From NCBI GenBank assembly GCA_003220435.1, contig QHSL01000013.1, positions 1 to 47,375 of the forward strand: 47,375 nucleotides of DNA. The letters run 5' to 3'. Each line of letters begins with the position of its first letter. Positions within the stretch are counted from its first letter, which is position 1. Below are positions 1 to 47,375 of the stretch, piece by piece. The notes under the pieces are model-generated. The model saw only the letters and a program-made list of their open reading frames with translations. It was not told the DNA's origin and searched no databases. The DNA is from Candidatus Rokuibacteriota bacterium (GTDB lineage: Bacteria > Methylomirabilota > Methylomirabilia > Rokubacteriales > CSP1-6). Position numbers and translations under genes: made by a program.

Positions 1-1
1 T

Positions 2-178
2 AGCGAACGCCGGCTCGACCGCGCTCCCGCCGGTCTCGGCCTGGGCCTGAACCTGGTCCAGAGGCTTGTGGAGCTCCACGGGGGCCGGATGCAGGCGTTC
101 AGCGAGGGCCCCGGGCTCGGTAGCAAGTTCCTCGTGCGCCTGCCCCGGATCGAGCCGTTGCGGACCGCCGTGGGATGA
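2..178 (+). CDS. Histidine kinase, C-terminal end (5' truncated by window edge)
   Basis: The only open frame entering from the left edge encodes 58 residues ending at TGA 176-178. It contains [18 protein letters not shown] followed by a GSKFLVRLP strand, which is the G2-box and last beta strand of a HATPase_c (GHKL) domain. In hybrid and classical sensor kinases this part closes the ATP lid, and the protein normally ends soon afterwards, as here. The sensor input and phospho-accepting histidine lie outside the window, so the signal is unknown. About 110 bases separate it from the next gene. The kinase assignment is firm; anything finer is not visible. Confidence 0.85.
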
Positions 179-214
179 CCCCCAGCCCACCGGTTCCCAT
201 CGCCTGACCGGAAG

Positions 215-234
215 TTATGCACGCGTGTGGATAA
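215..234. promoter_or_regulatory. Inverted pair of DnaA-box-like 9-mers
   Basis: TGTGGATAA at 226-234 is a perfect reverse DnaA box (TTATCCACA). It is faced two bases away by TTATGCACG at 215-223, which matches at seven of nine positions. An A-rich stretch (TTGGTAAAAATAG) follows at 240-252, unusual for this GC-rich DNA. The site lies between the kinase end and the amidohydrolase start. Two boxes without dnaA, dnaN or further boxes do not make an origin; a DnaA-responsive promoter or chance is more likely. Confidence 0.3.
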
Positions 235-291
235 GTCTGTTGGTAAAAATAGCCTAGTCGCCTTGAACCACCTGCAAACATTGGCCAAGTT

Positions 292-1653
292 GTGACGGTG
301 GGTCCAGGGGCTCTCGCCCTTCTCGGAGCAACCCTGATTGACGGCACCGGCCGCCCGCCGCTCGCGGAGGCTACCGTCCTGGTCGCGGGCGACCGGGTAA
401 CTGCCGTCGGACCCTCTCTGACCACGCCCGTCCCGCCGGGAATCCCCGCTGTCGACGGACGGGGCAAGTTCCTGATACCTGGCCTGGTCGACATGCACGT
501 GCACGTGTACACGCCCGACAGGTGGCACCCGGAGCTCTTCCTCGCCGCTGGCGTCACGACGGTTCTCGACCTCGGCGGCCAGCTCCGCGACCTGACGGCC
601 TACCGCGGCGCGGTCACATCGGGCGCACGACCCGGCCCGCGGATCCTCTTCACTGGACCCATGCTCGAGGAAGGCGAGGTCTATCCCGGCTTCGCTGGAT
701 TTTGCAGGCACGTCGAGGCCGATCGCATCGAAGCAGAGGTCGACGGATTGGCGGACGCCGGCGTCGACGGGATCAAGCTATACGTCACGACGCGGCCCGA
801 GACGGCGCGCCGGGCCTGCGCCCGCGCTCACGCGCGAGGCTTGCCCGTCTTCATGCACCAACACGCCACCTGGGGAGCGGAAGCCGCCACGGCCGGCGTC
901 GACTCGGTGGAGCATCTCAACGTCTTCGGTCAGCTCGCGCCCGAGGGACTCCGGATGGCGGAGCCCGGGAAGCTCACGCCGTTCGAGTACGGAGGCTGGC
1001 TCTGGCGCTGGTTCGGCGACCTCGATCCGCGCGCCGACCACGTCCGTCGCCTCTACGACGCGCTGATCGGCGCCGCAACGGCTCTCGACCCGACGCTGGT
1101 GCTCTACGCCTCGCGGCCCGGCGCGCTCGGCGACGATGTCGGCGACACGTCCGTGGATGATCCGGAGCGCACGCGGCTGCTGCCGCTCCTGCCCCCATCA
1201 GTGGCGAAGGAGCTGGTCGGCCGGTGGGCCGAGCGTCGCGCGGCCGCGCGTGGCGCCTCCGAGGCCACCCGGGGCCGGACGCGCCGCGCGTGGGAAAACA
1301 TGCTCGAGGTCGTGGGCGGCTTCCATCGCGCGGGTGGCCTGGTGCTCGCGGGAACCGACTGCCCGAACGTAGCGATCGTCTCAGGCTACTCCCTTCATCG
1401 CGAGCTCGAGCTCCTGGTCAGGGCGGGGCTCTCGCCGATGGAGGCGCTCATGGCGGCCACGCGGCGCCCGGCCGAGCGGCTGGGCAGGCGGGACCTCTTC
1501 GGCACGATCGCGCCCGGGTGCTCCGCCGATCTGCTCGTGCTCGCGGCCGACCCGATCGCGGACATTCGCAACGTCCGCCGGATCGAGCGTGTGATCGCGC
1601 GGGGCGTGGCCCACACGCCTGCGGAGCTGCTCTCGGCGCTTCCGAAGAGCTGA
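292..1653 (+). CDS. Metal-dependent amidohydrolase family protein
   Basis: A 453-residue protein of the amidohydrolase superfamily (imidazolonepropionase/prolidase-like branch), which hydrolyses C-N bonds with a mono- or dinuclear metal centre in a TIM barrel. The N-terminal strand ALLGATLIDGTG is typical. The first metal ligands are H69 and H71 in GLVDMHVHV, later histidines occur in FMHQH and SVEHLN, and the acidic ligand is D356 in AGTDCPN. The C-terminal region (PGCSADLLVLAADP) is the returning beta-sandwich. The GTG start at 292 has no strong ribosome site, and a second GTG two codons later is possible. The length is usual for the family. Substrate cannot be read from sequence. It stands alone, converging on the next gene through a shared hairpin. 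Confidence 0.85.
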   Translation: MTVGPGALALLGATLIDGTGRPPLAEATVLVAGDRVTAVGPSLTTPVPPGIPAVDGRGKFLIPGLVDMHVHVYTPDRWHPELFLAAGVTTVLDLGGQLRDLTAYRGAVTSGARPGPRILFTGPMLEEGEVYPGFAGFCRHVEADRIEAEVDGLADAGVDGIKLYVTTRPETARRACARAHARGLPVFMHQHATWGAEAATAGVDSVEHLNVFGQLAPEGLRMAEPGKLTPFEYGGWLWRWFGDLDPRADHVRRLYDALIGAATALDPTLVLYASRPGALGDDVGDTSVDDPERTRLLPLLPPSVAKELVGRWAERRAAARGASEATRGRTRRAWENMLEVVGGFHRAGGLVLAGTDCPNVAIVSGYSLHRELELLVRAGLSPMEALMAATRRPAERLGRRDLFGTIAPGCSADLLVLAADPIADIRNVRRIERVIARGVAHTPAELLSALPKS

Positions 1654-1670
1654 GGGCGTCGCCCTCAGCT
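1648..1670. terminator. Bidirectional palindrome spanning two convergent stop codons
   Basis: AGCTGAGGG (1648-1656) and CCCTCAGCT (1662-1670) form a perfect 9-bp stem around CGTCG. The stem can be extended by two pairs to leave a one-base centre. It contains the TGA of the amidohydrolase (1651-1653) and, on the other strand, the TGA of the convergent small gene (1665-1667). There is no T-tract on either side, so termination is inferred from position and symmetry. Confidence 0.55.
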
Positions 1671-2162
1671 GGCGTGGCTGAGCGGCTGCTGCGCGGCGGT
1701 TCGGTGAGCGCCCCAGTAGCGGCACGTCTGGGCGTGGGCGACGACGACCTCCGTCAAATCCGTTCCGCACCGCGGGCAGGGGAGCACGCCGGGCTCGGCG
1801 TGCGAGATCCAGCCGAGTCGATACGTGTCCTGGCATTTCTGGCAGGGGATCAGGTGGTTGTTGCAGCACAGGAACAGGATCGCCTTCACGTCGAGGTCTC
1901 GGAAGTCGATTCGGCCTGACGCGCGGGGAACGGCGATCCAACGATCGACCTTCAGCTCGGCGTCTGCCTCGAGCCGGCGCCGGCGCTCGTTCTGACGTCG
2001 CTCCGGGCGATGACCGTTCGCTTGAACGCGCCGGTCGGTGATCCGGCGATCAACGATCACCTGCACGTTCGAGTCGTCCACGAACGTCTGGCTCAGCGAA
2101 CGACACGCGTCCGGACCCGTTTTCGGAACCACGATGAGGAGCGAGTGACCGTCTGCCTTCAT
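1665..2162 (-). CDS. Hypothetical protein with Arg-rich DRR/ERR segment and Cys-rich C-terminus
   Basis: A 165-residue soluble protein. The ATG at 2162 is chosen because GGGAGG sits about 9 bases upstream; the open frame continues further upstream but without a ribosome site. The N-terminus (HSLLIVVPKTG, then NVQVIVDRR) has the hydrophobic beta pattern of a small alpha/beta domain. A highly basic stretch follows with repeated DRR, ERR and RRRR pairs. The C-terminal third holds CC, CxxC (CQKC) and CxxC (CPRC) pairs with nearby His residues, a likely zinc ribbon. I do not recognise a named family. A nucleic-acid-binding or regulatory role is possible but only inferred. Confidence 0.75.
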   Translation of the reverse strand: MKADGHSLLIVVPKTGPDACRSLSQTFVDDSNVQVIVDRRITDRRVQANGHRPERRQNERRRRLEADAELKVDRWIAVPRASGRIDFRDLDVKAILFLCCNNHLIPCQKCQDTYRLGWISHAEPGVLPCPRCGTDLTEVVVAHAQTCRYWGAHRTAAQQPLSHAS

Positions 2163-2616
2163 ACGCTCAGCCCTCCCTGAAATGACAGGCAACAAGCTTA
2201 CTCCCAAGCCTCCCGAACCGGCAGCGAGATTCTGGTGCTCGATCGCGAAATTTCCGGCCGAAAATGGGCGCGATTCGCCGCTGGTGCCACGTCCGTCGCA
2301 CGCACGATGGACGGTGCCGGCGGATGTTCGCCGTCCCCCACCGATGGCGGTCCCGGTCCGTCGCCGAAACAGCGGCCGCCGTCCCACACGCCAGGATGGC
2401 ACGCCAGGACAATGACAGAAGTTGTCGAGCAAGCGGTCCAGCTGTCACGGCGCTGAACCGGGCGCATGAGCTAAGTCTCGACGGTATCGCGTTTGTCGAG
2501 CCTTCGCTGCGCCAACGCGGCGCCTCTCCGAGCGGTTTCCCCCTGGCAGACGGGTTGCACCTCAACACGATGGCGACAAAAAGGCCACGTGTCGCAGGGG
2601 AGGAGATTGCCTGTCG
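2163..2616. other. Intergenic region upstream of the chemosensory operon
   Basis: About 450 bases between the divergent small gene and the operon. No open frame here has both a credible start and a recognisable protein. It contains two copies of TTGTCGAGC (2422-2430 and 2493-2501), a sigma-54-like element near its right end, and a GGGGAGGAGA ribosome site just before the first operon gene. Confidence 0.6.
2544..2558 (+). promoter_or_regulatory. Candidate sigma-54 (-24/-12) promoter
   Basis: TGGCAGACGGGTTGC has the invariant GG and GC separated by exactly ten bases and matches most of the TGGCAC-N5-TTGC consensus. The predicted transcript start is near 2570, about 47 bases before the first ATG of the operon. 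No enhancer-binding-protein gene is in the window. Short GC-rich matches can arise by chance. Confidence 0.4.
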
Positions 2617-2979
2617 ATGGCCAAGGTAATGGTGGTCGACGACGCCTATTCAGAGCTCAAGGTGATGGAGACGATCCTGCGGTCGGCCGGCCACGATGTC
2701 GTGACGTACCTCGACGGCGACCAGCTCGAGGAGAAGATCGTCAGGGAGCGCCCGGACGTGGTGCTCCTGGACATCGTCATGCCCAAGCGCAACGGCTTCG
2801 AGGTGCTCCGTGCGCTCCGCAAGGACGACCGCACCCGGCAGACGCGCGTGGTCGTGGTCAGCTCGAAGAACCAGGAGAGCGATCGCGTGTGGGGCCTGCG
2901 GCAAGGCGCGGACGAGTACCTGCCCAAGCCGTTCACGCCCGACCAGCTGCTGGCGGCCGTACGGAGGTTCGCGCGGTGA
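2617..2979 (+). CDS. Single-domain response regulator (CheY/PilH-like)
   Basis: A 120-residue stand-alone receiver, the usual length for CheY, PilG or PilH. The acidic pair is D8/D9, the phospho-acceptor D52 lies in VLLDIVMPKRNG, the switch serine is S82 or S83, and the invariant lysine is K104 in LPKPF. There is no output domain, so it should act by protein binding after phosphorylation by the CheA further down. The start has a strong GGAGG site. Its last codons overlap the GTG of the CheW gene. Position before cheW and a PilJ-like receptor suggests a Pil-Chp-type regulator rather than a flagellar CheY; this is inference. Confidence 0.92.
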   Translation: MAKVMVVDDAYSELKVMETILRSAGHDVVTYLDGDQLEEKIVRERPDVVLLDIVMPKRNGFEVLRALRKDDRTRQTRVVVVSSKNQESDRVWGLRQGADEYLPKPFTPDQLLAAVRRFAR

Positions 2980-3425
2980 CCACGAACCTGCTCGACAGCT
3001 CGGCGGCACTCCGGGCGTGCGTGTTCACGCTCGCCGGGATGCCGTACGCGGTCGACGTCGCCCAGGTCAGGGAAGTGGCGATCTTCGACGAGTGGACGGT
3101 GATGCCGCTGGCCCCGCCCAACGTCCTCGGCGTGGCAAACCTGCGCGGAGATGTCCTGGCGATTGCGGACGCCCGCCCGCTGCTCGGGCTGCCGTCGCAG
3201 CGTACCGGGCGCCGCCAGTGGACGCTGGTCGTGGCCGCCGAGGGGCTCGAGGCCGCGATCGTCATCGACGGCGTCGTCAGCCTCGAGGCCTTCACCGGCG
3301 TCGTGCCGCTCGACGAGCCGAGCGCGCCGCACGCCCAGTGGACGCTGGGTGCCCTCACCGGCGAGCAGGGGCGCGTGCCGCTGCTCGACGCGGTGAAGCT
3401 CTTGCGAGCGCTCAGAGAGGGGTGA
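2976..3425 (+). CDS. cheW: CheW-like coupling protein
   Basis: A 149-residue CheW-domain protein that should link the receptor to CheA in a cytoplasmic array. Visible hallmarks are the FTLAGMPYAVDVAQVREV opening strands, the NVLGVANLRGDVLAIADAR core that is the most conserved part of CheW, and a late VVSLEAF segment. It starts at GTG 2976 in a GTGA overlap with the receiver stop, so translation is probably coupled. Its TGA overlaps the ATG of the binding-protein gene. It is as short as PilI-type CheW proteins. Family assignment is firm; the specific PilI role is inferred from neighbours. Confidence 0.92.
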   Translation: MTTNLLDSSAALRACVFTLAGMPYAVDVAQVREVAIFDEWTVMPLAPPNVLGVANLRGDVLAIADARPLLGLPSQRTGRRQWTLVVAAEGLEAAIVIDGVVSLEAFTGVVPLDEPSAPHAQWTLGALTGEQGRVPLLDAVKLLRALREG

Positions 3426-4738
3426 TGACGATCAAGCGTCGGAGCGTGCTCAAGATCCTCTCCGGAGCGGTGGCGGGCGGTGTCCTGGGCCGTGATCCCG
3501 CCCGCGCGTGGGCACAGCTTCCGCCTCGGGGCGTCGTCGAGCCGCGACTGGCCAGCGCGCCCGGCGTCACGCCGAAGGACATCAAGATCGGCATGAGCGC
3601 CGCCTTCAAGGGGCCCTCGGCCGGGCTGGGCACCGAGCTCTATCGCGGCGCGAGCGCGTACTACGCCGAGGTGAACCAGCGCGGCGGCGTGCACGGCCGG
3701 ACGATCTCGGTGGCGGCGCTCGACGACGGCTACGAGCCGACGCCCTGCATCAAGAACACGATCACGCTCGTCGAGCGCGAGCAGGTCTTCTTCCTCTCGA
3801 ACTACGTCGGCACGCCCACGCTCACACGCGCGCTGCCGGTGATCAAACGCTACGCCGACCGGCAGGTGATCCTGGTCGGGAACTTCACGGGCGCCCAGCC
3901 CCAGCGTGAGGACCCCTACGTCGAGCAGGTCTTCAACATCCGCGCCTCGTACCGCCAGGAGATGATGGCCCTGGTCGACCGCTTCTGGCAGGCGGGCGCC
4001 CGCAAGTTCGGCGTCTATTACCAGATCGACGCGTACGGCCGGAGCGGAACCGACGGCGTCGCGCGCGGCCTCGCCCAGCGCGGCGCCCGGATCGCCGCCG
4101 AGGCGACGTATGTCCGCGGCGCAAAGTTCGAGGACGACATGACGCCGGCGGTGCAGGCGCTCCGCCACGCCGGGGTCGACGTCGTGCTGTGCACGGGCGC
4201 CTACCAGGGCTGCGGCGCATTCGTCCGGACCGCGCGCGACCTCGGCTGGAACGCGCCCATCTCCAACGTCTCGTTCGTGGGCTCGGAGGCGATGCTGGGC
4301 CTGCTGCTCAAGCAAGGCAAGAGCGCCGGGCGTGACTACACCCAGGCGCTCGTCAACTCGCAGGTGGTGCCGAGCTACGACGACCTGAGCCTTCCCGGCG
4401 TCGTCGAGTACCGCACGCTGATGGAGCGGTACAAGCCGCTGGTGCCGGAGACGCTCCGCGACGCCAAGTACCCGCCCGAGCAGCTCAGCTTCCGCAGCCT
4501 CGAAGGGTTCGTCAACGCCAAGGTGATCGTGGAGGGGCTGCGACGCGCCGGCCCCAACCCGACGCGCGCCAGCTTCCGGCAGGCGCTCGAATCGCTGCGC
4601 AGCTTCGACCTCGGCATCGGGGCGCCGCTCACCTTCGGGCCGGAGCGCCACCAGGGATTGGACAGCGTGTATTTCACCAGTGTCGTGAATGGACGGTGGG
4701 TCCCTGTCACCGACTGGACCGCCGCGATGAAGGCATGA
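3425..4738 (+). CDS. ABC-type branched-chain amino acid/urea-like substrate-binding protein inside chemosensory operon
   Basis: A 437-residue periplasmic binding protein of the LivK/Peripla_BP_6 type. The N-terminus [14 protein letters not shown] carries a twin-arginine motif and a hydrophobic core, followed by mature sequence beginning near residue 30. The strand [16 protein letters not shown], the segment [19 protein letters not shown] and the later [14 protein letters not shown] are typical of the two-lobe fold. It has no permease or ATPase partner here. Its ATG overlaps the CheW stop and its stop overlaps the receptor ATG, so it is a fixed part of the operon. The likely job is to present a ligand to the receptor next door. 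The ligand is unknown. Confidence 0.9.
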
Positions 4739-6510
4739 ACCGACGACGCACGCTTCGTATCGGTCTGCTCCCCAAGATCGTCCTGTTCCTGGCCGCGGTG
4801 CTCGTCCCGCTGGCGGCGATCACGTGGTGGATCTCCGTTCAGCGGATGACCGCGAATCTGACCGACGAGTTCACCTCCAAGGGCACCGCGATCGCGAAGA
4901 GCCTCGCCAGCTCCGGCGTCGATCTCCTGCTCACGCGCGACGCCTCGACCGTGCAGGCGATCGTCGATCAGTTCGCGGCGATCAACGGCGTCAAGTACGT
5001 GATGGTGTACGACCCGCAGGCGAATCTGGTCGCCCACACCTTCTCGCCGCTGGTCCCCCCCGGCATCGTGGAGCGCAACGCCGTGCCCGGCGAGGCGGCG
5101 CAGCAGATCCGGGAGATCGCGTATCCCGATCCGGTCACCGGCGCCGTCCAGGAGATCATCGACATCGGCGTCCCGGTGCTGGCGGGCCAGCTCGGGACGG
5201 TTCGCGTGGGCATGGATCGCGCGATCATCGCGGCGGCGGCCACCCGGTCCGGCGAGTACCTGCTGCTCGCCTTCGGCGGCGCCGCGCTGGTTGCGATCGG
5301 CGCGGGCGCGCTCTTCGCTCACCGGATCATCCGGCCGGTGGGCCAGCTGGTCCAGGTGGCGGAGCGCGTCGGTCAGGGCGACCTCTCGAAGCTGGTTCCC
5401 GTCCGCTCGCGCGACGAGATCGGCCAGCTCGCGATGACGTTCAACGAGGCCATCGTGCGCCTGCGCTCGCTCGTGCAGACCGAGGCCGAGCGCGACGAGG
5501 AGCGGCGACGGCACGAGGATCTCCAGCGCAACATCACGCGGTTCCTCGACGTCGCCACCGAGATCTCCCAGGGCGACCTGACCCGGCGCGGCGAGGTCAC
5601 CTCGGACGTCCTCGGCAGCGTCGTCGACGCCATCAACGTGATGGTCGCCGAGCTGGCGACGATCATCGACGACGTGCGCGAGGCCGCCCAGCAAGTCTTG
5701 GCCAACGCCAACGAGATGATCGGCGCCATGGAACAGACGGCGGGCGGCGCCCAGACCCAGTCGCGCGAGGCGGTCTCCGTCAGCAACGCGATGGAGACGC
5801 TGACGCGCTCCATGCGCCGGGTGGCCGAGGACGCCGAGGCGTCGTCGGCCGCGGCCCGTCGCGCCTTCGACGCCGCGACGACGGGCGAGCAGGCCGTGCG
5901 CGCGAGCCTGACCGGCATGCAGCGCATCCGGGGCGAGGTGCAGCGAATCTCGCGGAAGGTCAAGAGCCTCGCCGACCGGTCGCTCGAGATCTCGGAGATC
6001 GTGAACACCATCGAGGACATCGCCTCGCAGACCCACCTCTTGGCCCTGAACGCCGCCATCGAGGCGGCGGGCGCCGGGGAATCGGGCCTGCGCTTCGCGG
6101 TCGTGGCCGAGGAAGTGCGCAAGCTCGCCGAGCGCTCCGGCAAGGCCGCCAAGGACATCGTGGTGCTCATCAAGGCGGTCCAGTCCGAGACGCAGCAGGC
6201 GGTCGTGGCCATGGAAGAAGGCACCAAGGAAGTGGAGGCGGGCTACAAGGTCACCGTCGAGGCCGGCGACAGTCTCCACCAGATCGGCGAGATCTCGCAG
6301 AAATCCTCGGCGCTGGCGTGGGACATCTCGCAGGCGACGCAGGAGCAGGTGCGCGGCGTCGAGGGCGGCGCGGTCGCCGTCCAGTCCATCGCGGGCGTCG
6401 CGGTCCAGACCGAGAAGGCCGTCCTCGAGACGCGCAAGACCATGGACCAGCTGGTCCGGGTCGCCGAGGCGCTGATGGCGAGCCTCTCGCGGTTCAAGCT
6501 GGCCGCGTGA
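4735..6510 (+). CDS. Methyl-accepting chemotaxis protein (PilJ-like)
   Basis: A 591-residue receptor starting at ATG 4735 (ATGA overlap with the binding-protein stop). One membrane helix lies near residues 13-34, a periplasmic region of about 140 residues follows, and a second helix lies near 174-197. HAMP covers about 198-250, and a second HAMP-like or PilJ-type segment ([13 protein letters not shown]) about 268-320. The coiled-coil signalling domain has its hairpin tip at [14 protein letters not shown] (about 432-446) and continues into [15 protein letters not shown]. The tip departs from the usual EAARAGE. It should bind CheW and CheA. The small periplasmic domain may receive the binding protein encoded just upstream; this is inferred from linkage. 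Confidence 0.92.
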
Positions 6511-6535
6511 GACCCCCATCGACGGGAGCGAAAAC

Positions 6536-9340
6536 GTGAGCGACGGCACCGATCAGCAGTTCCTGCAGAGCGTCTTCCTGATGGAAGCGTGGGACACCCT
6601 TGCCTCCATCGAGGAGGGCCTCGCCGCGCTCACCCGCTCGCCGGAGGCGACGGCCAGCGTCGAGCAGCTCCGCCTCGTGACGCACCGGCTGCGTGGCTCG
6701 GCGGCGCTCAACGGGCTGCCCCAGCTGGCGGCCCTCGCCGCGGCCATGGAAGAGACGGTCGAGCGTCTGGCCGTCGCGCGGCCCGGCACCGGCGGGCGGG
6801 ACGTGGAGGCGCTCTGCGCGATGGCGGTCGTGCTCAAGGCGGCGCTCGACACCATCGGCACCACCGGTACCGAGGACGCCGAGGCGATCGCGACCGCGCT
6901 TGCGCGGCACGCGCCCTCGTCGACGCCCGGGGCCTCCAGCGAGACGACGCGCAAGCTCGCCGAGCTCGACACGTTCTTCGGCGAGCGGATGGACGTGCTC
7001 GAGTACTTCGTGCCCGAGGCCGTCGAGCACCTGGAGTCGATGGCGCAGTCGCTCATGGCCCTCGAGCGCGACGGCTCGACCGACACCGAGATCGCGACGC
7101 TGTTCCGCGCCGTCCACACACTCAAGGGCGCCGCCTACACCGTCGGCTGCGGGATCATCGGCGACCTCGCCCACCGCATCGAGGACATGCTGGGAGAGGT
7201 CCGGGAGGGCCGGCGGACCCTGACACGACCGGCGATCGAGACGGTCTTCGCGGGCATGGACGCGCTCCGGGTGCTGGTGCGCAGCGCGGAGGACCCCGTG
7301 GAGGGGCGCGCGGCGGCCTACGACCGCGCGCTCGCGCTGCTCGCCTCGCTGCCGGCGGTCGAGGCCGAAGGGGCGGGCGAGCCGGCGCGCGAGGTGGCGC
7401 GCGAGCTCGCGACGCGGGTCAGCGGCGTGGGCGAGTCGACGGCCGTCGCGCACCGGGCGGAGGTCGCGCGCCCGATCCGTCCGAGCATCCGGGTCAACCT
7501 CGACCGGCTCGACTCGCTGATGAGCCTCGTCGGCGAGCTGGTGATCGCGCGGAGCCGGCTCGAGCGCCACCTGGGCCAGCTCGAGCAGGCCGGCGATCTC
7601 CTGTCGTTCACGCAGTCGCGCATGACCCAGACCGTCGCCGAGTTCGAATCCAAGTATGCGAGCCGCCAGGTGCCGCCGGCCGAGGAGGCGGGGCGGCCGA
7701 GCGACGGCGCGGCGGTGCCGCTGGGCGACGTGTTCACCGAGCTGGAGTTCGATCGCTACGACGACTTCAACCTATTGGCCCGCCGGGTCGGCGAGATTTC
7801 GAGCGATCTGACCGAGATCCAGCTCCAGCTGCACGGGCTCGTGCGCGTCGTGCGCGAAGATGCGGGGAGCGTGCAGCGGCTCAGCGGTGAGCTGCGCGGC
7901 CACGTCACCCGCGCGCGTCTGGTGCCGATCGGCCGCCTCTTCGCGCGGTTCGCCCGCCAGGTGCGTGAGGGCGCGCGGTCGGCCGGCAAGACCGTCGTGC
8001 TCGAGGTCCGCGGCGAGACGGTCGAGATGGACACCGCGATCGTGCAGCAGATGGTCGGCCCGCTCCTCCACCTGGTGCGCAACGCGATCAACCACGGCAT
8101 CGAGACCGAAGCGGAGCGGCGCCGGCTCGGGAAGTCGAGTCACGGCACCATCCACCTCGGCGCCGCCCACACCGGCGGATCCATCTACCTCGAGGTCGTG
8201 GACGACGGTCGCGGGATCGACATCACGGCCGTCGCCCAGGCCGCACGGCGTGGCGGCTTCGTGACGCCGGAGTCGCTCGCGCGGCTCGGCGAGCGCGAGG
8301 TCCTCGATCTGATCTTCCTCCCCGGCCTCACCACCGCTTCGGCGGTGACGGCCGAGGCGGGCCGCGGCGTCGGTATGGACGTCGTGCGCACGAACGTCAG
8401 CCGACTCGGCGGCGAGATCGAGGTCCAGACCGCGGTCGGCCGCGGCACGCGCTTCCGGATCAAGCTGCCGCTGACGATCGCGATCTCCGACGTGCTCAAG
8501 GTGCGCGTGGGATCCGAGATCCTGGCGGTGCCGGTGTCCGCGGTGCGGTCGATGATCGAGGTGAGCCCCGAGGAGATCCGCTCCGCCAGCGGCATGGAGA
8601 CGGTGGAGGTCGAGGGCCAGGAGGTGGATCTGGTCCGCCTGGACCGCCTGCTCGGCCTCGGCAGCCGTCCGTCCGGGGCCCTCGTGTCGATCGTGGTGCT
8701 GCGCACGGGACGCAAGCTCCTGGCGGCGGCGGTGGACGAGCTGCTCGCCAAGGAAGAGATCGTGGTGAAGGGTCTCGGCGGCTTCCTCCAGGGGTTCGGC
8801 CCGTTCTCGGGTGCGAGCGTCGTCGGCGACGGTGGGGTCATGCTGCTGCTCGATCCGCTGTCGCTCCTCGAGATGAGCGCCGCCGCCACCCTGGAGCCCA
8901 CGCCGGCGCTCGAGTCCGGTGGGCGCCCCGCCGTCGCGGCGTCGGCTTCCGACGGCCGGCCTTGCGTGCTGCTCGTCGACGACTCCGTCAGCGTGCGGAA
9001 GTTCGTGGGCGGGATGCTCGAACGCGCCGGGTTCCGGGTGGCCGCCGCCCGGGATGGCGCCGACGCGCTGGAGCAGCTCGCCGAGCAGCCCGTGAGCGTC
9101 GTGGTCACGGATCTGGAGATGCCGCGCGTGAACGGCTACGAGCTCATCCGGGACCTCAGCCGGGAGCCGGCCACGCGCGATCTGCCGGTCGTGGTGCTGA
9201 CCACGCGGGCGGGCGCCAAGCACGTGAGCCTCGCGCGCGAGCTGGGAGTCGAGCACTACGTCGCCAAACCCGTCGACGAGGCGTCCTTCGTCCAGCTCAT
9301 CGAGTCGCTGGCGGGGACGGCGCCGGCGCGGGTGGCATGA
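6536..9340 (+). CDS. cheA: Hybrid CheA histidine kinase with C-terminal receiver (ChpA-like)
   Basis: A 934-residue hybrid kinase. Two Hpt domains are visible: H50 in THRLRGSAALNG and H194 in VHTLKGAAYTVG. The dimerisation region begins near 315 (VNLDRLDSLMSLVGELVIARS) and contains a ChpA-like insertion with LEFDRYDDFNLLARR. The ATPase domain has HLVRNAINHGIE, VDDGRGID and GRGVGMDVV. A CheW-like regulatory domain covers about 650-790. A receiver (LLVDDSVSVRKF, VTDLEMPRVNGYE, YVAKPVD) occupies about 805-925. The GTG start at 6536 has a GGGAG site. It should phosphorylate its own receiver and the two single receivers of the operon. No CheB or CheR accompanies it. Confidence 0.93.
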   Translation: MSDGTDQQFLQSVFLMEAWDTLASIEEGLAALTRSPEATASVEQLRLVTHRLRGSAALNGLPQLAALAAAMEETVERLAVARPGTGGRDVEALCAMAVVLKAALDTIGTTGTEDAEAIATALARHAPSSTPGASSETTRKLAELDTFFGERMDVLEYFVPEAVEHLESMAQSLMALERDGSTDTEIATLFRAVHTLKGAAYTVGCGIIGDLAHRIEDMLGEVREGRRTLTRPAIETVFAGMDALRVLVRSAEDPVEGRAAAYDRALALLASLPAVEAEGAGEPAREVARELATRVSGVGESTAVAHRAEVARPIRPSIRVNLDRLDSLMSLVGELVIARSRLERHLGQLEQAGDLLSFTQSRMTQTVAEFESKYASRQVPPAEEAGRPSDGAAVPLGDVFTELEFDRYDDFNLLARRVGEISSDLTEIQLQLHGLVRVVREDAGSVQRLSGELRGHVTRARLVPIGRLFARFARQVREGARSAGKTVVLEVRGETVEMDTAIVQQMVGPLLHLVRNAINHGIETEAERRRLGKSSHGTIHLGAAHTGGSIYLEVVDDGRGIDITAVAQAARRGGFVTPESLARLGEREVLDLIFLPGLTTASAVTAEAGRGVGMDVVRTNVSRLGGEIEVQTAVGRGTRFRIKLPLTIAISDVLKVRVGSEILAVPVSAVRSMIEVSPEEIRSASGMETVEVEGQEVDLVRLDRLLGLGSRPSGALVSIVVLRTGRKLLAAAVDELLAKEEIVVKGLGGFLQGFGPFSGASVVGDGGVMLLLDPLSLLEMSAAATLEPTPALESGGRPAVAASASDGRPCVLLVDDSVSVRKFVGGMLERAGFRVAAARDGADALEQLAEQPVSVVVTDLEMPRVNGYELIRDLSREPATRDLPVVVLTTRAGAKHVSLARELGVEHYVAKPVDEASFVQLIESLAGTAPARVA

Positions 9341-9347
9341 GGTCGCG

Positions 9348-10157
9348 ATGCCGCGCCTGCTGTTGATCGACCCCGACCGCGACGGTCTCGACGCCCTGCA
9401 CGCGGCGCTGCGCCGCGCCGGCTTCGACGACGTCGCGACCGTGACCAGCGGAGCGTTCGCGCTGACCACGCTGGAACGCAACCGCCCCGACCTGATCGTG
9501 AGCCGCGCAAGCGTGCCGGATATCGACGGCCATGAGCTGTGCGCCATCGTACGCAACGATCCATCGATGACGGGCGTGCTGTTTCTCCTGCTCGAGGGCC
9601 CGGGCGATCACGCCCCGGAGCCCCAGCACGAGGACAAGCCGGACCAGGTCCTCGCCGGCGACCTGCCGCTCGCCACGATCGTGTCCGCGGTCGCCGCGCT
9701 GCTGCAGGAGCACGACGAGTCCGACGAGGCGGAGGCCGAGCTCGCGGGCCGGCCCACCGCCCCTGCCGCGCCGGTCGAGGCCGCACCGGCCGAAGAGGCG
9801 CCGCCGCCCGGCGCGTTCGAGGTGATGAAGCTGGCGGAGACCATGCAGGAAATCGTCGTGGGCACGAAGACCGGCCGCCTGGTCCTCACGCTGTGCTCGG
9901 GGCGAGGCGTCATCATCTTCGAGCGCGGAAAGGTCGTGCACGCCGAGTTCTTCGGGCTCATCGGCGAGACGGCCTTCGCGGCGCTCCTGGTCGCGGCGCA
10001 CGGAGAGGCTCAAGGCACCTTCGGCTTCGAGGCGCTCGTGGCGCTGCCGCCGAACGCGATGCGAACGATCAACCGCGATCTCAAGCAGCTCCTGTTGAGT
10101 GCTGCCGCCGGGATCGACGAGGGCCGCGCGGGCGCGGCCGTGGCTCCGGTTTCGTAG
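9348..10157 (+). CDS. Degenerate receiver fused to DUF4388/PATAN domain
   Basis: A 269-residue protein. Residues 1-120 have the receiver fold pattern, but all catalytic positions are altered: the acidic pair is D-P (LLIDPDRDG), the phospho-aspartate position in LIVSRASVPDIDG is arginine, and the conserved lysine is missing (LAGDLPL). It is therefore probably not phosphorylated. After an Ala/Pro/Glu linker comes a DUF4388 (PATAN) domain at about 155-255 with GTKTGRLVLTL, GVIIFERGKVVHAEF and GTFGFE. PATAN regulators of cyanobacteria act on type IV pilus motor proteins, which makes a pilus-directed output plausible. It starts 7 bases after the CheA stop. Confidence 0.85.
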   Translation: MPRLLLIDPDRDGLDALHAALRRAGFDDVATVTSGAFALTTLERNRPDLIVSRASVPDIDGHELCAIVRNDPSMTGVLFLLLEGPGDHAPEPQHEDKPDQVLAGDLPLATIVSAVAALLQEHDESDEAEAELAGRPTAPAAPVEAAPAEEAPPPGAFEVMKLAETMQEIVVGTKTGRLVLTLCSGRGVIIFERGKVVHAEFFGLIGETAFAALLVAAHGEAQGTFGFEALVALPPNAMRTINRDLKQLLLSAAAGIDEGRAGAAVAPVS

Positions 10158-10167
10158 GAGGCTCTGG

Positions 10168-10770
10168 ATGGCCAAGGTCCTGGTAGTGGACGACAGCCTG
10201 AGCGTCAGGAAAGTAGTCGAGAAGGCGCTCGAGGGTCGCGGCATGCAAGTGCTGTCCGCCGCGTCCGGCGCCGAAGCGCTCGAGCGGATCGAGCGCGACC
10301 GGCCCGACGTCGTGATCTGCGACGTCATCCTGCCCGACAAGGACGGCTATCAGATCTGTCAGTTCGTGCGGAAGCACCCGGCGATCAGCACGACGCCGGT
10401 GCTGCTCATCTCCGGCGTGGACAACGGCACCGTGCAGGCACGCGCCGCCGAGGTGAAGTCCGACGAGGTGATGTTCAAGCCGTTCGGCGTCGACGAGCTC
10501 GTCCGGAAGGTCGACGGCCTGCTGCGCAGCCGGACCAACGGTGCGGCGGCGGCCGCGAACGGAGCCCCGGCCGCGTCGGCCTCGGCTCCGGCCCAGACCC
10601 CGGCCGCGTCCGCGCCGGTCGCCGCCCCCGCTGCTGCCGCCGCCGGCCGCGTCCGACGCGAGCGACCGGGCGACCCTGGGCGAAGGTCTGAAGCGTCGGC
10701 TGGAGGAGCTCACCGACACGCCCGGTGTCCGCTTCGCCGTGCTCGCGGATCGCGAGGGGTTCATCATTGA
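10168..10770 (+). CDS. Response regulator receiver with Ala/Pro-rich tail; likely N-terminal half of a frameshifted fusion
   Basis: The reading frame gives 200 residues. Residues 1-120 are an intact receiver: VLVVDDS, phospho-acceptor in VVICDVILPDKDG, and K in MFKPFG. An Ala/Pro/Ser linker follows up to about 10640. Beyond that the same frame becomes Arg-rich and nonsense-like (RVRRERPGDPGRR), while the +1 frame begins a clear Roadblock domain. I read this as a receiver-linker-Roadblock protein with one extra base in the linker, for example in the C5 run at 10625-10629. TAGGAGG just before the ATG is a good ribosome site. Sequencing error, recent mutation or a programmed shift are all possible. 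Confidence 0.85.
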   Translation: MAKVLVVDDSLSVRKVVEKALEGRGMQVLSAASGAEALERIERDRPDVVICDVILPDKDGYQICQFVRKHPAISTTPVLLISGVDNGTVQARAAEVKSDEVMFKPFGVDELVRKVDGLLRSRTNGAAAAANGAPAASASAPAQTPAASAPVAAPAAAAAGRVRRERPGDPGRRSEASAGGAHRHARCPLRRARGSRGVHH

Positions 10771-11035
10771 GACGGCAGGCGAGCTGACGCCGGGCGCCGA
10801 CGAGGTGGCCGGCGCGCTCGCCTCCTGCCTCGCTGAGGCCTCGAGTGGCATCGGCCGCGAGCTCGGACAGGGCCAGCTGCTCGGCACGATTCTCGAGTAC
10901 GAGAGCGGCACGCTCCTGCTCCATGCCATCTCGCCGTCGGCGCTGCTCGCCGTCCTGCTGAGCGATCCGGGCGCGCTCGGCAAGGTTCGCTACTACGTCA
11001 GGAAGGCCGTACCGGAGCTCGCGCGGACCCTCTGA
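10541..11035 (+). CDS. Roadblock/LC7 domain protein (probably C-terminal half of the preceding regulator)
   Basis: The frame opens at GTG 10541, but its first 40 residues are an Arg/Pro shadow of the receiver's linker, so real coding probably begins near 10650. From there GEGLKRRLEELTDTPGVRFAV, DREGFIIETAG, ADEVAGALAS and a closing LLLHAISPSALLAVLLSD form a complete Roadblock/LC7 fold of about 120 residues. Such domains act as MglB-like GTPase regulators or dimeric scaffolds. No convincing independent start or ribosome site precedes the domain, supporting fusion to the upstream receiver. Its TGA overlaps the ATG of the next gene (TGATG), so this frame appears to be the translated one. Confidence 0.75.
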   Translation: MRRRPRTEPRPRRPRLRPRPRPRPRRSPPPLLPPPAASDASDRATLGEGLKRRLEELTDTPGVRFAVLADREGFIIETAGELTPGADEVAGALASCLAEASSGIGRELGQGQLLGTILEYESGTLLLHAISPSALLAVLLSDPGALGKVRYYVRKAVPELARTL

Positions 11036-12993
11036 TGCCCCCTCGGCGCGTCGCGAAGGTGACCGCGGCCACGTGGCTCGGGCTCCTGCTGAGCCTCGAG
11101 CTCTACGCATGCGCCATGCTGGCGCTCCGCAGCTTCGCGGCGACGCCGCTGCTCCCGTCGTGGCCGTCGCTGGTGATCCCGCCGCTGGTGGTTCCGCCGA
11201 TCGTGTACGTGGTCGTGGGGCTCCTGGGACTGCGCCCGCTCTCGCTGGCCCGCCGCATCGCCGCGATCGCCGCGATGTGCCTGCTCCACGCGCTGCTCGT
11301 CCTGGCGACGGCTGCGCTCTACACGGGACCGGATCTCACCGAGTACGAAGCGGCGCTCGCGGTGGCGCTCTGGGGCTCGCCGGCGGTGACGCTGCTCCAG
11401 CTCACGGCGGTGCTCCTCGTGTCGGCGCGCCTCCACCCCTTGCTTCAGGTGCGCCGGCGCGCCCCGAGCGTCGAGACGCGCGTGGCGCCGCTGCTGCGCC
11501 ACCCCGCCGAGATGACGCTTCAGAGGCCGTTCGTCTACCCCGGCACCGCGGCTGCGCGAGCCAGAATGGCGAAGATCGCGGTACGCGGGCCCGCTCGGGC
11601 AACGCCTCCCGAAGCGCCCTCCGTGCCGCCGGCGCCGACGCACGCGGTGGCCGAGCCAGCGCCTGAGCCCGCGTTCGTGGTCGCGCCGTTCAATGCGGCG
11701 GAAAAGATGATTCGCGTGCCGTTCGACCGGGTCGCGGACCAGCTCCCGGTCGAGATGTTCGTGCGGGCTCGTGAGGGGTTGAGCGACACGCTGCGCCCCG
11801 GCGTCTCGCTGCTCGTCCCGCTGCGCCTGGTCGTGCCGCAGCTCAGCGCGGGACGCGTGCGGGTGCGATGGGAGGAGATCGCCGATCAGTTCCCGCACGA
11901 CGAGCTCGCGCTGCCGCACGCGGAGATCGCGCGCCGGCTCCCACACGGCTCTCTCGTTCTCCCGCTCGACGAGGTGGTGCCGCAGGTCCCGGCCGAGATC
12001 CTCGAGCGCGTCGCGCCGCCGACCGACATCGACGCCATCGACGACCTCCGGCCATCGGTCGAGGCGCCTGCCCCTGAGGCTCCGGACACCGCGGTGGCAC
12101 GTGGGGCGCCCGCCGTGGAGACTCCGCCCGCCCCGCACGATACGTCGCCCGCAGTCGAAGCGCCGCCGGTCCCGCAGCCGACGGTGCCCGAGCCGGTGAT
12201 GGGGGCGCCGGCAGACCACGCGCTCACCGGCGAGGCGCGACGTGTCGCCGCGATGCTCGCGCCGCTCATGAGCGGGCTCGAGGTCGGTGAGCACCTCGAC
12301 GCCGGCACGACGCTCGTCACCGTCGTGGCGCCGCCCCTTCGCGAGGAGTCGGTCGTGCGCACCGCGACGCGCATCCGGCCGTTTCTGACCGACCCGCGGC
12401 TCTCGGCACCCGCGGCCCAGGCGACGCTGGTGGGGAAGGAGGCGACGATCGTGCTGACGCCGTTCGGGTCGTCGCTGCTCGTGGCGGCGGTCGCTTCCCG
12501 CTCGTCGCTGGCATGGCTCGAGCGCCTTTCGCGAAGCGCCGTGGCCCGCGCGCGCGCAACCGAGCGGAGCGACGCACACTCCGGACGCAATGGTAGCTCC
12601 GCCCGCAAACCGGGGCTGCACGTCGCGCGGGTGCCGTCGACCGTGCGCGAGCTCGCGGACTCGCTGACGGCGTTCGGTCCGGTGGCGCCGACCGTGCTGC
12701 GGGACGGCGAAGGATCGCTGAGCGCGTGTCTCTTCCTGCCGCACACCGTGGAGGCCGTGCCGCTGGCCGAGCTCGCGCGCGACCTCTACGCCGCGCTGGA
12801 GGACGCCGAGATCGGGCCGGTGACGTCGGTGACGTTGCGCCTCGGCGAGAATCGCATCGTCCTCCGCGTCGTCGCCGGCCCGTCAATGCCGCCGACGATG
12901 CTGGTCGGCGGCGGGCCCATCGATCGGCCTGGGCTGGCGCGCATCGAGCTGGAACGCGCGGCGGAACGGCTGAGCGCGCTCGCGCGGACCTGA
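11035..12993 (+). CDS. Membrane protein with four N-terminal helices, VPL-type tandem repeats and possible Roadblock-like tail
   Basis: A 652-residue protein I do not recognise as a named family. Four hydrophobic segments lie at about 11-33, 46-66, 75-95 and 105-130. A Pro/Ala linker leads to five copies of a 16-17-residue unit (226-242, 259-274, 275-291, 292-307, 308-323) with the pattern hxhPhxxhxxQhP, for example IRVPFDRVADQLPVEMF and LVLPLDEVVPQVPAEIL. After another Pro-rich linker, two regions (about 390-500 and 530-640) have alternating strands and helices like Roadblock/LC7 folds, for example ATIVLTPFGSSLLVAAVAS. It is coupled to the upstream gene by a TGATG overlap and ends the operon. 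A membrane anchor for the Roadblock regulator is a reasonable guess. Confidence 0.8.
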   Translation: MPPRRVAKVTAATWLGLLLSLELYACAMLALRSFAATPLLPSWPSLVIPPLVVPPIVYVVVGLLGLRPLSLARRIAAIAAMCLLHALLVLATAALYTGPDLTEYEAALAVALWGSPAVTLLQLTAVLLVSARLHPLLQVRRRAPSVETRVAPLLRHPAEMTLQRPFVYPGTAAARARMAKIAVRGPARATPPEAPSVPPAPTHAVAEPAPEPAFVVAPFNAAEKMIRVPFDRVADQLPVEMFVRAREGLSDTLRPGVSLLVPLRLVVPQLSAGRVRVRWEEIADQFPHDELALPHAEIARRLPHGSLVLPLDEVVPQVPAEILERVAPPTDIDAIDDLRPSVEAPAPEAPDTAVARGAPAVETPPAPHDTSPAVEAPPVPQPTVPEPVMGAPADHALTGEARRVAAMLAPLMSGLEVGEHLDAGTTLVTVVAPPLREESVVRTATRIRPFLTDPRLSAPAAQATLVGKEATIVLTPFGSSLLVAAVASRSSLAWLERLSRSAVARARATERSDAHSGRNGSSARKPGLHVARVPSTVRELADSLTAFGPVAPTVLRDGEGSLSACLFLPHTVEAVPLAELARDLYAALEDAEIGPVTSVTLRLGENRIVLRVVAGPSMPPTMLVGGGPIDRPGLARIELERAAERLSALART

Positions 12994-12995
12994 GC

Positions 12996-13010
12996 CGGCG
13001 GCGTCCGCCG
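12996..13010. terminator. GC hairpin between convergent genes
   Basis: CGGCGG and CCGCCG form a 6-bp stem around CGT, just after the stop of the chemosensory operon and just before the stop of dapL on the opposite strand. There is no T-run, so function as a shared terminator is inferred from position. Confidence 0.4.
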
Positions 13011-13016
13011 CTCGCC

Positions 13017-14246
13017 TCAGAGGCGCGTCTTGATCCGCTCGATCGCCTCGGCGGTCTGCGCCTTCGAGCCGAACGCCGTCAGGCGGAAGTAGCCCTCGCC
13101 GCTTGGCCCGAATCCGGAGCCGGGCGCCCCGACCACGTGCGCCTCGGTCAGGATCCGGTCGAAGAAATCCCACGACGAGACGGCGCGCGGCGTGCGCACC
13201 CAGATGTATGGCGCGTTGCGCCCACCGTAGACGGTGAAGCCGGCCGCCGCCAGTCCACCCCCGATGATCCGGGCATTCTCCATGTAGATGTCGATCAGCG
13301 CTCGCACCTGCTTCTGGCCGTCGGGCGTGTAGACGGCCGCGGCGGCCTTCTGGATGATGTAGGGCGGCCCGTTGGACTTCATCGCCACGCGGCGCGTCCA
13401 CAGCGCGTTGAGGCTCGTCGTCTTGCCGTCGGCGCCGCGCCCGCGCATCTCCTTCGGGACGACGGTGTAGGCCAGCCGCATCCCCGTGAAGCCCGCGTTC
13501 TTGGAGAAGCTCCGGCACTCGATGGCCACCTCGCGGGCCCCCTCGATCTCGTAGATCGAGTGCGGGACCGCGGCGTCGACGATGTAGGCCTCGTAAGCGG
13601 CGTCGTACAGGATGACCGCGTCCTCGGCGCGGGCGTAGTCGACCCAGCGCGTGAGCGCCTCGCGGCTCACCACGGCGCCGGTCGGGTTGTTCGGGAAGCA
13701 GAGGTAGATCAGGTCGACATGCCGGTCGGGCAGCGCCGGCTGGAACTCGTTCTCGGCGGTGCAGGGCAGGTACACGACCCCGGCATAGCGACCGCTCTCG
13801 TCGGCGGGCCCGGTGCGCCCGGCCACCACGTTGCTGTCGGCGTAGACCGGGTAGACCGGATCCATCAGCGCCACGACGCAATCCTGCGCGAAGATCTCCT
13901 GGAGGTTCGCGCTGTCGCTCTTGCCGCCGTCGCTCACGAAGATCTCGTCGACGCCCAGCTTGACCCCGCGGCCTCCGAAATCACGCGCGGCGATCTCGGA
14001 GCGCAGGAACTCGTAGCCGACGTAGGGGCCGTAGCCCTTGAACGTCTCGCGGCGCGCCATCTCGTCGGTGGCCTCGTGCAGGGCGCGAATTACCGCCGAC
14101 GGTAGCGGCTGGGTGACATCCCCGACGCCGAGGTCGATCAGCCGCACGTCGGGGTGGGCGTCGGCGAACACCTTCGTCCGCCGCCGAATCTCGGCAAACA
14201 GATAGCTCGGCCGGAGGTTCGAGTAGAACTCGTTGAATCTGGGCAC
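13017..14246 (-). CDS. dapL: LL-diaminopimelate aminotransferase
   Basis: A 409-residue class I/II PLP aminotransferase closely resembling DapL (EC 2.6.1.83), which converts tetrahydrodipicolinate and glutamate directly to LL-diaminopimelate and 2-oxoglutarate for lysine and peptidoglycan synthesis. Typical features are the N-terminal FNEFYSNLRPSYLFAEI, the GVGDVTQPLP segment, GPYVGYEFLRSEIA, LCFPNNPTGAV, the PLP lysine K249 in SFSKNAGFTG, and a late FRLTAFGSK. Length fits the family. The ATG has a GGGAGAG site upstream, and TAGAAT (14282-14277 on this strand) may be the -10. Its presence suggests the one-step aminotransferase route to diaminopimelate. Confidence 0.93.
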   Translation of the reverse strand: MPRFNEFYSNLRPSYLFAEIRRRTKVFADAHPDVRLIDLGVGDVTQPLPSAVIRALHEATDEMARRETFKGYGPYVGYEFLRSEIAARDFGGRGVKLGVDEIFVSDGGKSDSANLQEIFAQDCVVALMDPVYPVYADSNVVAGRTGPADESGRYAGVVYLPCTAENEFQPALPDRHVDLIYLCFPNNPTGAVVSREALTRWVDYARAEDAVILYDAAYEAYIVDAAVPHSIYEIEGAREVAIECRSFSKNAGFTGMRLAYTVVPKEMRGRGADGKTTSLNALWTRRVAMKSNGPPYIIQKAAAAVYTPDGQKQVRALIDIYMENARIIGGGLAAAGFTVYGGRNAPYIWVRTPRAVSSWDFFDRILTEAHVVGAPGSGFGPSGEGYFRLTAFGSKAQTAEAIERIKTRL

Positions 14247-14321
14247 GGCGCTCTCCCTCGTCGACGGGGTGCGGCGATTCTAGCAGGAGCCGGGCCGCCT
14301 CGGCGCCTTGCGTGGCCGCGC

Positions 14322-14350
14322 TCGATCGTATAAGTTGGCGGCGCGATCGA
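14322..14350 (+). promoter_or_regulatory. TATAAG -10 candidate flanked by a 7-bp inverted repeat
   Basis: TATAAG at 14329-14334 resembles a -10 box. TCGATCG (14322-14328) and CGATCGA (14344-14350) are perfect inverted arms around it, so a bound dimer would cover the promoter. A weak -35 (TTGCGT, 14308-14313) lies 15 bases upstream. The binding-protein gene starts at 14379 after a GGAGG site. Confidence 0.4.
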
Positions 14351-14378
14351 TTCGGGCTCGCCCTGACGGAGGCTCACG

Positions 14379-15941
14379 ATGAGCGTGGCGCGCGCATGGC
14401 TCGCAGCGGTGGCGGTGATCGTCGGGCTCGGCGGGCTGACGATGCCGGCCGTGGCCCAGCCGGCGGGCACGCTCGTCGTCGGTCTCGTGGCCGAGCCGGT
14501 GAATCTCGATCCGGCGCAGGTGACGGACCTCAACTCGAACCGGGTCGGCCGCCGGATCGTGGAGACGCTGGTCACGTTTCCCGAGGAGAGCACGCAGGTG
14601 GTGCCGGGCCTGGCCGAGTCGTGGACCGTGTCGAAGGACGGTCTCCGCTACACGTTCCGGCTGCGCAAGTCGATCACGTTCCACGACGGCACGCCCTTCA
14701 ACGCCGAGGCCGTGAAGTTCTCCATCGAGCGTCAGATCGACCTCGAGCATCCGTTCAACAAGATGGGCAAGTACCCCTTCGCCAACTACTTCTTCGGCAA
14801 CGTCAAGGCCGTCGAGGTCGTCGACCCGTCGACCGTCGAGTTCGTGCTGAAGGAGCCGCGCGCGTCGTTCCTCTCGATTCTGGCGGCCGCCGCGGCATCG
14901 GTCGTCAGCCCGACCGCGGTGAAGAAGTTCGGCGCCGACTACGCGCTCCAGCCCGTCGGCACCGGACCGTTCAAGTATGCGTCGTGGGATCGCGGCCAGC
15001 GCGTGGTGCTCGAGAAGAACCCGAGCTACTGGCGCTATCCGGTGAAGCTGGACCGCGTCGTGTACCGGCCGATCGTGGAGGGGCAAGCGCGGCTGACCGA
15101 GCTCCTGACCGGCTCGCTCGATCTCATCGTCGACGTGCCGCCCGACTTCGTGGGCCAGCTCGAGGCCGGCGGCAAGGCGACGCTGCTGCGGCAGGTCGGG
15201 GCCCACGTCTGGTATCTCGGCATCAACAACCAGAAGAAACCGTTCGACGACAAGCGCGTGCGCCAGGCGCTCAACTACGCCGTCAACAAGGAAGCGATCG
15301 TGCGCGACGTCCTCAAGGGCACGGGCTCGCTCTCGCGCGGGCCGGTGCTGCCGGCCACATGGGGCGCCGACTCCGGGCTCAAGCCCTATCCCTACGACCC
15401 GGAGCGCGCGCGGAAGCTCCTCGCCGAGGCCGGCTACCCGACCGGATTCTCCACGTCTCTCTGGGTCCCGGAGTCGGGCTCCGGGATGCAATCGCCGGTC
15501 GCGATGTCGACGGTGATCCAGTCCAACCTCAAGGCGGTGGGCGTCAACGTGGCGCTCCAGACGATGGAGTGGGGCGCGTACCTGGCCAAGCTGCGTACGA
15601 AGGAGCAGGAGCTGTTCGCGCTCTCGTGGATGGCCGGCAACGAGGACCCGGACATGGTGATGTACCCGCTCCTTCATTCGAGCCAGTGGACGCCCGCCGG
15701 CCCGAACCGCGCCCTCTACAAGAACGCGCGGTTCGACGAGCTCCTGCAACAGGCGCGGCTCGTGACCGATCAGGGCAAGCGCGCCGAGCTCTACCGGGAG
15801 GCGCAGCGCATCCTGGTCGACGACCCGCCCTGGATCTTCATCGACCACGAGATCCAGACCGCCGCCCACGCCAAGCGCGTCCAGGGGTTCAGGCTCCACC
15901 CGAGCTTCGACCTGCGCGTCGAGACGATTTCGCTGAGGTGA
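14379..15941 (+). CDS. ABC transporter substrate-binding protein, dipeptide/oligopeptide type (SBP_bac_5)
   Basis: A 520-residue exported binding protein. The signal peptide (hydrophobic residues about 5-22) ends in MPAVAQ with likely cleavage after AVA. The mature start GTLVVGLVAEPVNLDP, the domain I segment LAESWTVSKDGLRYTFRLRK and FHDGTPFNAEAVKFSIER are signatures of the DppA/OppA fold. YPYDPERARKLLAEAGYP is the conserved late helix. It delivers solute to the permeases encoded directly downstream; its TGA overlaps their GTG. Family 5 binds peptides, nickel, heme, opines and others, so the ligand is not certain. Confidence 0.92.
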   Translation: MSVARAWLAAVAVIVGLGGLTMPAVAQPAGTLVVGLVAEPVNLDPAQVTDLNSNRVGRRIVETLVTFPEESTQVVPGLAESWTVSKDGLRYTFRLRKSITFHDGTPFNAEAVKFSIERQIDLEHPFNKMGKYPFANYFFGNVKAVEVVDPSTVEFVLKEPRASFLSILAAAAASVVSPTAVKKFGADYALQPVGTGPFKYASWDRGQRVVLEKNPSYWRYPVKLDRVVYRPIVEGQARLTELLTGSLDLIVDVPPDFVGQLEAGGKATLLRQVGAHVWYLGINNQKKPFDDKRVRQALNYAVNKEAIVRDVLKGTGSLSRGPVLPATWGADSGLKPYPYDPERARKLLAEAGYPTGFSTSLWVPESGSGMQSPVAMSTVIQSNLKAVGVNVALQTMEWGAYLAKLRTKEQELFALSWMAGNEDPDMVMYPLLHSSQWTPAGPNRALYKNARFDELLQQARLVTDQGKRAELYREAQRILVDDPPWIFIDHEIQTAAHAKRVQGFRLHPSFDLRVETISLR

Positions 15942-16888
15942 AACGCTACCTCGCCCGCCGGCTCCTGCTCCTGGTGCCGGTCCTGGCGGGGGTGTCGATC
16001 ATTATCTTCATGGTCCTCCACCTGGCGCCTGGGGACCCGGCGGAGATCATGCTCGGCTCGCAGGCAACCCAGCAAGATCTGGCGCGGCTGCGCGCCGACC
16101 TCGGGCTGGACGAGCCGCTCTACGTTCAATACGTGCGCTGGATCGGACTCGTCGCGCGCGGGGACCTCGGCCGCTCGATCTGGATGAAGCGCCCGGTGCT
16201 GGCCGAGGTGCTCGGGCGCTTCCAGGCGACGCTCATCCTGACCGGCGCAGCGCTCCTGCTCTCGACCGTCGGTGGCGTCGCGCTCGGTATCGCCTCGGCC
16301 ACGCGACCGAACTCCCTGCTCGACCGGCTGAGCGCGGTCGCCTCGCTCTTCGGCGCCAGCATGCCCGTCTTCTGGCTCGGCATCGTGCTGATGGTGATCT
16401 TCGCGCTCTGGCTCGGCTGGTTGCCCGCCTCGGGCATGCTCTCGCCGTACGGCGATGGTGGACTGGGCGACCTGGTCGCTCACCTCGTCCTCCCCGCCGT
16501 CACGCTGGCTGCGGCCTCCGTCACGATCATCGCGAGACTCACGCGCAGCACCATGCTGGAAACGCTCGGCCAGGACTACATCCGGACCGCGCGGGCCAAG
16601 GGTGTTGTTGAGCCCGCGGTGGTGCTGCGCCACGGACTCAAGAACGCGCTCATCCCGATCGTCACCGTCGTCGGCGTCCAGGCCGGCTACCTTTTGGGCG
16701 GCGCCGTGCTGACCGAGACCGTCTTCGCGTGGCCGGGGGTGGGCACCCTGATGGTCCAGGGGATCCTCGCGCGTGATTTCCCGCTCGTGCAGGGTTGCGT
16801 GCTGGTGGTCGCGCTGAGCTTCGTCCTGATCAACCTCGCCGTCGACCTCCTCTACGTCTGGCTCGACCCGCGCATCCGCTATGAGTGA
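15938..16888 (+). CDS. ABC transporter permease, DppB-like
   Basis: A 316-residue inner-membrane permease beginning at GTG 15938, overlapping the binding-protein stop (GTGA). The N-terminal YLARRLLLLVPVLAGVSIIIF helix, the LAPGDPAEIMLG periplasmic loop, GDLGRSIW, and the cytoplasmic EAA loop (YIRTARAKGV ... HGLKNALIPIV) are typical of DppB. The C-terminus (LLYVWLDPRIRYE) is the usual family ending. It should form a heterodimer channel with the next protein. The ATP-binding subunits are not encoded nearby. Confidence 0.92.
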   Translation: MKRYLARRLLLLVPVLAGVSIIIFMVLHLAPGDPAEIMLGSQATQQDLARLRADLGLDEPLYVQYVRWIGLVARGDLGRSIWMKRPVLAEVLGRFQATLILTGAALLLSTVGGVALGIASATRPNSLLDRLSAVASLFGASMPVFWLGIVLMVIFALWLGWLPASGMLSPYGDGGLGDLVAHLVLPAVTLAAASVTIIARLTRSTMLETLGQDYIRTARAKGVVEPAVVLRHGLKNALIPIVTVVGVQAGYLLGGAVLTETVFAWPGVGTLMVQGILARDFPLVQGCVLVVALSFVLINLAVDLLYVWLDPRIRYE

Positions 16889-17801
16889 GGGCGGCGGGAC
16901 GGCGGGCGTCCGCGTCGCGTCGGTCGGCGGCGCGATCCCACGGGCCATCGACGCGCCGGCGCTGTCGCACTCGCTGACTCGCGTCGTGCGAGGCAATCGA
17001 CTCGCCGTGCTGGCGGCGCTCACGCTGCTCGCGGCGGTGGTGCTGGCCGTGCTCGCGCCCTGGCTGCCGCTCGCCGACCCGGACACGGTCGACACGCCGA
17101 ACCGACTGCGCCCGCCGCTGACGACGGGCCACCGGCTCGGCACCGACGAGTTCGGACGCGACCTCCTGGCGCGTCTGGTGTGGGGGGCGCGCGTGTCGCT
17201 GCTGGCCGGCGTGGTGACCGCGGCGGCGGCGATGCTGATCGGGGTGACGCTGGGCATCGTCGGCGGCTTCTACACGGGCTGGGTGGAGACGGTGGTGATG
17301 CGGTTGACCGACATCCTGATGGCGTTTCCGTACATCCTGCTCGCCGTCGCCATCGTCGCCGGGCTCGGTCCCGGCCTTCGCAACGCGATGATCGCGATCG
17401 CGATCGTCGGCTTTCCGATCTACACGCGTCTGGTGCGGGGCATCGTGCTGTCGTTGCGCGAGCGTGAGTTCGTCGAGGCGGCCCGTGCCCTCGGCGCGAG
17501 CGACCTCGTGATCCTCGGCCGCCACGTCCTGCCCCACCTGCTCTCGCCGGTCATCGTGGCCTTCAGTCTCGACGTCGGGGCCAAGATCCTCGCGACGGCC
17601 GGCCTCTCCTTCCTCGGGCTCGGCAGCCAGCCGCCGACCGCCGACTGGGGCAGCATGCTGGCGACGGGCCGGCAGTTCGTCATCCTGAACCCGCACGTGG
17701 TGCTGCTGCCGGGGCTCGCCATCTTCGCCGTCGTGCTGGCTCTCAACCTGGTGGGCGACGCGCTGCGCGACCTGCTCGATCCTCGCGCGCACGCGCGATG
17801 A
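16881..17801 (+). CDS. ABC transporter permease, DppC-like
   Basis: A 306-residue permease whose start overlaps the end of the DppB-like gene by 8 bases. It has the N-terminal anchor helix (about residues 45-65), the DppC hallmark HRLGTDEFGRDLLARLVWG, transmembrane helices from about 105, the EAA loop (EFVEAARALGASDLVILGRHVLP) and FLGLGSQPPTADWG near the end. With the preceding two genes it forms binding protein plus channel. No DppD/DppF ATPase follows: the next gene is convergent, so the ATPases must be supplied from elsewhere. Confidence 0.92.
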   Translation: MSEGGGTAGVRVASVGGAIPRAIDAPALSHSLTRVVRGNRLAVLAALTLLAAVVLAVLAPWLPLADPDTVDTPNRLRPPLTTGHRLGTDEFGRDLLARLVWGARVSLLAGVVTAAAAMLIGVTLGIVGGFYTGWVETVVMRLTDILMAFPYILLAVAIVAGLGPGLRNAMIAIAIVGFPIYTRLVRGIVLSLREREFVEAARALGASDLVILGRHVLPHLLSPVIVAFSLDVGAKILATAGLSFLGLGSQPPTADWGSMLATGRQFVILNPHVVLLPGLAIFAVVLALNLVGDALRDLLDPRAHAR

Positions 17802-17882
17802 ACGAGCTCTCGGCCCACCGCCCCCTTCGAAGACATCCGTCTCAAGCCCAACTAACCCGGCCGATCGACGCGCGGCGGAGCG

Positions 17883-19424
17883 CTACGGCTTCTTGAGGCG
17901 CATGTCCTCGTAGGGCGAGGTGAAGTAAAGCTGCGGGCTCAGCCCGACGCCCGGCTCTTCGACGCGCGGCCCGATTCCGTGGAGCGTGGCCGGCTCGAAG
18001 ATGCCCCCGAACATGACGCGCTCGTGCATCAGCCGCTGAATCTGATGCAGCTGCGCCTCGCGCTTCTTGCGGTCGCGCTCCTGCGCCTGCTGCTGGAAGA
18101 GATCGTCGATGTCGGGATACCCGCCGGTGGCGTAGGGCGCGCTGCTGATGACGAAGCTCTCGATACGGGAGGCGGCGTTGCCCGGCGCCGCCGTGACGGT
18201 CACGAACAGCCCCCGCCGGGTCTTCGTCCGCCAGGTCTCCATGTAAGTCGCCCGCTCCATGGAGCGCACGCGGCCGCGGATGCCCACCGCCGCCAGATAG
18301 TTCGCAACAGCCTCTCCCATGGTGGTGAACGGAGGGAGCGGGGTGACCTCGCCGGCGTCGAAGCCGTTTGGATAGCCCGCCTCGGCCAGGAGGCGCTTGG
18401 CGTGAGCGGGGTCGTAGGGATGCGGCTCGATCCGAAGCGCGAAGTCCATGACGCTCGGGATGATCGATCCGGTCAGCCGCGAGTAGCCCAGGCGTTCTGC
18501 CTCATTGAGGGCCGGCTTGTCGACCGCCATGGTGGCCGCGAGGCGCACGCGCCGATCGTGCCACGGCGACTTGGGATTCCATTGCTCGGGAAAGTCGAGC
18601 CACCAGGCCGCCGGGGAGATCACCTTGGCCAGGCGCAGCTTGGGATCCGCCTTGATGGTCGCGGCCTCGAGGCCGACCATCAAGTAGCCGATGTCCGCCT
18701 CGCCGGTCTTCAGCATGGCCAGGCGCGTCGTGCGGTCGGGGACGCCCTTGAAAACGAGCGTCTTGATGGTCGGCCGCTTGCGCCAGTACTGATCGTTGGC
18801 CTCGAGCACGAGCTCGACCCCGGGACTCTGTCGTACGAATCGATAGGGCCCGAGCCCGACGGGCTGGCGCTTGAAGCCGTCCTCGCCGACCTTCTCGATG
18901 TACTTCTTCGGCACGACCCAGGCGGCGCCGGTGGCGGGCGTGGCGTAGAACACGAGGAAGTCCGGCCAGGGCTTGTCGAGCACGAAGCGGATCCGGTGCG
19001 GATCAGGGATCTCGACCGCCTTCACCCGTTCGCGCAGGAGCTTCGCCGAGGCGCCCTTGTAGCGCTGGAAGCTGAACTTCACGTCCTCGGCCGTGAACGG
19101 ATCGCCGTTGTGGAACTTGAGCCCCTGGCGCAGCTTGAACTCCCAGACGAGCCCGTCCGGGCTCTCCTTCCACGACTCCGCCAGGCACGGCGCCATGTCG
19201 TTGCCGGGCAGCGGCTTGATCAGCGCGTCGTGCATGGCGTACAGAAACGCGAACGGCGTGCCAATGCCGGGGGTCTCGGCGGGGTCGAGGAACGTGGGGG
19301 CGATCGACGCGTCGAAGGCGATCGTCAGCTGCCCTTCGGGCTGGCCCTGCGCGCCGGCCGTGCCCCTCAGCATCGCCGCGACGACGAGGGAGGCGAGCGC
19401 GATCCCGGTCGCGAGCTTGCGCAT
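17883..19424 (-). CDS. ABC transporter substrate-binding protein (SBP_bac_5), orphan
   Basis: A 513-residue exported binding protein. The ATG at 19424 is chosen because GGAGA lies just upstream and the sequence then reads directly into a signal peptide (MRKLATGIALASLVVAAML) with likely cleavage after TAGA. Domain signatures are LTIAFDASIAPTFLDPAE, CLAESWKESPDGLVWEFKLR, KFHNGDPFTAEDVKFSF and PYDPAHAKRLLAEAGYP. It has no permease beside it and follows the glycosylase gene by about 11 bases on the same strand, so it may be co-transcribed with it by chance. It is clearly different in sequence from the other family 5 proteins here. Ligand unknown. Confidence 0.9.
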   Translation of the reverse strand: MRKLATGIALASLVVAAMLRGTAGAQGQPEGQLTIAFDASIAPTFLDPAETPGIGTPFAFLYAMHDALIKPLPGNDMAPCLAESWKESPDGLVWEFKLRQGLKFHNGDPFTAEDVKFSFQRYKGASAKLLRERVKAVEIPDPHRIRFVLDKPWPDFLVFYATPATGAAWVVPKKYIEKVGEDGFKRQPVGLGPYRFVRQSPGVELVLEANDQYWRKRPTIKTLVFKGVPDRTTRLAMLKTGEADIGYLMVGLEAATIKADPKLRLAKVISPAAWWLDFPEQWNPKSPWHDRRVRLAATMAVDKPALNEAERLGYSRLTGSIIPSVMDFALRIEPHPYDPAHAKRLLAEAGYPNGFDAGEVTPLPPFTTMGEAVANYLAAVGIRGRVRSMERATYMETWRTKTRRGLFVTVTAAPGNAASRIESFVISSAPYATGGYPDIDDLFQQQAQERDRKKREAQLHQIQRLMHERVMFGGIFEPATLHGIGPRVEEPGVGLSPQLYFTSPYEDMRLKKP

Positions 19425-19435
19425 GTCGGGTCTCC

Positions 19436-20050
19436 TCATTTCTTTCGGGCGTCGTTCGCGGCGCGCCACAGGTACCACGCGGCGGTCGAGCGATGCGGCT
19501 TCCAGCGCTCGCCGTAGGCGTGCAGGGCCGTTGGCGACGGGCGGACGCGTCGCCCGTAGGCGACCCGGTAGCCCTCGCGCACGCCGAAATCGTCCACGGG
19601 CAGCACATCGGGCCGCCCGAGGGTGAAGATCAGCAGCATCTCGACAGTCCACCGGCCCACGCCGTAGATCGGGGTCAGTCGCTCGATGATCTCCTCGTCG
19701 CTCAGGCGCGCGGCGGCGCGCCGCGTCGGCACGGTGCCGGCGATCGCGTGTCGCGCGATGTCCTTGATCGCCCGGACCTTACCGCGCGAGAACCCGGCGC
19801 TGCGCAACCGGGCCGGGCTCGTCGCCGCGACCGCCGCCGGCGACGGGAAACGGCCGTTGCCGAAGAGGCCGACGAAGCGGGCCAGGATCGTCTCGGCGGC
19901 GCGGCCGTTCAGCTGCTGGTGAGCGATCGCGCGGGTGAGCGCCTCGTACGGCGACCAGGAGAGTGGGGCGCGGCGATACGGGCCGTGACGGCGGATCAGG
20001 CGACGCATCACCGGGTCGCGCCCGAGATGGCGCCGCGCGTCCGCGGTCAC
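19436..20050 (-). CDS. DNA-3-methyladenine glycosylase II-like (HhH-GPD) protein
   Basis: A 204-residue base-excision repair glycosylase of the AlkA-like HhH-GPD superfamily, which removes alkylated purines from DNA. The helix-hairpin-helix is LTPIYGVGRWTVEMLL (about 125-140), and the catalytic aspartate is probably D154 in LPVDDFGVREG. SPYEALTRAIAHQQLNGRAA is the typical N-terminal helical motif. The protein lacks the AlkA N-terminal beta domain, as is common in short bacterial members. The start is a GTG at 20050 without a strong ribosome site; an ATG 14 codons later is possible. Confidence 0.88.
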   Translation of the reverse strand: MTADARRHLGRDPVMRRLIRRHGPYRRAPLSWSPYEALTRAIAHQQLNGRAAETILARFVGLFGNGRFPSPAAVAATSPARLRSAGFSRGKVRAIKDIARHAIAGTVPTRRAAARLSDEEIIERLTPIYGVGRWTVEMLLIFTLGRPDVLPVDDFGVREGYRVAYGRRVRPSPTALHAYGERWKPHRSTAAWYLWRAANDARKK

Positions 20051-20099
20051 GAGGATCGCACCTCCATCGAACCCGGATACAGCGGCGGCGTCGGCTGCG

Positions 20100-20294
20100 T
20101 CAAGCGGGAAGTTTCAGATGTCGCTCCCAGCGCACGCCGCAGCCCGCGCACTCCATCCACGCCACCGCCCACGCAGCGCCACGCTGCTCGGCCTCCACGA
20201 TGGCCGCGGCGAGCGCGGCGCACCCGCGGTGCTCGGCGAAGTACCCCTCGAAGCTATCGACGAGGTCGGTGAGGATGCAGGCGCGGTGCCTCAA
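20100..20294 (-). CDS. Small hypothetical protein with CxxC
   Basis: A 64-residue open frame from a TTG at 20294, 24 bases after the stop of the upstream gene, with GGAGG 12 bases before the TTG. It contains one CxxC pair in MECAGCGVRWERHL near the C-terminus, which resembles half a zinc ribbon. No membrane segment or signal peptide is seen. The short length and non-ATG start make this tentative. Confidence 0.45.
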   Translation of the reverse strand: MRHRACILTDLVDSFEGYFAEHRGCAALAAAIVEAEQRGAAWAVAWMECAGCGVRWERHLKLPA

Positions 20295-20318
20295 CGTCGC
20301 CCACCACCTCCGCCGTGC

Positions 20319-20702
20319 TCACGGCACTTGCCTTTCGTTGACGGGCGGCCGCGTCCCTGCGGGGAAGTCGACGGTTCCGCCCTCCCGGGTGCGACCGGTC
20401 AGGGGCGGCGTGTAGACCTCGTGGTCGCCGAGCCGCCGCTCCCAGTGTCCAGGGACGAAGACCGGACTGTCGGCGCCCGGAACCTGGACGAACCGATCCG
20501 GGACCCACGTGGAGTCGGGCGGCCGAACCGCGGGCGGCGCCACCTGGGGCACCGGACGCGTGGTCGCGTCGTGGAGTCGGTCGAAGATCGCGCCGCTCGG
20601 CGTGGTGCCGACCGTGGGCGACCTCATCTGGCCCGGCGCGCGCCCGGGCACTCCGATTCCCGCTGCGACCGCCGCGATCACGAGCGCTGTCGACCACCGC
20701 AT
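20319..20702 (-). CDS. Small secreted hypothetical protein with VPGHW motif
   Basis: A 127-residue protein starting at ATG 20702, preceded by AGGGAGC. The first 24 residues (MRWSTALVIAAVAAGIGVPG) are a signal peptide. The mature part is rich in Pro, Val and Thr and contains DSTWVPDRF, VFVPGHWERR and EVYTPPL, a pattern seen in secreted proteins with WVPGHW-type repeats of unknown function. It probably sits in the periplasm or on the cell surface. No enzyme motif is visible. Confidence 0.72.
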   Translation of the reverse strand: MRWSTALVIAAVAAGIGVPGRAPGQMRSPTVGTTPSGAIFDRLHDATTRPVPQVAPPAVRPPDSTWVPDRFVQVPGADSPVFVPGHWERRLGDHEVYTPPLTGRTREGGTVDFPAGTRPPVNERQVP

Positions 20703-20800
20703 GACCGTGCTCCCTTTCGGTTTCAAGATCGTCTCACTGTAACTCGATTCGACCGTCGAGCGCAGCGGCGCGCGTTGTGATCCCACCTTCTCTCTCACCC

Positions 20801-20808
20801 GTTACGAT
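20801..20808 (+). promoter_or_regulatory. GTTACGAT -10-like box before the VOC gene
   Basis: GTTACGAT here is identical to the octamer at 21339-21346 before the HtrA gene, and both follow a CT-rich TCTC tract. TACGAT (20803-20808) would be the -10, about 57 bases before the VOC start. No clear -35 is seen, which suggests an activated promoter. Confidence 0.35.
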
Positions 20809-20865
20809 GTCGGGCCCACGGCTGAAGGATGCAGCGGGTGAGAGGCGTGGACAACACCGCGTACC

Positions 20866-21279
20866 ATGACGTTCATGAGCAAGGTCAGCGTCCGATACAT
20901 CGTGGCCGACGTCGACGCCGCCATCGCCTTCTACACCGGACGGCTGGGCTTCCAGCTCGAGGTCCATCCCGCGCCCGGCTTCGCGAGGCTGTCGCGAGCG
21001 AGTCTTCTGCTCCTGCTCAATCAGCCCGGAGCCGGCGGGGCGGGACAGGCGATGCCCGACGGCCGCGCGCCCGCCCCCGGTGGATGGAATCGGATCCAGC
21101 TCGAGGTCGACGACCTGGCGGCGACGGTAGCCAAGCTGAAGGGCGAAGGGTGCCGGTTCCGGAGCGAGATCGTGATCGGCAACGGGGGACGGCAGATCGT
21201 CGTCGACGATCCGTCCGGCAACCCGATCGAGCTCTTCGAGCCGGGCTCGAGATCTCCGCGGGAGAAGCCCGCGCAGTAG
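20866..21279 (+). CDS. VOC (glyoxalase/bleomycin resistance) family protein
   Basis: A 137-residue vicinal-oxygen-chelate protein made of two beta-alpha-beta-beta-beta modules. SVRYIVADVDAAIAFYTGRLGF opens the first module and IQLEVDDLAATVAKLKGEG the second, and DPSGNPIELFEP is the typical C-terminal strand carrying the metal-ligand glutamate. Members include dioxygenases, glyoxalases and antibiotic-binding proteins, so the reaction is not determined. An internal ATG at 20875 is an alternative start. It is monocistronic, between a divergent secreted protein and the HtrA operon. Confidence 0.85.
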   Translation: MTFMSKVSVRYIVADVDAAIAFYTGRLGFQLEVHPAPGFARLSRASLLLLLNQPGAGGAGQAMPDGRAPAPGGWNRIQLEVDDLAATVAKLKGEGCRFRSEIVIGNGGRQIVVDDPSGNPIELFEPGSRSPREKPAQ

Positions 21280-21302
21280 CTGACCGGGCAGCCTGAGAAG
21301 GT

Positions 21303-21346
21303 TTTCATCGGCCTCTCATCGCCGTCTCATCTCTTCTCGTTACGAT
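21303..21346 (+). promoter_or_regulatory. Three 11-bp-spaced TYTCATC repeats plus -10: likely OmpR/PhoB-type operator
   Basis: TTTCATC (21303-21309), TCTCATC (21314-21320) and TCTCATC (21325-21331) are spaced exactly 11 bp apart, the geometry of tandem winged-helix regulator sites. A -10-like TACGAT at 21341-21346 follows nine bases later, as in Pho-box promoters where the regulator replaces the -35. A 6-bp inverted repeat (GAGCGA/TCGCTC, 21350-21367) lies just downstream. The OmpR-type regulator at 23721-24401 in the same operon is the obvious candidate protein. Confidence 0.55.
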
Positions 21347-21386
21347 CCCGAGCGAGAACGTTCGCTCTCGGCGAAAGGAGATCGCC

Positions 21387-22754
21387 ATGACGCTACGAAA
21401 CGGGACGGCGGCTGCGTTGTTCGTGACGCTGTTGTCGGTCGCGATCGTGTTGGGGCCAGGACTCGGGAGGACCGCGTCGCTGTGGACGGACAGACCGCTG
21501 GTCGCTCAGCCCGCCGCCGTGCCAGTGTCGCCGTGGGTGGCGCTGGCGCGCGCTCTGAAACCCGCCGTGGTCAACGTCAGCACGACGCGCGTCGACGGCA
21601 ACCAGCGTCGCCATACCGAGAAGAGCCTCGGCTCGGGCTTCGTGATCAACCCGGACGGATTCATCGTCACCAACAACCACGTGGTCGACGGCGCAAAGGA
21701 CATCCGGGTGACGCTGGCCGACGGTCGCGAGCTGCCCGCCACGGTGCTGGGCCGCGATCCCCGGACGGATCTGGTGCTCCTGAAGGTCGAGGCCAAGGGG
21801 CTCCCGGTCGTGCCGCTCGGCGACTCGTCGAAGCTCGAGGTGGGCGAGCCCGTCATGGCGATCGGCAACCCGTACGGTCTCGAGCAGACGGTCACGACCG
21901 GCATCATCAGCGCCAAGGGGCGCGTGATCGGTGAGGGTCCCTACGACGACTTCATCCAGACCGACGCGTCGATCAATCCCGGCAACAGCGGCGGGCCGCT
22001 CATCAACACGCGGGGGCAGGCGATCGGCATCAACGCCGCGATCGTGACGCAGACCGGGGGCTCGGTGGGCATCGGGTTCGCGATCCCGATCAACCTGGCC
22101 AAGCCGGTGCTGACTCAGCTCGCGGCCTCGGGACACGTGGTGCGCGGCTTTCTCGGCGTGATGGTCCAGCCCGTCACCGCGGACCTGGCGAAGAGCTTCA
22201 AGCTCGAGGCGCCGCGCGGCGCGCTCGTGAGCTCCGTGACTGACGGCTCACCGGCGCTGAAGGCCGGCGTGAAGCCGGGCGACGTCATCGTCGCCTACGA
22301 TGGCCACGCGATCACGCGCTCCGACGAGCTGCCGCGCCTGGTCGCCGAGACGCCCGTCGGTCGAGCGGTAGCCATCACCGTCGCCCGCGACGGCGCGCCC
22401 CTGACGCTGACGATCACCGTCGGCCGGCTCGCCGAGGCCGCCGCCGAGCGGCCGACCGCCGAGGGCAACGCCCAGCCCTCCCTGGGCCTGGCGCTGCAGA
22501 CGCTGACGCCCGAGCTGGCGCGGCGCCTGCACCTGCGCGTGCACGCCGGTGTGGTGGTGCGCGGCGTCGAGGAGGACAGCCCTGCGGCGAACGCGGGCCT
22601 CCAGCCGGGCGACGTGATCGGAGAGATCGACCGCCAGCCGGTCGCCAGCGTCGATGAGCTCGAGCGGGCAATAGGGCGGCGGCCGCCCGGCACCCCGACG
22701 CTCCTCCTCGTCCACCGCGACGACGGGGACCTCTACATCACGCTGGGATCCTGA
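21387..22754 (+). CDS. HtrA/DegP-like periplasmic serine protease with two PDZ domains
   Basis: A 455-residue trypsin-fold protease of the S1C family for envelope protein quality control. The N-terminus (ALFVTLLSVAIVLGPG) is a signal peptide or membrane anchor. The catalytic triad is H98 in TNNHVV, D128 in RTDLVLLKV and S201 in NPGNSGGPL. PDZ1 covers about 250-345 (RGFLGVMVQPV, GSPALKAGVKPGDVI) and PDZ2 about 360-450 (SLGLALQTL, SPAANAGLQPGDVI). AAAGGAG lies before the ATG. It heads a six-gene operon ending in a two-component system, implying stress-induced expression. Confidence 0.93.
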   Translation: MTLRNGTAAALFVTLLSVAIVLGPGLGRTASLWTDRPLVAQPAAVPVSPWVALARALKPAVVNVSTTRVDGNQRRHTEKSLGSGFVINPDGFIVTNNHVVDGAKDIRVTLADGRELPATVLGRDPRTDLVLLKVEAKGLPVVPLGDSSKLEVGEPVMAIGNPYGLEQTVTTGIISAKGRVIGEGPYDDFIQTDASINPGNSGGPLINTRGQAIGINAAIVTQTGGSVGIGFAIPINLAKPVLTQLAASGHVVRGFLGVMVQPVTADLAKSFKLEAPRGALVSSVTDGSPALKAGVKPGDVIVAYDGHAITRSDELPRLVAETPVGRAVAITVARDGAPLTLTITVGRLAEAAAERPTAEGNAQPSLGLALQTLTPELARRLHLRVHAGVVVRGVEEDSPAANAGLQPGDVIGEIDRQPVASVDELERAIGRRPPGTPTLLLVHRDDGDLYITLGS

Positions 22755-22764
22755 GGCCGCGGGC

Positions 22765-23184
22765 ATGTGGGACGAGCCCTACGCGCCGGGCTGTTGCTGC
22801 GAGGGCGGCCTCGGGCGCTGGTATCGCGACATGACGACGTGCTGGATGACGGTCGAGCCGCTCCGGCGCCGGCGTCTCGTCCTTCGGATCCACCGGTGGA
22901 TCGCCGAGCGCGTCCTGGCTCCGATCGCGCGCGGCGAGGACCCGGTCGTCGCGGACCTCGAGGCCGACGGCGCGCTGACCGCGACGCTGATCTACATGAT
23001 CCCGCCGCGGAAGCTTGACGCGTGGCGCTTCTGGATCTTCCTGGCGCTCGCGGACCTCCGGCTGGCGCTCGCCCAGCCGCCGATGCTTCGCGACGAGGCG
23101 TGGGCCCGTCGCTTGTTCCTCATTCCCTACAGCATCCCGCTCCGACGAGGCGTCGGGAGGATGCAAGGAGACACGTATGCGTAG
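22765..23184 (+). CDS. Hypothetical protein in HtrA operon
   Basis: A 139-residue protein beginning ten bases after the protease stop. The N-terminus is unusual: MWDEPYAPGCCCEGG, with three adjacent cysteines, two tryptophans nearby and CW at 26-27. The middle is basic and helical (LRRRRLVLRIHRWIAERV), and a moderately hydrophobic stretch (WRFWIFLALADLRLALA) lies at about 93-110. No family is recognised. Its end overlaps the next start by 8 bases, so it belongs to the operon. A membrane-associated or metal-binding role is possible but unproven. Confidence 0.75.
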   Translation: MWDEPYAPGCCCEGGLGRWYRDMTTCWMTVEPLRRRRLVLRIHRWIAERVLAPIARGEDPVVADLEADGALTATLIYMIPPRKLDAWRFWIFLALADLRLALAQPPMLRDEAWARRLFLIPYSIPLRRGVGRMQGDTYA

Positions 23185-23518
23185 ATCTCGACTCGTTCTC
23201 GGCACAATGGCGCTCACGGTCGCCGTGTGGGTGGGGCCGGCCGGGGCGGCCGGGCCCGGCGATAGCTACGGTGCCCAGGTGGTGGGTACGGTGCGCTTCC
23301 TCGACCGCGCGATGAACCTGCTCCAGCTCGCCGACGGCACCGAGCTGCGCACGACGGACTCGCGGCTGCTCCGCAACATTCGCGAGGGCATGAGGGTGAA
23401 GGTCGACTTCACCCACGCCGCAGACCTGAACGAGCTCAACAGCATCGAGCCCGTCGGCGCCGACGTTACCTCTGGCGCCAGTCCGACAACCCTCGGTGAG
23501 ATCTCGAACCACAGCTGA
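23177..23518 (+). CDS. Small exported protein, DUF1344-like
   Basis: A 113-residue protein with a signal peptide (residues 1-25, ending PAGAAG). The mature part QVVGTVRFLDRAMNLLQLADGTEL then REGMRVKVDFTHAADLNE has the strand pattern of the small periplasmic OB-like DUF1344 family (a G-T-V, D-G-T, G-M-x-V-K-V order). The function of that family is unknown. AAGGAG precedes the ATG, inside the end of the previous gene. The family match is by motif order only. Confidence 0.7.
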   Translation: MRRSRLVLGTMALTVAVWVGPAGAAGPGDSYGAQVVGTVRFLDRAMNLLQLADGTELRTTDSRLLRNIREGMRVKVDFTHAADLNELNSIEPVGADVTSGASPTTLGEISNHS

Positions 23519-23535
23519 TACGCGAGGGGGAAACG

Positions 23536-23721
23536 ATGATTGAGTGGTCGACCGAGCTCGAAGGTGAGATCCTCAATTGTCTGCGGCAAACGGGGATCAC
23601 CACGCCGGCGGAGGTCGGGCGGCGACTGCGGATCTCGGAGGCGGCGGCCCAGTCACTGCTGACGATCCTGGTGCAGGAGGGGAAGGTCCGGATGTGCCTG
23701 GTGGAGCTGACTTCCGCCTGA
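23536..23721 (+). CDS. 61-residue winged-helix DNA-binding protein
   Basis: A very short protein whose whole length fits one winged helix-turn-helix: helix 1 ELEGEILNCLRQTG, then the turn TTPAEVGRRLRISEAAAQSLLTILVQEG, with a basic wing KVRMCLVEL. AGGGGGAA precedes the ATG. Its TGA overlaps the ATG of the response regulator (TGATG), so the two are probably made in fixed ratio. It could assist or antagonise that regulator at the operon promoter; this is inferred only from coupling. Confidence 0.7.
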   Translation: MIEWSTELEGEILNCLRQTGITTPAEVGRRLRISEAAAQSLLTILVQEGKVRMCLVELTSA

Positions 23722-24401
23722 TGCGGGTCCTCGTGGTCGAGGACGAACGAAAGGTTGCGAGCTTCATCCGCCAGGGGCTCGAGGAGGAGGGCTATGCGGT
23801 CGAGGTCGCTTACGACGGCGCCTCCGCGCTCGACCTCCTCGTCGACGGCCCATCATGCGATCTGGTGGTGCTGGACCTCATGCTGCCGCGGCTCGACGGC
23901 TTCTCCCTGCTGAAGGCCGCGCGCAGCCGCGCCGTCCCGACGCCGGTGCTGGTCGTCACGGCTCGGGACGGCGTCGCCGACAAGGTGCGGGGCCTCGACC
24001 TCGGCGCCGATGACTATCTGACGAAGCCATTCTCGTTCGACGAGTTCCTCGCGCGCGTCCGCGCGCTGCTGCGCCGGAGCGGCGAGCGGCGCGAGCCGGT
24101 GCTGCGGATGGCCGATCTCACCCTCGACCCGGCCACGCGCGAGGTGAGCCGGGCCGGTCGCCGGATCACCCTCACCGCCCGCGAGTACGCGCTCCTCGAG
24201 TACTTCCTGCGCAGCCGCGGCCGGGTCCTCACCCGGCCGGTGCTGGCCGAGCACGTCTGGGGCCTCGACTTCGACCCGGAGAGCAACATCATCGACGTGT
24301 ACGTCGGCTACCTCCGGCGGAAGATCGACACCGCCGGTGAGCGGAGGCTCCTCCAGACGGTGCGCGGGGCGGGATACGCCCTGAGGGCAGACGACGAGTG
24401 A
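23721..24401 (+). CDS. OmpR-family response regulator
   Basis: A 226-residue two-domain transcription factor of the CopR/CusR/MprA-like class. The receiver has VEDERK acidic residues, phospho-acceptor D52 in VVLDLMLPRLDG, a switch threonine in LVVTARDG and lysine in YLTKPFSFDE. The winged-helix effector spans about 125-222 (LTAREYALLEYFLRSRGRVLTR, IDVYVGYLRRKID, VRGAGYAL). It is sandwiched by overlaps with the small helix-turn-helix gene and the kinase. It probably binds the 11-bp-spaced repeats before the protease gene. Confidence 0.93.
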   Translation: MRVLVVEDERKVASFIRQGLEEEGYAVEVAYDGASALDLLVDGPSCDLVVLDLMLPRLDGFSLLKAARSRAVPTPVLVVTARDGVADKVRGLDLGADDYLTKPFSFDEFLARVRALLRRSGERREPVLRMADLTLDPATREVSRAGRRITLTAREYALLEYFLRSRGRVLTRPVLAEHVWGLDFDPESNIIDVYVGYLRRKIDTAGERRLLQTVRGAGYALRADDE

Positions 24402-25780
24402 TGCGATGGCGGGCCCCCGCGTCGATCCACACGCGGCTGACGCTCTGGTACACGAGCGTGCTGCTGATCACGCTCCTGGTGACCAGCGGCTTCTCCTACT
24501 GGCTCCTGAGCCTGGCGCTGGCGCAGGACGTCGACCGCGCGCTCCTCGGCCTCGCCGAGGTCATCCGCGAGGCTGTCGCCGCCGGACACGCCACCTCCGA
24601 GGCGCTCGCCGAATCAGAGTCTCGCGATCAGTTCGTGCAGGTGGTCGACGCCGGCGGCACCCCGGCGTACCTCTCTCGGGGCCTGAAGGATCAGACGCTG
24701 CCGCTGTCCGCTTTCGCGCGCGAAGGTGCAAGAGGCGGGCGGCCGACGCTCGAGACGGTGCAGGTGGGCCGCCGGCACCTCCGCCTCGTGACGCTTCCCG
24801 TGGTGCGCGACGGTCGACCCTCCGCGCTCGTCCAGGTGGCCGTGTCGCTTTCCCACAGCCGCCGCGCCCTCGCACGATACGCCGAGACGCTGGTGATCCT
24901 CATCCCGCTCGGGCTCGGGCTGGCAGCGCTGGGCGGTGCGCTCGTGGCCCGCAAGGCGTTGAAGCCGGTCGACGAGATGTCGCGCACGGCCCGGCGAATC
25001 ACGGCCGAGCACCTCGGCCGACGTCTGGAGCTTCGGGGAACGGGCGACGAGCTCGACCGGCTGGCCGAGACGCTGAACGAGATGCTGGCACGGCTCGAGG
25101 GCGCCTTCGCGGAGATGCGGCGCTTTTCGGCGGACGCCGCGCACGAGCTGCGCACGCCACTGACGGCGCTCAAGGGCGGGCTCGAGGTCGCGCTGCGCGC
25201 CGCGCGATCACCCAAGGAGTACCGGGAAGTGCTCATCGCGAGGCTCGAAGAGGTCGACCGTCTCATCCAGCTGGCCGAGGATCTCTTGATCGTCGGCCGC
25301 TCCGGCGCCGAGCTCGGGGCGCGGGCGCCGGTCGATCTGGAGCAGCTGGCCCTCGAGGCCCTCGATATCGGCGCGCGGCTGGCGCAGCCGCGCGGCGTCA
25401 CCGTCCGGATGGAGGTCGGCGACCCGGTCACCGTGATCGGCGATGCGGCGGCGCTTCAACGGGCAGTGCGCAATCTGGTCGAGAACGCGGTGAAGTACAC
25501 GCCGGCCGGCGGGCTCGTCGAGGTCAACGTCGACGCACGGGACGCCAGCGGAGTGCTGAGCGTCCGGGACACGGGGCCCGGCATCGCGCCGGCGGACGTC
25601 GACCGCGTGTTCGAGCCGTTCGTGCGGCTCGACGCCGCCCGCGATCGAGAGAGCGGCGGCGCGGGGCTGGGCCTCTCGATCGCCCGGTCGATCGTGACCG
25701 CACATGGCGGCACGCTGACGCTCGAAACGGCGCTCGGGCGCGGCTCCCGCTTTACCATCTGCCTCCCGGCGGCGGGGTAG
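24401..25780 (+). CDS. Sensor histidine kinase, HAMP-HisKA-HATPase
   Basis: A 459-residue membrane kinase, partner of the preceding regulator. One helix is at about 15-38, a periplasmic sensor of roughly 125 residues follows, and a second helix lies at about 163-186. HAMP follows with KPVDEMSRTARRITAEHLG. The phospho-accepting H248 lies in FSADAAHELRTPL, the N-box is RNLVENAVKYTP, and the G-boxes are DTGPGIA and GGAGLGLSI. The start is ATG 24401, overlapping the regulator TGA. The input signal is unknown; the protease context points to envelope damage. Confidence 0.93.
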   Translation: MRWRAPASIHTRLTLWYTSVLLITLLVTSGFSYWLLSLALAQDVDRALLGLAEVIREAVAAGHATSEALAESESRDQFVQVVDAGGTPAYLSRGLKDQTLPLSAFAREGARGGRPTLETVQVGRRHLRLVTLPVVRDGRPSALVQVAVSLSHSRRALARYAETLVILIPLGLGLAALGGALVARKALKPVDEMSRTARRITAEHLGRRLELRGTGDELDRLAETLNEMLARLEGAFAEMRRFSADAAHELRTPLTALKGGLEVALRAARSPKEYREVLIARLEEVDRLIQLAEDLLIVGRSGAELGARAPVDLEQLALEALDIGARLAQPRGVTVRMEVGDPVTVIGDAAALQRAVRNLVENAVKYTPAGGLVEVNVDARDASGVLSVRDTGPGIAPADVDRVFEPFVRLDAARDRESGGAGLGLSIARSIVTAHGGTLTLETALGRGSRFTICLPAAG

Positions 25781-25781
25781 C

Positions 25782-25988
25782 GCCACGGACCTTCTGATCG
25801 GGATCGTCACCGCGCTGCTCGGCCTCGGCTTCATCGCCGCGCCGTGGGTGCTGAGGGTCACGAACAACTCGATTGCGTCGACGACGGTCGTCGCCGGCGG
25901 CGCCATCGTCACCCTGCTGGGCTGCCAGTTGGCACGCCGGGCGTGCCTACGTGGGGGGCCTCGAAGGGCCCCACGTGACCGTCGTTGA
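25782..25988 (+). pseudogene. SPW-repeat-like membrane protein remnant without a start codon
   Basis: The frame immediately after the kinase encodes LLIGIVTALLGLGFIAAPWV and then ASTTVVAGGAIVTLLG, the two-helix pattern with the APWV core seen in SPW-repeat membrane proteins. No ATG, GTG or TTG start precedes it in frame, and the 3' end runs through two hairpins as an Arg-rich tail. It is probably a decayed or truncated gene. A CTG start or fusion by frame slip from the kinase cannot be excluded. Confidence 0.4.
25931..25976. terminator. Two back-to-back stem-loops at the end of the HtrA/kinase operon
   Basis: GGCACGC-CGG-GCGTGCC (25931-25947) is a perfect 7-bp hairpin. Immediately after it, ACGTGGGG (25949-25956) pairs with CCCCACGT (25969-25976) around a 12-base interior. 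No T-tract follows. Tandem strong hairpins at this place probably block transcription or protect the operon mRNA 3' end. Confidence 0.5.
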
Positions 25989-26259
25989 GCTGACCGTACC
26001 CATCTCGGGCGGGTCGGGCGCCGCGGCGAGCAGGCAGTTCCCACAACGCTGCCCTGGCCGGGGCGCTGGTACGCGCAGTGGCTTTCGGCTAGACTCCCCC
26101 GTAGCCGTCCCGAACCGAGGGGTGCCCCCATCCCGCATCGGATCGCTTGTCCACGCTATGCGGACCGGGCGCGCTGCGGTACACGGATTATCTAGTTCCG
26201 TATACTTCGCGTCATTCGGACACCCCCGCGCGGAGCTCGAGCCAAGACGGGAGTCGACC
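25989..26259. other. Intergenic region with a 9-bp inverted repeat
   Basis: No gene is recognised here. The right half is less GC-rich than its surroundings. GTACACGGA (26179-26187) and TCCGTATAC (26197-26205) are inverted with one mismatch around nine AT-rich bases, an operator-like element about 55 bases before the acetyltransferase GTG. TATACT (26201-26206) could be a -10. Confidence 0.45.
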
Positions 26260-26745
26260 GTGAATGACGCGACGACAGCCATCTGGCCGTTCGAGGATGC
26301 GGACGAGGTGGCGGTCATCGAGGTGTGGCACCGGTCAGGTCGGGCAGCGTACCAGTTTCTTCCGACCTGGCAGGCGCTCACGCTGGAACGAGCCGCAGAG
26401 GTCTTCAGAAAGGTGATTCGGCCTCGCTGCAACATCTGGGTTGGCACGCGCCACGAGCATGTTGTCGCCTTTCTAGCGATGGCGGGTTCATACGTCGATA
26501 GGATGTATGTCGACCCGACCGACTGGCGCAAAGGTTGGGGGACGCGTCTAATCCTCCTTGCCAAGACCCTGCATCCGAACGGCCTGGAGCTACACACGCA
26601 CCAGGAAAACCATGCCGCACGCCAGCTCTACGAAAAGCACGGATTCAGAGCTGTCAAGTTCGGGTTCAGCCCGCCTCCTGAAAGCGCGCCAGACGTGGAA
26701 TATCATTGGAGGCCGTCGGCCTCGCTCTCTACGCAATCGATTTGA
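26260..26745 (+). CDS. GNAT-family N-acetyltransferase
   Basis: A 161-residue acetyltransferase starting at GTG 26260, chosen for the GGGAG six bases upstream. The acetyl-CoA binding region is DPTDWRKGWGTRLILLAKT (motif A, close to the Q/RxxGxG/A rule), preceded by the YVDRMYV beta strand, with motif B in NHAARQLYEKHGFRAV. Such proteins acetylate small molecules, peptides or antibiotics; the acceptor is unknown. Base and codon use (more A/T at third positions) differs from the neighbours, suggesting recent acquisition. Confidence 0.85.
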   Translation: MNDATTAIWPFEDADEVAVIEVWHRSGRAAYQFLPTWQALTLERAAEVFRKVIRPRCNIWVGTRHEHVVAFLAMAGSYVDRMYVDPTDWRKGWGTRLILLAKTLHPNGLELHTHQENHAARQLYEKHGFRAVKFGFSPPPESAPDVEYHWRPSASLSTQSI

Positions 26746-26780
26746 CAGCGAGCCGGCTGGTCGTCACGTTCGAATTGGCC

Positions 26781-26833
26781 GCCCAACGGCGTTAGGCCGC
26801 GAGGCACACGGTGAGGTGGCCCTAACATTGGCG
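26781..26833. repeat. Imperfect inverted repeat with attC-like boxes
   Basis: Order on the plus strand: GCCCAAC (26781-26787), GTTAGGCC (26791-26798), 19 bases, GGCCCTAAC (26818-26826) and TTGGCG (26828-26833). GTTAGG pairs with CCTAAC, CC with GG across one bulged C, and CGCCCAA (from 26780) roughly with TTGGCG. This is the box order of integron attC sites, but the last box lacks the GTT of GTTRRRY, and no integrase is present. It starts 35 bases after the acetyltransferase stop. Confidence 0.3.
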
Positions 26834-26851
26834 TCATACGTGGAGATAATC

Positions 26852-27535
26852 ATGCACCAGCTGAACATCGACTCGTGGTTCATCAACAAGGCGAAGCAGA
26901 CACGCGACGGCCGGCTCAACGCCTATGACACGCTGGATGCACGCAAGACGGCGCTCGTCGTTGTCGACATGCAGAACTATTTCGTCGCCGACGGCATGCC
27001 GGCCTGTGCGCCCGAGGCGCGGACGATCGTGCCCAACATCAATCGCTTGGCCGAGGCGACGCGGACGGCCGGCGGGACGGTGATCTGGATCCAGACGGAA
27101 GCGCTCATCGCGGATCCACTGGACTGGGCGAACCGCAAGGAAGCGACGAGCGCCGCGAGGTGGGCGAAGCGTCAGTCGCTCTTGGCGCGGTCCGGCGACG
27201 GATTTGCGATCTATCCCACCTGCGTGGTCTTGCCCGAGGACAAGATCGCGATCAAGTACCGCTACTCGGCATTCATTCCCTATCCCTCGGAACTGGATGA
27301 CCTGCTCCGCAAGCACGGCATCGACACGCTGCTCGTCACCGGCGTGGCGACCAGCACGTGTTGCGAGTCGACCGCACGTGACGCCGCCATGTGGGGCTAC
27401 CGCACGATCATGGTGTCGGACGGCAACGCCGACCAGACGGATGCGCTGCACAATCACACACTGGGCAAGTTCCTGGTGACCTTCGGCGACGTTCAGGCGA
27501 CCGACGAATTGCTCACGAGGTTGAAGGGTGCGTAA
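26852..27535 (+). CDS. Isochorismatase-family cysteine hydrolase
   Basis: A 227-residue alpha/beta hydrolase with the Asp-Lys-Cys triad of the isochorismatase/nicotinamidase superfamily: D39 in VVVDMQNYF, K135 in AIKYRYSAF and C170 in VATSTCCESTARDA. A cis-peptide-like TGVATST segment precedes the cysteine. Members hydrolyse isochorismate, nicotinamide, N-carbamoyl compounds or peroxyureidoacrylate; the substrate here is unknown. GGAGA lies five bases before the ATG. The N-terminus (about 30 residues before the first strand) is slightly longer than usual, with DSWFINK at the front. Confidence 0.9.
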   Translation: MHQLNIDSWFINKAKQTRDGRLNAYDTLDARKTALVVVDMQNYFVADGMPACAPEARTIVPNINRLAEATRTAGGTVIWIQTEALIADPLDWANRKEATSAARWAKRQSLLARSGDGFAIYPTCVVLPEDKIAIKYRYSAFIPYPSELDDLLRKHGIDTLLVTGVATSTCCESTARDAAMWGYRTIMVSDGNADQTDALHNHTLGKFLVTFGDVQATDELLTRLKGA

Positions 27536-27553
27536 AAGGCGCACGACCCGTGC
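27534..27553 (-). terminator. Rho-independent-like terminator of the peroxiredoxin gene
   Basis: Read on the minus strand, GCACG-GGT-CGTGC (27553-27541) forms a 5-bp hairpin, followed by GCC and TTTT (27537-27534). It begins four bases after the peroxiredoxin stop. The T-run falls on the stop codon of the convergent hydrolase. Confidence 0.5.
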
Positions 27554-27556
27554 CCT

Positions 27557-28060
27557 TCACAGCGCCTTCAGCATCGTGTCGGCGCCGCTGACCTCGAACT
27601 TGCCGGGTTGCTCGACGTTGAGAGCCTTCACCACGCCGTCGTCGATCAGCATCGAGTAGCGCTGCGAGCGCACGCCCATGCCGCGCGCGGTCAGGTCCAT
27701 GTCGAGGCCGAGCGCCTTGGTGAAGATCGCGCTGCCGTCCGCCATCATCCGCACCTTGCCCCCCGCCTTCTGGTCCTTGCCCCAGGCGCCCATCACGAAC
27801 GCGTCGTTGACCGCGACGCACCAGACTTCGTCCACGCCCCTGGCGCGGAGCTTGTCGAAGTTCTGCACGTAGCTCGGGACGTGCCGGGCCGAGCAGGTGG
27901 GAGTAAACGCGCCGGGCACCCCGAAGAGGGCGATCTTCTTGCCCTTGGCGATCTCGCTCACCTTGAAGCTGTTCGGACCGATGGTGCACCCGGGGCGCTC
28001 GGTGTCGATCATCTCCGTCAGATTTCCATCGGGAATCCGGTCACCGACCTTGATGGCCAT
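27557..28060 (-). CDS. Peroxiredoxin, Prx5-like
   Basis: A 167-residue thiol peroxidase of the Prx5 group, which reduces hydroperoxides in the cytoplasm. The peroxidatic cysteine is C56 in VPGAFTPTCSARHVP, the signature of this group. Further cysteines are C25 and one in DEVWCVAVND, either of which could resolve the disulfide, though glutaredoxin or thioredoxin may do so. The ATG at 28060 has AAAGGAGAA upstream. It follows the exporter operon by about 77 bases on the same strand and may be read from it or on its own. Confidence 0.93.
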   Translation of the reverse strand: MAIKVGDRIPDGNLTEMIDTERPGCTIGPNSFKVSEIAKGKKIALFGVPGAFTPTCSARHVPSYVQNFDKLRARGVDEVWCVAVNDAFVMGAWGKDQKAGGKVRMMADGSAIFTKALGLDMDLTARGMGVRSQRYSMLIDDGVVKALNVEQPGKFEVSGADTMLKAL

Positions 28061-28137
28061 GGCGGTTCTCCTTTTCGTGGGCGCGAGGGTCGCGTCGCGA
28101 CGTGCAGTATCCGACGGCTTCGCCGGAATTTCCAGCG

Positions 28138-30387
28138 TCAGCTTCGGCCGAGCCAGGTCGGCCGCCACCAGTTCCAGCGCCCCATCAGCCGCATCGCCGC
28201 CGGCACCAGCAGCGCGCGGACGATCGTCGCGTCGACGACCACGGCGACCCCGATCCCGACGCCGACGGCCTGGATGATGACGGAGCGCGCCAATCCGAAG
28301 CCGAAGAACACCGCCGCCATGATCGCGGCGGCGCCGGTGATGAGCCGGCCGGTGCGCTCCAGGCCCGTCGCCACGGCCTGGGCATTGTCGCCGCTGCGCG
28401 CGTACTCCTCCCGCACCCGGCTCAGCAGCAAGACCTCGTAGTCCATCGAGAGCCCGAAGACGAGGCAGAACATGATGAGCGGCGTGGCGGTCTGAATCGG
28501 TCCCGGGGTGAAGCCGAGCCACCCGGCCAGGTGGCCGTCCTGGAAGATCCACACGAGCGCGCCGTAGGAGGCGGTGATCGAGAGCAGGTTCATCACGATG
28601 GCCTTCAATGGAAGCAGCAAGGAGTCGAGGAGGAGGAAGAGCACCAGCGCGGTCACCACCACGACGAGCCCGATCGCCTGCGGCGCGTGGCGCGCCACCA
28701 GGCCGATGAAGTCGAGGTCGAACGCAGTCTGGCCGGTGACGAGCACCGCGCCTCGATACGGCGGGTGCGCCTGCCGGATCTCTCGCACGAGCGCCCGCGC
28801 CTCGTCGCTGGCGGGGCGCAGGTCGGTCTGGGCGATCAGCATCGCGATGTGCTCGCCGACCGTGAAGCGCAGCGCCGCCTCGAGCTCGGGCGGGCGGTTC
28901 GCGCGCGGCAGCGCGGCGATCTGCTGGTATATCGGCAGGTCGAGCGATGGATCGAGGTCGACGAAGCTGTCGACGCCCGTCACGTGGGGGCGCCCGGCTA
29001 GCCATCGGCTCAGCGCGAACGTCTGCGCGACGCGCCCGGGCTCGAGCGGTGAGCCACGACCCGCGTCGAGCACGACGACGATCTGGTTGGCGTCGCCGCC
29101 CGGGAACTCTCGCCGCAGCAGCTCGTCGCCGCGGCGCGACTCGGCCTCCGCCGGCAGCGAGGTCGCGTCGCCGGAGCCGACCCGGAGATGGAGAAACGGC
29201 GCTCCGAGGAGGAGCAGCACGCCGACGACCGGGACGAGCACGCGCCAGGGGTGGGCCATCACGAGCGCGGCGAAGCGGTGCCACGGGCCGGGGCCGGCGC
29301 CGGCTCGCTCCGCGTGCAGGAACGGCACGCGGAGCGAGTTCACGCGCGGGCCTAGCACGGCGAGGATCGCCGGCAGCGTGGTGAGACCGTAGACGACGGC
29401 CAGCGCGACCACGATCGTGCCCGCCCAGCCGATGGAGCCGAGGTTGCCGAGGCCCAGGAAGATCATCCCGAGCAGGCCGATGGCCACGGTCAGGCCGGAG
29501 TAGAGGATCGCGCGCCCCGCGGTGGCGACGGTGCGCCCGAGCGCCTCCGGCCCTGGGTGCTCGCGGATCTCCTCGCGGAAGCGGCTCACGACGAACAGCG
29601 AGTAGTCGATGGCGACGCCGAGGCCGATCATGCTGACGATGTGCGGCGCGTAGATCGAGACCGAGACGAGGCGCGCCAGCAGGAGCGTGCCCGCCATCGC
29701 GCCCGCCATCGCGAGCCCGCCCACCGCGAGCGGCAGCGCCGCGGCGACGACTCCGCCGAAGACCAGCAGGAGCAGCAGCGCGACCACCGGCAGGATCATC
29801 AGTTCCACGCGCCCGAGGTCCTGGCGGGCGACCTCGGTGAAGTCGTGATTGAGGGCGATATTGCCGACGGACACGACCTCGAGAGCGGGGGCGCGCACGG
29901 TTGCGCGCAGGGCCGGATAGAGATCGGGCGGGAGCCCCGAGAACTCGAGCGACGCGAAGCCCGAGGCCTTGCCGTGGAGCTCCACCACGACCAGGGTGCG
30001 CCGGCCGTCCCGGGAGACGAGCGGGGCGAGCGTCGATCCCCGCTCACCGGGCGCGTCGTAGACCGTGCGGACGCGCGCGACGCGCGGGTCGTGCCGCAGC
30101 GGCGCCAGCGCCCGCTCGACTTCGGACCGGAAGGCCGGATCGCGAGTCGCGAGGGTCGCGCTGCTGAAGATCAGGCTGAAGGTGGGCGGTTGGCCGGGTA
30201 AGTCGCGCTCGATCAATCGCCGGGCGCGCCCCGACTCCGTCTCGGCCGGAACGTCGGGCGGGTCGAGCCGGCCGCCGACGACGATCACGCCGACGGAGAC
30301 GACCAGCGAGAGCGCGGAGGCGACCAGCACGGACCAGCGGGCGCCGTGGATCCACCGACCCCAGCGCGCGAGCTCGGTGCCGTTCAT
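28138..30387 (-). CDS. MmpL/RND-family exporter
   Basis: A 749-residue membrane transporter with two homologous halves, each a first helix, a large extracytoplasmic loop and a bundle of five helices, about 12 helices in all. The halves carry GLGVAIDYSLFVVSRFREE and FGLSMDYEVLLLSRVREEY; the Asp-Tyr pairs are the proton-relay signature of MmpL proteins. MmpL proteins export lipids and hydrophobic small molecules with proton motive force. Its ATG overlaps the LLM oxidoreductase stop (ATGA), so it ends an operon with acyl-CoA enzymes; export of an acyl product is a sensible guess. Confidence 0.92.
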   Translation of the reverse strand: MNGTELARWGRWIHGARWSVLVASALSLVVSVGVIVVGGRLDPPDVPAETESGRARRLIERDLPGQPPTFSLIFSSATLATRDPAFRSEVERALAPLRHDPRVARVRTVYDAPGERGSTLAPLVSRDGRRTLVVVELHGKASGFASLEFSGLPPDLYPALRATVRAPALEVVSVGNIALNHDFTEVARQDLGRVELMILPVVALLLLLVFGGVVAAALPLAVGGLAMAGAMAGTLLLARLVSVSIYAPHIVSMIGLGVAIDYSLFVVSRFREEIREHPGPEALGRTVATAGRAILYSGLTVAIGLLGMIFLGLGNLGSIGWAGTIVVALAVVYGLTTLPAILAVLGPRVNSLRVPFLHAERAGAGPGPWHRFAALVMAHPWRVLVPVVGVLLLLGAPFLHLRVGSGDATSLPAEAESRRGDELLRREFPGGDANQIVVVLDAGRGSPLEPGRVAQTFALSRWLAGRPHVTGVDSFVDLDPSLDLPIYQQIAALPRANRPPELEAALRFTVGEHIAMLIAQTDLRPASDEARALVREIRQAHPPYRGAVLVTGQTAFDLDFIGLVARHAPQAIGLVVVVTALVLFLLLDSLLLPLKAIVMNLLSITASYGALVWIFQDGHLAGWLGFTPGPIQTATPLIMFCLVFGLSMDYEVLLLSRVREEYARSGDNAQAVATGLERTGRLITGAAAIMAAVFFGFGLARSVIIQAVGVGIGVAVVVDATIVRALLVPAAMRLMGRWNWWRPTWLGRS

Positions 30388-31310
30388 CGCGCGGCCGCGC
30401 CCCGCACGACGGGCGCGATCTCCTCGGCCACGCGCCGCAGGTGCGCGAGATCGAGGGTCGGCACGCCCAGCATGAGCCGGCTGATGCCCGCCTCCACGTG
30501 CTCGCGGAGTCGCGCGGCGACCTCCGAAGGCGGGCCGAAGATCGCATGGCGGTCAACGTCGAAGCGCGCGCCGTAGTAGCCGTGGAGGAACGCGCGCAGC
30601 GTCTCTCGCGCCCGGTCGCGCTGCTCGTCGACGGCGACGTAGACGAGCCGGCCGGCGACCAGCCCCTCGGTGTCGCGGCCGGCGGCGCGCGCGCGCTCCC
30701 GCACGATGGACCACGCGCGGGGGAAGTCCGCCAGGGTGCCGAACGGCGACATGATCCAGCCGTCAGCGAGCTCGCCGGCCCGGCGCAACGCTCCCTCGGC
30801 TTGACCCCCGAGGTAGAGCGGTACCGGCGCGGCCGGACGCACCGTGGCGCCCTCGAGGTGAAAGAATTCCCCGTCGTGGTGCACTGGCTCTCCAGCCAGC
30901 AGCCGACGGAGAACGGCCACGCTCTCGCGGAAGACCGTCACGCGACGCGACATCGGCACGCCGACCGCGCGGTATTCCTCCGGGCGGCCGCCGAGCGAGA
31001 TGCCGAGCGCCAGGCGTCCGCCCGAGAGGTGATGGAGCGTGGACACCTGCCGCGCCACGATCGCGACGTTGCGCAGCGTGAGGACGAGGACCGCGGAGCC
31101 GAGCTGGACGCGGCGCGTGCAGCTGGCGGCCGACATCAGGAGCATCAAGGGATCGAGCAGGTTCGCCTCGTGGAAGATGCGGTCCTCGGTCCACAGCGCG
31201 TCGAGCCCCAGCGCCTCGACCTGCCGGAAGAACTCGACGTAGGACTCGCCGGAGCCCAGCGGAGTGACCGCGGCCGCCGGCACGTGGATGCCGATCGACA
31301 CGCCCCTCAC
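30384..31310 (-). CDS. LLM class flavin-dependent oxidoreductase
   Basis: A 308-residue luciferase-like TIM-barrel protein that uses FMN or F420. Signatures are GLDALWTEDRIF, VQLGSAVLVLTLRNVAIVAR, LSGGRLALGISLGGRPEEY, the AAPVPLYLGGQAEGALRRAG region and DGWIMSP. Members are monooxygenases or F420-dependent dehydrogenases; the cofactor cannot be decided here. The start is GTG 31310, one base after the crotonase stop; a GTG three codons inside is possible. Tight coupling to crotonase and exporter genes suggests action on the same metabolite. Confidence 0.88.
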   Translation of the reverse strand: MRGVSIGIHVPAAAVTPLGSGESYVEFFRQVEALGLDALWTEDRIFHEANLLDPLMLLMSAASCTRRVQLGSAVLVLTLRNVAIVARQVSTLHHLSGGRLALGISLGGRPEEYRAVGVPMSRRVTVFRESVAVLRRLLAGEPVHHDGEFFHLEGATVRPAAPVPLYLGGQAEGALRRAGELADGWIMSPFGTLADFPRAWSIVRERARAAGRDTEGLVAGRLVYVAVDEQRDRARETLRAFLHGYYGARFDVDRHAIFGPPSEVAARLREHVEAGISRLMLGVPTLDLAHLRRVAEEIAPVVRGAAAR

Positions 31311-31311
31311 A

Positions 31312-32181
31312 TCAAGACTGCGGGGCCGATTTGGGTCCGAAGGGCTCGGGACGGAACGCGCCGTCGCGCGCCTCCAGGAAGGCCTTCAGGCCCCCGGTCT
31401 GCATCGCCGCGATCAGCTCGGCCCGCCGGGCGTTGTACGAGGCGTGGGCCATGCTCGACAACGGCACGTTCATCAGCATGCCGGCGCCCAAACCCATCGC
31501 GAGCAGCCCGTAGCAGGTGACCGCCTTGTTGAGGCGCACCGACGGCTCCGGGACGCGCGCGATCCGCTCCGCGAGCGCCCGCGTGCGCGGCAGGAGGTCT
31601 GCCAGCGGCACGACCTCGTTGACGAGGCCGAGGCGCAGCGCCTCGGTCGCGTCGAAGTGGTCGCCGGTCAGCGCATACCGGTGCGCCGCCTTCCAGCCCG
31701 CGAGCGCCGCGAACAAGAAGGTCGTGTTCGAGGTGTGCCGGACCTCGGGTTGAGCGAAGACGCTGTTGTCGGCGGCGATCGTGATGTCCGACGCGAGCGC
31801 GTACCAGAACCCGCCGCCCATCACCCAGCCGTGGACGGCGGCGATGATCGGCTTCGTGATGTGCCAGAGGTGCATCAGCTCCATCGACGAGTCGCGGTCG
31901 CGCGCCCACCACCGGTGGATGTAATCGGCGACCTCGACGCCGGTGGCGTCGAGCGACGACCGGCCGTCGGGGCGGCGCGCGATGTCGAAACCGGCCGAGA
32001 ACCCTCGACCCGCGCCGGTCAGGATGATCGCGCGGATCTCGGCGTCGGCGTCCGCCTGGTCGAGGGCGCCGTGGAGCTCGGCGGTCATCTGGGGGTTGAT
32101 CGCGTTGAGCGTGTCGGGCCGATTGAGGGTGAGCGTGAGCACCGGCCCCGTCTTGTCGTAGAGGATCGTCTCGTAGTTCAT
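31312..32181 (-). CDS. Enoyl-CoA hydratase/isomerase (crotonase) family protein
   Basis: A 289-residue crotonase-fold enzyme. The ATG at 32181 is preferred because GGGAGG lies seven bases upstream. The oxyanion-hole segments are GRGFSAGFDI and VHGWVMGGGFWYALASDI. The first catalytic glutamate of enoyl-CoA hydratase is replaced (GGGFWYAL instead of GGGCEL), whereas the second is kept in FAQPEV. This leaves isomerase, hydrolase or ring-acting activities possible, so hydratase is not assured. A C-terminal extension (MQTGGLKAFLEARDGAF) is usual. It follows the CoA ligase by 20 bases. Confidence 0.9.
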   Translation of the reverse strand: MNYETILYDKTGPVLTLTLNRPDTLNAINPQMTAELHGALDQADADAEIRAIILTGAGRGFSAGFDIARRPDGRSSLDATGVEVADYIHRWWARDRDSSMELMHLWHITKPIIAAVHGWVMGGGFWYALASDITIAADNSVFAQPEVRHTSNTTFLFAALAGWKAAHRYALTGDHFDATEALRLGLVNEVVPLADLLPRTRALAERIARVPEPSVRLNKAVTCYGLLAMGLGAGMLMNVPLSSMAHASYNARRAELIAAMQTGGLKAFLEARDGAFRPEPFGPKSAPQS

Positions 32182-32201
32182 CGCGTCGCCTCCCGTTTTG
32201 G

Positions 32202-34325
32202 TCACGCGAACTCGACCAGCCAGTCCACCGCCACGACGCCCCGACCGGCGTCGAGCACGAGCAGGGGGTTGAGGTCGAGGGCCCGCAGCGACTGGTGCGC
32301 CTCGGCCAGCGCCGCGAGCCCGACGATCGCGTCGGCCAGCGCGCCGACGTCCGCCGCCGGCCGGCCGCGCACGCCAGCGAGGAGCGCGGCGCCGCGCAGC
32401 TCGGCGATCATCGCCGCGGCGTCGTCGCGGCCCACCGGTGGCACGCGCAGCGACACGTCGCGGAGCTGCTCGACGAAGATCCCGCCGAAGCCGCAGACGA
32501 TCGCGGGACCGAACAGCGGATCGGTCTTGACGCCGAGGATCATCTCGGTGCCGCCGGCGATCATGCGCTGCACGAGCACGCCGTCGAGCCGCGCCGCGGG
32601 CGCGTGTCGTCGGACCGCGTCGAGCACGTCCCGCACCGCCACGCGTACCGCGCCCGCGTCACCGCACCCGACCCGGACGCCGCCCGCGTCGGTCTTGTGC
32701 GCGACGTCGGGTGAGTCGATCTTGATCACGACCGGGTAGCCGATTCGATCCGCGGCCAGGACCGCCCCCTCCGCGTCTTTTACCGGGATGGTCTCGACAA
32801 GCGGGACGCCGAACTCGCCGAGGATCCGCATCGCCTCCGCGTTGGCGAGGACGCCGCGCCCGACCGGCCGCGCGCTCGCCCGCGGCGCGCCGGTGGCGGG
32901 GCGCGCGGCGACAGGCCGGTCGAGGAAGCGCTGGTGCTCGCGCGCGTTGCGCAGGGCCTGCATCGTGCTCTCGGTGGACTCCAGGAAGGGCACGCCGGCC
33001 TCGGCGAGGGTCTGGATAACCTCGGGGTCGAGGTCACCGCCGGCGAACGAGCTGAAGGCGACCACGAGGCGGTCGGTGGGCTGCCGGAGCCTGTCCCGCA
33101 TCGCGCGGCTGAACTCGCGCGAGGGGGCCGAGCCGCCGGGCTTCGGCACGTTGACTCTGAGATTGACCGCCAGCACGTCGACCGCCTCCTCGCGGAGCAA
33201 CACGTCGAAGAGCTGAGGGAAGATCCGGGCGTCCTCGTACATCGCGCCGGTGCCGTCGAGCGGATTGCGGGGATTCGCGAAGTCCGGCATGAAGCCCCGG
33301 AGTTGCTCGACCGACGCGTCCGACAGCGGCGGCAGCTCGATCCCGGCGCGATCAGCGGCGTCGGCGGCGCGCCCGCACTCGCCCCCGAGCCCGCTCGTGA
33401 TCGAGACCCGCCAGCCGGCGCGGCGATAGCCCGTCGTCGCCGACAGGAGCGCCAGTGTGTCGATCATCTCGTTGAGGCTCGACACCTGGACGGCGCCGCA
33501 CTGCTTGAGCGCCGCCTCGATGATCTCGGGCGTGCCGGCCAGGGAGCCGGTGTGGGCCAGCATCGCCTGCCGCGCGTTCTCCGACCGGCCGACCTTCAGC
33601 ACCACGATGGGCTTGCGCAGCTCCCGCGCGCGCGCGGCCGCCCGGCGGAACCGCTCGGGCTGCTTGAACCCCTCGACGAAGGCGCCGACGACGGTGGTGG
33701 ACTCGTCCTCGACGAGGTACGCGACGTAGTCCTCGACGGTGAGCCCGGCCTGGTTGCCGCACGAGACGATGTAGTTCAGGCCCACGCGGCGCTGCTGCAT
33801 CAGGTACTCGCCGATCGCGTGGCTGAAGCCGCCGCTCTGGGAGACGAGCCCCACGCCGCCCGGGCGCAGCGGCTCCGCCACGTCAGCGCTGAACTGCGAC
33901 GCGCCCAGGGCGATGTTGAAGACGCCGTAGCAGTTCGGCCCGCAGATCAGCAGCCCACGCTCGGCGAGTTGCTCCAGCTCGGCTTGTCGCGCCCGGCCGG
34001 CGGGTCCGGCCTCGCCGAATCCGCTCGACAGCACGACGGCGCCACGCACGCCACTCGCGACGGCGGCCGTGAGGACCGAGGGCACCTGCTCGGCGGGGAT
34101 CGCCACCACGACGGAGTGCGCCGGCTCCGGCGTCGACGCGAGATCCGGATAGCAGGGCAGGCCGAGGATCTCGCCGTACTTGGGATTGATCGGGAAGATC
34201 CGGCCCCCATAGCCGAAGCGCTGGAGATTGGCGACGACGCGCGTCGCGCGCGTCATCCGCTGCGAGGCGCCGACGACCGCGATACTCGCCGGCTTCATGA
34301 GAGGCGTGAGATCTATGGAGCGCAC
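32202..34325 (-). CDS. NDP-forming acyl-CoA synthetase (acetate-CoA ligase family)
   Basis: About 707 residues from GTG 34325; upstream in-frame starts overlap the promoter, and ATG 34298 is the other choice. The N-terminal CoA-binding Rossmann domain starts SIAVVGAS. The succinyl-CoA-ligase-like domains follow, with the histidine expected to be phosphorylated in AMLAHTGSLAGT. A C-terminal ATP-grasp domain is marked by YPVVIKIDSPDVAHKTDAGG and MILGVKTDPLFGP. These enzymes interconvert acid, CoA and ATP (or GTP) with acyl-CoA, ADP and phosphate. It is first in the four-gene operon with crotonase, LLM protein and MmpL exporter, so it probably activates or releases their acyl substrate. Confidence 0.92.
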   Translation of the reverse strand: MRSIDLTPLMKPASIAVVGASQRMTRATRVVANLQRFGYGGRIFPINPKYGEILGLPCYPDLASTPEPAHSVVVAIPAEQVPSVLTAAVASGVRGAVVLSSGFGEAGPAGRARQAELEQLAERGLLICGPNCYGVFNIALGASQFSADVAEPLRPGGVGLVSQSGGFSHAIGEYLMQQRRVGLNYIVSCGNQAGLTVEDYVAYLVEDESTTVVGAFVEGFKQPERFRRAAARARELRKPIVVLKVGRSENARQAMLAHTGSLAGTPEIIEAALKQCGAVQVSSLNEMIDTLALLSATTGYRRAGWRVSITSGLGGECGRAADAADRAGIELPPLSDASVEQLRGFMPDFANPRNPLDGTGAMYEDARIFPQLFDVLLREEAVDVLAVNLRVNVPKPGGSAPSREFSRAMRDRLRQPTDRLVVAFSSFAGGDLDPEVIQTLAEAGVPFLESTESTMQALRNAREHQRFLDRPVAARPATGAPRASARPVGRGVLANAEAMRILGEFGVPLVETIPVKDAEGAVLAADRIGYPVVIKIDSPDVAHKTDAGGVRVGCGDAGAVRVAVRDVLDAVRRHAPAARLDGVLVQRMIAGGTEMILGVKTDPLFGPAIVCGFGGIFVEQLRDVSLRVPPVGRDDAAAMIAELRGAALLAGVRGRPAADVGALADAIVGLAALAEAHQSLRALDLNPLLVLDAGRGVVAVDWLVEFA

Positions 34326-34335
34326 AGGCCGCACG

Positions 34336-34364
34336 ACTATCGCGTAACGCTTCACTAGTGTCAA
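34336..34364 (-). promoter_or_regulatory. Strong sigma-70-type promoter of the acyl-CoA synthetase operon
   Basis: On the minus strand TTGACA (34364-34359) is a perfect -35, followed by exactly 17 bases and GATAGT (34341-34336) as a 4/6 -10. Transcription should start near 34329, only about four bases before the GTG at 34325, so the mRNA may be nearly leaderless. Confidence 0.6.
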
Positions 34365-34486
34365 CGCGGCGCGCTGGCTCGGCGTGGGTCGGGGCGGTGG
34401 GCGGGGTCGATGAGATCCGTTCCCGCCGAGCGGCGACGGGCGTCACGCGCCCGGATGGAGCCCAGGCGCTGAGTTGGTCGGTGGGG

Positions 34487-34828
34487 TTAGGGGATGGTGG
34501 TCGGGGGAGAGGTGTGGGGTTGGAGGTAGGGGCTGGCGGGGCCCTGGTAGGGGAAGTAGCGGGTGATGCCGGGGACCTCGCGGTTGTCGGCGGTCAGGCA
34601 GGCGCAGCCGACGCCGAGAGGCGCGGACCACGTCGGGAGCTGGCACCAACCCCATTGCGTCGTGCAGATGTTTGCCGGCGGTGGCTCGGAGCCTTGTGGT
34701 GGTCGCGGGGTCGGGAAGTGACGGCGCGGCTCCGGAGGACGCTGCTCGACTTGGGCGTGAAGGACGTCGAGCCCTCCGACCAGCACGAGCGCAAGCAGTG
34801 CGAGCGCGACCGATCGTCGGCGCAGCAC
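34487..34828 (-). CDS. Small secreted cysteine-containing hypothetical protein
   Basis: A 113-residue protein from GTG 34828, seven bases after the permease stop. The signal peptide RRRSVALALLALVLVGGL ends near VLHAQ. The mature part begins with a Pro-rich linker and then a cysteine motif: ICTTQWGWCQLP, followed by VGCACLTADNREVPG. The four cysteines probably form two disulfides. The tail is Pro/Thr-rich (TSPPTTIP). No family is recognised. Its place at the end of an importer operon hints at envelope location near the transporter, no more. Confidence 0.65.
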   Translation of the reverse strand: MLRRRSVALALLALVLVGGLDVLHAQVEQRPPEPRRHFPTPRPPQGSEPPPANICTTQWGWCQLPTWSAPLGVGCACLTADNREVPGITRYFPYQGPASPYLQPHTSPPTTIP

Positions 34829-34835
34829 GAAGAAG

Positions 34836-35804
34836 CTACTTCAGGCGCGGGTCGAGCGCGTCGCGGAGACCGTCGCCGAAGAGGTTGAACCCCAGCACGG
34901 TCACGAAGATCGCGATGCCCGGGAACAGCGAGATCCAGGGGTTGGACTGGATGAACGCCACGTTGGCCTTCAGGTCCCAGCCCCAGCTCGGCGTCGGCGG
35001 CTGCGTGCCGAGCCCGAGAAACGATAGGGTGGCTTCCACGATGATCGAGGTCGCGATGCCGAGCGTGGTCGTCACGATGATCGGCGCCAGGCAGTTCGGC
35101 AGGACGTGGCGCATGAGGATCCACGGGTCGCGCACGCCGAGGGCGCGGCACGCCTCGATGTACTCCTTCTCCTTGATCGAGAGCACGCTGCCCCGGACCA
35201 GCCGCGCATAGATCGGGATGCGGACGATGGCGATGGCGCCGGTGACCTTGATCGTGCCGATGAGCCCCGCCGTGGGCGCGAAGATGACCATCAGGATGAT
35301 CGCGAGCAGGTAGATCGGGAAGGCGAGGATCAGGTCCATCGCGCGCATGATGACGGAGTCGATGCGGCCGCCGTAGTACCCGGCGATCATCCCGAACGGA
35401 ACGCCGACGAAGAGGGCGAGCAGCACGGAGGACACCCCGACGGCCAGCGAGATCCGGCTGCCGTGGATGACCCGGCTCAGCATGTCGCGCCCGAGCTGGT
35501 CCGTTCCCAGCGGGTAGTCCCGGCTCGGACGCTCGAAGGTGTGGGTCTGGTCGCTGGCGATCGGGCTCTGCGGCGCGAGCACGTCCGCGAAGAGCGCGAC
35601 CACCAACAGCACGCCGACGATGACGGCGCCGATGAGCGCGGTCGTGCTCTTCCGGAGCCGGCGCAGTCCCTGCGCGAGCGGCGCCTCTGAGCGATCGCCC
35701 GCCCGCCAGGCGACGTCGGGTGCCGCCGGAAGATCCGCCTCCTGCAGGCTCCCTCCGCTGATGGTCCGGGGATGCCGGGCGCGCGGCTCGCGATCGTCGG
35801 TCAT
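34836..35804 (-). CDS. ABC transporter permease, DppC-like
   Basis: A 322-residue permease with a long cytoplasmic N-terminus (about 55 residues), a first helix at about 56-75, the hallmark YPLGTDQLGRDMLSRVIHG, further helices, the EAA loop (EYIEACRALGVRDPWILMRHVLP) and FLGLGTQPPTPSWGW. It forms the channel together with the DppB-like protein encoded 8 bases upstream. No ATP-binding subunit follows in the operon; the next gene is a small secreted protein. Confidence 0.92.
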   Translation of the reverse strand: MTDDREPRARHPRTISGGSLQEADLPAAPDVAWRAGDRSEAPLAQGLRRLRKSTTALIGAVIVGVLLVVALFADVLAPQSPIASDQTHTFERPSRDYPLGTDQLGRDMLSRVIHGSRISLAVGVSSVLLALFVGVPFGMIAGYYGGRIDSVIMRAMDLILAFPIYLLAIILMVIFAPTAGLIGTIKVTGAIAIVRIPIYARLVRGSVLSIKEKEYIEACRALGVRDPWILMRHVLPNCLAPIIVTTTLGIATSIIVEATLSFLGLGTQPPTPSWGWDLKANVAFIQSNPWISLFPGIAIFVTVLGFNLFGDGLRDALDPRLK

Positions 35805-35812
35805 GAATGCCC

Positions 35813-36787
35813 TCAGGTGTACCGGATCCGCGGATCCAGGAAGGTGTACGTGAGATCGACGATCAGGTTGATGACGACGAACGCGAACGCGGTGATGAGC
35901 GCGAAGCCCTGCACCTGCTGGTAGTCGCGCGCGATGATCGCGTCGATCCCGAAGGTGCCGAGCCCGGGCATCGCGAACAGGGTTTCCACGACGATGGCGC
36001 CCCCGATGAGGAAGCCGACCTGGAGGCCCATCACGGTCACCGTCGGGATCAGCGCGTTCTTGAGCGCGTGCTTCAGGATGACTGGGCGCTCGCTCAACCC
36101 CTTGGCGCGCGCGGTCGTGACGTACTCGGTGCGGATGACCTCGAGCATGCTGGCCCGGAGCAGCCGCGTGAGGAGCGCGGCCCGACCCACGCCGAGCGCC
36201 AGCGCGGGCATCAGCACGTGCTGGGTGTTACCCCATAGGCTCGCGGCGCAGACCACGGTCTGACACGTGCCGGGCAGGTAGACCCAGCCGGAGCTCGGCA
36301 ACATTCCGCCCAGGCCGATCGAGAAGGCCAGCAGCAGGAGCACGCCGAGGAAGAACTCGGGAATCGAGACGCCCACCATCGCCACCGAAGTCGCCGTGTA
36401 GTCGGCCCACGTGTTCTGGCGCAAGGCGCCGATGATGGCGGCGGGGATGGCGATCGCGAGCGCCACCGCCATCGAGAGGAAGATCAGCTCGAGCGTCACC
36501 GGCAGACGCACCATCACGTCCTTGAGGACGGGGCGCCCGCTGAGGATCGACGTGCCCCAGTCGCCCTGCACGAGCTTGCCCAGCCAGATCACGTACTGGA
36601 CCAGGATCGGCTTGTCGAGCCCGTAGTCGTGGCGGGCCTTGATCGCGTTCTCTTCGGTGTAGGCGTCGCCGAGCAGCGCCACCACCGGATCGCCGGGGAT
36701 CGACCGCATCATCACGAACACCACGAATGTGATTCCGAGGACGGTGGGAATGATCTGGAGCAGCCGCTTGAGGAGGTAGGTCCGCAT
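35813..36787 (-). CDS. ABC transporter permease, DppB-like
   Basis: A 324-residue permease. The opening YLLKRLLQIIPTVLGITFVVF helix, RSIPGDPVVALLG loop, GDWGTSILSG, EAA loop (YVTTARAKGLSERPVILKHALKNALIP) and C-terminal YTFLDPRIRY are typical. Between two of the later helices is an insertion with two cysteines (LPGTCQTVVCAAS) that could form a periplasmic disulfide; the DppB-like protein at 15938 lacks it. It starts four bases after the binding-protein stop. Confidence 0.92.
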   Translation of the reverse strand: MRTYLLKRLLQIIPTVLGITFVVFVMMRSIPGDPVVALLGDAYTEENAIKARHDYGLDKPILVQYVIWLGKLVQGDWGTSILSGRPVLKDVMVRLPVTLELIFLSMAVALAIAIPAAIIGALRQNTWADYTATSVAMVGVSIPEFFLGVLLLLAFSIGLGGMLPSSGWVYLPGTCQTVVCAASLWGNTQHVLMPALALGVGRAALLTRLLRASMLEVIRTEYVTTARAKGLSERPVILKHALKNALIPTVTVMGLQVGFLIGGAIVVETLFAMPGLGTFGIDAIIARDYQQVQGFALITAFAFVVINLIVDLTYTFLDPRIRYT

Positions 36788-36791
36788 CCGA

Positions 36792-38402
36792 CTACTTGTC
36801 CAGCCAGACCTTGTCCCAGTGCACTTCGAACTCCGCGTTGTAGACGTAGCCCTTCACCCACGGCTGGGCGACCATGTAGAACGGCGAGCCGGAGATGGCG
36901 TTCCAGTAGAGCTTGTCGGCGCTGAACTCCTGGAACTCCTTCGCGATCGCCTTGCGCTTGATCGGGTCCATCTCGCGGGCGTAGCGGGCGTAGTAGTCGT
37001 CGACCTTGGTGTCGAGGTGGCGCGTGTGGTTCCAGGAGGCCCCGGTGGTCGACAGGAACGCGTTGCTGTCGAGCGTCAGGAGGGACAGCAGATCCTCGAC
37101 GTACATGTCCCACGGCCCATCCTGGTTCGCCGCCGCCATCCAGGTGACCTTGTCGACCAGCCGGATGTTCGCGGTCACGCCGATGCGCGCCATCTGCTCC
37201 TTGATGACGGTGGCGATCACGTTGAACACGGTCTTCTCGGTGTTGGTCATCAGCTCGAAGGTCAGGGGTTTCTGCGGGCCGTAGCCGACCTCGGCGAGCA
37301 GCGCCTTCGCCTTGGCTTGATCGTAGGGACACAGGTGGTTGACGTCGACGGTGTCCATGGTGCCGGGCGGAATGATCCCGACCCACGGCGTGGCCTGCCC
37401 CTTGAACGCGATCTTCACGATCTCCTTGCGATCGATACCGTAGCAGCCGACGGCCTTGCGCACTCGGATGTCGCTGAAGATCGGGTGCGGCGCCCGGTCC
37501 TTGGACATGGGCTTGCCGTCCTTGGGAATGGTCACCTTCATCGCCGCGAGCATCGGGGTGGTTTCCTTGCCGGTCATGATCTGAGCGCGCGGGCTCTGCG
37601 CCTTCATCGTGTCGACGTGCTCGGGCGAGAAAGAAGCGATGAAGTCGACCTCGCCGTTCTTGAACGCCGCCATCTCGGTGACGGGATCCTTGATCACGCG
37701 GATGATGACCCGATCGAGGTACGGCAACCCGGGCTCGAAGTACTTCTCGAACCGGTCCATCACGAGGTGGCTGCCCTTCACCCACTCGATCAGCTTGAAC
37801 GGCCCGCAGCCGACGACCGCGCCGGGCTTGCCCTGCTTGCGGTCGTCGAGGCTGAATTTCTGCGTGGCGGTCGGCGAGTAGATGATCAGCCCGGTGCGGT
37901 AGCCCGCCAGCATGTGGAGCATGAACGCGTACGGGTGCTTGAGCCGGATCTGCACCGTGAGGGGATCGACCGCCTCGACCGAGTTCACCGACTCGTAGAA
38001 GGTGCGCATGCCGGAGCCGGTCGCCGGGTCCATCAGGCGGTCGATGCTGAACTTGACCGCGGCGGCGTCGACCTTCATGCCGTCGTGGAACAGGACGTTC
38101 TTCTTGAGCTTGAAGGTGTAGAGCAGCCCGTCGGGCGAGACCTGCCACGACTCGGCGGCGTCGCCCACGAACTTGCCGTCGGGCGTGATGTTGACGAGCC
38201 CGCACCCCACGTTCATCGCGACCCACATCATTTCGTAGCCGGGGGCGGTGTGGAAGTCGAGGTTGGCGATCTCGTTGCCGTAGGAGACCCGGAGCGTGCC
38301 GCCGCGCTTCGGCGTCTGCGCCTCGGTCGGCGCCGCGCCGGCCGCACCCAGCAGCACGCCGGTTCCGAGGAGCAGGCCGAGGAGCAGACGCATCGAGCGC
38401 AT
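36792..38402 (-). CDS. ABC transporter substrate-binding protein (SBP_bac_5), second tandem copy
   Basis: A 536-residue exported binding protein with a signal peptide (LLLGLLLGTGVLLGAAGAA). GTLRVSYGNEIANLDFHT starts the mature fold; SWQVSPDGLLYTFKLKKN, LFHDGMKVDAAAVKFSID and VGCGPFKLIEW are family 5 signatures. Four cysteines (NVGCGL, VGCGPF, VGCYGI, LCPYDQ) suggest disulfides. It is very similar along its length to the next-upstream gene, evidently a tandem duplication, with the largest difference in the loop around SNAFLSTTGASWNHT. It sits directly before the permease genes. Confidence 0.92.
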   Translation of the reverse strand: MRSMRLLLGLLLGTGVLLGAAGAAPTEAQTPKRGGTLRVSYGNEIANLDFHTAPGYEMMWVAMNVGCGLVNITPDGKFVGDAAESWQVSPDGLLYTFKLKKNVLFHDGMKVDAAAVKFSIDRLMDPATGSGMRTFYESVNSVEAVDPLTVQIRLKHPYAFMLHMLAGYRTGLIIYSPTATQKFSLDDRKQGKPGAVVGCGPFKLIEWVKGSHLVMDRFEKYFEPGLPYLDRVIIRVIKDPVTEMAAFKNGEVDFIASFSPEHVDTMKAQSPRAQIMTGKETTPMLAAMKVTIPKDGKPMSKDRAPHPIFSDIRVRKAVGCYGIDRKEIVKIAFKGQATPWVGIIPPGTMDTVDVNHLCPYDQAKAKALLAEVGYGPQKPLTFELMTNTEKTVFNVIATVIKEQMARIGVTANIRLVDKVTWMAAANQDGPWDMYVEDLLSLLTLDSNAFLSTTGASWNHTRHLDTKVDDYYARYAREMDPIKRKAIAKEFQEFSADKLYWNAISGSPFYMVAQPWVKGYVYNAEFEVHWDKVWLDK

Positions 38403-38418
38403 GAGCGTTATTCTCCGG

Positions 38419-40050
38419 TCACTTGTCCAGCCAGACGTTGTCCCAGTGGACTTCGAATTCGGCGTTGTAGACGTACCCCTTCACCCACGGCTGCGAGACC
38501 ATGTAGAAAGGCGAGCCCGAGATCGTATTCCAGTACATCTTGTCGACCATGTACTCCAGCAGCTCCTTGCCGATCGCCTTCCGCTTCGCGGGATCCATCT
38601 CGCGCGCGTAGCGGGCGTAGTAGTCGTCGACCTTGGTGTCGGTGTGGCGCGGGTGACTCCACACCGACGAGTTCTTCGACACGTAGGCGGTCGACAGATA
38701 GCCGTTGCTGTCGATGGTGAGCAGCGACAACAGATCCTCGACGTACATGTCCCACGGCCCGTCCTGCAGGGTCGTGTTCATCCAGGTGACCTTGTCCACC
38801 ACACGGATGTTCGCGGTCACCCCGATGCGCGCGAGCTGCTCCTTCACGACGGTGGCGATAACGCTGAACACGCTCTTCTCGTTGTTGGTCATCAGCTCCA
38901 GCGTGAGCGGCTTCGCGGGACCGTAGCCGGCCTCGGCCAGGAGCGCCTTTGCCTTGGTCTGGTCGTAGGGGCACATCTGGTTGACGTTAACCGATTCCAG
39001 CGTTCCGGGCGGCGCCATCCCGACCAACGGCGTGGCGTGGCCCTTGAACGCGATCTTCACGATCTCCTGACGGTCGATCCCGTAGCAGCCCACCGCCTTG
39101 CGCACCCGGAGGTCGCCGAAGATCGGGTGCGGCGCGCGCTCCACCGACATGGGCTTGCCGTCCTTCGGAACGGTCACCTTCATCTGCGCCACCATCGGGG
39201 TGGTTTCCTTGCCGGTCATGATGTGGGCCTTGGGGTTCTGCGCCTTCATCGTGTCGACGTGGTCGGGCGAGAACGAGGCGATGAAGTCGATCTCGCCGGC
39301 CTTGAACGCCGCCATCTCGGTGACCGGGTCCTTGATCACGCGGATCATCACGCGGTCCAGGTAGGGGCGCCCCGGCTCGAAGTACTTGTCGAAACGGTCC
39401 ATCACGAGATGGCTACCCTTCACCCACTCGATGAGTTTGAAGGGCCCGCAGCCGACCACCGCCTCCGGCTTGCCCTGCTTCCGGTCCTCCAGCGAGTACT
39501 TCTGGGTCGCCGTCGGTGAGTAGAGCACGAGCCCCGTGCGGTACCCGGCGAGCATGTGGAGCATGAACGCGTACGGGTGCTTCAGCCGGACCTGCACGGT
39601 GAGGGGATCGAGCACCTCGACGCTGTGGACGGACTCGTAGAACGGCCGCATGCCCGACTTGGTGGCCGGATCCATGATGCGTTCGATGCTGAACTTGACC
39701 GCGGCGGCGTCGACCGGCGTGCCGTCGTGGAAGAGGACGTTCTTCTTGAGCTTGAAGGTGTAGAGCAGCCCATCGGACGAGACCTGCCACGACTCGGCGG
39801 CGTCGCCCACGAACTTGTTGTCGGGGGTGATGTTGATGAGGCCGCACCCCACGTTCATGCCGACCCACATCATTTCGTAGCCCGGGGAGGTGTGGAAGTC
39901 GAGCCCCGCGATCTCGTTGCCGTAGGAAACGCGCAGCGTGCCGCCGCGCTTGGGCGCCTGGGCTTCTGAGAACAGCGGTGAAACGGTGACGGTCATGGCG
40001 AGCGCGATCACGCCGAGCAGGAGGCTAGGCTGAAGGCGTCGTGAGCTCAT
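38419..40050 (-). CDS. ABC transporter substrate-binding protein (SBP_bac_5), first tandem copy
   Basis: A 543-residue exported binding protein, first gene of the importer operon. GGGAGGGAAG precedes the ATG. The signal peptide (LLLGVIALAMTVTVSP) differs from that of its duplicate, but the mature parts are nearly the same, and the four cysteines are shared. The clearest divergence is SNGYLSTAYVSKNSSVWSH, which is longer by several residues than in the copy and may alter the ligand pocket. Two binders feeding one channel would widen or tune substrate range. A direct-repeat operator lies upstream. Confidence 0.92.
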   Translation of the reverse strand: MSSRRLQPSLLLGVIALAMTVTVSPLFSEAQAPKRGGTLRVSYGNEIAGLDFHTSPGYEMMWVGMNVGCGLINITPDNKFVGDAAESWQVSSDGLLYTFKLKKNVLFHDGTPVDAAAVKFSIERIMDPATKSGMRPFYESVHSVEVLDPLTVQVRLKHPYAFMLHMLAGYRTGLVLYSPTATQKYSLEDRKQGKPEAVVGCGPFKLIEWVKGSHLVMDRFDKYFEPGRPYLDRVMIRVIKDPVTEMAAFKAGEIDFIASFSPDHVDTMKAQNPKAHIMTGKETTPMVAQMKVTVPKDGKPMSVERAPHPIFGDLRVRKAVGCYGIDRQEIVKIAFKGHATPLVGMAPPGTLESVNVNQMCPYDQTKAKALLAEAGYGPAKPLTLELMTNNEKSVFSVIATVVKEQLARIGVTANIRVVDKVTWMNTTLQDGPWDMYVEDLLSLLTIDSNGYLSTAYVSKNSSVWSHPRHTDTKVDDYYARYAREMDPAKRKAIGKELLEYMVDKMYWNTISGSPFYMVSQPWVKGYVYNAEFEVHWDNVWLDK

Positions 40051-40105
40051 GGCGTCTTCCCTCCCGATATCTTTACGGAAATGCGAGGATTCGTGTCGAA
40101 AGTCG

Positions 40106-40159
40106 GCCTACTCTACAGGAGTCCGTGCCTACTTTACAAGGGACTCCCCCTGTCAACAA
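40106..40159 (-). promoter_or_regulatory. Promoter with 12-bp direct repeats, importer operon
   Basis: On the minus strand TTGTTG (40159-40154), 17 bases, TAAAGT (40136-40131) form a promoter. TGTAAAGTAGGC (40138-40127) and TGTAGAGTAGGC (40117-40106) are direct repeats, 11 of 12 identical, 21 bp apart, i.e. two helical turns. The first covers the -10 and the second the start region, suggesting a repressor site. Confidence 0.45.
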
Positions 40160-40172
40160 CCGCTCGACGGCG

Positions 40173-41762
40173 TTAGTTCCGTCGTCGCAGCTTGCGTCCG
40201 GGAAGCGCGCCGGTGTGGTCACCGCCGTCGACGACCACCTCGCCGTTGACGACGACCGTGGACACGCCGAGGGCGTACTGGTGGGGATCGTCGTAGGTCG
40301 CGAGGTCGCTGATCCGGGCGGGATCGAAGACCGCCACGTCCGCCCACGCTCCCGCGCGGAGCACGCCGCGATCGTCGAGCCCGAGCGCCGCGGCCGATGC
40401 GCCCGTCGTCTTGTGAACGGCCGCGGTCAGGGTCAGCAGGCCGAGATCGCGGACGCACGTGCCGAGCAGGCGCGCGTGCGTCCCGTACGAGCGCGGATGA
40501 GGCTTGCCCCGGCTCGTCGCGCCGGAGGTGGCGAGCGCGTTGGCGTCCGAGCCGACCAGGACCCACGGGGCGCCGGTGATCTCCCACACGTCCTTCTCGC
40601 TCATCGAGGTGATCAGGATGCGCGTCTCGCCGCGGTCCGCGACGAGGAAGTCGCAGACGCCATCGAGCGGGTCGACGGAGCGACGCCGCGCGATCTCGCC
40701 GAGCGTGCGGCCGGCCTCCTGGGGCAGATTCGGCGCGATTGCGACGCGCACCACGTCCCAGGAGGGAATGCGGCCGAAGTTGTTGAGGCCGTCGCGCGCG
40801 ATGTCGGCGCGCAGGCGGTCGCGGACCTCGGCGCGGCCGAGGCGCGCGAGCATCGGCGGGATCCCGCCCTCGACGACCCAGCGAGGCAAGAGATTGCGCA
40901 GGGGATTGGTGGCGGTGTCGTACGGGTACGCGTCGCAGTCCACCGGCAACCCGCGCCGCCGCGCCTCCTCGATCTCGTGGAGCAAGCGACCGGCGCCGCC
41001 CCAGTTGTCGACGCCCGAGAGCTTCAGGTGGGCGATCTGTACGTGCACGCCCGTCGCCTCGGCAACCGCGATGGCCTCGCGGACCGCCTCGGCCCCGCGG
41101 TTGGCCTCGTCGCGCACGTGTGACGAGTACGCGGCGCCGTGCCGCCGGAGCACGCGCGCGAGCGCCACGATCTCGGCCGAGTCGGCGTCGCAGCCGGGAG
41201 CGGTGAAGAGCCCCGACGAGAGCCCCCACGCGCCGGCGGCCAGCGCCTCCTCGAGCAGGCGCTCCATCGTGGCCAGCTCCTCGCGCGTGACGGGCCGGCT
41301 CTCCATTCCCGCCGTCATGAGCCTGAGCGTGTTGTGGCCGACCTGGAAAATCACGTTGACCGAGGTCGCCGGGAACGCCGCGACGTACTCCGCGAACGTC
41401 GTCTGGGTCAGCTCGAGCCCCGGCGCGCTCGGCGCCAGATACTCCCGGTGCATCGTCATCCGCTCCGGCAGCGCCGGCGCGGCCGAAAAACCACAATTGC
41501 CCACGACCTCGAGCGTGACCCCCTGACGGATCTTCGACTCCGCGCGCGGGTTGAGCGGCAGCGTGAAGTCCGAGTGCGTGTGGATGTCGATCAGTCCCGG
41601 CGCCACGATCTGGCCGCGCGCGTCGATCGCGCGGTGGGCCGAGCGTGACGAGCGGGGCTCGATCGCGACGATGCGCCCCGCGTCGATGCTCACGTCGGCG
41701 TCGCGGCCCGGCGTGCCGGTGCCGTCGATCACGTGGCCGCCGCGGATCAGCAGATCGTCCAT
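40173..41762 (-). CDS. N-acyl-D-amino-acid deacylase (D-aminoacylase) family amidohydrolase
   Basis: A 529-residue amidohydrolase of the D-aminoacylase type, which removes acyl groups from N-acyl-D-amino acids. Metal ligands are H61 and H63 in IDIHTHSDF, C90 in GNCGFS (the bridging cysteine of this subfamily), and histidines in AYSSHVRDE and QIAHLKLSG. SDANALATSG near the C-terminus carries the catalytic aspartate, and GAWADVAVFDP is the closing beta domain. The ATG at 41762 has GAGGAG just upstream. It is last in the cupin/methyltransferase operon and just upstream of the peptide importer. Related dihydroorotase-like enzymes cannot be fully excluded. Confidence 0.9.
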   Translation of the reverse strand: MDDLLIRGGHVIDGTGTPGRDADVSIDAGRIVAIEPRSSRSAHRAIDARGQIVAPGLIDIHTHSDFTLPLNPRAESKIRQGVTLEVVGNCGFSAAPALPERMTMHREYLAPSAPGLELTQTTFAEYVAAFPATSVNVIFQVGHNTLRLMTAGMESRPVTREELATMERLLEEALAAGAWGLSSGLFTAPGCDADSAEIVALARVLRRHGAAYSSHVRDEANRGAEAVREAIAVAEATGVHVQIAHLKLSGVDNWGGAGRLLHEIEEARRRGLPVDCDAYPYDTATNPLRNLLPRWVVEGGIPPMLARLGRAEVRDRLRADIARDGLNNFGRIPSWDVVRVAIAPNLPQEAGRTLGEIARRRSVDPLDGVCDFLVADRGETRILITSMSEKDVWEITGAPWVLVGSDANALATSGATSRGKPHPRSYGTHARLLGTCVRDLGLLTLTAAVHKTTGASAAALGLDDRGVLRAGAWADVAVFDPARISDLATYDDPHQYALGVSTVVVNGEVVVDGGDHTGALPGRKLRRRN

Positions 41763-41785
41763 CGTCGTCTCCTCGGGGCGCGCCG

Positions 41786-42559
41786 CTACCGGCGCCTCGC
41801 CCGCCAGATTTCCTCCGCCGGCCACTGCCGTGACCACTCCAGCGAGACGTACGCATAGCTGGTCGTGGCGGTCTCGGGCGGCCGCACCTCGATCAAGTCC
41901 TCGATCTCGAATCCGCTGGCTCGGAGCCGTCGGATCCAATCGCCGTGCGACAGGTGGAACTCGACGCCCGGATCGTTCGGCCACTCGACCCGGAACATCC
42001 CGAAGGCCGGACGGAGCAGCCGGTCGGTGGCGGGGACCTCGTCCTCCGCGGGGACGCAGAGCGTGTGGAGCGACGAGTTCACGAGAAAGATCAGCTCGCC
42101 GCCCCGTCGCAGGAGCCGCGCCGCCTCGGGCAGCCAACGATCGGGGTTGGCCCACAAGCACGCGCCGTACTCCGAGATCGCCAGGTCGAAGCCACCGTCG
42201 CGACAAGGCACCGCCTCGGCGTCGCCGTGGATCAGCGGGAACTCGAACCCGTGCCGGCGCTGGAGCCGCCGCGCGGTCGCCAGCTGGGCCATCGATACGT
42301 CGATGCCGACGACGCGCGCCCCGCGACGGGCGAGCCACGACGACACGTACGCGGTGCCGCACCCGAGCTCGATCGCGCTCTTGCCGGCGAGGTTCTCCGG
42401 GAGCACGTGCAGCTGCGACTCGGCCACGCGCCACACCCCCCACGCCGGCTCCTCGCGCGCCCAGGATCGCTCGCCGCCCGTGACGTAGTTCGTGGCCTCG
42501 ACGTCCCAGCGGGCGCGGTTGCGATGCACGTGCTCCAGGGGCTCACGATCGTCCGCCAT
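41786..42559 (-). CDS. Class I SAM-dependent methyltransferase
   Basis: A 257-residue Rossmann methyltransferase starting at ATG 42559 (AGAGGGG upstream). Motif I is AIELGCGTAYVSSWLARRG, the acidic residue at the end of strand 2 is in VVGIDVS, and motif II/III includes DAEAVPCRDGGFDLAISEYG and EAARLLRRGGELIFL. The C-terminal part (FHLSHGDWIRRLRASGFEIE) is usual for small-molecule type 11 methyltransferases. Substrate unknown. It lies 10 bases after the cupin gene and 23 before the deacylase. Confidence 0.9.
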   Translation of the reverse strand: MADDREPLEHVHRNRARWDVEATNYVTGGERSWAREEPAWGVWRVAESQLHVLPENLAGKSAIELGCGTAYVSSWLARRGARVVGIDVSMAQLATARRLQRRHGFEFPLIHGDAEAVPCRDGGFDLAISEYGACLWANPDRWLPEAARLLRRGGELIFLVNSSLHTLCVPAEDEVPATDRLLRPAFGMFRVEWPNDPGVEFHLSHGDWIRRLRASGFEIEDLIEVRPPETATTSYAYVSLEWSRQWPAEEIWRARRR

Positions 42560-42569
42560 CGTCGCCCCT

Positions 42570-43064
42570 CTACGCTCGTGCCGCTCCCAGGTGTGCGTCG
42601 CGCTGGGCCTGCAGGTCGGGATCGGCATAGGACATCAGATCCGGCCGGGCGCGCCCGAGCATGACTTGCAGGTACGCGGGCTCGAGGCCCACGTTCTCGA
42701 AGCCGTGCAGCACGCCGGCGGGGGCGGACACGCAGTCCCACCGCCCGAGCACCATCTCTTCGCGCCGCCCGGCGCCGTCGTCGAAGAAGACCTTCACCTT
42801 ACCGTCGAGGATGAAGAACACCTCCTCGACCTCGTGCGTGTGCGCGGCGTTCCCCTGACCCGGTGGCACGAACATCACGCTGAGCGTGAAGTGCTCGGCG
42901 GCGATCGCGCGCGGGTCGCTCTTGCCGGAGGCGCCGGCGCCGATGTATCGGTGCTGGGCCCGGCGGAAGCCGTCGACTCGCGCATCGGCGAACGCGTCCC
43001 AGTCGGGCTGGCGGTCCACGAAGCGGGCCACGCGGGTGCGCAGGAGCTCTTCGAGCGTCGTCAT
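42570..43064 (-). CDS. Cupin-domain protein
   Basis: A 164-residue protein with a single cupin beta-barrel. Motif 1 is PGQGNAAHTHEVEEVFFILDG, with metal-ligand histidines and glutamate, and motif 2 is APAGVLHGFENVG. The N-terminal 50 residues are helical and the C-terminus ends in a polar tail. Such proteins may be dioxygenases, isomerases or binding proteins. AGGAGG precedes the ATG. First gene of the operon with methyltransferase and D-aminoacylase; it diverges from the LLM gene at 43124. Confidence 0.88.
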   Translation of the reverse strand: MTTLEELLRTRVARFVDRQPDWDAFADARVDGFRRAQHRYIGAGASGKSDPRAIAAEHFTLSVMFVPPGQGNAAHTHEVEEVFFILDGKVKVFFDDGAGRREEMVLGRWDCVSAPAGVLHGFENVGLEPAYLQVMLGRARPDLMSYADPDLQAQRDAHLGAARA

Positions 43065-43111
43065 GGGCTGCCTCCTCTCGTCATAGCCGTCTCCGGTCGG
43101 GCGGCACCGAG

Positions 43112-43117
43112 TAGAAT
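43112..43117 (+). promoter_or_regulatory. TAGAAT -10 box seven bases from the LLM start codon
   Basis: TAGAAT ends at 43117 and the GTG start is at 43124, so transcription would begin at or next to the start codon, giving a leaderless mRNA. No ribosome site is seen between. No clear -35 is present. Confidence 0.45.
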
Positions 43118-43123
43118 ACGCCC

Positions 43124-44134
43124 GTGCGGATCGGCTTCCATCTCACCCCGTTCTGGAGCCCGACGGACCGCGCCCCCACGGCCATCATCGACGAAGCGGT
43201 CGAGGTCGTCCGGGCGGCGTCGACGATGGGCTTCGCGTGGGTCTCGATCGGCCATCACTGGGTCTCGCACCCGACCGTGTGGCCGCAGCCGATTCCGATG
43301 CTCGCCAGGCTCGCGCCCGAGACCGGCCAGATGCGGCTCAAAACGTCGATGTTGTTGCTGCCGCTCCTGAACCCGGTGGACGTCGCCGAGAACGTGGTCA
43401 CGCTCGACCACATCACGCACGGGCGTCTGGATCTCGGCGTCGCGATCGGCTACCGCGAGCGCGAGCTGGAAGCAGCGGGCCTCGGCCGCAAGGACCGCGT
43501 GCCCAAGCTCGAGGAGTCGCTCGCGGTCATGAAGCGGCTCTGGGCGGGCGAGGAGGTCACCTACGAAGGCGCGTATATAAGGATGGCGGGGGCGCGCCTG
43601 GGCTTCGGGCCGTGCCAGCGGCCGCACCCACCGCTCGAGATGGGTGCCCAGAGCGTGCGTGCGACACAGCGCGCGGCCCGCCTCGTCGACGCGGTGTTCT
43701 TCGGGCCCCAGGTCGCCTGGGCCGACATTGGGCGCCTGGTCTCCGTCTATCGAGAGACACGCGCCGCGAACGGGCCGGGAGCCGCCGGCACCGCGATCGC
43801 CTCGCGCAGCCTCATCGTCGGTGAGAGCAAAGAGGCGGCGCACGCGGCGGCGCGCGGCTACCTCGAGCGGACGTTCACGATGTACCGGACGTGGGCGATG
43901 CAGGAGCCCGGCATGATGCAGCTCCAGCTCGGCTTCGACAAGAACCTGGACGACTGGACGATCAACGGCACGCCGTCCCAGTGTCTGGAGACGATCACGC
44001 GAGCGCACCGCATGGGCCTCGACGGGATCGGACTCACCATCTACAGCCTGCCGAGCGGCGCCACGGCGCGCATCGAGTATCTCCAGCTGATCGCCGAGGA
44101 GATCGTGCGGCCGGCGGCGGCGCTCGGGCGCTGA
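43124..44134 (+). CDS. LLM class flavin-dependent oxidoreductase
   Basis: A 336-residue luciferase-like barrel. Signatures: IGFHLTPFWSPTDRAP at the N-terminus, GFAWVSIGHHWV, MRLKTSMLLLPLLNPVDVAE, TLDHITHGRLDLGVAIGYRE, and HPPLEMGAQSVRATQRAARLVD before the FMN/F420-phosphate region. It differs clearly from the LLM protein at 30384. The GTG start has no Shine-Dalgarno site and lies just after a -10 box. It leads the molybdenum hydroxylase operon, the next gene starting 3 bases after its stop. Oxidation of the same organic substrate is a plausible link. Confidence 0.88.
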   Translation: MRIGFHLTPFWSPTDRAPTAIIDEAVEVVRAASTMGFAWVSIGHHWVSHPTVWPQPIPMLARLAPETGQMRLKTSMLLLPLLNPVDVAENVVTLDHITHGRLDLGVAIGYRERELEAAGLGRKDRVPKLEESLAVMKRLWAGEEVTYEGAYIRMAGARLGFGPCQRPHPPLEMGAQSVRATQRAARLVDAVFFGPQVAWADIGRLVSVYRETRAANGPGAAGTAIASRSLIVGESKEAAHAAARGYLERTFTMYRTWAMQEPGMMQLQLGFDKNLDDWTINGTPSQCLETITRAHRMGLDGIGLTIYSLPSGATARIEYLQLIAEEIVRPAAALGR

Positions 44135-44137
44135 CCC

Positions 44138-45049
44138 TTGCTCCGCCCCTTCACGCTTCACCGGCCCGAGACCGCCGAGGCGGCGTGCGCGCTGCTGGCC
44201 CGGCTCGGCGAGGACGCGGCGCCGTATGCCGGCGGGACCGAGCTGCTGCTGCTCATGAAGCTCGGGCTGCTCCGCCCGCCCCACCTGGTGGACGTGAAGC
44301 GCGTCTCTGGATTCGGCGACATCGCCGACGGCCCGCGGCTCACGATCGGCGCGACGGTCACTCACCGGACCCTCGAGCGGTCCCCGCTCGTGCGCGCGCG
44401 CTGCCCGCTCGTGGCTTCGGTCGCGCGGCACGTGGCCAACGTGCGCGTGAGGAACGTCGGGACCGTGGGCGGGAACCTCGCGTTCGCCGACCCGCACAGC
44501 GACCTCGCCACGCTCTTCCTGACGCTCGACGCCACCGTCGAGCTGGTGTCCCCGCGCGGGCGACGCGAGCTGTCGCTCGCCGAGTTCGTGCGCGGGCCGT
44601 GGGAGACCGCCCGGAGGCCCGACGAGCTGCTGGCGTCGGTGCGGCTCGCGCCGTGGCCGGTCGGGACCGGCGCCGCCTACGTGAAGTTCGGCGTGCACGA
44701 GCGCCCGACGCTCGGCATCGCCGTGGCGGTCTCTCTCGACGGCGCCGGCGGCCGCGCCCGGGTCGCTGACGCGCGCGTCGCGATCGGCTGCGTCAGCCCG
44801 CGACCGGCGCGGGTGGAGGTGGCCGAGGCGCGCTTGAACGGAGTCGCCGCCGCCGAGCTCGACGACGTCTCCGGCGCCGCGGCCGACGCCGCCGCGGCGA
44901 GCGTCGATCCGGCCGACGACCTCCACGGCTCCGCGGAGTACAAGCGCGAGATGGTGGCGGTGTTCGTGCGGCGCGCGCTCCGCGTCGCGGCGGCCCGCGC
45001 CCGCGGCGCCGAGCCGTCGGCGACCTTCCCGTACGCGGTGGTCGCGTGA
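44138..45049 (+). CDS. Molybdenum hydroxylase FAD-binding (medium) subunit
   Basis: A 303-residue CoxM-like flavoprotein from a TTG start at 44138. The two FAD-contacting loops are YAGGTELLLL (about 30-39) and GTVGGNLAFADPHSD (about 106-120), and the C-terminal CO_deh_flav_C domain follows from about 180. It carries electrons from the iron-sulfur subunit to an acceptor. Its TGA overlaps the ATG of the small-subunit gene. Order medium-small-large is common for these operons. Confidence 0.93.
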   Translation: MLRPFTLHRPETAEAACALLARLGEDAAPYAGGTELLLLMKLGLLRPPHLVDVKRVSGFGDIADGPRLTIGATVTHRTLERSPLVRARCPLVASVARHVANVRVRNVGTVGGNLAFADPHSDLATLFLTLDATVELVSPRGRRELSLAEFVRGPWETARRPDELLASVRLAPWPVGTGAAYVKFGVHERPTLGIAVAVSLDGAGGRARVADARVAIGCVSPRPARVEVAEARLNGVAAAELDDVSGAAADAAAASVDPADDLHGSAEYKREMVAVFVRRALRVAAARARGAEPSATFPYAVVA

Positions 45050-45531
45050 TGGCCGGCGGGCAGGCGCTCGAGCGCATTCGCGTGGTCGTCAACGGAAGCT
45101 CGCGCGAGCTCGAGGTCGCGTCTCACGCGCTCCTGCTCGACGTGCTGCGCGACACCCTGGACCTCAAGGGGGCCAAGCGTTCGTGCGACACCCAGGTGTG
45201 CGGCGCCTGCACCGTGCTGGTCGACGGCCAGGCCGTGAGCGCCTGCACGTATTTGGCGGTGGAAGCCGATGGCCGCGCGGTACTGACGGTCGAGGGGCTT
45301 GCCGACGGGGAGTCGCTCGATCCCCTCCAGCGCGCGTTTCTCGACGCGGGCGCCGTCCAGTGCGGCTTCTGCACATCGGGCATGCTGCTGACCGCGCGCG
45401 CACTGCTCCGCGACAATACGGCGCCGAGCCGCGAGGACGTCCTGCACTACCTGCGCGGAAGCCTCTGCCGCTGCACCGGCTACCGGAAGATCGTCGAGGC
45501 GATCATGACCGCCGCGGGAGGGAGCCGGTGA
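45049..45531 (+). CDS. Molybdenum hydroxylase [2Fe-2S] (small) subunit
   Basis: A 160-residue CoxS-like protein with two iron-sulfur clusters. The N-terminal ferredoxin-type cluster is held by C46, C51, C54 and C66 (CDTQVCGACTVL ... C), and the C-terminal helical cluster by C105, C108, C140 and C142 (QCGFCTSGM and CRCTGY). It links the molybdenum centre with FAD. Start at ATG 45049 in the overlap GTGATG; the GTG three bases earlier is an alternative. Confidence 0.95.
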   Translation: MAGGQALERIRVVVNGSSRELEVASHALLLDVLRDTLDLKGAKRSCDTQVCGACTVLVDGQAVSACTYLAVEADGRAVLTVEGLADGESLDPLQRAFLDAGAVQCGFCTSGMLLTARALLRDNTAPSREDVLHYLRGSLCRCTGYRKIVEAIMTAAGGSR

Positions 45532-47375
45532 GCGCGCGCCCCCTCCGCGTCGTCGGCCGACCGGTGACCCGCGTCGACGGGCTCGAAAAGGTCACCGGCC
45601 GCGCGCGCTACGTGACCGATCTGGTGATCCCCGGCATGGCCCACGCCAAGGTGCTGCGCTCGCCGTATGCCCACGCGCGCGTGCGAAAGGTCGACGTAAC
45701 GCGCGCCCGCGCGCTACCCGGCGTGCTGACCGCGCTCTGCGGCGCCGATCTCACGTGGTGCGAGCCGTACTACGGCCCGGCCTACCGTGATCGTCCGGTA
45801 CTGGCGATCGACGTCGCCCGCTACGAGGGCGAGCCGGTCGCGGCGGTCGTCGCCGTCGACGAGGCGACCGCGGATGCGGCGCTGGACCTGATCGACGTCG
45901 ACTACGAGCCGCTGCCGCCGGTGATCACGCTCGAGGAGGCGCTGGCGCCGGGCGCGCCGCTTGTGCACACCGGCAAGCCGCAGGCCGGCATCTTCGCCGA
46001 TCTCTCGACGCTCCGGCCCCTGCCGGGAACCAACATCTGCCACCAGTTCCAGTTCGCGCGGGGCGACAGCGCCGGCGCGCTGGCGGCGGCCGATCTCGTG
46101 CTCGACGGCACGTATCGCTTTCCGCCCGTGCAGCACGTGGCACTCGAGCCGCATGCGGCGGTGGCGGTGTGGAGCGAGACCGACGGGCTGACGATCTGGG
46201 CATCGAGCCAGAACCCGTACTCGGTGCGCGTCGAGCTGGCGAAGATGTTCGGCGTGCCGCTCGCGCGGATCCGGGTCGTCGTGCCGCACCTCGGCGGCGG
46301 CTTCGGCAGCAAGACCTACGCGAAGCTCGAGCCGCTGGCGGCGGCGCTCGCGCGCGCCGCGGGCCGGCCCGTACGGCTGGCCGCCTCGGTGGCCGAAGCG
46401 TTCCAGACCGTGCGCCGCTGCGCCGCCCGCGTCCACGTGCGCGTGGGTTTCCGCCGTGACGGCGCGCTCGTGGTGGTCGAGTGCGACGCCGACTACGACG
46501 TCGGCGCCTACGCCGACATCGGCCCGCGCGTCGTCCAGAAGGGTACGTACACGGCGACCGGCCCCTATCGCGTCCCGCACGTCCGGCTTGCCGCGCGCGC
46601 CGTCTACACGAACACGACCCCCGGCGGCGCCTTTCGCGGCTTCGGCGTGCCGCAGCTCGCCTGGGCGCTCGAGTCGCTGGTCGACGCGGCCGCCGACCGG
46701 CTCGGCCGCGATCCGGTCGAGCTCCGGCGGCAGAACTTCCTGGCCCACGGCGAAGAGTTCGCGCCGGGCGACACGCCGATCGACGGCAAGCTCGAGGAGA
46801 GCCTGTCGCGCGCCGCGGAGGCGATCGGCTGGACTCGGGCGAGCGCGGCCGACCGGGGGCGCGGCGTGGCCGCGATGCTGAAGGCTTCGGTGGCGCCGAG
46901 CGTGTCGGAGGCGATCGTGCGCCTGCACACCGACGGCAGCGTCAGCGTGCTCGCGAGCGCCGTCGAGATGGGGCAGGGCACCCGCACGGTCCTGGCGCAG
47001 ATCGCCGCCGAGGTGCTCTGCGTCCCGCTGGCGCGCGTGACCGTCGTCCAGCCCGACACCGCGGTGACCCCGTACGATCAGACCACCAGCTCGAGCCGCT
47101 CGACCACGATGACGGGCCGCGCGGTCCAGGTCGCCTCGGAAGACGTCCGCGAGCAGCTCCTGCGCATCACCGCCGAGGCGCTCGGCGTCGCGACGCGCGA
47201 CCTGACGCTGGATGAGGGCGCCGTCGTCGCGCCGGCGCGGCGCCTGCCGTACGCCGAGGTGCTCCTGCTCCGGTTCGGCATGTCTGGCGGCGAGCTGATC
47301 GGCCGCGGCGTGATCGCGCCCGGGCGCACCGCCGCGCCGCTCGGCGGCAGCACGCCGTTCTGGGAGATGGCCGTC
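45528..47375 (+). CDS. Molybdenum hydroxylase large subunit (xanthine dehydrogenase/aldehyde oxidase type), 3' truncated by window
   Basis: The frame opens at GTG 45528 (GTGA overlap with the small-subunit stop) and runs open to the window edge, about 616 residues of an expected 750-800. The a/b-hammerhead domain starts VVGRPVTRVDGLEKVTGRARY. Molybdopterin-contacting segments are PHLGGGFGSKTY, TPGGAFRGFGVPQ (about 364-376) and VEMGQGTRTVLAQIAAE. The active-site loop reads GGAFRGFG, the form found in xanthine, nicotinate or aldehyde hydroxylases, and lacks the AYRCSFR cysteine motif of form I CO dehydrogenase. The substrate is therefore probably an N-heterocycle, aldehyde or aromatic. Confidence 0.92.
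   Translation, partial: MSARPLRVVGRPVTRVDGLEKVTGRARYVTDLVIPGMAHAKVLRSPYAHARVRKVDVTRARALPGVLTALCGADLTWCEPYYGPAYRDRPVLAIDVARYEGEPVAAVVAVDEATADAALDLIDVDYEPLPPVITLEEALAPGAPLVHTGKPQAGIFADLSTLRPLPGTNICHQFQFARGDSAGALAAADLVLDGTYRFPPVQHVALEPHAAVAVWSETDGLTIWASSQNPYSVRVELAKMFGVPLARIRVVVPHLGGGFGSKTYAKLEPLAAALARAAGRPVRLAASVAEAFQTVRRCAARVHVRVGFRRDGALVVVECDADYDVGAYADIGPRVVQKGTYTATGPYRVPHVRLAARAVYTNTTPGGAFRGFGVPQLAWALESLVDAAADRLGRDPVELRRQNFLAHGEEFAPGDTPIDGKLEESLSRAAEAIGWTRASAADRGRGVAAMLKASVAPSVSEAIVRLHTDGSVSVLASAVEMGQGTRTVLAQIAAEVLCVPLARVTVVQPDTAVTPYDQTTSSSRSTTMTGRAVQVASEDVREQLLRITAEALGVATRDLTLDEGAVVAPARRLPYAEVLLLRFGMSGGELIGRGVIAPGRTAAPLGGSTPFWEMAV

Follow-up and report, generated by a model that had tools for sequence, protein, structure and literature searches.

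A sense-to-movement pathway appears to lie whole in one gene row of soil Rokubacteria, with its GTPase end lost in the lineage analyzed here

Can one row of genes carry a signal from a periplasmic solute to the control of pili or cell polarity? This question is raised by eight plus-strand genes at positions 2617-12993 of contig QHSL01000013.1 from Candidatus Rokuibacteriota (the window denotes the whole analyzed stretch of 47,375 nucleotides). They encode, in order, a receiver (REC), CheW, a LivK-type binding protein, a receptor, a hybrid CheA, a pseudo-REC-PATAN protein, a REC-Roadblock protein and a membrane protein (Table 1). The original prediction described eight consecutive, mostly overlapping frames on one strand; all eight are found, and four of the seven junctions are negative (-4, -1, -4, +25, +7, +10 and -1 bases in gene order).

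Table 1. The operon and its 3' junction in the window
Feature	Coordinates	Strand	Matches and remarks
Stand-alone receiver, PilG/PilH/CheY-like, 120 aa	2617..2979	+	Pfam Response_reg 4.2e-27
CheW-like adaptor, PilI-like position	2976..3425	+	Pfam CheW 2.3e-20; 4-base overlap with receiver gene
LivK-type periplasmic solute-binding protein	3425..4738	+	Peripla_BP_6 2.6e-49; twin-arginine-like signal
Methyl-accepting receptor	4735..6510	+	Pfam sCache_3_2 sensor, HAMP, MCPsignal
Hybrid CheA, ChpA-like layout	6536..9340	+	Pfam 2xHpt/H-kinase_dim/HATPase_c/CheW/Response_reg
Pseudo-receiver + PATAN (DUF4388) protein	9348..10157	+	DUF4388 1.5e-9, Response_reg 1.8e-9
Receiver-Roadblock protein	10168..11035	+	Response_reg 6.6e-24 and Robl_LC7 3.2e-13, in two frames
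Membrane protein	11035..12993	+	About 4 N-terminal helices, repeat region aa ~225-330, two predicted tandem Roadblock-fold domains
Site of mglA-mglB in relatives, empty in the window	12994..13016		23 bases, then convergent aminotransferase-like gene 13017-14246 (-)

Conservation and sensory half of the operon

The eight-gene order is kept in the window and in 26 relatives of the same class, counted among those with CheA visible on the contig, a conservation far above chance. A search with the hybrid CheA returned its own sequence at 100% along with 26 relatives, and the named matches among the relatives sharing the operon are Candidatus Rokubacteria; to our knowledge, no member of these bacteria has been cultured.

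The upstream genes encode a sensory apparatus with intact signature residues: the acceptor aspartate of the stand-alone receiver is invariant (18/18 homologues), and the receptor signalling tip is kept in 25 of 25. The LivK-like solute binder and the ChpA-like kinase that had been predicted are both recovered by Pfam, the latter with two Hpt stretches, the ATPase, a CheW domain and a C-terminal receiver. Orthologs of the binding protein occur only together with the operon; none was detected at E<=1e-40 in 21 genomes of the same family that lack it. The designation of the receptor as PilJ-like does not survive, given that Pfam reports only sCache_3_2, HAMP and MCPsignal and the PilJ N-terminal domain is absent. 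Two relatives have lost the binding protein: in G019, the receptor sensor is now dCache-like, with the HAMP and signalling domains retained, and G031 nevertheless keeps the sCache sensor.

The claimed absence of CheR, CheB and CheD applies to the window locus but not to the genome, which encodes CheR- and CheD-like proteins on contig C71 (named from sequence) and a CheB domain on C49. Similarly, "without classical adaptation" is an apt description of this locus but not of the family, since four relatives carry cheB inside the operon and two of these also have a confirmed cheR. The cheB-bearing relatives show the pilG-I-J-K-chpA-B-C order, which is seen in full (receiver, CheW, receptor, cheR, cheA, cheB, cheW) in G034 and G013. 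In gene order, these two relatives match the Pil-Chp system of Pseudomonas aeruginosa (pilGHIJK-chpABC); the operon also has in common with it a hybrid CheA that combines Hpt domains with a receiver at the C-terminus, and pili are present here too. It differs from Pil-Chp in that it includes a binding-protein gene, an sCache sensor in place of the PilJ domain, the added REC-PATAN, REC-Roadblock and Roadblock membrane proteins, and mglA/mglB downstream, and in that cheR and cheB are missing from the window.

Roadblock proteins, MglA and pili at the proposed output end

The PATAN protein is a pseudo-receiver, as proposed: in addition to its two domain matches, the acceptor aspartate is replaced in 27 of 27 homologues. 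In the REC-Roadblock protein, the acceptor aspartate is invariant (28/28), and the Roadblock domain from the window matches the MglB model with an E-value of 9.2e-12, under the model cut-off (compared with 3.2e-13 for Robl_LC7). The membrane protein, described as novel, has no Pfam or NCBIfam match. An AlphaFold model of its C-terminal part (pTM 0.80) contains two predicted Roadblock domains (aa ~398-509 and ~529-652), each with the arrangement helix-2 strands-helix-3 strands-helix, repeated in tandem. In the VIA realignment, all top rows are Roadblock/Ragulator proteins, with Myxococcus xanthus MglB in first place (Z 7.0, rmsd 2.8, 111 residues); these matches are only moderate because Z is at most 7, under 8. 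The top Foldseek hits, HPPD enzymes, are spurious (rmsd near 20, TM about 0.1), and VIA favours Roadblock. In Verrucomicrobiota, Armatimonadota and the isolate AUK075, too, genes for homologs of the membrane protein precede mglA.

In 22 genomes, an mglA-like gene directly follows the membrane-protein gene, usually succeeded by an mglB-like gene (the product of the latter, the second Roadblock protein of these relatives, matches the MglB model at 5e-20, under the model cut-off) and, in several relatives, by a gene for a TPR-like/PilB-type ATPase. The window genome was analyzed by profile searches. The co-occurrence with mglA that had been suggested as a check is evident with a 19-sequence MglA profile: strong matches are present in 23 of the 29 genomes with the locus compared with 0 of the 32 without it (Fisher p=1.3e-11, a value overstated because the genomes are related). 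The same profile finds no match in the window genome. The Roc profile PF08477 hits only IF-2-like frames, even in mglA-bearing genomes, and is thus uninformative on absence, which is why the 19-sequence profile was used instead; PF00025 (Arf) retrieves IF-2-like frames plus the real MglA. The MglA-like gene of G004, located on a 4.3-kb contig (C472) beside a dnaA-like fragment, may be a binning contamination and is not counted at the locus.

The window genome encodes PilB (744.8 bits, cut-off 675.65), PilT, T2SSF/PilC and pilins on contig C103. PilT-family ATPases are present in every genome searched (58/62 above the curated cut-off). Neither condition named beforehand for a refutation came about, namely a gene order that is not maintained in relatives or a locus in genomes lacking both type IV pili and MglA; genomes without the locus also have pilT, and therefore pili do not need it. 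The predicted route by which a periplasmic solute would control pili or polarity, inferred solely from the PATAN and Roadblock domains, is borne out in the relatives, where mglA follows the membrane gene in the 22 genomes and a PilB-type ATPase in several, but in the window's own species, from which the GTPase is missing, this pathway cannot end in MglA. Taken together, the data make it probable that this is a Pil-Chp-like chemosensory operon with its output wired to a module of MglA-type polarity and type IV pili.

Other systems share parts of this arrangement. In the Frz-RomR-MglA/MglB system of Myxococcus xanthus, a chemosensory system is likewise placed ahead of MglA, pili and a Roadblock protein of the MglB type, and pseudo-receivers (FrzS) and TPR proteins (SgmX) are pilus-side partners; an action of MglA on the pili of Myxococcus is described in PMC7519303. 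There, mglA is not located near its signalling partners (PMC4316618), and the signal is relayed by FrzZ and RomR, whereas here a single operon encodes a receiver fused to the Roadblock domain. The Pix/Pil/Tax phototaxis operons of cyanobacteria likewise combine a PATAN + receiver protein with a chemotaxis-like system controlling pili, but the PATAN receiver in the present operon lacks the aspartate in every homologue; we know of no Roadblock protein, MglA or binding protein in the cyanobacterial systems. In Synechocystis, PATAN regulators bind PilB, according to a statement in PMC10519157 that cites Han et al. 2022. Among open-licence papers, a literature search found none that describes mglA/mglB within a chemosensory operon.

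Alternative readings of the operon and of its state in the window

The actinobacterial conservons (CvnA-D) provide an argument for a different output. They, too, are operons that unite an MglA-family GTPase with a signalling kinase, a Roadblock protein and an uncharacterized protein, and they regulate development and metabolism (PMC4316618, PMC8510531); by analogy, Roadblock/GTPase switching could control, e.g., gene expression, adhesion or polysaccharide, with the link to pili being incidental. The operons from the same genus have no adjacent PilB gene, which speaks for this reading. However, the kinase of conservons is an ordinary histidine kinase of the membrane, they include neither a CheA/CheW/receptor array nor a pilus ATPase, and a CvnA-type kinase with CvnB, CvnC and CvnD is not matched here, the operon kinase being a CheA with receptor and CheW. 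Furthermore, in several genera the last gene of the operon encodes a PilB-type ATPase, and such a gene adjoins mglA in Verrucomicrobiota; pili are suggested both by the PATAN domain and by a gene order like that of Pil-Chp; and none of the domains that the Pfam scan detects in the operon is an output domain for DNA binding or cyclic-di-GMP. A non-motility output thus appears unlikely, even if it retains some weight.

It is less probable still that the operon of the window lineage is a decaying remnant. The locus is unbroken in G000, G003 and G008 but has no mglA-mglB pair, cheR and cheB are gone, and the REC-Roadblock gene of the window is frame-shifted; MglA is absent from the window's own genome and from two congeners, G003 and G008, and the sister G003 has the same 3' junction as the window. 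However, the dN/dS values between the window and G003 (0.03 for the Roadblock part, 0.11-0.33 for the others) are similar to those of mglA-keeping pairs and give no support to decay. The mglAB genes have been lost in at least two lineages in which the rest of the operon stayed under purifying selection; the remaining genes can thus be kept without the GTPase, a point that weighs against the polarity-module reading.

The predicted receiver-Roadblock protein is encoded in one continuous frame in nearly all relatives, but the window has it in two frames, one for REC (10168-10770) and one for Roadblock (10541-11035), which are offset by +1, the change lying in a GC-rich Ala/Pro linker at about 10545-10664; owing to the unequal lengths of the linkers, alignment of the linker DNA with G003 could not locate the indel. 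Given that G003 does not have the frameshift and that the Roadblock codons following it are the most constrained, it is either a recent event or an error of assembly. Two separate genes, or a programmed +1 frameshift, would fit the fact that both halves are still coding in the window, but this is highly improbable because the frame is single in relatives including the 90-98% identical sister, the site is GC-rich and repetitive, where indel errors are frequent, and the only other genome with a broken frame, G004, is assembled in very many fragments and has a broken membrane gene as well.

Proposed working and its significance

Thus, a Pil-Chp-like operon feeding a polarity and pilus module remains the preferred reading. 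Because the operon links solute sensing to Roadblock proteins, and in most relatives also to the Ras-like polarity switch MglA/MglB and to a pilus motor, the whole pathway appears to be present in one row. From gene content and order, co-occurrence, intact or lost catalytic residues and the predicted fold, we infer all protein contacts, which way the signal runs and how pili are affected, as follows. The dedicated binding protein, once loaded, would dock on the sCache receptor which, with CheW, would set the activity of the hybrid CheA; the kinase would pass phosphate to two receivers, the stand-alone one and the one in the REC-Roadblock protein. In the latter protein, phosphorylation may alter how the Roadblock domain pairs with MglB and with the tandem pair of the membrane protein, and this pairing may set where at the membrane, or for how long, MglA stays GTP-bound. 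The PilB motor would then take its direction from MglA and from the PATAN pseudo-receiver. In the window lineage, where mglA-mglB is lost, the two Roadblock proteins (REC-Roadblock and membrane-Roadblock) and the PATAN protein probably work on PilB without MglA, either directly or via an unfound partner. More tentatively, and with somewhat less than even confidence, the REC-Roadblock protein can be viewed as a phosphorylation-controlled regulator that relays a chemosensory signal directly to a Ras-like GTPase, the membrane protein as its tandem-Roadblock platform at the membrane with a Ragulator-like layout, and the window lineage as a case of pili controlled without MglA.

In Myxococcus, the link from the chemotaxis-like system to MglA is only partly understood, with scattered genes and a relay via FrzZ and RomR. 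Here, the sensor, the kinase, a phosphorylatable Roadblock protein, the GTPase, its partner Roadblock protein and the pilus motor are all encoded within one operon, so that the sequence of steps is legible from the gene row and open to tests on purified proteins, and the natural deletions of mglAB, cheR/cheB and the binding protein provide built-in controls. In addition, a membrane-protein family that lacks a Pfam match and adjoins mglA in several phyla gains a likely role and fold.

Conserved gene order and variable adaptation genes

The operon belongs to a GC-rich genome (5.44 Mb in 147 contigs, 95.5% complete, with the window as contig C25); among its closest relatives, the named matches belong to Candidatus Rokubacteria/Rokuibacteriota, and a further, more distant match bears the label Methylomirabilota. 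Its eight same-strand genes (see the table) are joined by junctions of -4, -1, -4, +25, +7, +10 and -1 bases, and the last, which encodes a membrane protein, has no match in Pfam or NCBIfam. When all window proteins were mapped onto 28 relatives of the same class, the order proved to be a kept arrangement, identical in the 26 relatives with CheA on the contig and visible only in part in G026 and G055; the flanking genes are common mainly to same-genus genomes. A search of 119 relatives identified the membrane protein in 30 genomes from 13 of 57 genera. The receiver-Roadblock protein, originally described as a single protein, is encoded in one frame by the sister genome G003 and by almost every other relative; in the window, the two halves occupy different frames.

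Features of the operon and of other loci
Sequence	Positions	Strand	Feature	Source
Window	2617-12993	+	Eight-gene operon	
Window		+	Gene 1: receiver	Pfam
Window		+	Gene 2: CheW	Pfam
Window		+	Gene 3: LivK-type binding protein	Pfam
Window	4735-6510	+	Gene 4: receptor (sCache_3_2, HAMP, MCP signalling domains)	Pfam
Window		+	Gene 5: hybrid CheA (two Hpt stretches, C-terminal receiver)	Pfam
Window		+	Gene 6: receiver with DUF4388 (PATAN)	Pfam
Window	10168-10770	+	Gene 7: receiver half	Pfam
Window	10541-11035	+	Gene 7: Roadblock half	Pfam
Window		+	Gene 8: membrane protein	
Window	36792-40050	-	Two tandem SBP_bac_5 (oligopeptide-type binding-protein) genes	
Source genome, contig C71 (L068)	2137-8454		Second chemosensory cluster	
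Source genome, contig C49 (L181)	3-2288		CheB-domain protein	
G019 (L055)	8022-10481	-	Receptor with replaced sensor	
G004, contig C472 (L183)	660-4259		Second mglA type	

The window operon lacks cheR, cheB and cheD, as originally noted, but this absence does not extend to all relatives: cheB lies inside the operon in G034, G013, G059 and G090, cheR is located between the receptor and cheA genes in G034 and G013, and in G034 cheA is followed by cheB and two cheW-type genes. Because this order matches the Pil-Chp arrangement pilG/H-I-J-K-chpA-B-C, the missing adaptation genes would most simply represent a lineage-specific loss. Nine locus-bearing genomes contain no CheB domain at all. In the source genome, a second cluster encodes CheA, a receptor, CheW, CheR, CheY and CheD (named by sequence) with no CheB nearby; the only CheB domain found in this genome, a methylesterase domain, belongs to a protein of at least 762 amino acids that runs off the start of its contig.

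Putative signal input and phosphorylation sites

The binding-protein ortholog was found only together with the operon; 21 same-family genomes without the operon yielded none at E<=1e-40, despite many paralog candidates. In G019, the binding-protein gene is absent and the receptor, with HAMP and signalling domains kept, carries a longer dCache_1-like sensor (below the Pfam cut-off; 20% identity across the region of the former sensor), apparently a natural sensor swap. G031 also lacks the binding protein and retains sCache. This pattern is suggestive, though no proof, of a role for the binding protein in passing the signal on to the receptor. The 11-residue signalling tip of the receptor is invariant in 25/25 homologues, with glycine at a position occupied by arginine in classical E. 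coli receptors.

Every homologue of the stand-alone receiver (18/18) and of REC-Roadblock (28/28) retains the phosphate-accepting aspartate, so that CheA could plausibly transfer phosphate to the latter. The same residue is replaced in all 27 REC-PATAN homologues, so that the PATAN protein, as originally proposed, is a true pseudo-receiver.

The membrane protein and the downstream mglA and mglB genes

AlphaFold, run on 23 homologues, predicts that the membrane protein has helices at its N-terminus and a pair of domains at its C-terminus, besides a strand-helix repeat; the C-terminal part modelled alone (pLDDT 81, pTM 0.80) has the topology helix-2 strands-helix-3 strands-helix, twice. Realignment to PDB structures places Roadblock proteins first, namely M. 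xanthus MglB for the second domain (Z 7.0, rmsd 2.8, 111 residues) and MP1/p14-Ragulator for the first (Z ~6), with unrelated entries starting near Z 4.3 and a second run giving similar results. Two tandem Roadblock-fold domains are thus predicted, with the reservation that the Z scores are moderate and a shared fold is no proof of function. This undescribed family is a candidate for a new Pfam entry.

In 22 relatives, a gene for an MglA-like GTPase of ~203 amino acids (Arf/Ras by Pfam and NCBIfam) lies within ~11 bases 3' of the membrane-protein gene. It is usually followed by a gene for a ~161-residue Roadblock protein (Robl_LC7; the top NCBIfam model is MglB, below its cut-off) and, in several genera, by a PilB-type ATPase (T2SSE with MshEN by Pfam and NCBIfam) with an N-terminal TPR-like region. 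A profile built from the operon-associated GTPases, run on 62 genomes, produced strong matches in 24: the 22 at the locus, one off-locus in G004, and one in G097, a distant lineage in which no che genes were seen. Within the class, 23/29 genomes with the locus have a strong match vs 0/32 without it (Fisher p=1.3e-11, inflated by the relatedness of the genomes). Exceptions to the expected co-occurrence with mglA include the source genome itself, G003 and the congener G008, whose unbroken loci lack mglAB. At least two losses are likely, given that a tree of six operon proteins sets the source genome and G003 apart from G008. A conserved ~255-residue protein (starting MRLVRVGG) is encoded 3' of mglB in same-genus genomes (L041-L045) and is still present after the membrane-protein gene in G008 (L040). 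In G004, the second mglA type lies on a contig of 4.3 kb, possibly foreign to the bin, where its neighbors are a dnaA-like fragment and a DUF4388-like gene.

Comparison of the window with G003 gives dN/dS values of 0.028 (Roadblock domain), 0.31 (membrane protein) and 0.11-0.33 (remaining operon genes); in pairs with mglA retained, the values are 0.09-0.23 and 0.25-0.45. Thus, the operon does not seem to be decaying after mglAB loss, and its Roadblock part must function without MglA, unless the 4-5% of the genome that is unsequenced hides another partner.

A putative link to pili and polarity

Twitching motility was predicted for Rokubacteria in a 2017 genome survey (PMC5712423). PilT-family ATPases are encoded in 62/62 genomes (above the curated cut-off in 58), and contig C103 of the source genome carries clustered pilB, pilT, pilC and two pilin genes.

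In Verrucomicrobiota, Armatimonadota and the isolate AUK075, the gene preceding mglA is likewise matched by the membrane-protein family profile (E 2e-19 to 2e-5). In the respective loci and in G097 (L105, L165, L143 and L067 from Verrucomicrobiota, AUK075, Armatimonadota and G097), the homologue is followed by an mglA-like and then a Roadblock gene, with no che genes. The order in the verrucomicrobial L105 is TPR/MshEN protein, PilB, membrane-protein family, MglA and Roadblock, and the TPR region there is similar to the N-terminal part of the Rokubacterial TPR-PilB (E 4e-7 across 40 residues). These neighborhoods point to a pilus-polarity core that exists without che genes in other phyla and, in Rokubacteria, is joined to a chemosensory system.

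Earlier work has noted MglA close to PATAN genes (PMC4316618). Myxococcus is known to place MglA under chemosensory control, with mglA lying away from its signalling partners (PMC4316618), whereas in the Rokubacterial relatives mglA shares an operon with the chemosensory genes. Among open-licence papers, we found no account of a single operon in which a chemosensory system fed by a binding protein is combined with a fusion of receiver and Roadblock, a tandem-Roadblock membrane protein, MglA/MglB and PilB. The analysis itself establishes the gene content and order, the co-occurrence, the state of the residues, the predicted fold and the selection. By analogy with PATAN binding to PilB in Synechocystis (PMC10519157), control of pili by MglA-SgmX (PMC7519303) and the Frz-RomR-MglA relay (PMC3441718), we infer that the operon would set pilus activity or polarity.

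Follow-up and report, generated by a model that had tools for sequence, protein, structure and literature searches.

The window, i.e. the whole stretch of 47,375 nucleotides of Candidatus Rokuibacteriota contig QHSL01000013.1 that was analysed here, carries a set of chemosensory genes followed by a gene for a membrane protein of 652 amino acids. The features of this locus are as follows:

2883 to 3425, + strand: CheW-like domain, within the open reading frame 2493-3425
3530 to 4738, + strand: periplasmic binding protein (Peripla_BP_6), by domain match and neighbourhood survey
4696 to 6510, + strand: methyl-accepting chemotaxis protein (MCP) with sCache_3_2, HAMP and MCPsignal domains
6536 to 9340, + strand: CheA-response regulator hybrid kinase, present in 21 of 22 neighbourhoods
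9348 to 10157, + strand: response regulator with DUF4388, present in 21 of 22 neighbourhoods
10168 to 11035, + strand: CheY-Roadblock fusion gene with a broken frame (CheY part 10168 to about 10540, Roadblock part 10682-11035)
11035 to 12993, + strand: membrane protein with transmembrane helices, repeats and two Roadblock-like domains (open reading frame, 652 residues)
11035 to 11451, + strand: four predicted transmembrane helices (residues 1-139; AlphaFold2 pLDDT about 40-76, and hydropathy)
11698 to 12012, + strand: repeat module (residues 222-326), six β-α units of 16-17 residues with a duplicated half of 49 residues
12211 to 12564, + strand: Roadblock-like domain 1 (residues 393-510; core pLDDT 80-90 in AlphaFold2)
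12616 to 12990, + strand: Roadblock-like domain 2 (residues 528-652; core pLDDT 85-89 in AlphaFold2)
12994 to 13016, no strand: gap at the place where relatives carry mglA, an mglB-like gene and often a NERD gene, all absent here

The surroundings of the membrane protein gene were surveyed at 22 places, namely the window, 19 fetched loci, L059 and L063. The genes of the cluster follow the order MCP, CheA-response regulator, DUF4388-response regulator, CheY-Roadblock, membrane protein, MglA and MglB. The one place without the hybrid kinase, the DUF4388 protein and the CheY-Roadblock protein is L048, whose contig starts too late to include them; the CheY-Roadblock gene thus lies directly upstream of the membrane protein at every place where the contig reaches that far (21 of 22). 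Both parts of its product are recognised by Pfam (Response_reg, E 2.9e-24; Robl_LC7, E 3.2e-13). They form one uninterrupted match in 19 of the 22 places; the window and L041 (genome G004) have them as two pieces. The nearest relative of the window, G003, encodes a single protein of 263 amino acids with both Pfam domains. In the window the frame changes in the linker, a GC-rich stretch from about 10,540 to 10,680, either through a sequencing error or through a real mutation. Most probably, then, the Roadblock reading frame 10541-11035 is not a gene of its own and is the C-terminal half of the CheY-Roadblock fusion. A first reading made from the sequence alone had coupled the membrane protein to a separate Roadblock gene: the linkage to a Roadblock holds across the surveyed places, and the separate gene most probably does not.

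Several further features were observed among the upstream genes. The Peripla_BP_6 gene overlaps the start of the MCP gene (3530-6510 in the window) and adjoins it in most relatives, so that its product is possibly a ligand-binding partner of the MCP. At 2617-2979 there is a response-regulator-like stretch that is 30% identical to the CheY part; it is read in a different frame from CheW (2883-3425), with which it overlaps, and this overlap recurs in several relatives. In some relatives a CheB gene is located between CheA and the DUF4388 response regulator (L040, 5480-7402; L059, 1365-2519; L044, 6008-9367), and L040 has a further CheW at the same place.

The start codon of the membrane protein gene (position 11035) overlaps the stop of the Roadblock reading frame (11033-11035) by one base, and this ATG is kept in most aligned relatives. 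Neither the protein nor any of 18 scanned members of its family is covered by a Pfam or NCBIfam family. The best Pfam match, DUF1409, lies under the cut-off (E 0.021) and was set aside as sub-threshold noise, together with matches of the protein and its relatives to SDR. The profile of the whole family found nothing credible among PDB sequences (best E 0.39). The open reading frame 11035-12993 on which the sequence-only reading was based is real, and its product represents an uncharacterised membrane protein family; the count of four helices in that reading also agrees with the AlphaFold2 model and with hydropathy.

The full-length AlphaFold2 model was built from a 13-row alignment (mean pLDDT 64.7, pTM 0.41). 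The predicted transmembrane helices span residues about 5-36, 44-65, 71-100 and 104-137, the last one being broken at residue 115; the loops between them are short and form no periplasmic domain in the model. Residues 135-222 and 330-395 are modelled as disordered linkers with pLDDT below 50. As judged by eye, the N-terminus, the loop 65-75 and the segment 138-155 are basic and the loop 99-106 is acidic. Because of these charges flanking the helices, the sequence suggests that the C-terminal part of the protein is cytoplasmic. The dN/dS ratio was estimated by region in five genome pairs. It is well below 1 in the transmembrane part, the repeat module and the C-terminal domains, and reaches 0.56-1.61 in the linkers. 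The transmembrane part gives 0.158-0.273 in four pairs and 0.578 in the fifth, and its near-invariant residues include P54, Y58 and H85.

The repeat module shows a VPL/QLP pattern that recurs each 16-17 residues over about 224-323. The observed repeat score of 107 was reached by none of 300 composition shuffles (maximum 57), and the self-similarity at spacings of 16 and 49 residues in a 15-row alignment was reached by none of 500 column shuffles. The repeats proposed earlier at 226-323 are thus beyond chance, with the count corrected from five to six units: units 1-3 and 4-6 are two copies of one half (E 1.3e-9 and 96% probability in a profile-profile comparison), and unit 2 (about 240-256), regular in L063 and other relatives, has degenerated in the window. 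A separate model of the module, made from 15 rows, shows β-α units with a mean pLDDT of 77.7, mostly 80-89. Of 95 genomes of the phylum 27 have the module, and all matches in these 95 genomes fall inside the membrane protein, so that within the phylum the idea of its occurring in other proteins was rejected. Most members have a single module, and those of G010, G077 and G080 have two per protein. Two of the 29 genomes with the membrane protein (the carriers) yielded none, as G037 lacks the module and the contig of G033 ends ahead of it.

In each of the five genome pairs the module has the lowest dN/dS of all regions: 0.126 (G000/G003; G000 is the genome of the window), 0.143 (G005/G006), 0.223 (G008/G001), 0.334 (G008/G000) and 0.110 (G005/G002). 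This argues for one conserved module under strong purifying selection, and for a domain rather than a set of displayed short motifs. A short linear motif presented several times for avidity, as was first supposed from the recurrence of VPL/QLP, is very improbable: the repeats are contiguous and modelled as one β-α domain, they are the most constrained part of the protein, and the module has a nearly constant length and behaves as one duplicated unit, whereas for motifs on display one would expect differences in number and spacing. The module is undescribed in Pfam and NCBIfam, the two curated libraries searched. Its profile had no credible match among PDB sequences (best E 0.062). Its model, which comes from 15 rows only, gave three Foldseek matches in PDB at E 10 or better, with probabilities of at most 0.03, and no Z of 2 or more against 12 chains in VIA; this lack of a PDB fold does not prove a new one.

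Both C-terminal domains were modelled in the α-β-β-α-β-β-β-α order of Roadblock proteins (residues 393-507 and 535-651), with a short strand at 529-531 preceding the core of domain 2. In a comparison with 998 PDB chains by VIA-align, the top 26 rows are all Roadblock entries (MglB, Ragulator and Asgard Roadblocks) with Z of 5.4-7.0. Domain 1 aligns best to Ragulator chains of the p14/LAMTOR2 type (Z 6.4), and domain 2 to an Asgard Roadblock (Z 7.0) and to Myxococcus xanthus MglB (6hjm, Z 6.9); all Z values for the two domains stay below 8. In Foldseek the full model had no match in PDB at E 0.001 or better, and Ragulator chains were found with probabilities of 0.99-1.00 and TM-scores of 0.62-0.66 by target. 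The list is crowded by 4-hydroxyphenylpyruvate dioxygenases (probability up to 0.21, TM-scores up to 0.13), which were dismissed as noise because of the high probability of the Roadblock rows.

Sequence comparison shows domain 1 and domain 2 to be related (hhalign E 7.8e-5, 62% probability). Neither the window protein nor any of the 18 scanned members matched Robl_LC7 (PF03259) at E 1 or better, comparison of the domains with the neighbouring Roadblocks by hhalign was not significant (E 0.043-0.72), and the family profile found no MglB chain in PDB up to E 1. Since the Robl_LC7 match is lacking, the C-terminus is assigned here to a Roadblock-like fold supported by the models and not to the Robl_LC7 family. 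The two Roadblock-like regions recognised beforehand from strand patterns are in this way recovered by structure prediction and fold search.

The membrane protein was found in Ca. Rokubacteria. Two conserved peptides scanned over contigs of 84,980 species gave 13 loci, all in metagenome-assembled genomes of Ca. Rokubacteria/Methylomirabilota, in a scan that would miss distant relatives in other phyla. No match was found in plasmid records. The family profile matches 29 of the 95 genomes of the phylum: 28 of the 60 in the order of the window, and the outlier G072, a genome with 8% contamination. Within the order, Robl_LC7 is present in all 28 genomes with the membrane protein and in none of the 32 without it. 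Throughout the phylum it was found in 48 of 95 genomes; outside the order 20 of 35 have it, among which only G072 has the membrane protein. A search of the open-licence literature yielded no paper on Rokubacteria with Roadblock or MglA, on Methylomirabilota with Roadblock, or on a tandem, transmembrane Roadblock LC7 with a GTPase in bacteria; on Roadblock domains together with transmembrane helices in bacteria it yielded one, PMC11255338.

By coordinates, MglA is encoded directly downstream of the membrane protein in 22 of the 29 carriers. At the 22 surveyed places it adjoins in 16, and an MglB-like Roadblock then follows in all of these except L047. The one GTPase compared with solved structures, that of G005, matches MglA of Thermus (E 1.3e-70) and of Myxococcus (E 2.6e-65), and for the MglB-like family encoded downstream a match to MglB of Myxococcus was obtained at E 2.9e-31. 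The motifs GPGxxGKT (GTG in the L046 row), GDDRT, YTVPGQ and NKRD are kept in 16 aligned GTPases. Two related observations were made outside this arrangement: G004 has on another contig (C472, 2586-3876) a second MglA, divergent with 54% identity, together with two Roadblock matches, and in L059 (8495-9356, - strand) the mglB-like gene is flanked on the opposite strand by another two Roadblock genes and a gene for a TPR protein.

In the window only 23 bases separate the stop of the membrane protein gene from a convergent aminotransferase gene. The MglA site is visible and empty in G000, G003, G008 and G004, and MglB is missing at the locus in the same four genomes; G008 and G004 have kept the NERD gene. 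In G037 no MglA is encoded within the 492 bases available past the stop, and its genome also gave none; the contigs of G033 and G078 end too early to show the site. The genome of the window (95.5% complete) yielded no MglA (best E 0.527) and a single Robl_LC7. In all six genomes tested the Ras-family match lies in a frame of more than 800 amino acids (833 in the genome of the window), which looks like a translation factor.

The history of this loss was followed on a CheA tree of 20 rows, from which L048 (no CheA) and L059 (455 amino acids only) were left out. Counting G037 as MglA-less, with its 492 bases beyond the stop, the five MglA-less loci fall into more than one clade, and well-supported branches force at least three changes; when the labels were shuffled 500 times, 222 of the shuffles required no more changes than the tree, so that the MglA-less label is not clustered. 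In the MglA-less pair G000/G003 the dN/dS is 0.13-0.40 over the transmembrane part, the module and the domains. On this purifying selection a decaying remnant of a system that had lost MglA was rejected: the lineage of the window lost MglA and MglB at the locus and keeps the membrane protein under selection. A role in the control of MglA cannot be general, because the genome of the window gave no MglA and a single Robl_LC7.

These observations could be read in the sense that the protein is a GTPase-independent adaptor which keeps the CheY-Roadblock protein close to the membrane or the chemosensory array, MglA and MglB being an optional nearby add-on. The CheY-Roadblock gene still adjoins the membrane protein in the four genomes with an empty MglA site, and both the repeated changes on the tree and the persisting selection are in line with such an adaptor. 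On the other hand, the immediate downstream position of MglA in most carriers suggests a functional tie, and the few percent missing from draft genomes could hide a distant copy of MglA. We consider this reading rather unlikely.

The preferred reading, to which we give a probability of roughly 0.6, is that the protein serves as an inner-membrane scaffold of a chemosensory-controlled polarity system of the MglA/MglB type. The platform for a Roadblock assembly suggested by the sequence-only reading is a plausible idea and still the best functional guess, strengthened by the gene context: the exact co-occurrence with Robl_LC7 in the order and the linkage to the CheY-Roadblock gene. The scheme, which is inferred in its membrane topology, Roadblock-Roadblock binding, effect on MglA and output, would work as follows. 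The four transmembrane helices would anchor the scaffold in the inner membrane, and the repeat domain together with the fused Roadblock-like pair would reach into the cytoplasm. The adjacent MCP-CheA kinase would phosphorylate the CheY-Roadblock protein, whose Roadblock part may pair with the Roadblock tandem at the membrane or with MglB; the tandem would then recruit or release MglA at the membrane. In most relatives the Roadblock pair could also offer surfaces to MglB and MglA, so that phospho-signalling would control the place or time of MglA switching. In the lineage of the window, where MglA and MglB are gone from the locus, the CheY-Roadblock protein would use the platform on its own. 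It can be proposed tentatively, as a possibility we are inclined to doubt, that the tandem-Roadblock membrane platform couples the CheY-Roadblock output to the membrane and still works in some lineages after the loss of the Ras-like GTPase.

The output of the system is probably type IV pilus activity or cell polarity. PilT was found in 28 of the 29 carriers at E 1e-60; it is present in 91 of the 95 genomes of the phylum, and its presence in carriers therefore says little. A flagellar output was rejected, as FliG was found in none of the 29 carriers.

It is also conceivable that the protein is itself a membrane sensor, with transmembrane helices that perceive a signal and a Roadblock pair that acts as a GAP or GEF on MglA, in parallel to the MCP-CheA arm. 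The low dN/dS of the transmembrane part in four of the five pairs and its near-invariant P54, Y58 and H85 are in favour of this function, but the protein matches no sensor family in Pfam or NCBIfam, the short loops of the model leave no periplasmic domain, and the protein is kept where MglA is gone. Such a sensor thus seems quite unlikely.

The scaffold reading can be compared with three known systems. According to PMC4316618 and PMC12719032, MglA is acted on by Roadblocks of the MglB type and is connected to chemosensory kinases through response regulators. The MglA/MglB-RomR-Frz system of M. xanthus shares with the present cluster a Ras-like MglA, the Roadblock MglB, a response-regulator link and a chemosensory kinase (PMC4316618, PMC12719032), and sequence comparison matches the GTPase and Roadblock of the relatives to MglA and MglB. 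The proteins through which the kinase is linked to MglA in M. xanthus are encoded apart (PMC4316618). In contrast, the genes discussed here lie together in a single cluster, with a response regulator that is fused to a Roadblock and with an additional four-helix tandem-Roadblock protein.

Conservons (CvnA-D), as described in PMC13343842 and PMC4316618, likewise bring together a membrane sensor kinase side, the Roadblock CvnB and the Ras-like GTPase CvnD. They differ from the present locus, which has a chemotaxis-type CheA with an MCP instead of CvnA and a membrane protein that itself bears Roadblocks. The conservon order of a CvnA-type kinase, CvnB, CvnC and CvnD is not matched by the neighbours found here (MCP, CheA-response regulator, DUF4388-response regulator and CheY-Roadblock), and CvnC, which is DUF742, was not seen among the proteins scanned.

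Ragulator (LAMTOR) consists of membrane-tethered Roadblock pairs that form a platform for Ras-family GTPases, its separate subunits being held by the lipidated p18. The alignment of domain 1 to chains of the p14 type and the membrane tethering of a Roadblock pair are reminiscent of this complex, but here two Roadblocks and the anchor are in one chain. The resemblance is one of architecture, without demonstrated homology of the complex.

In the relatives a single cluster encodes a sensor, a kinase, a response regulator-Roadblock, a membrane Roadblock scaffold, MglA and MglB, and therefore the chain of command can be tested directly once it is moved into a heterologous host. The cluster also suggests a way, recalling Ragulator, in which a Roadblock assembly of bacteria may be attached to the membrane. 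The loss of MglA and MglB with the scaffold kept raises the question whether Roadblock modules have a GTPase-free role; if true, this would be a Roadblock signalling system without its GTPase.
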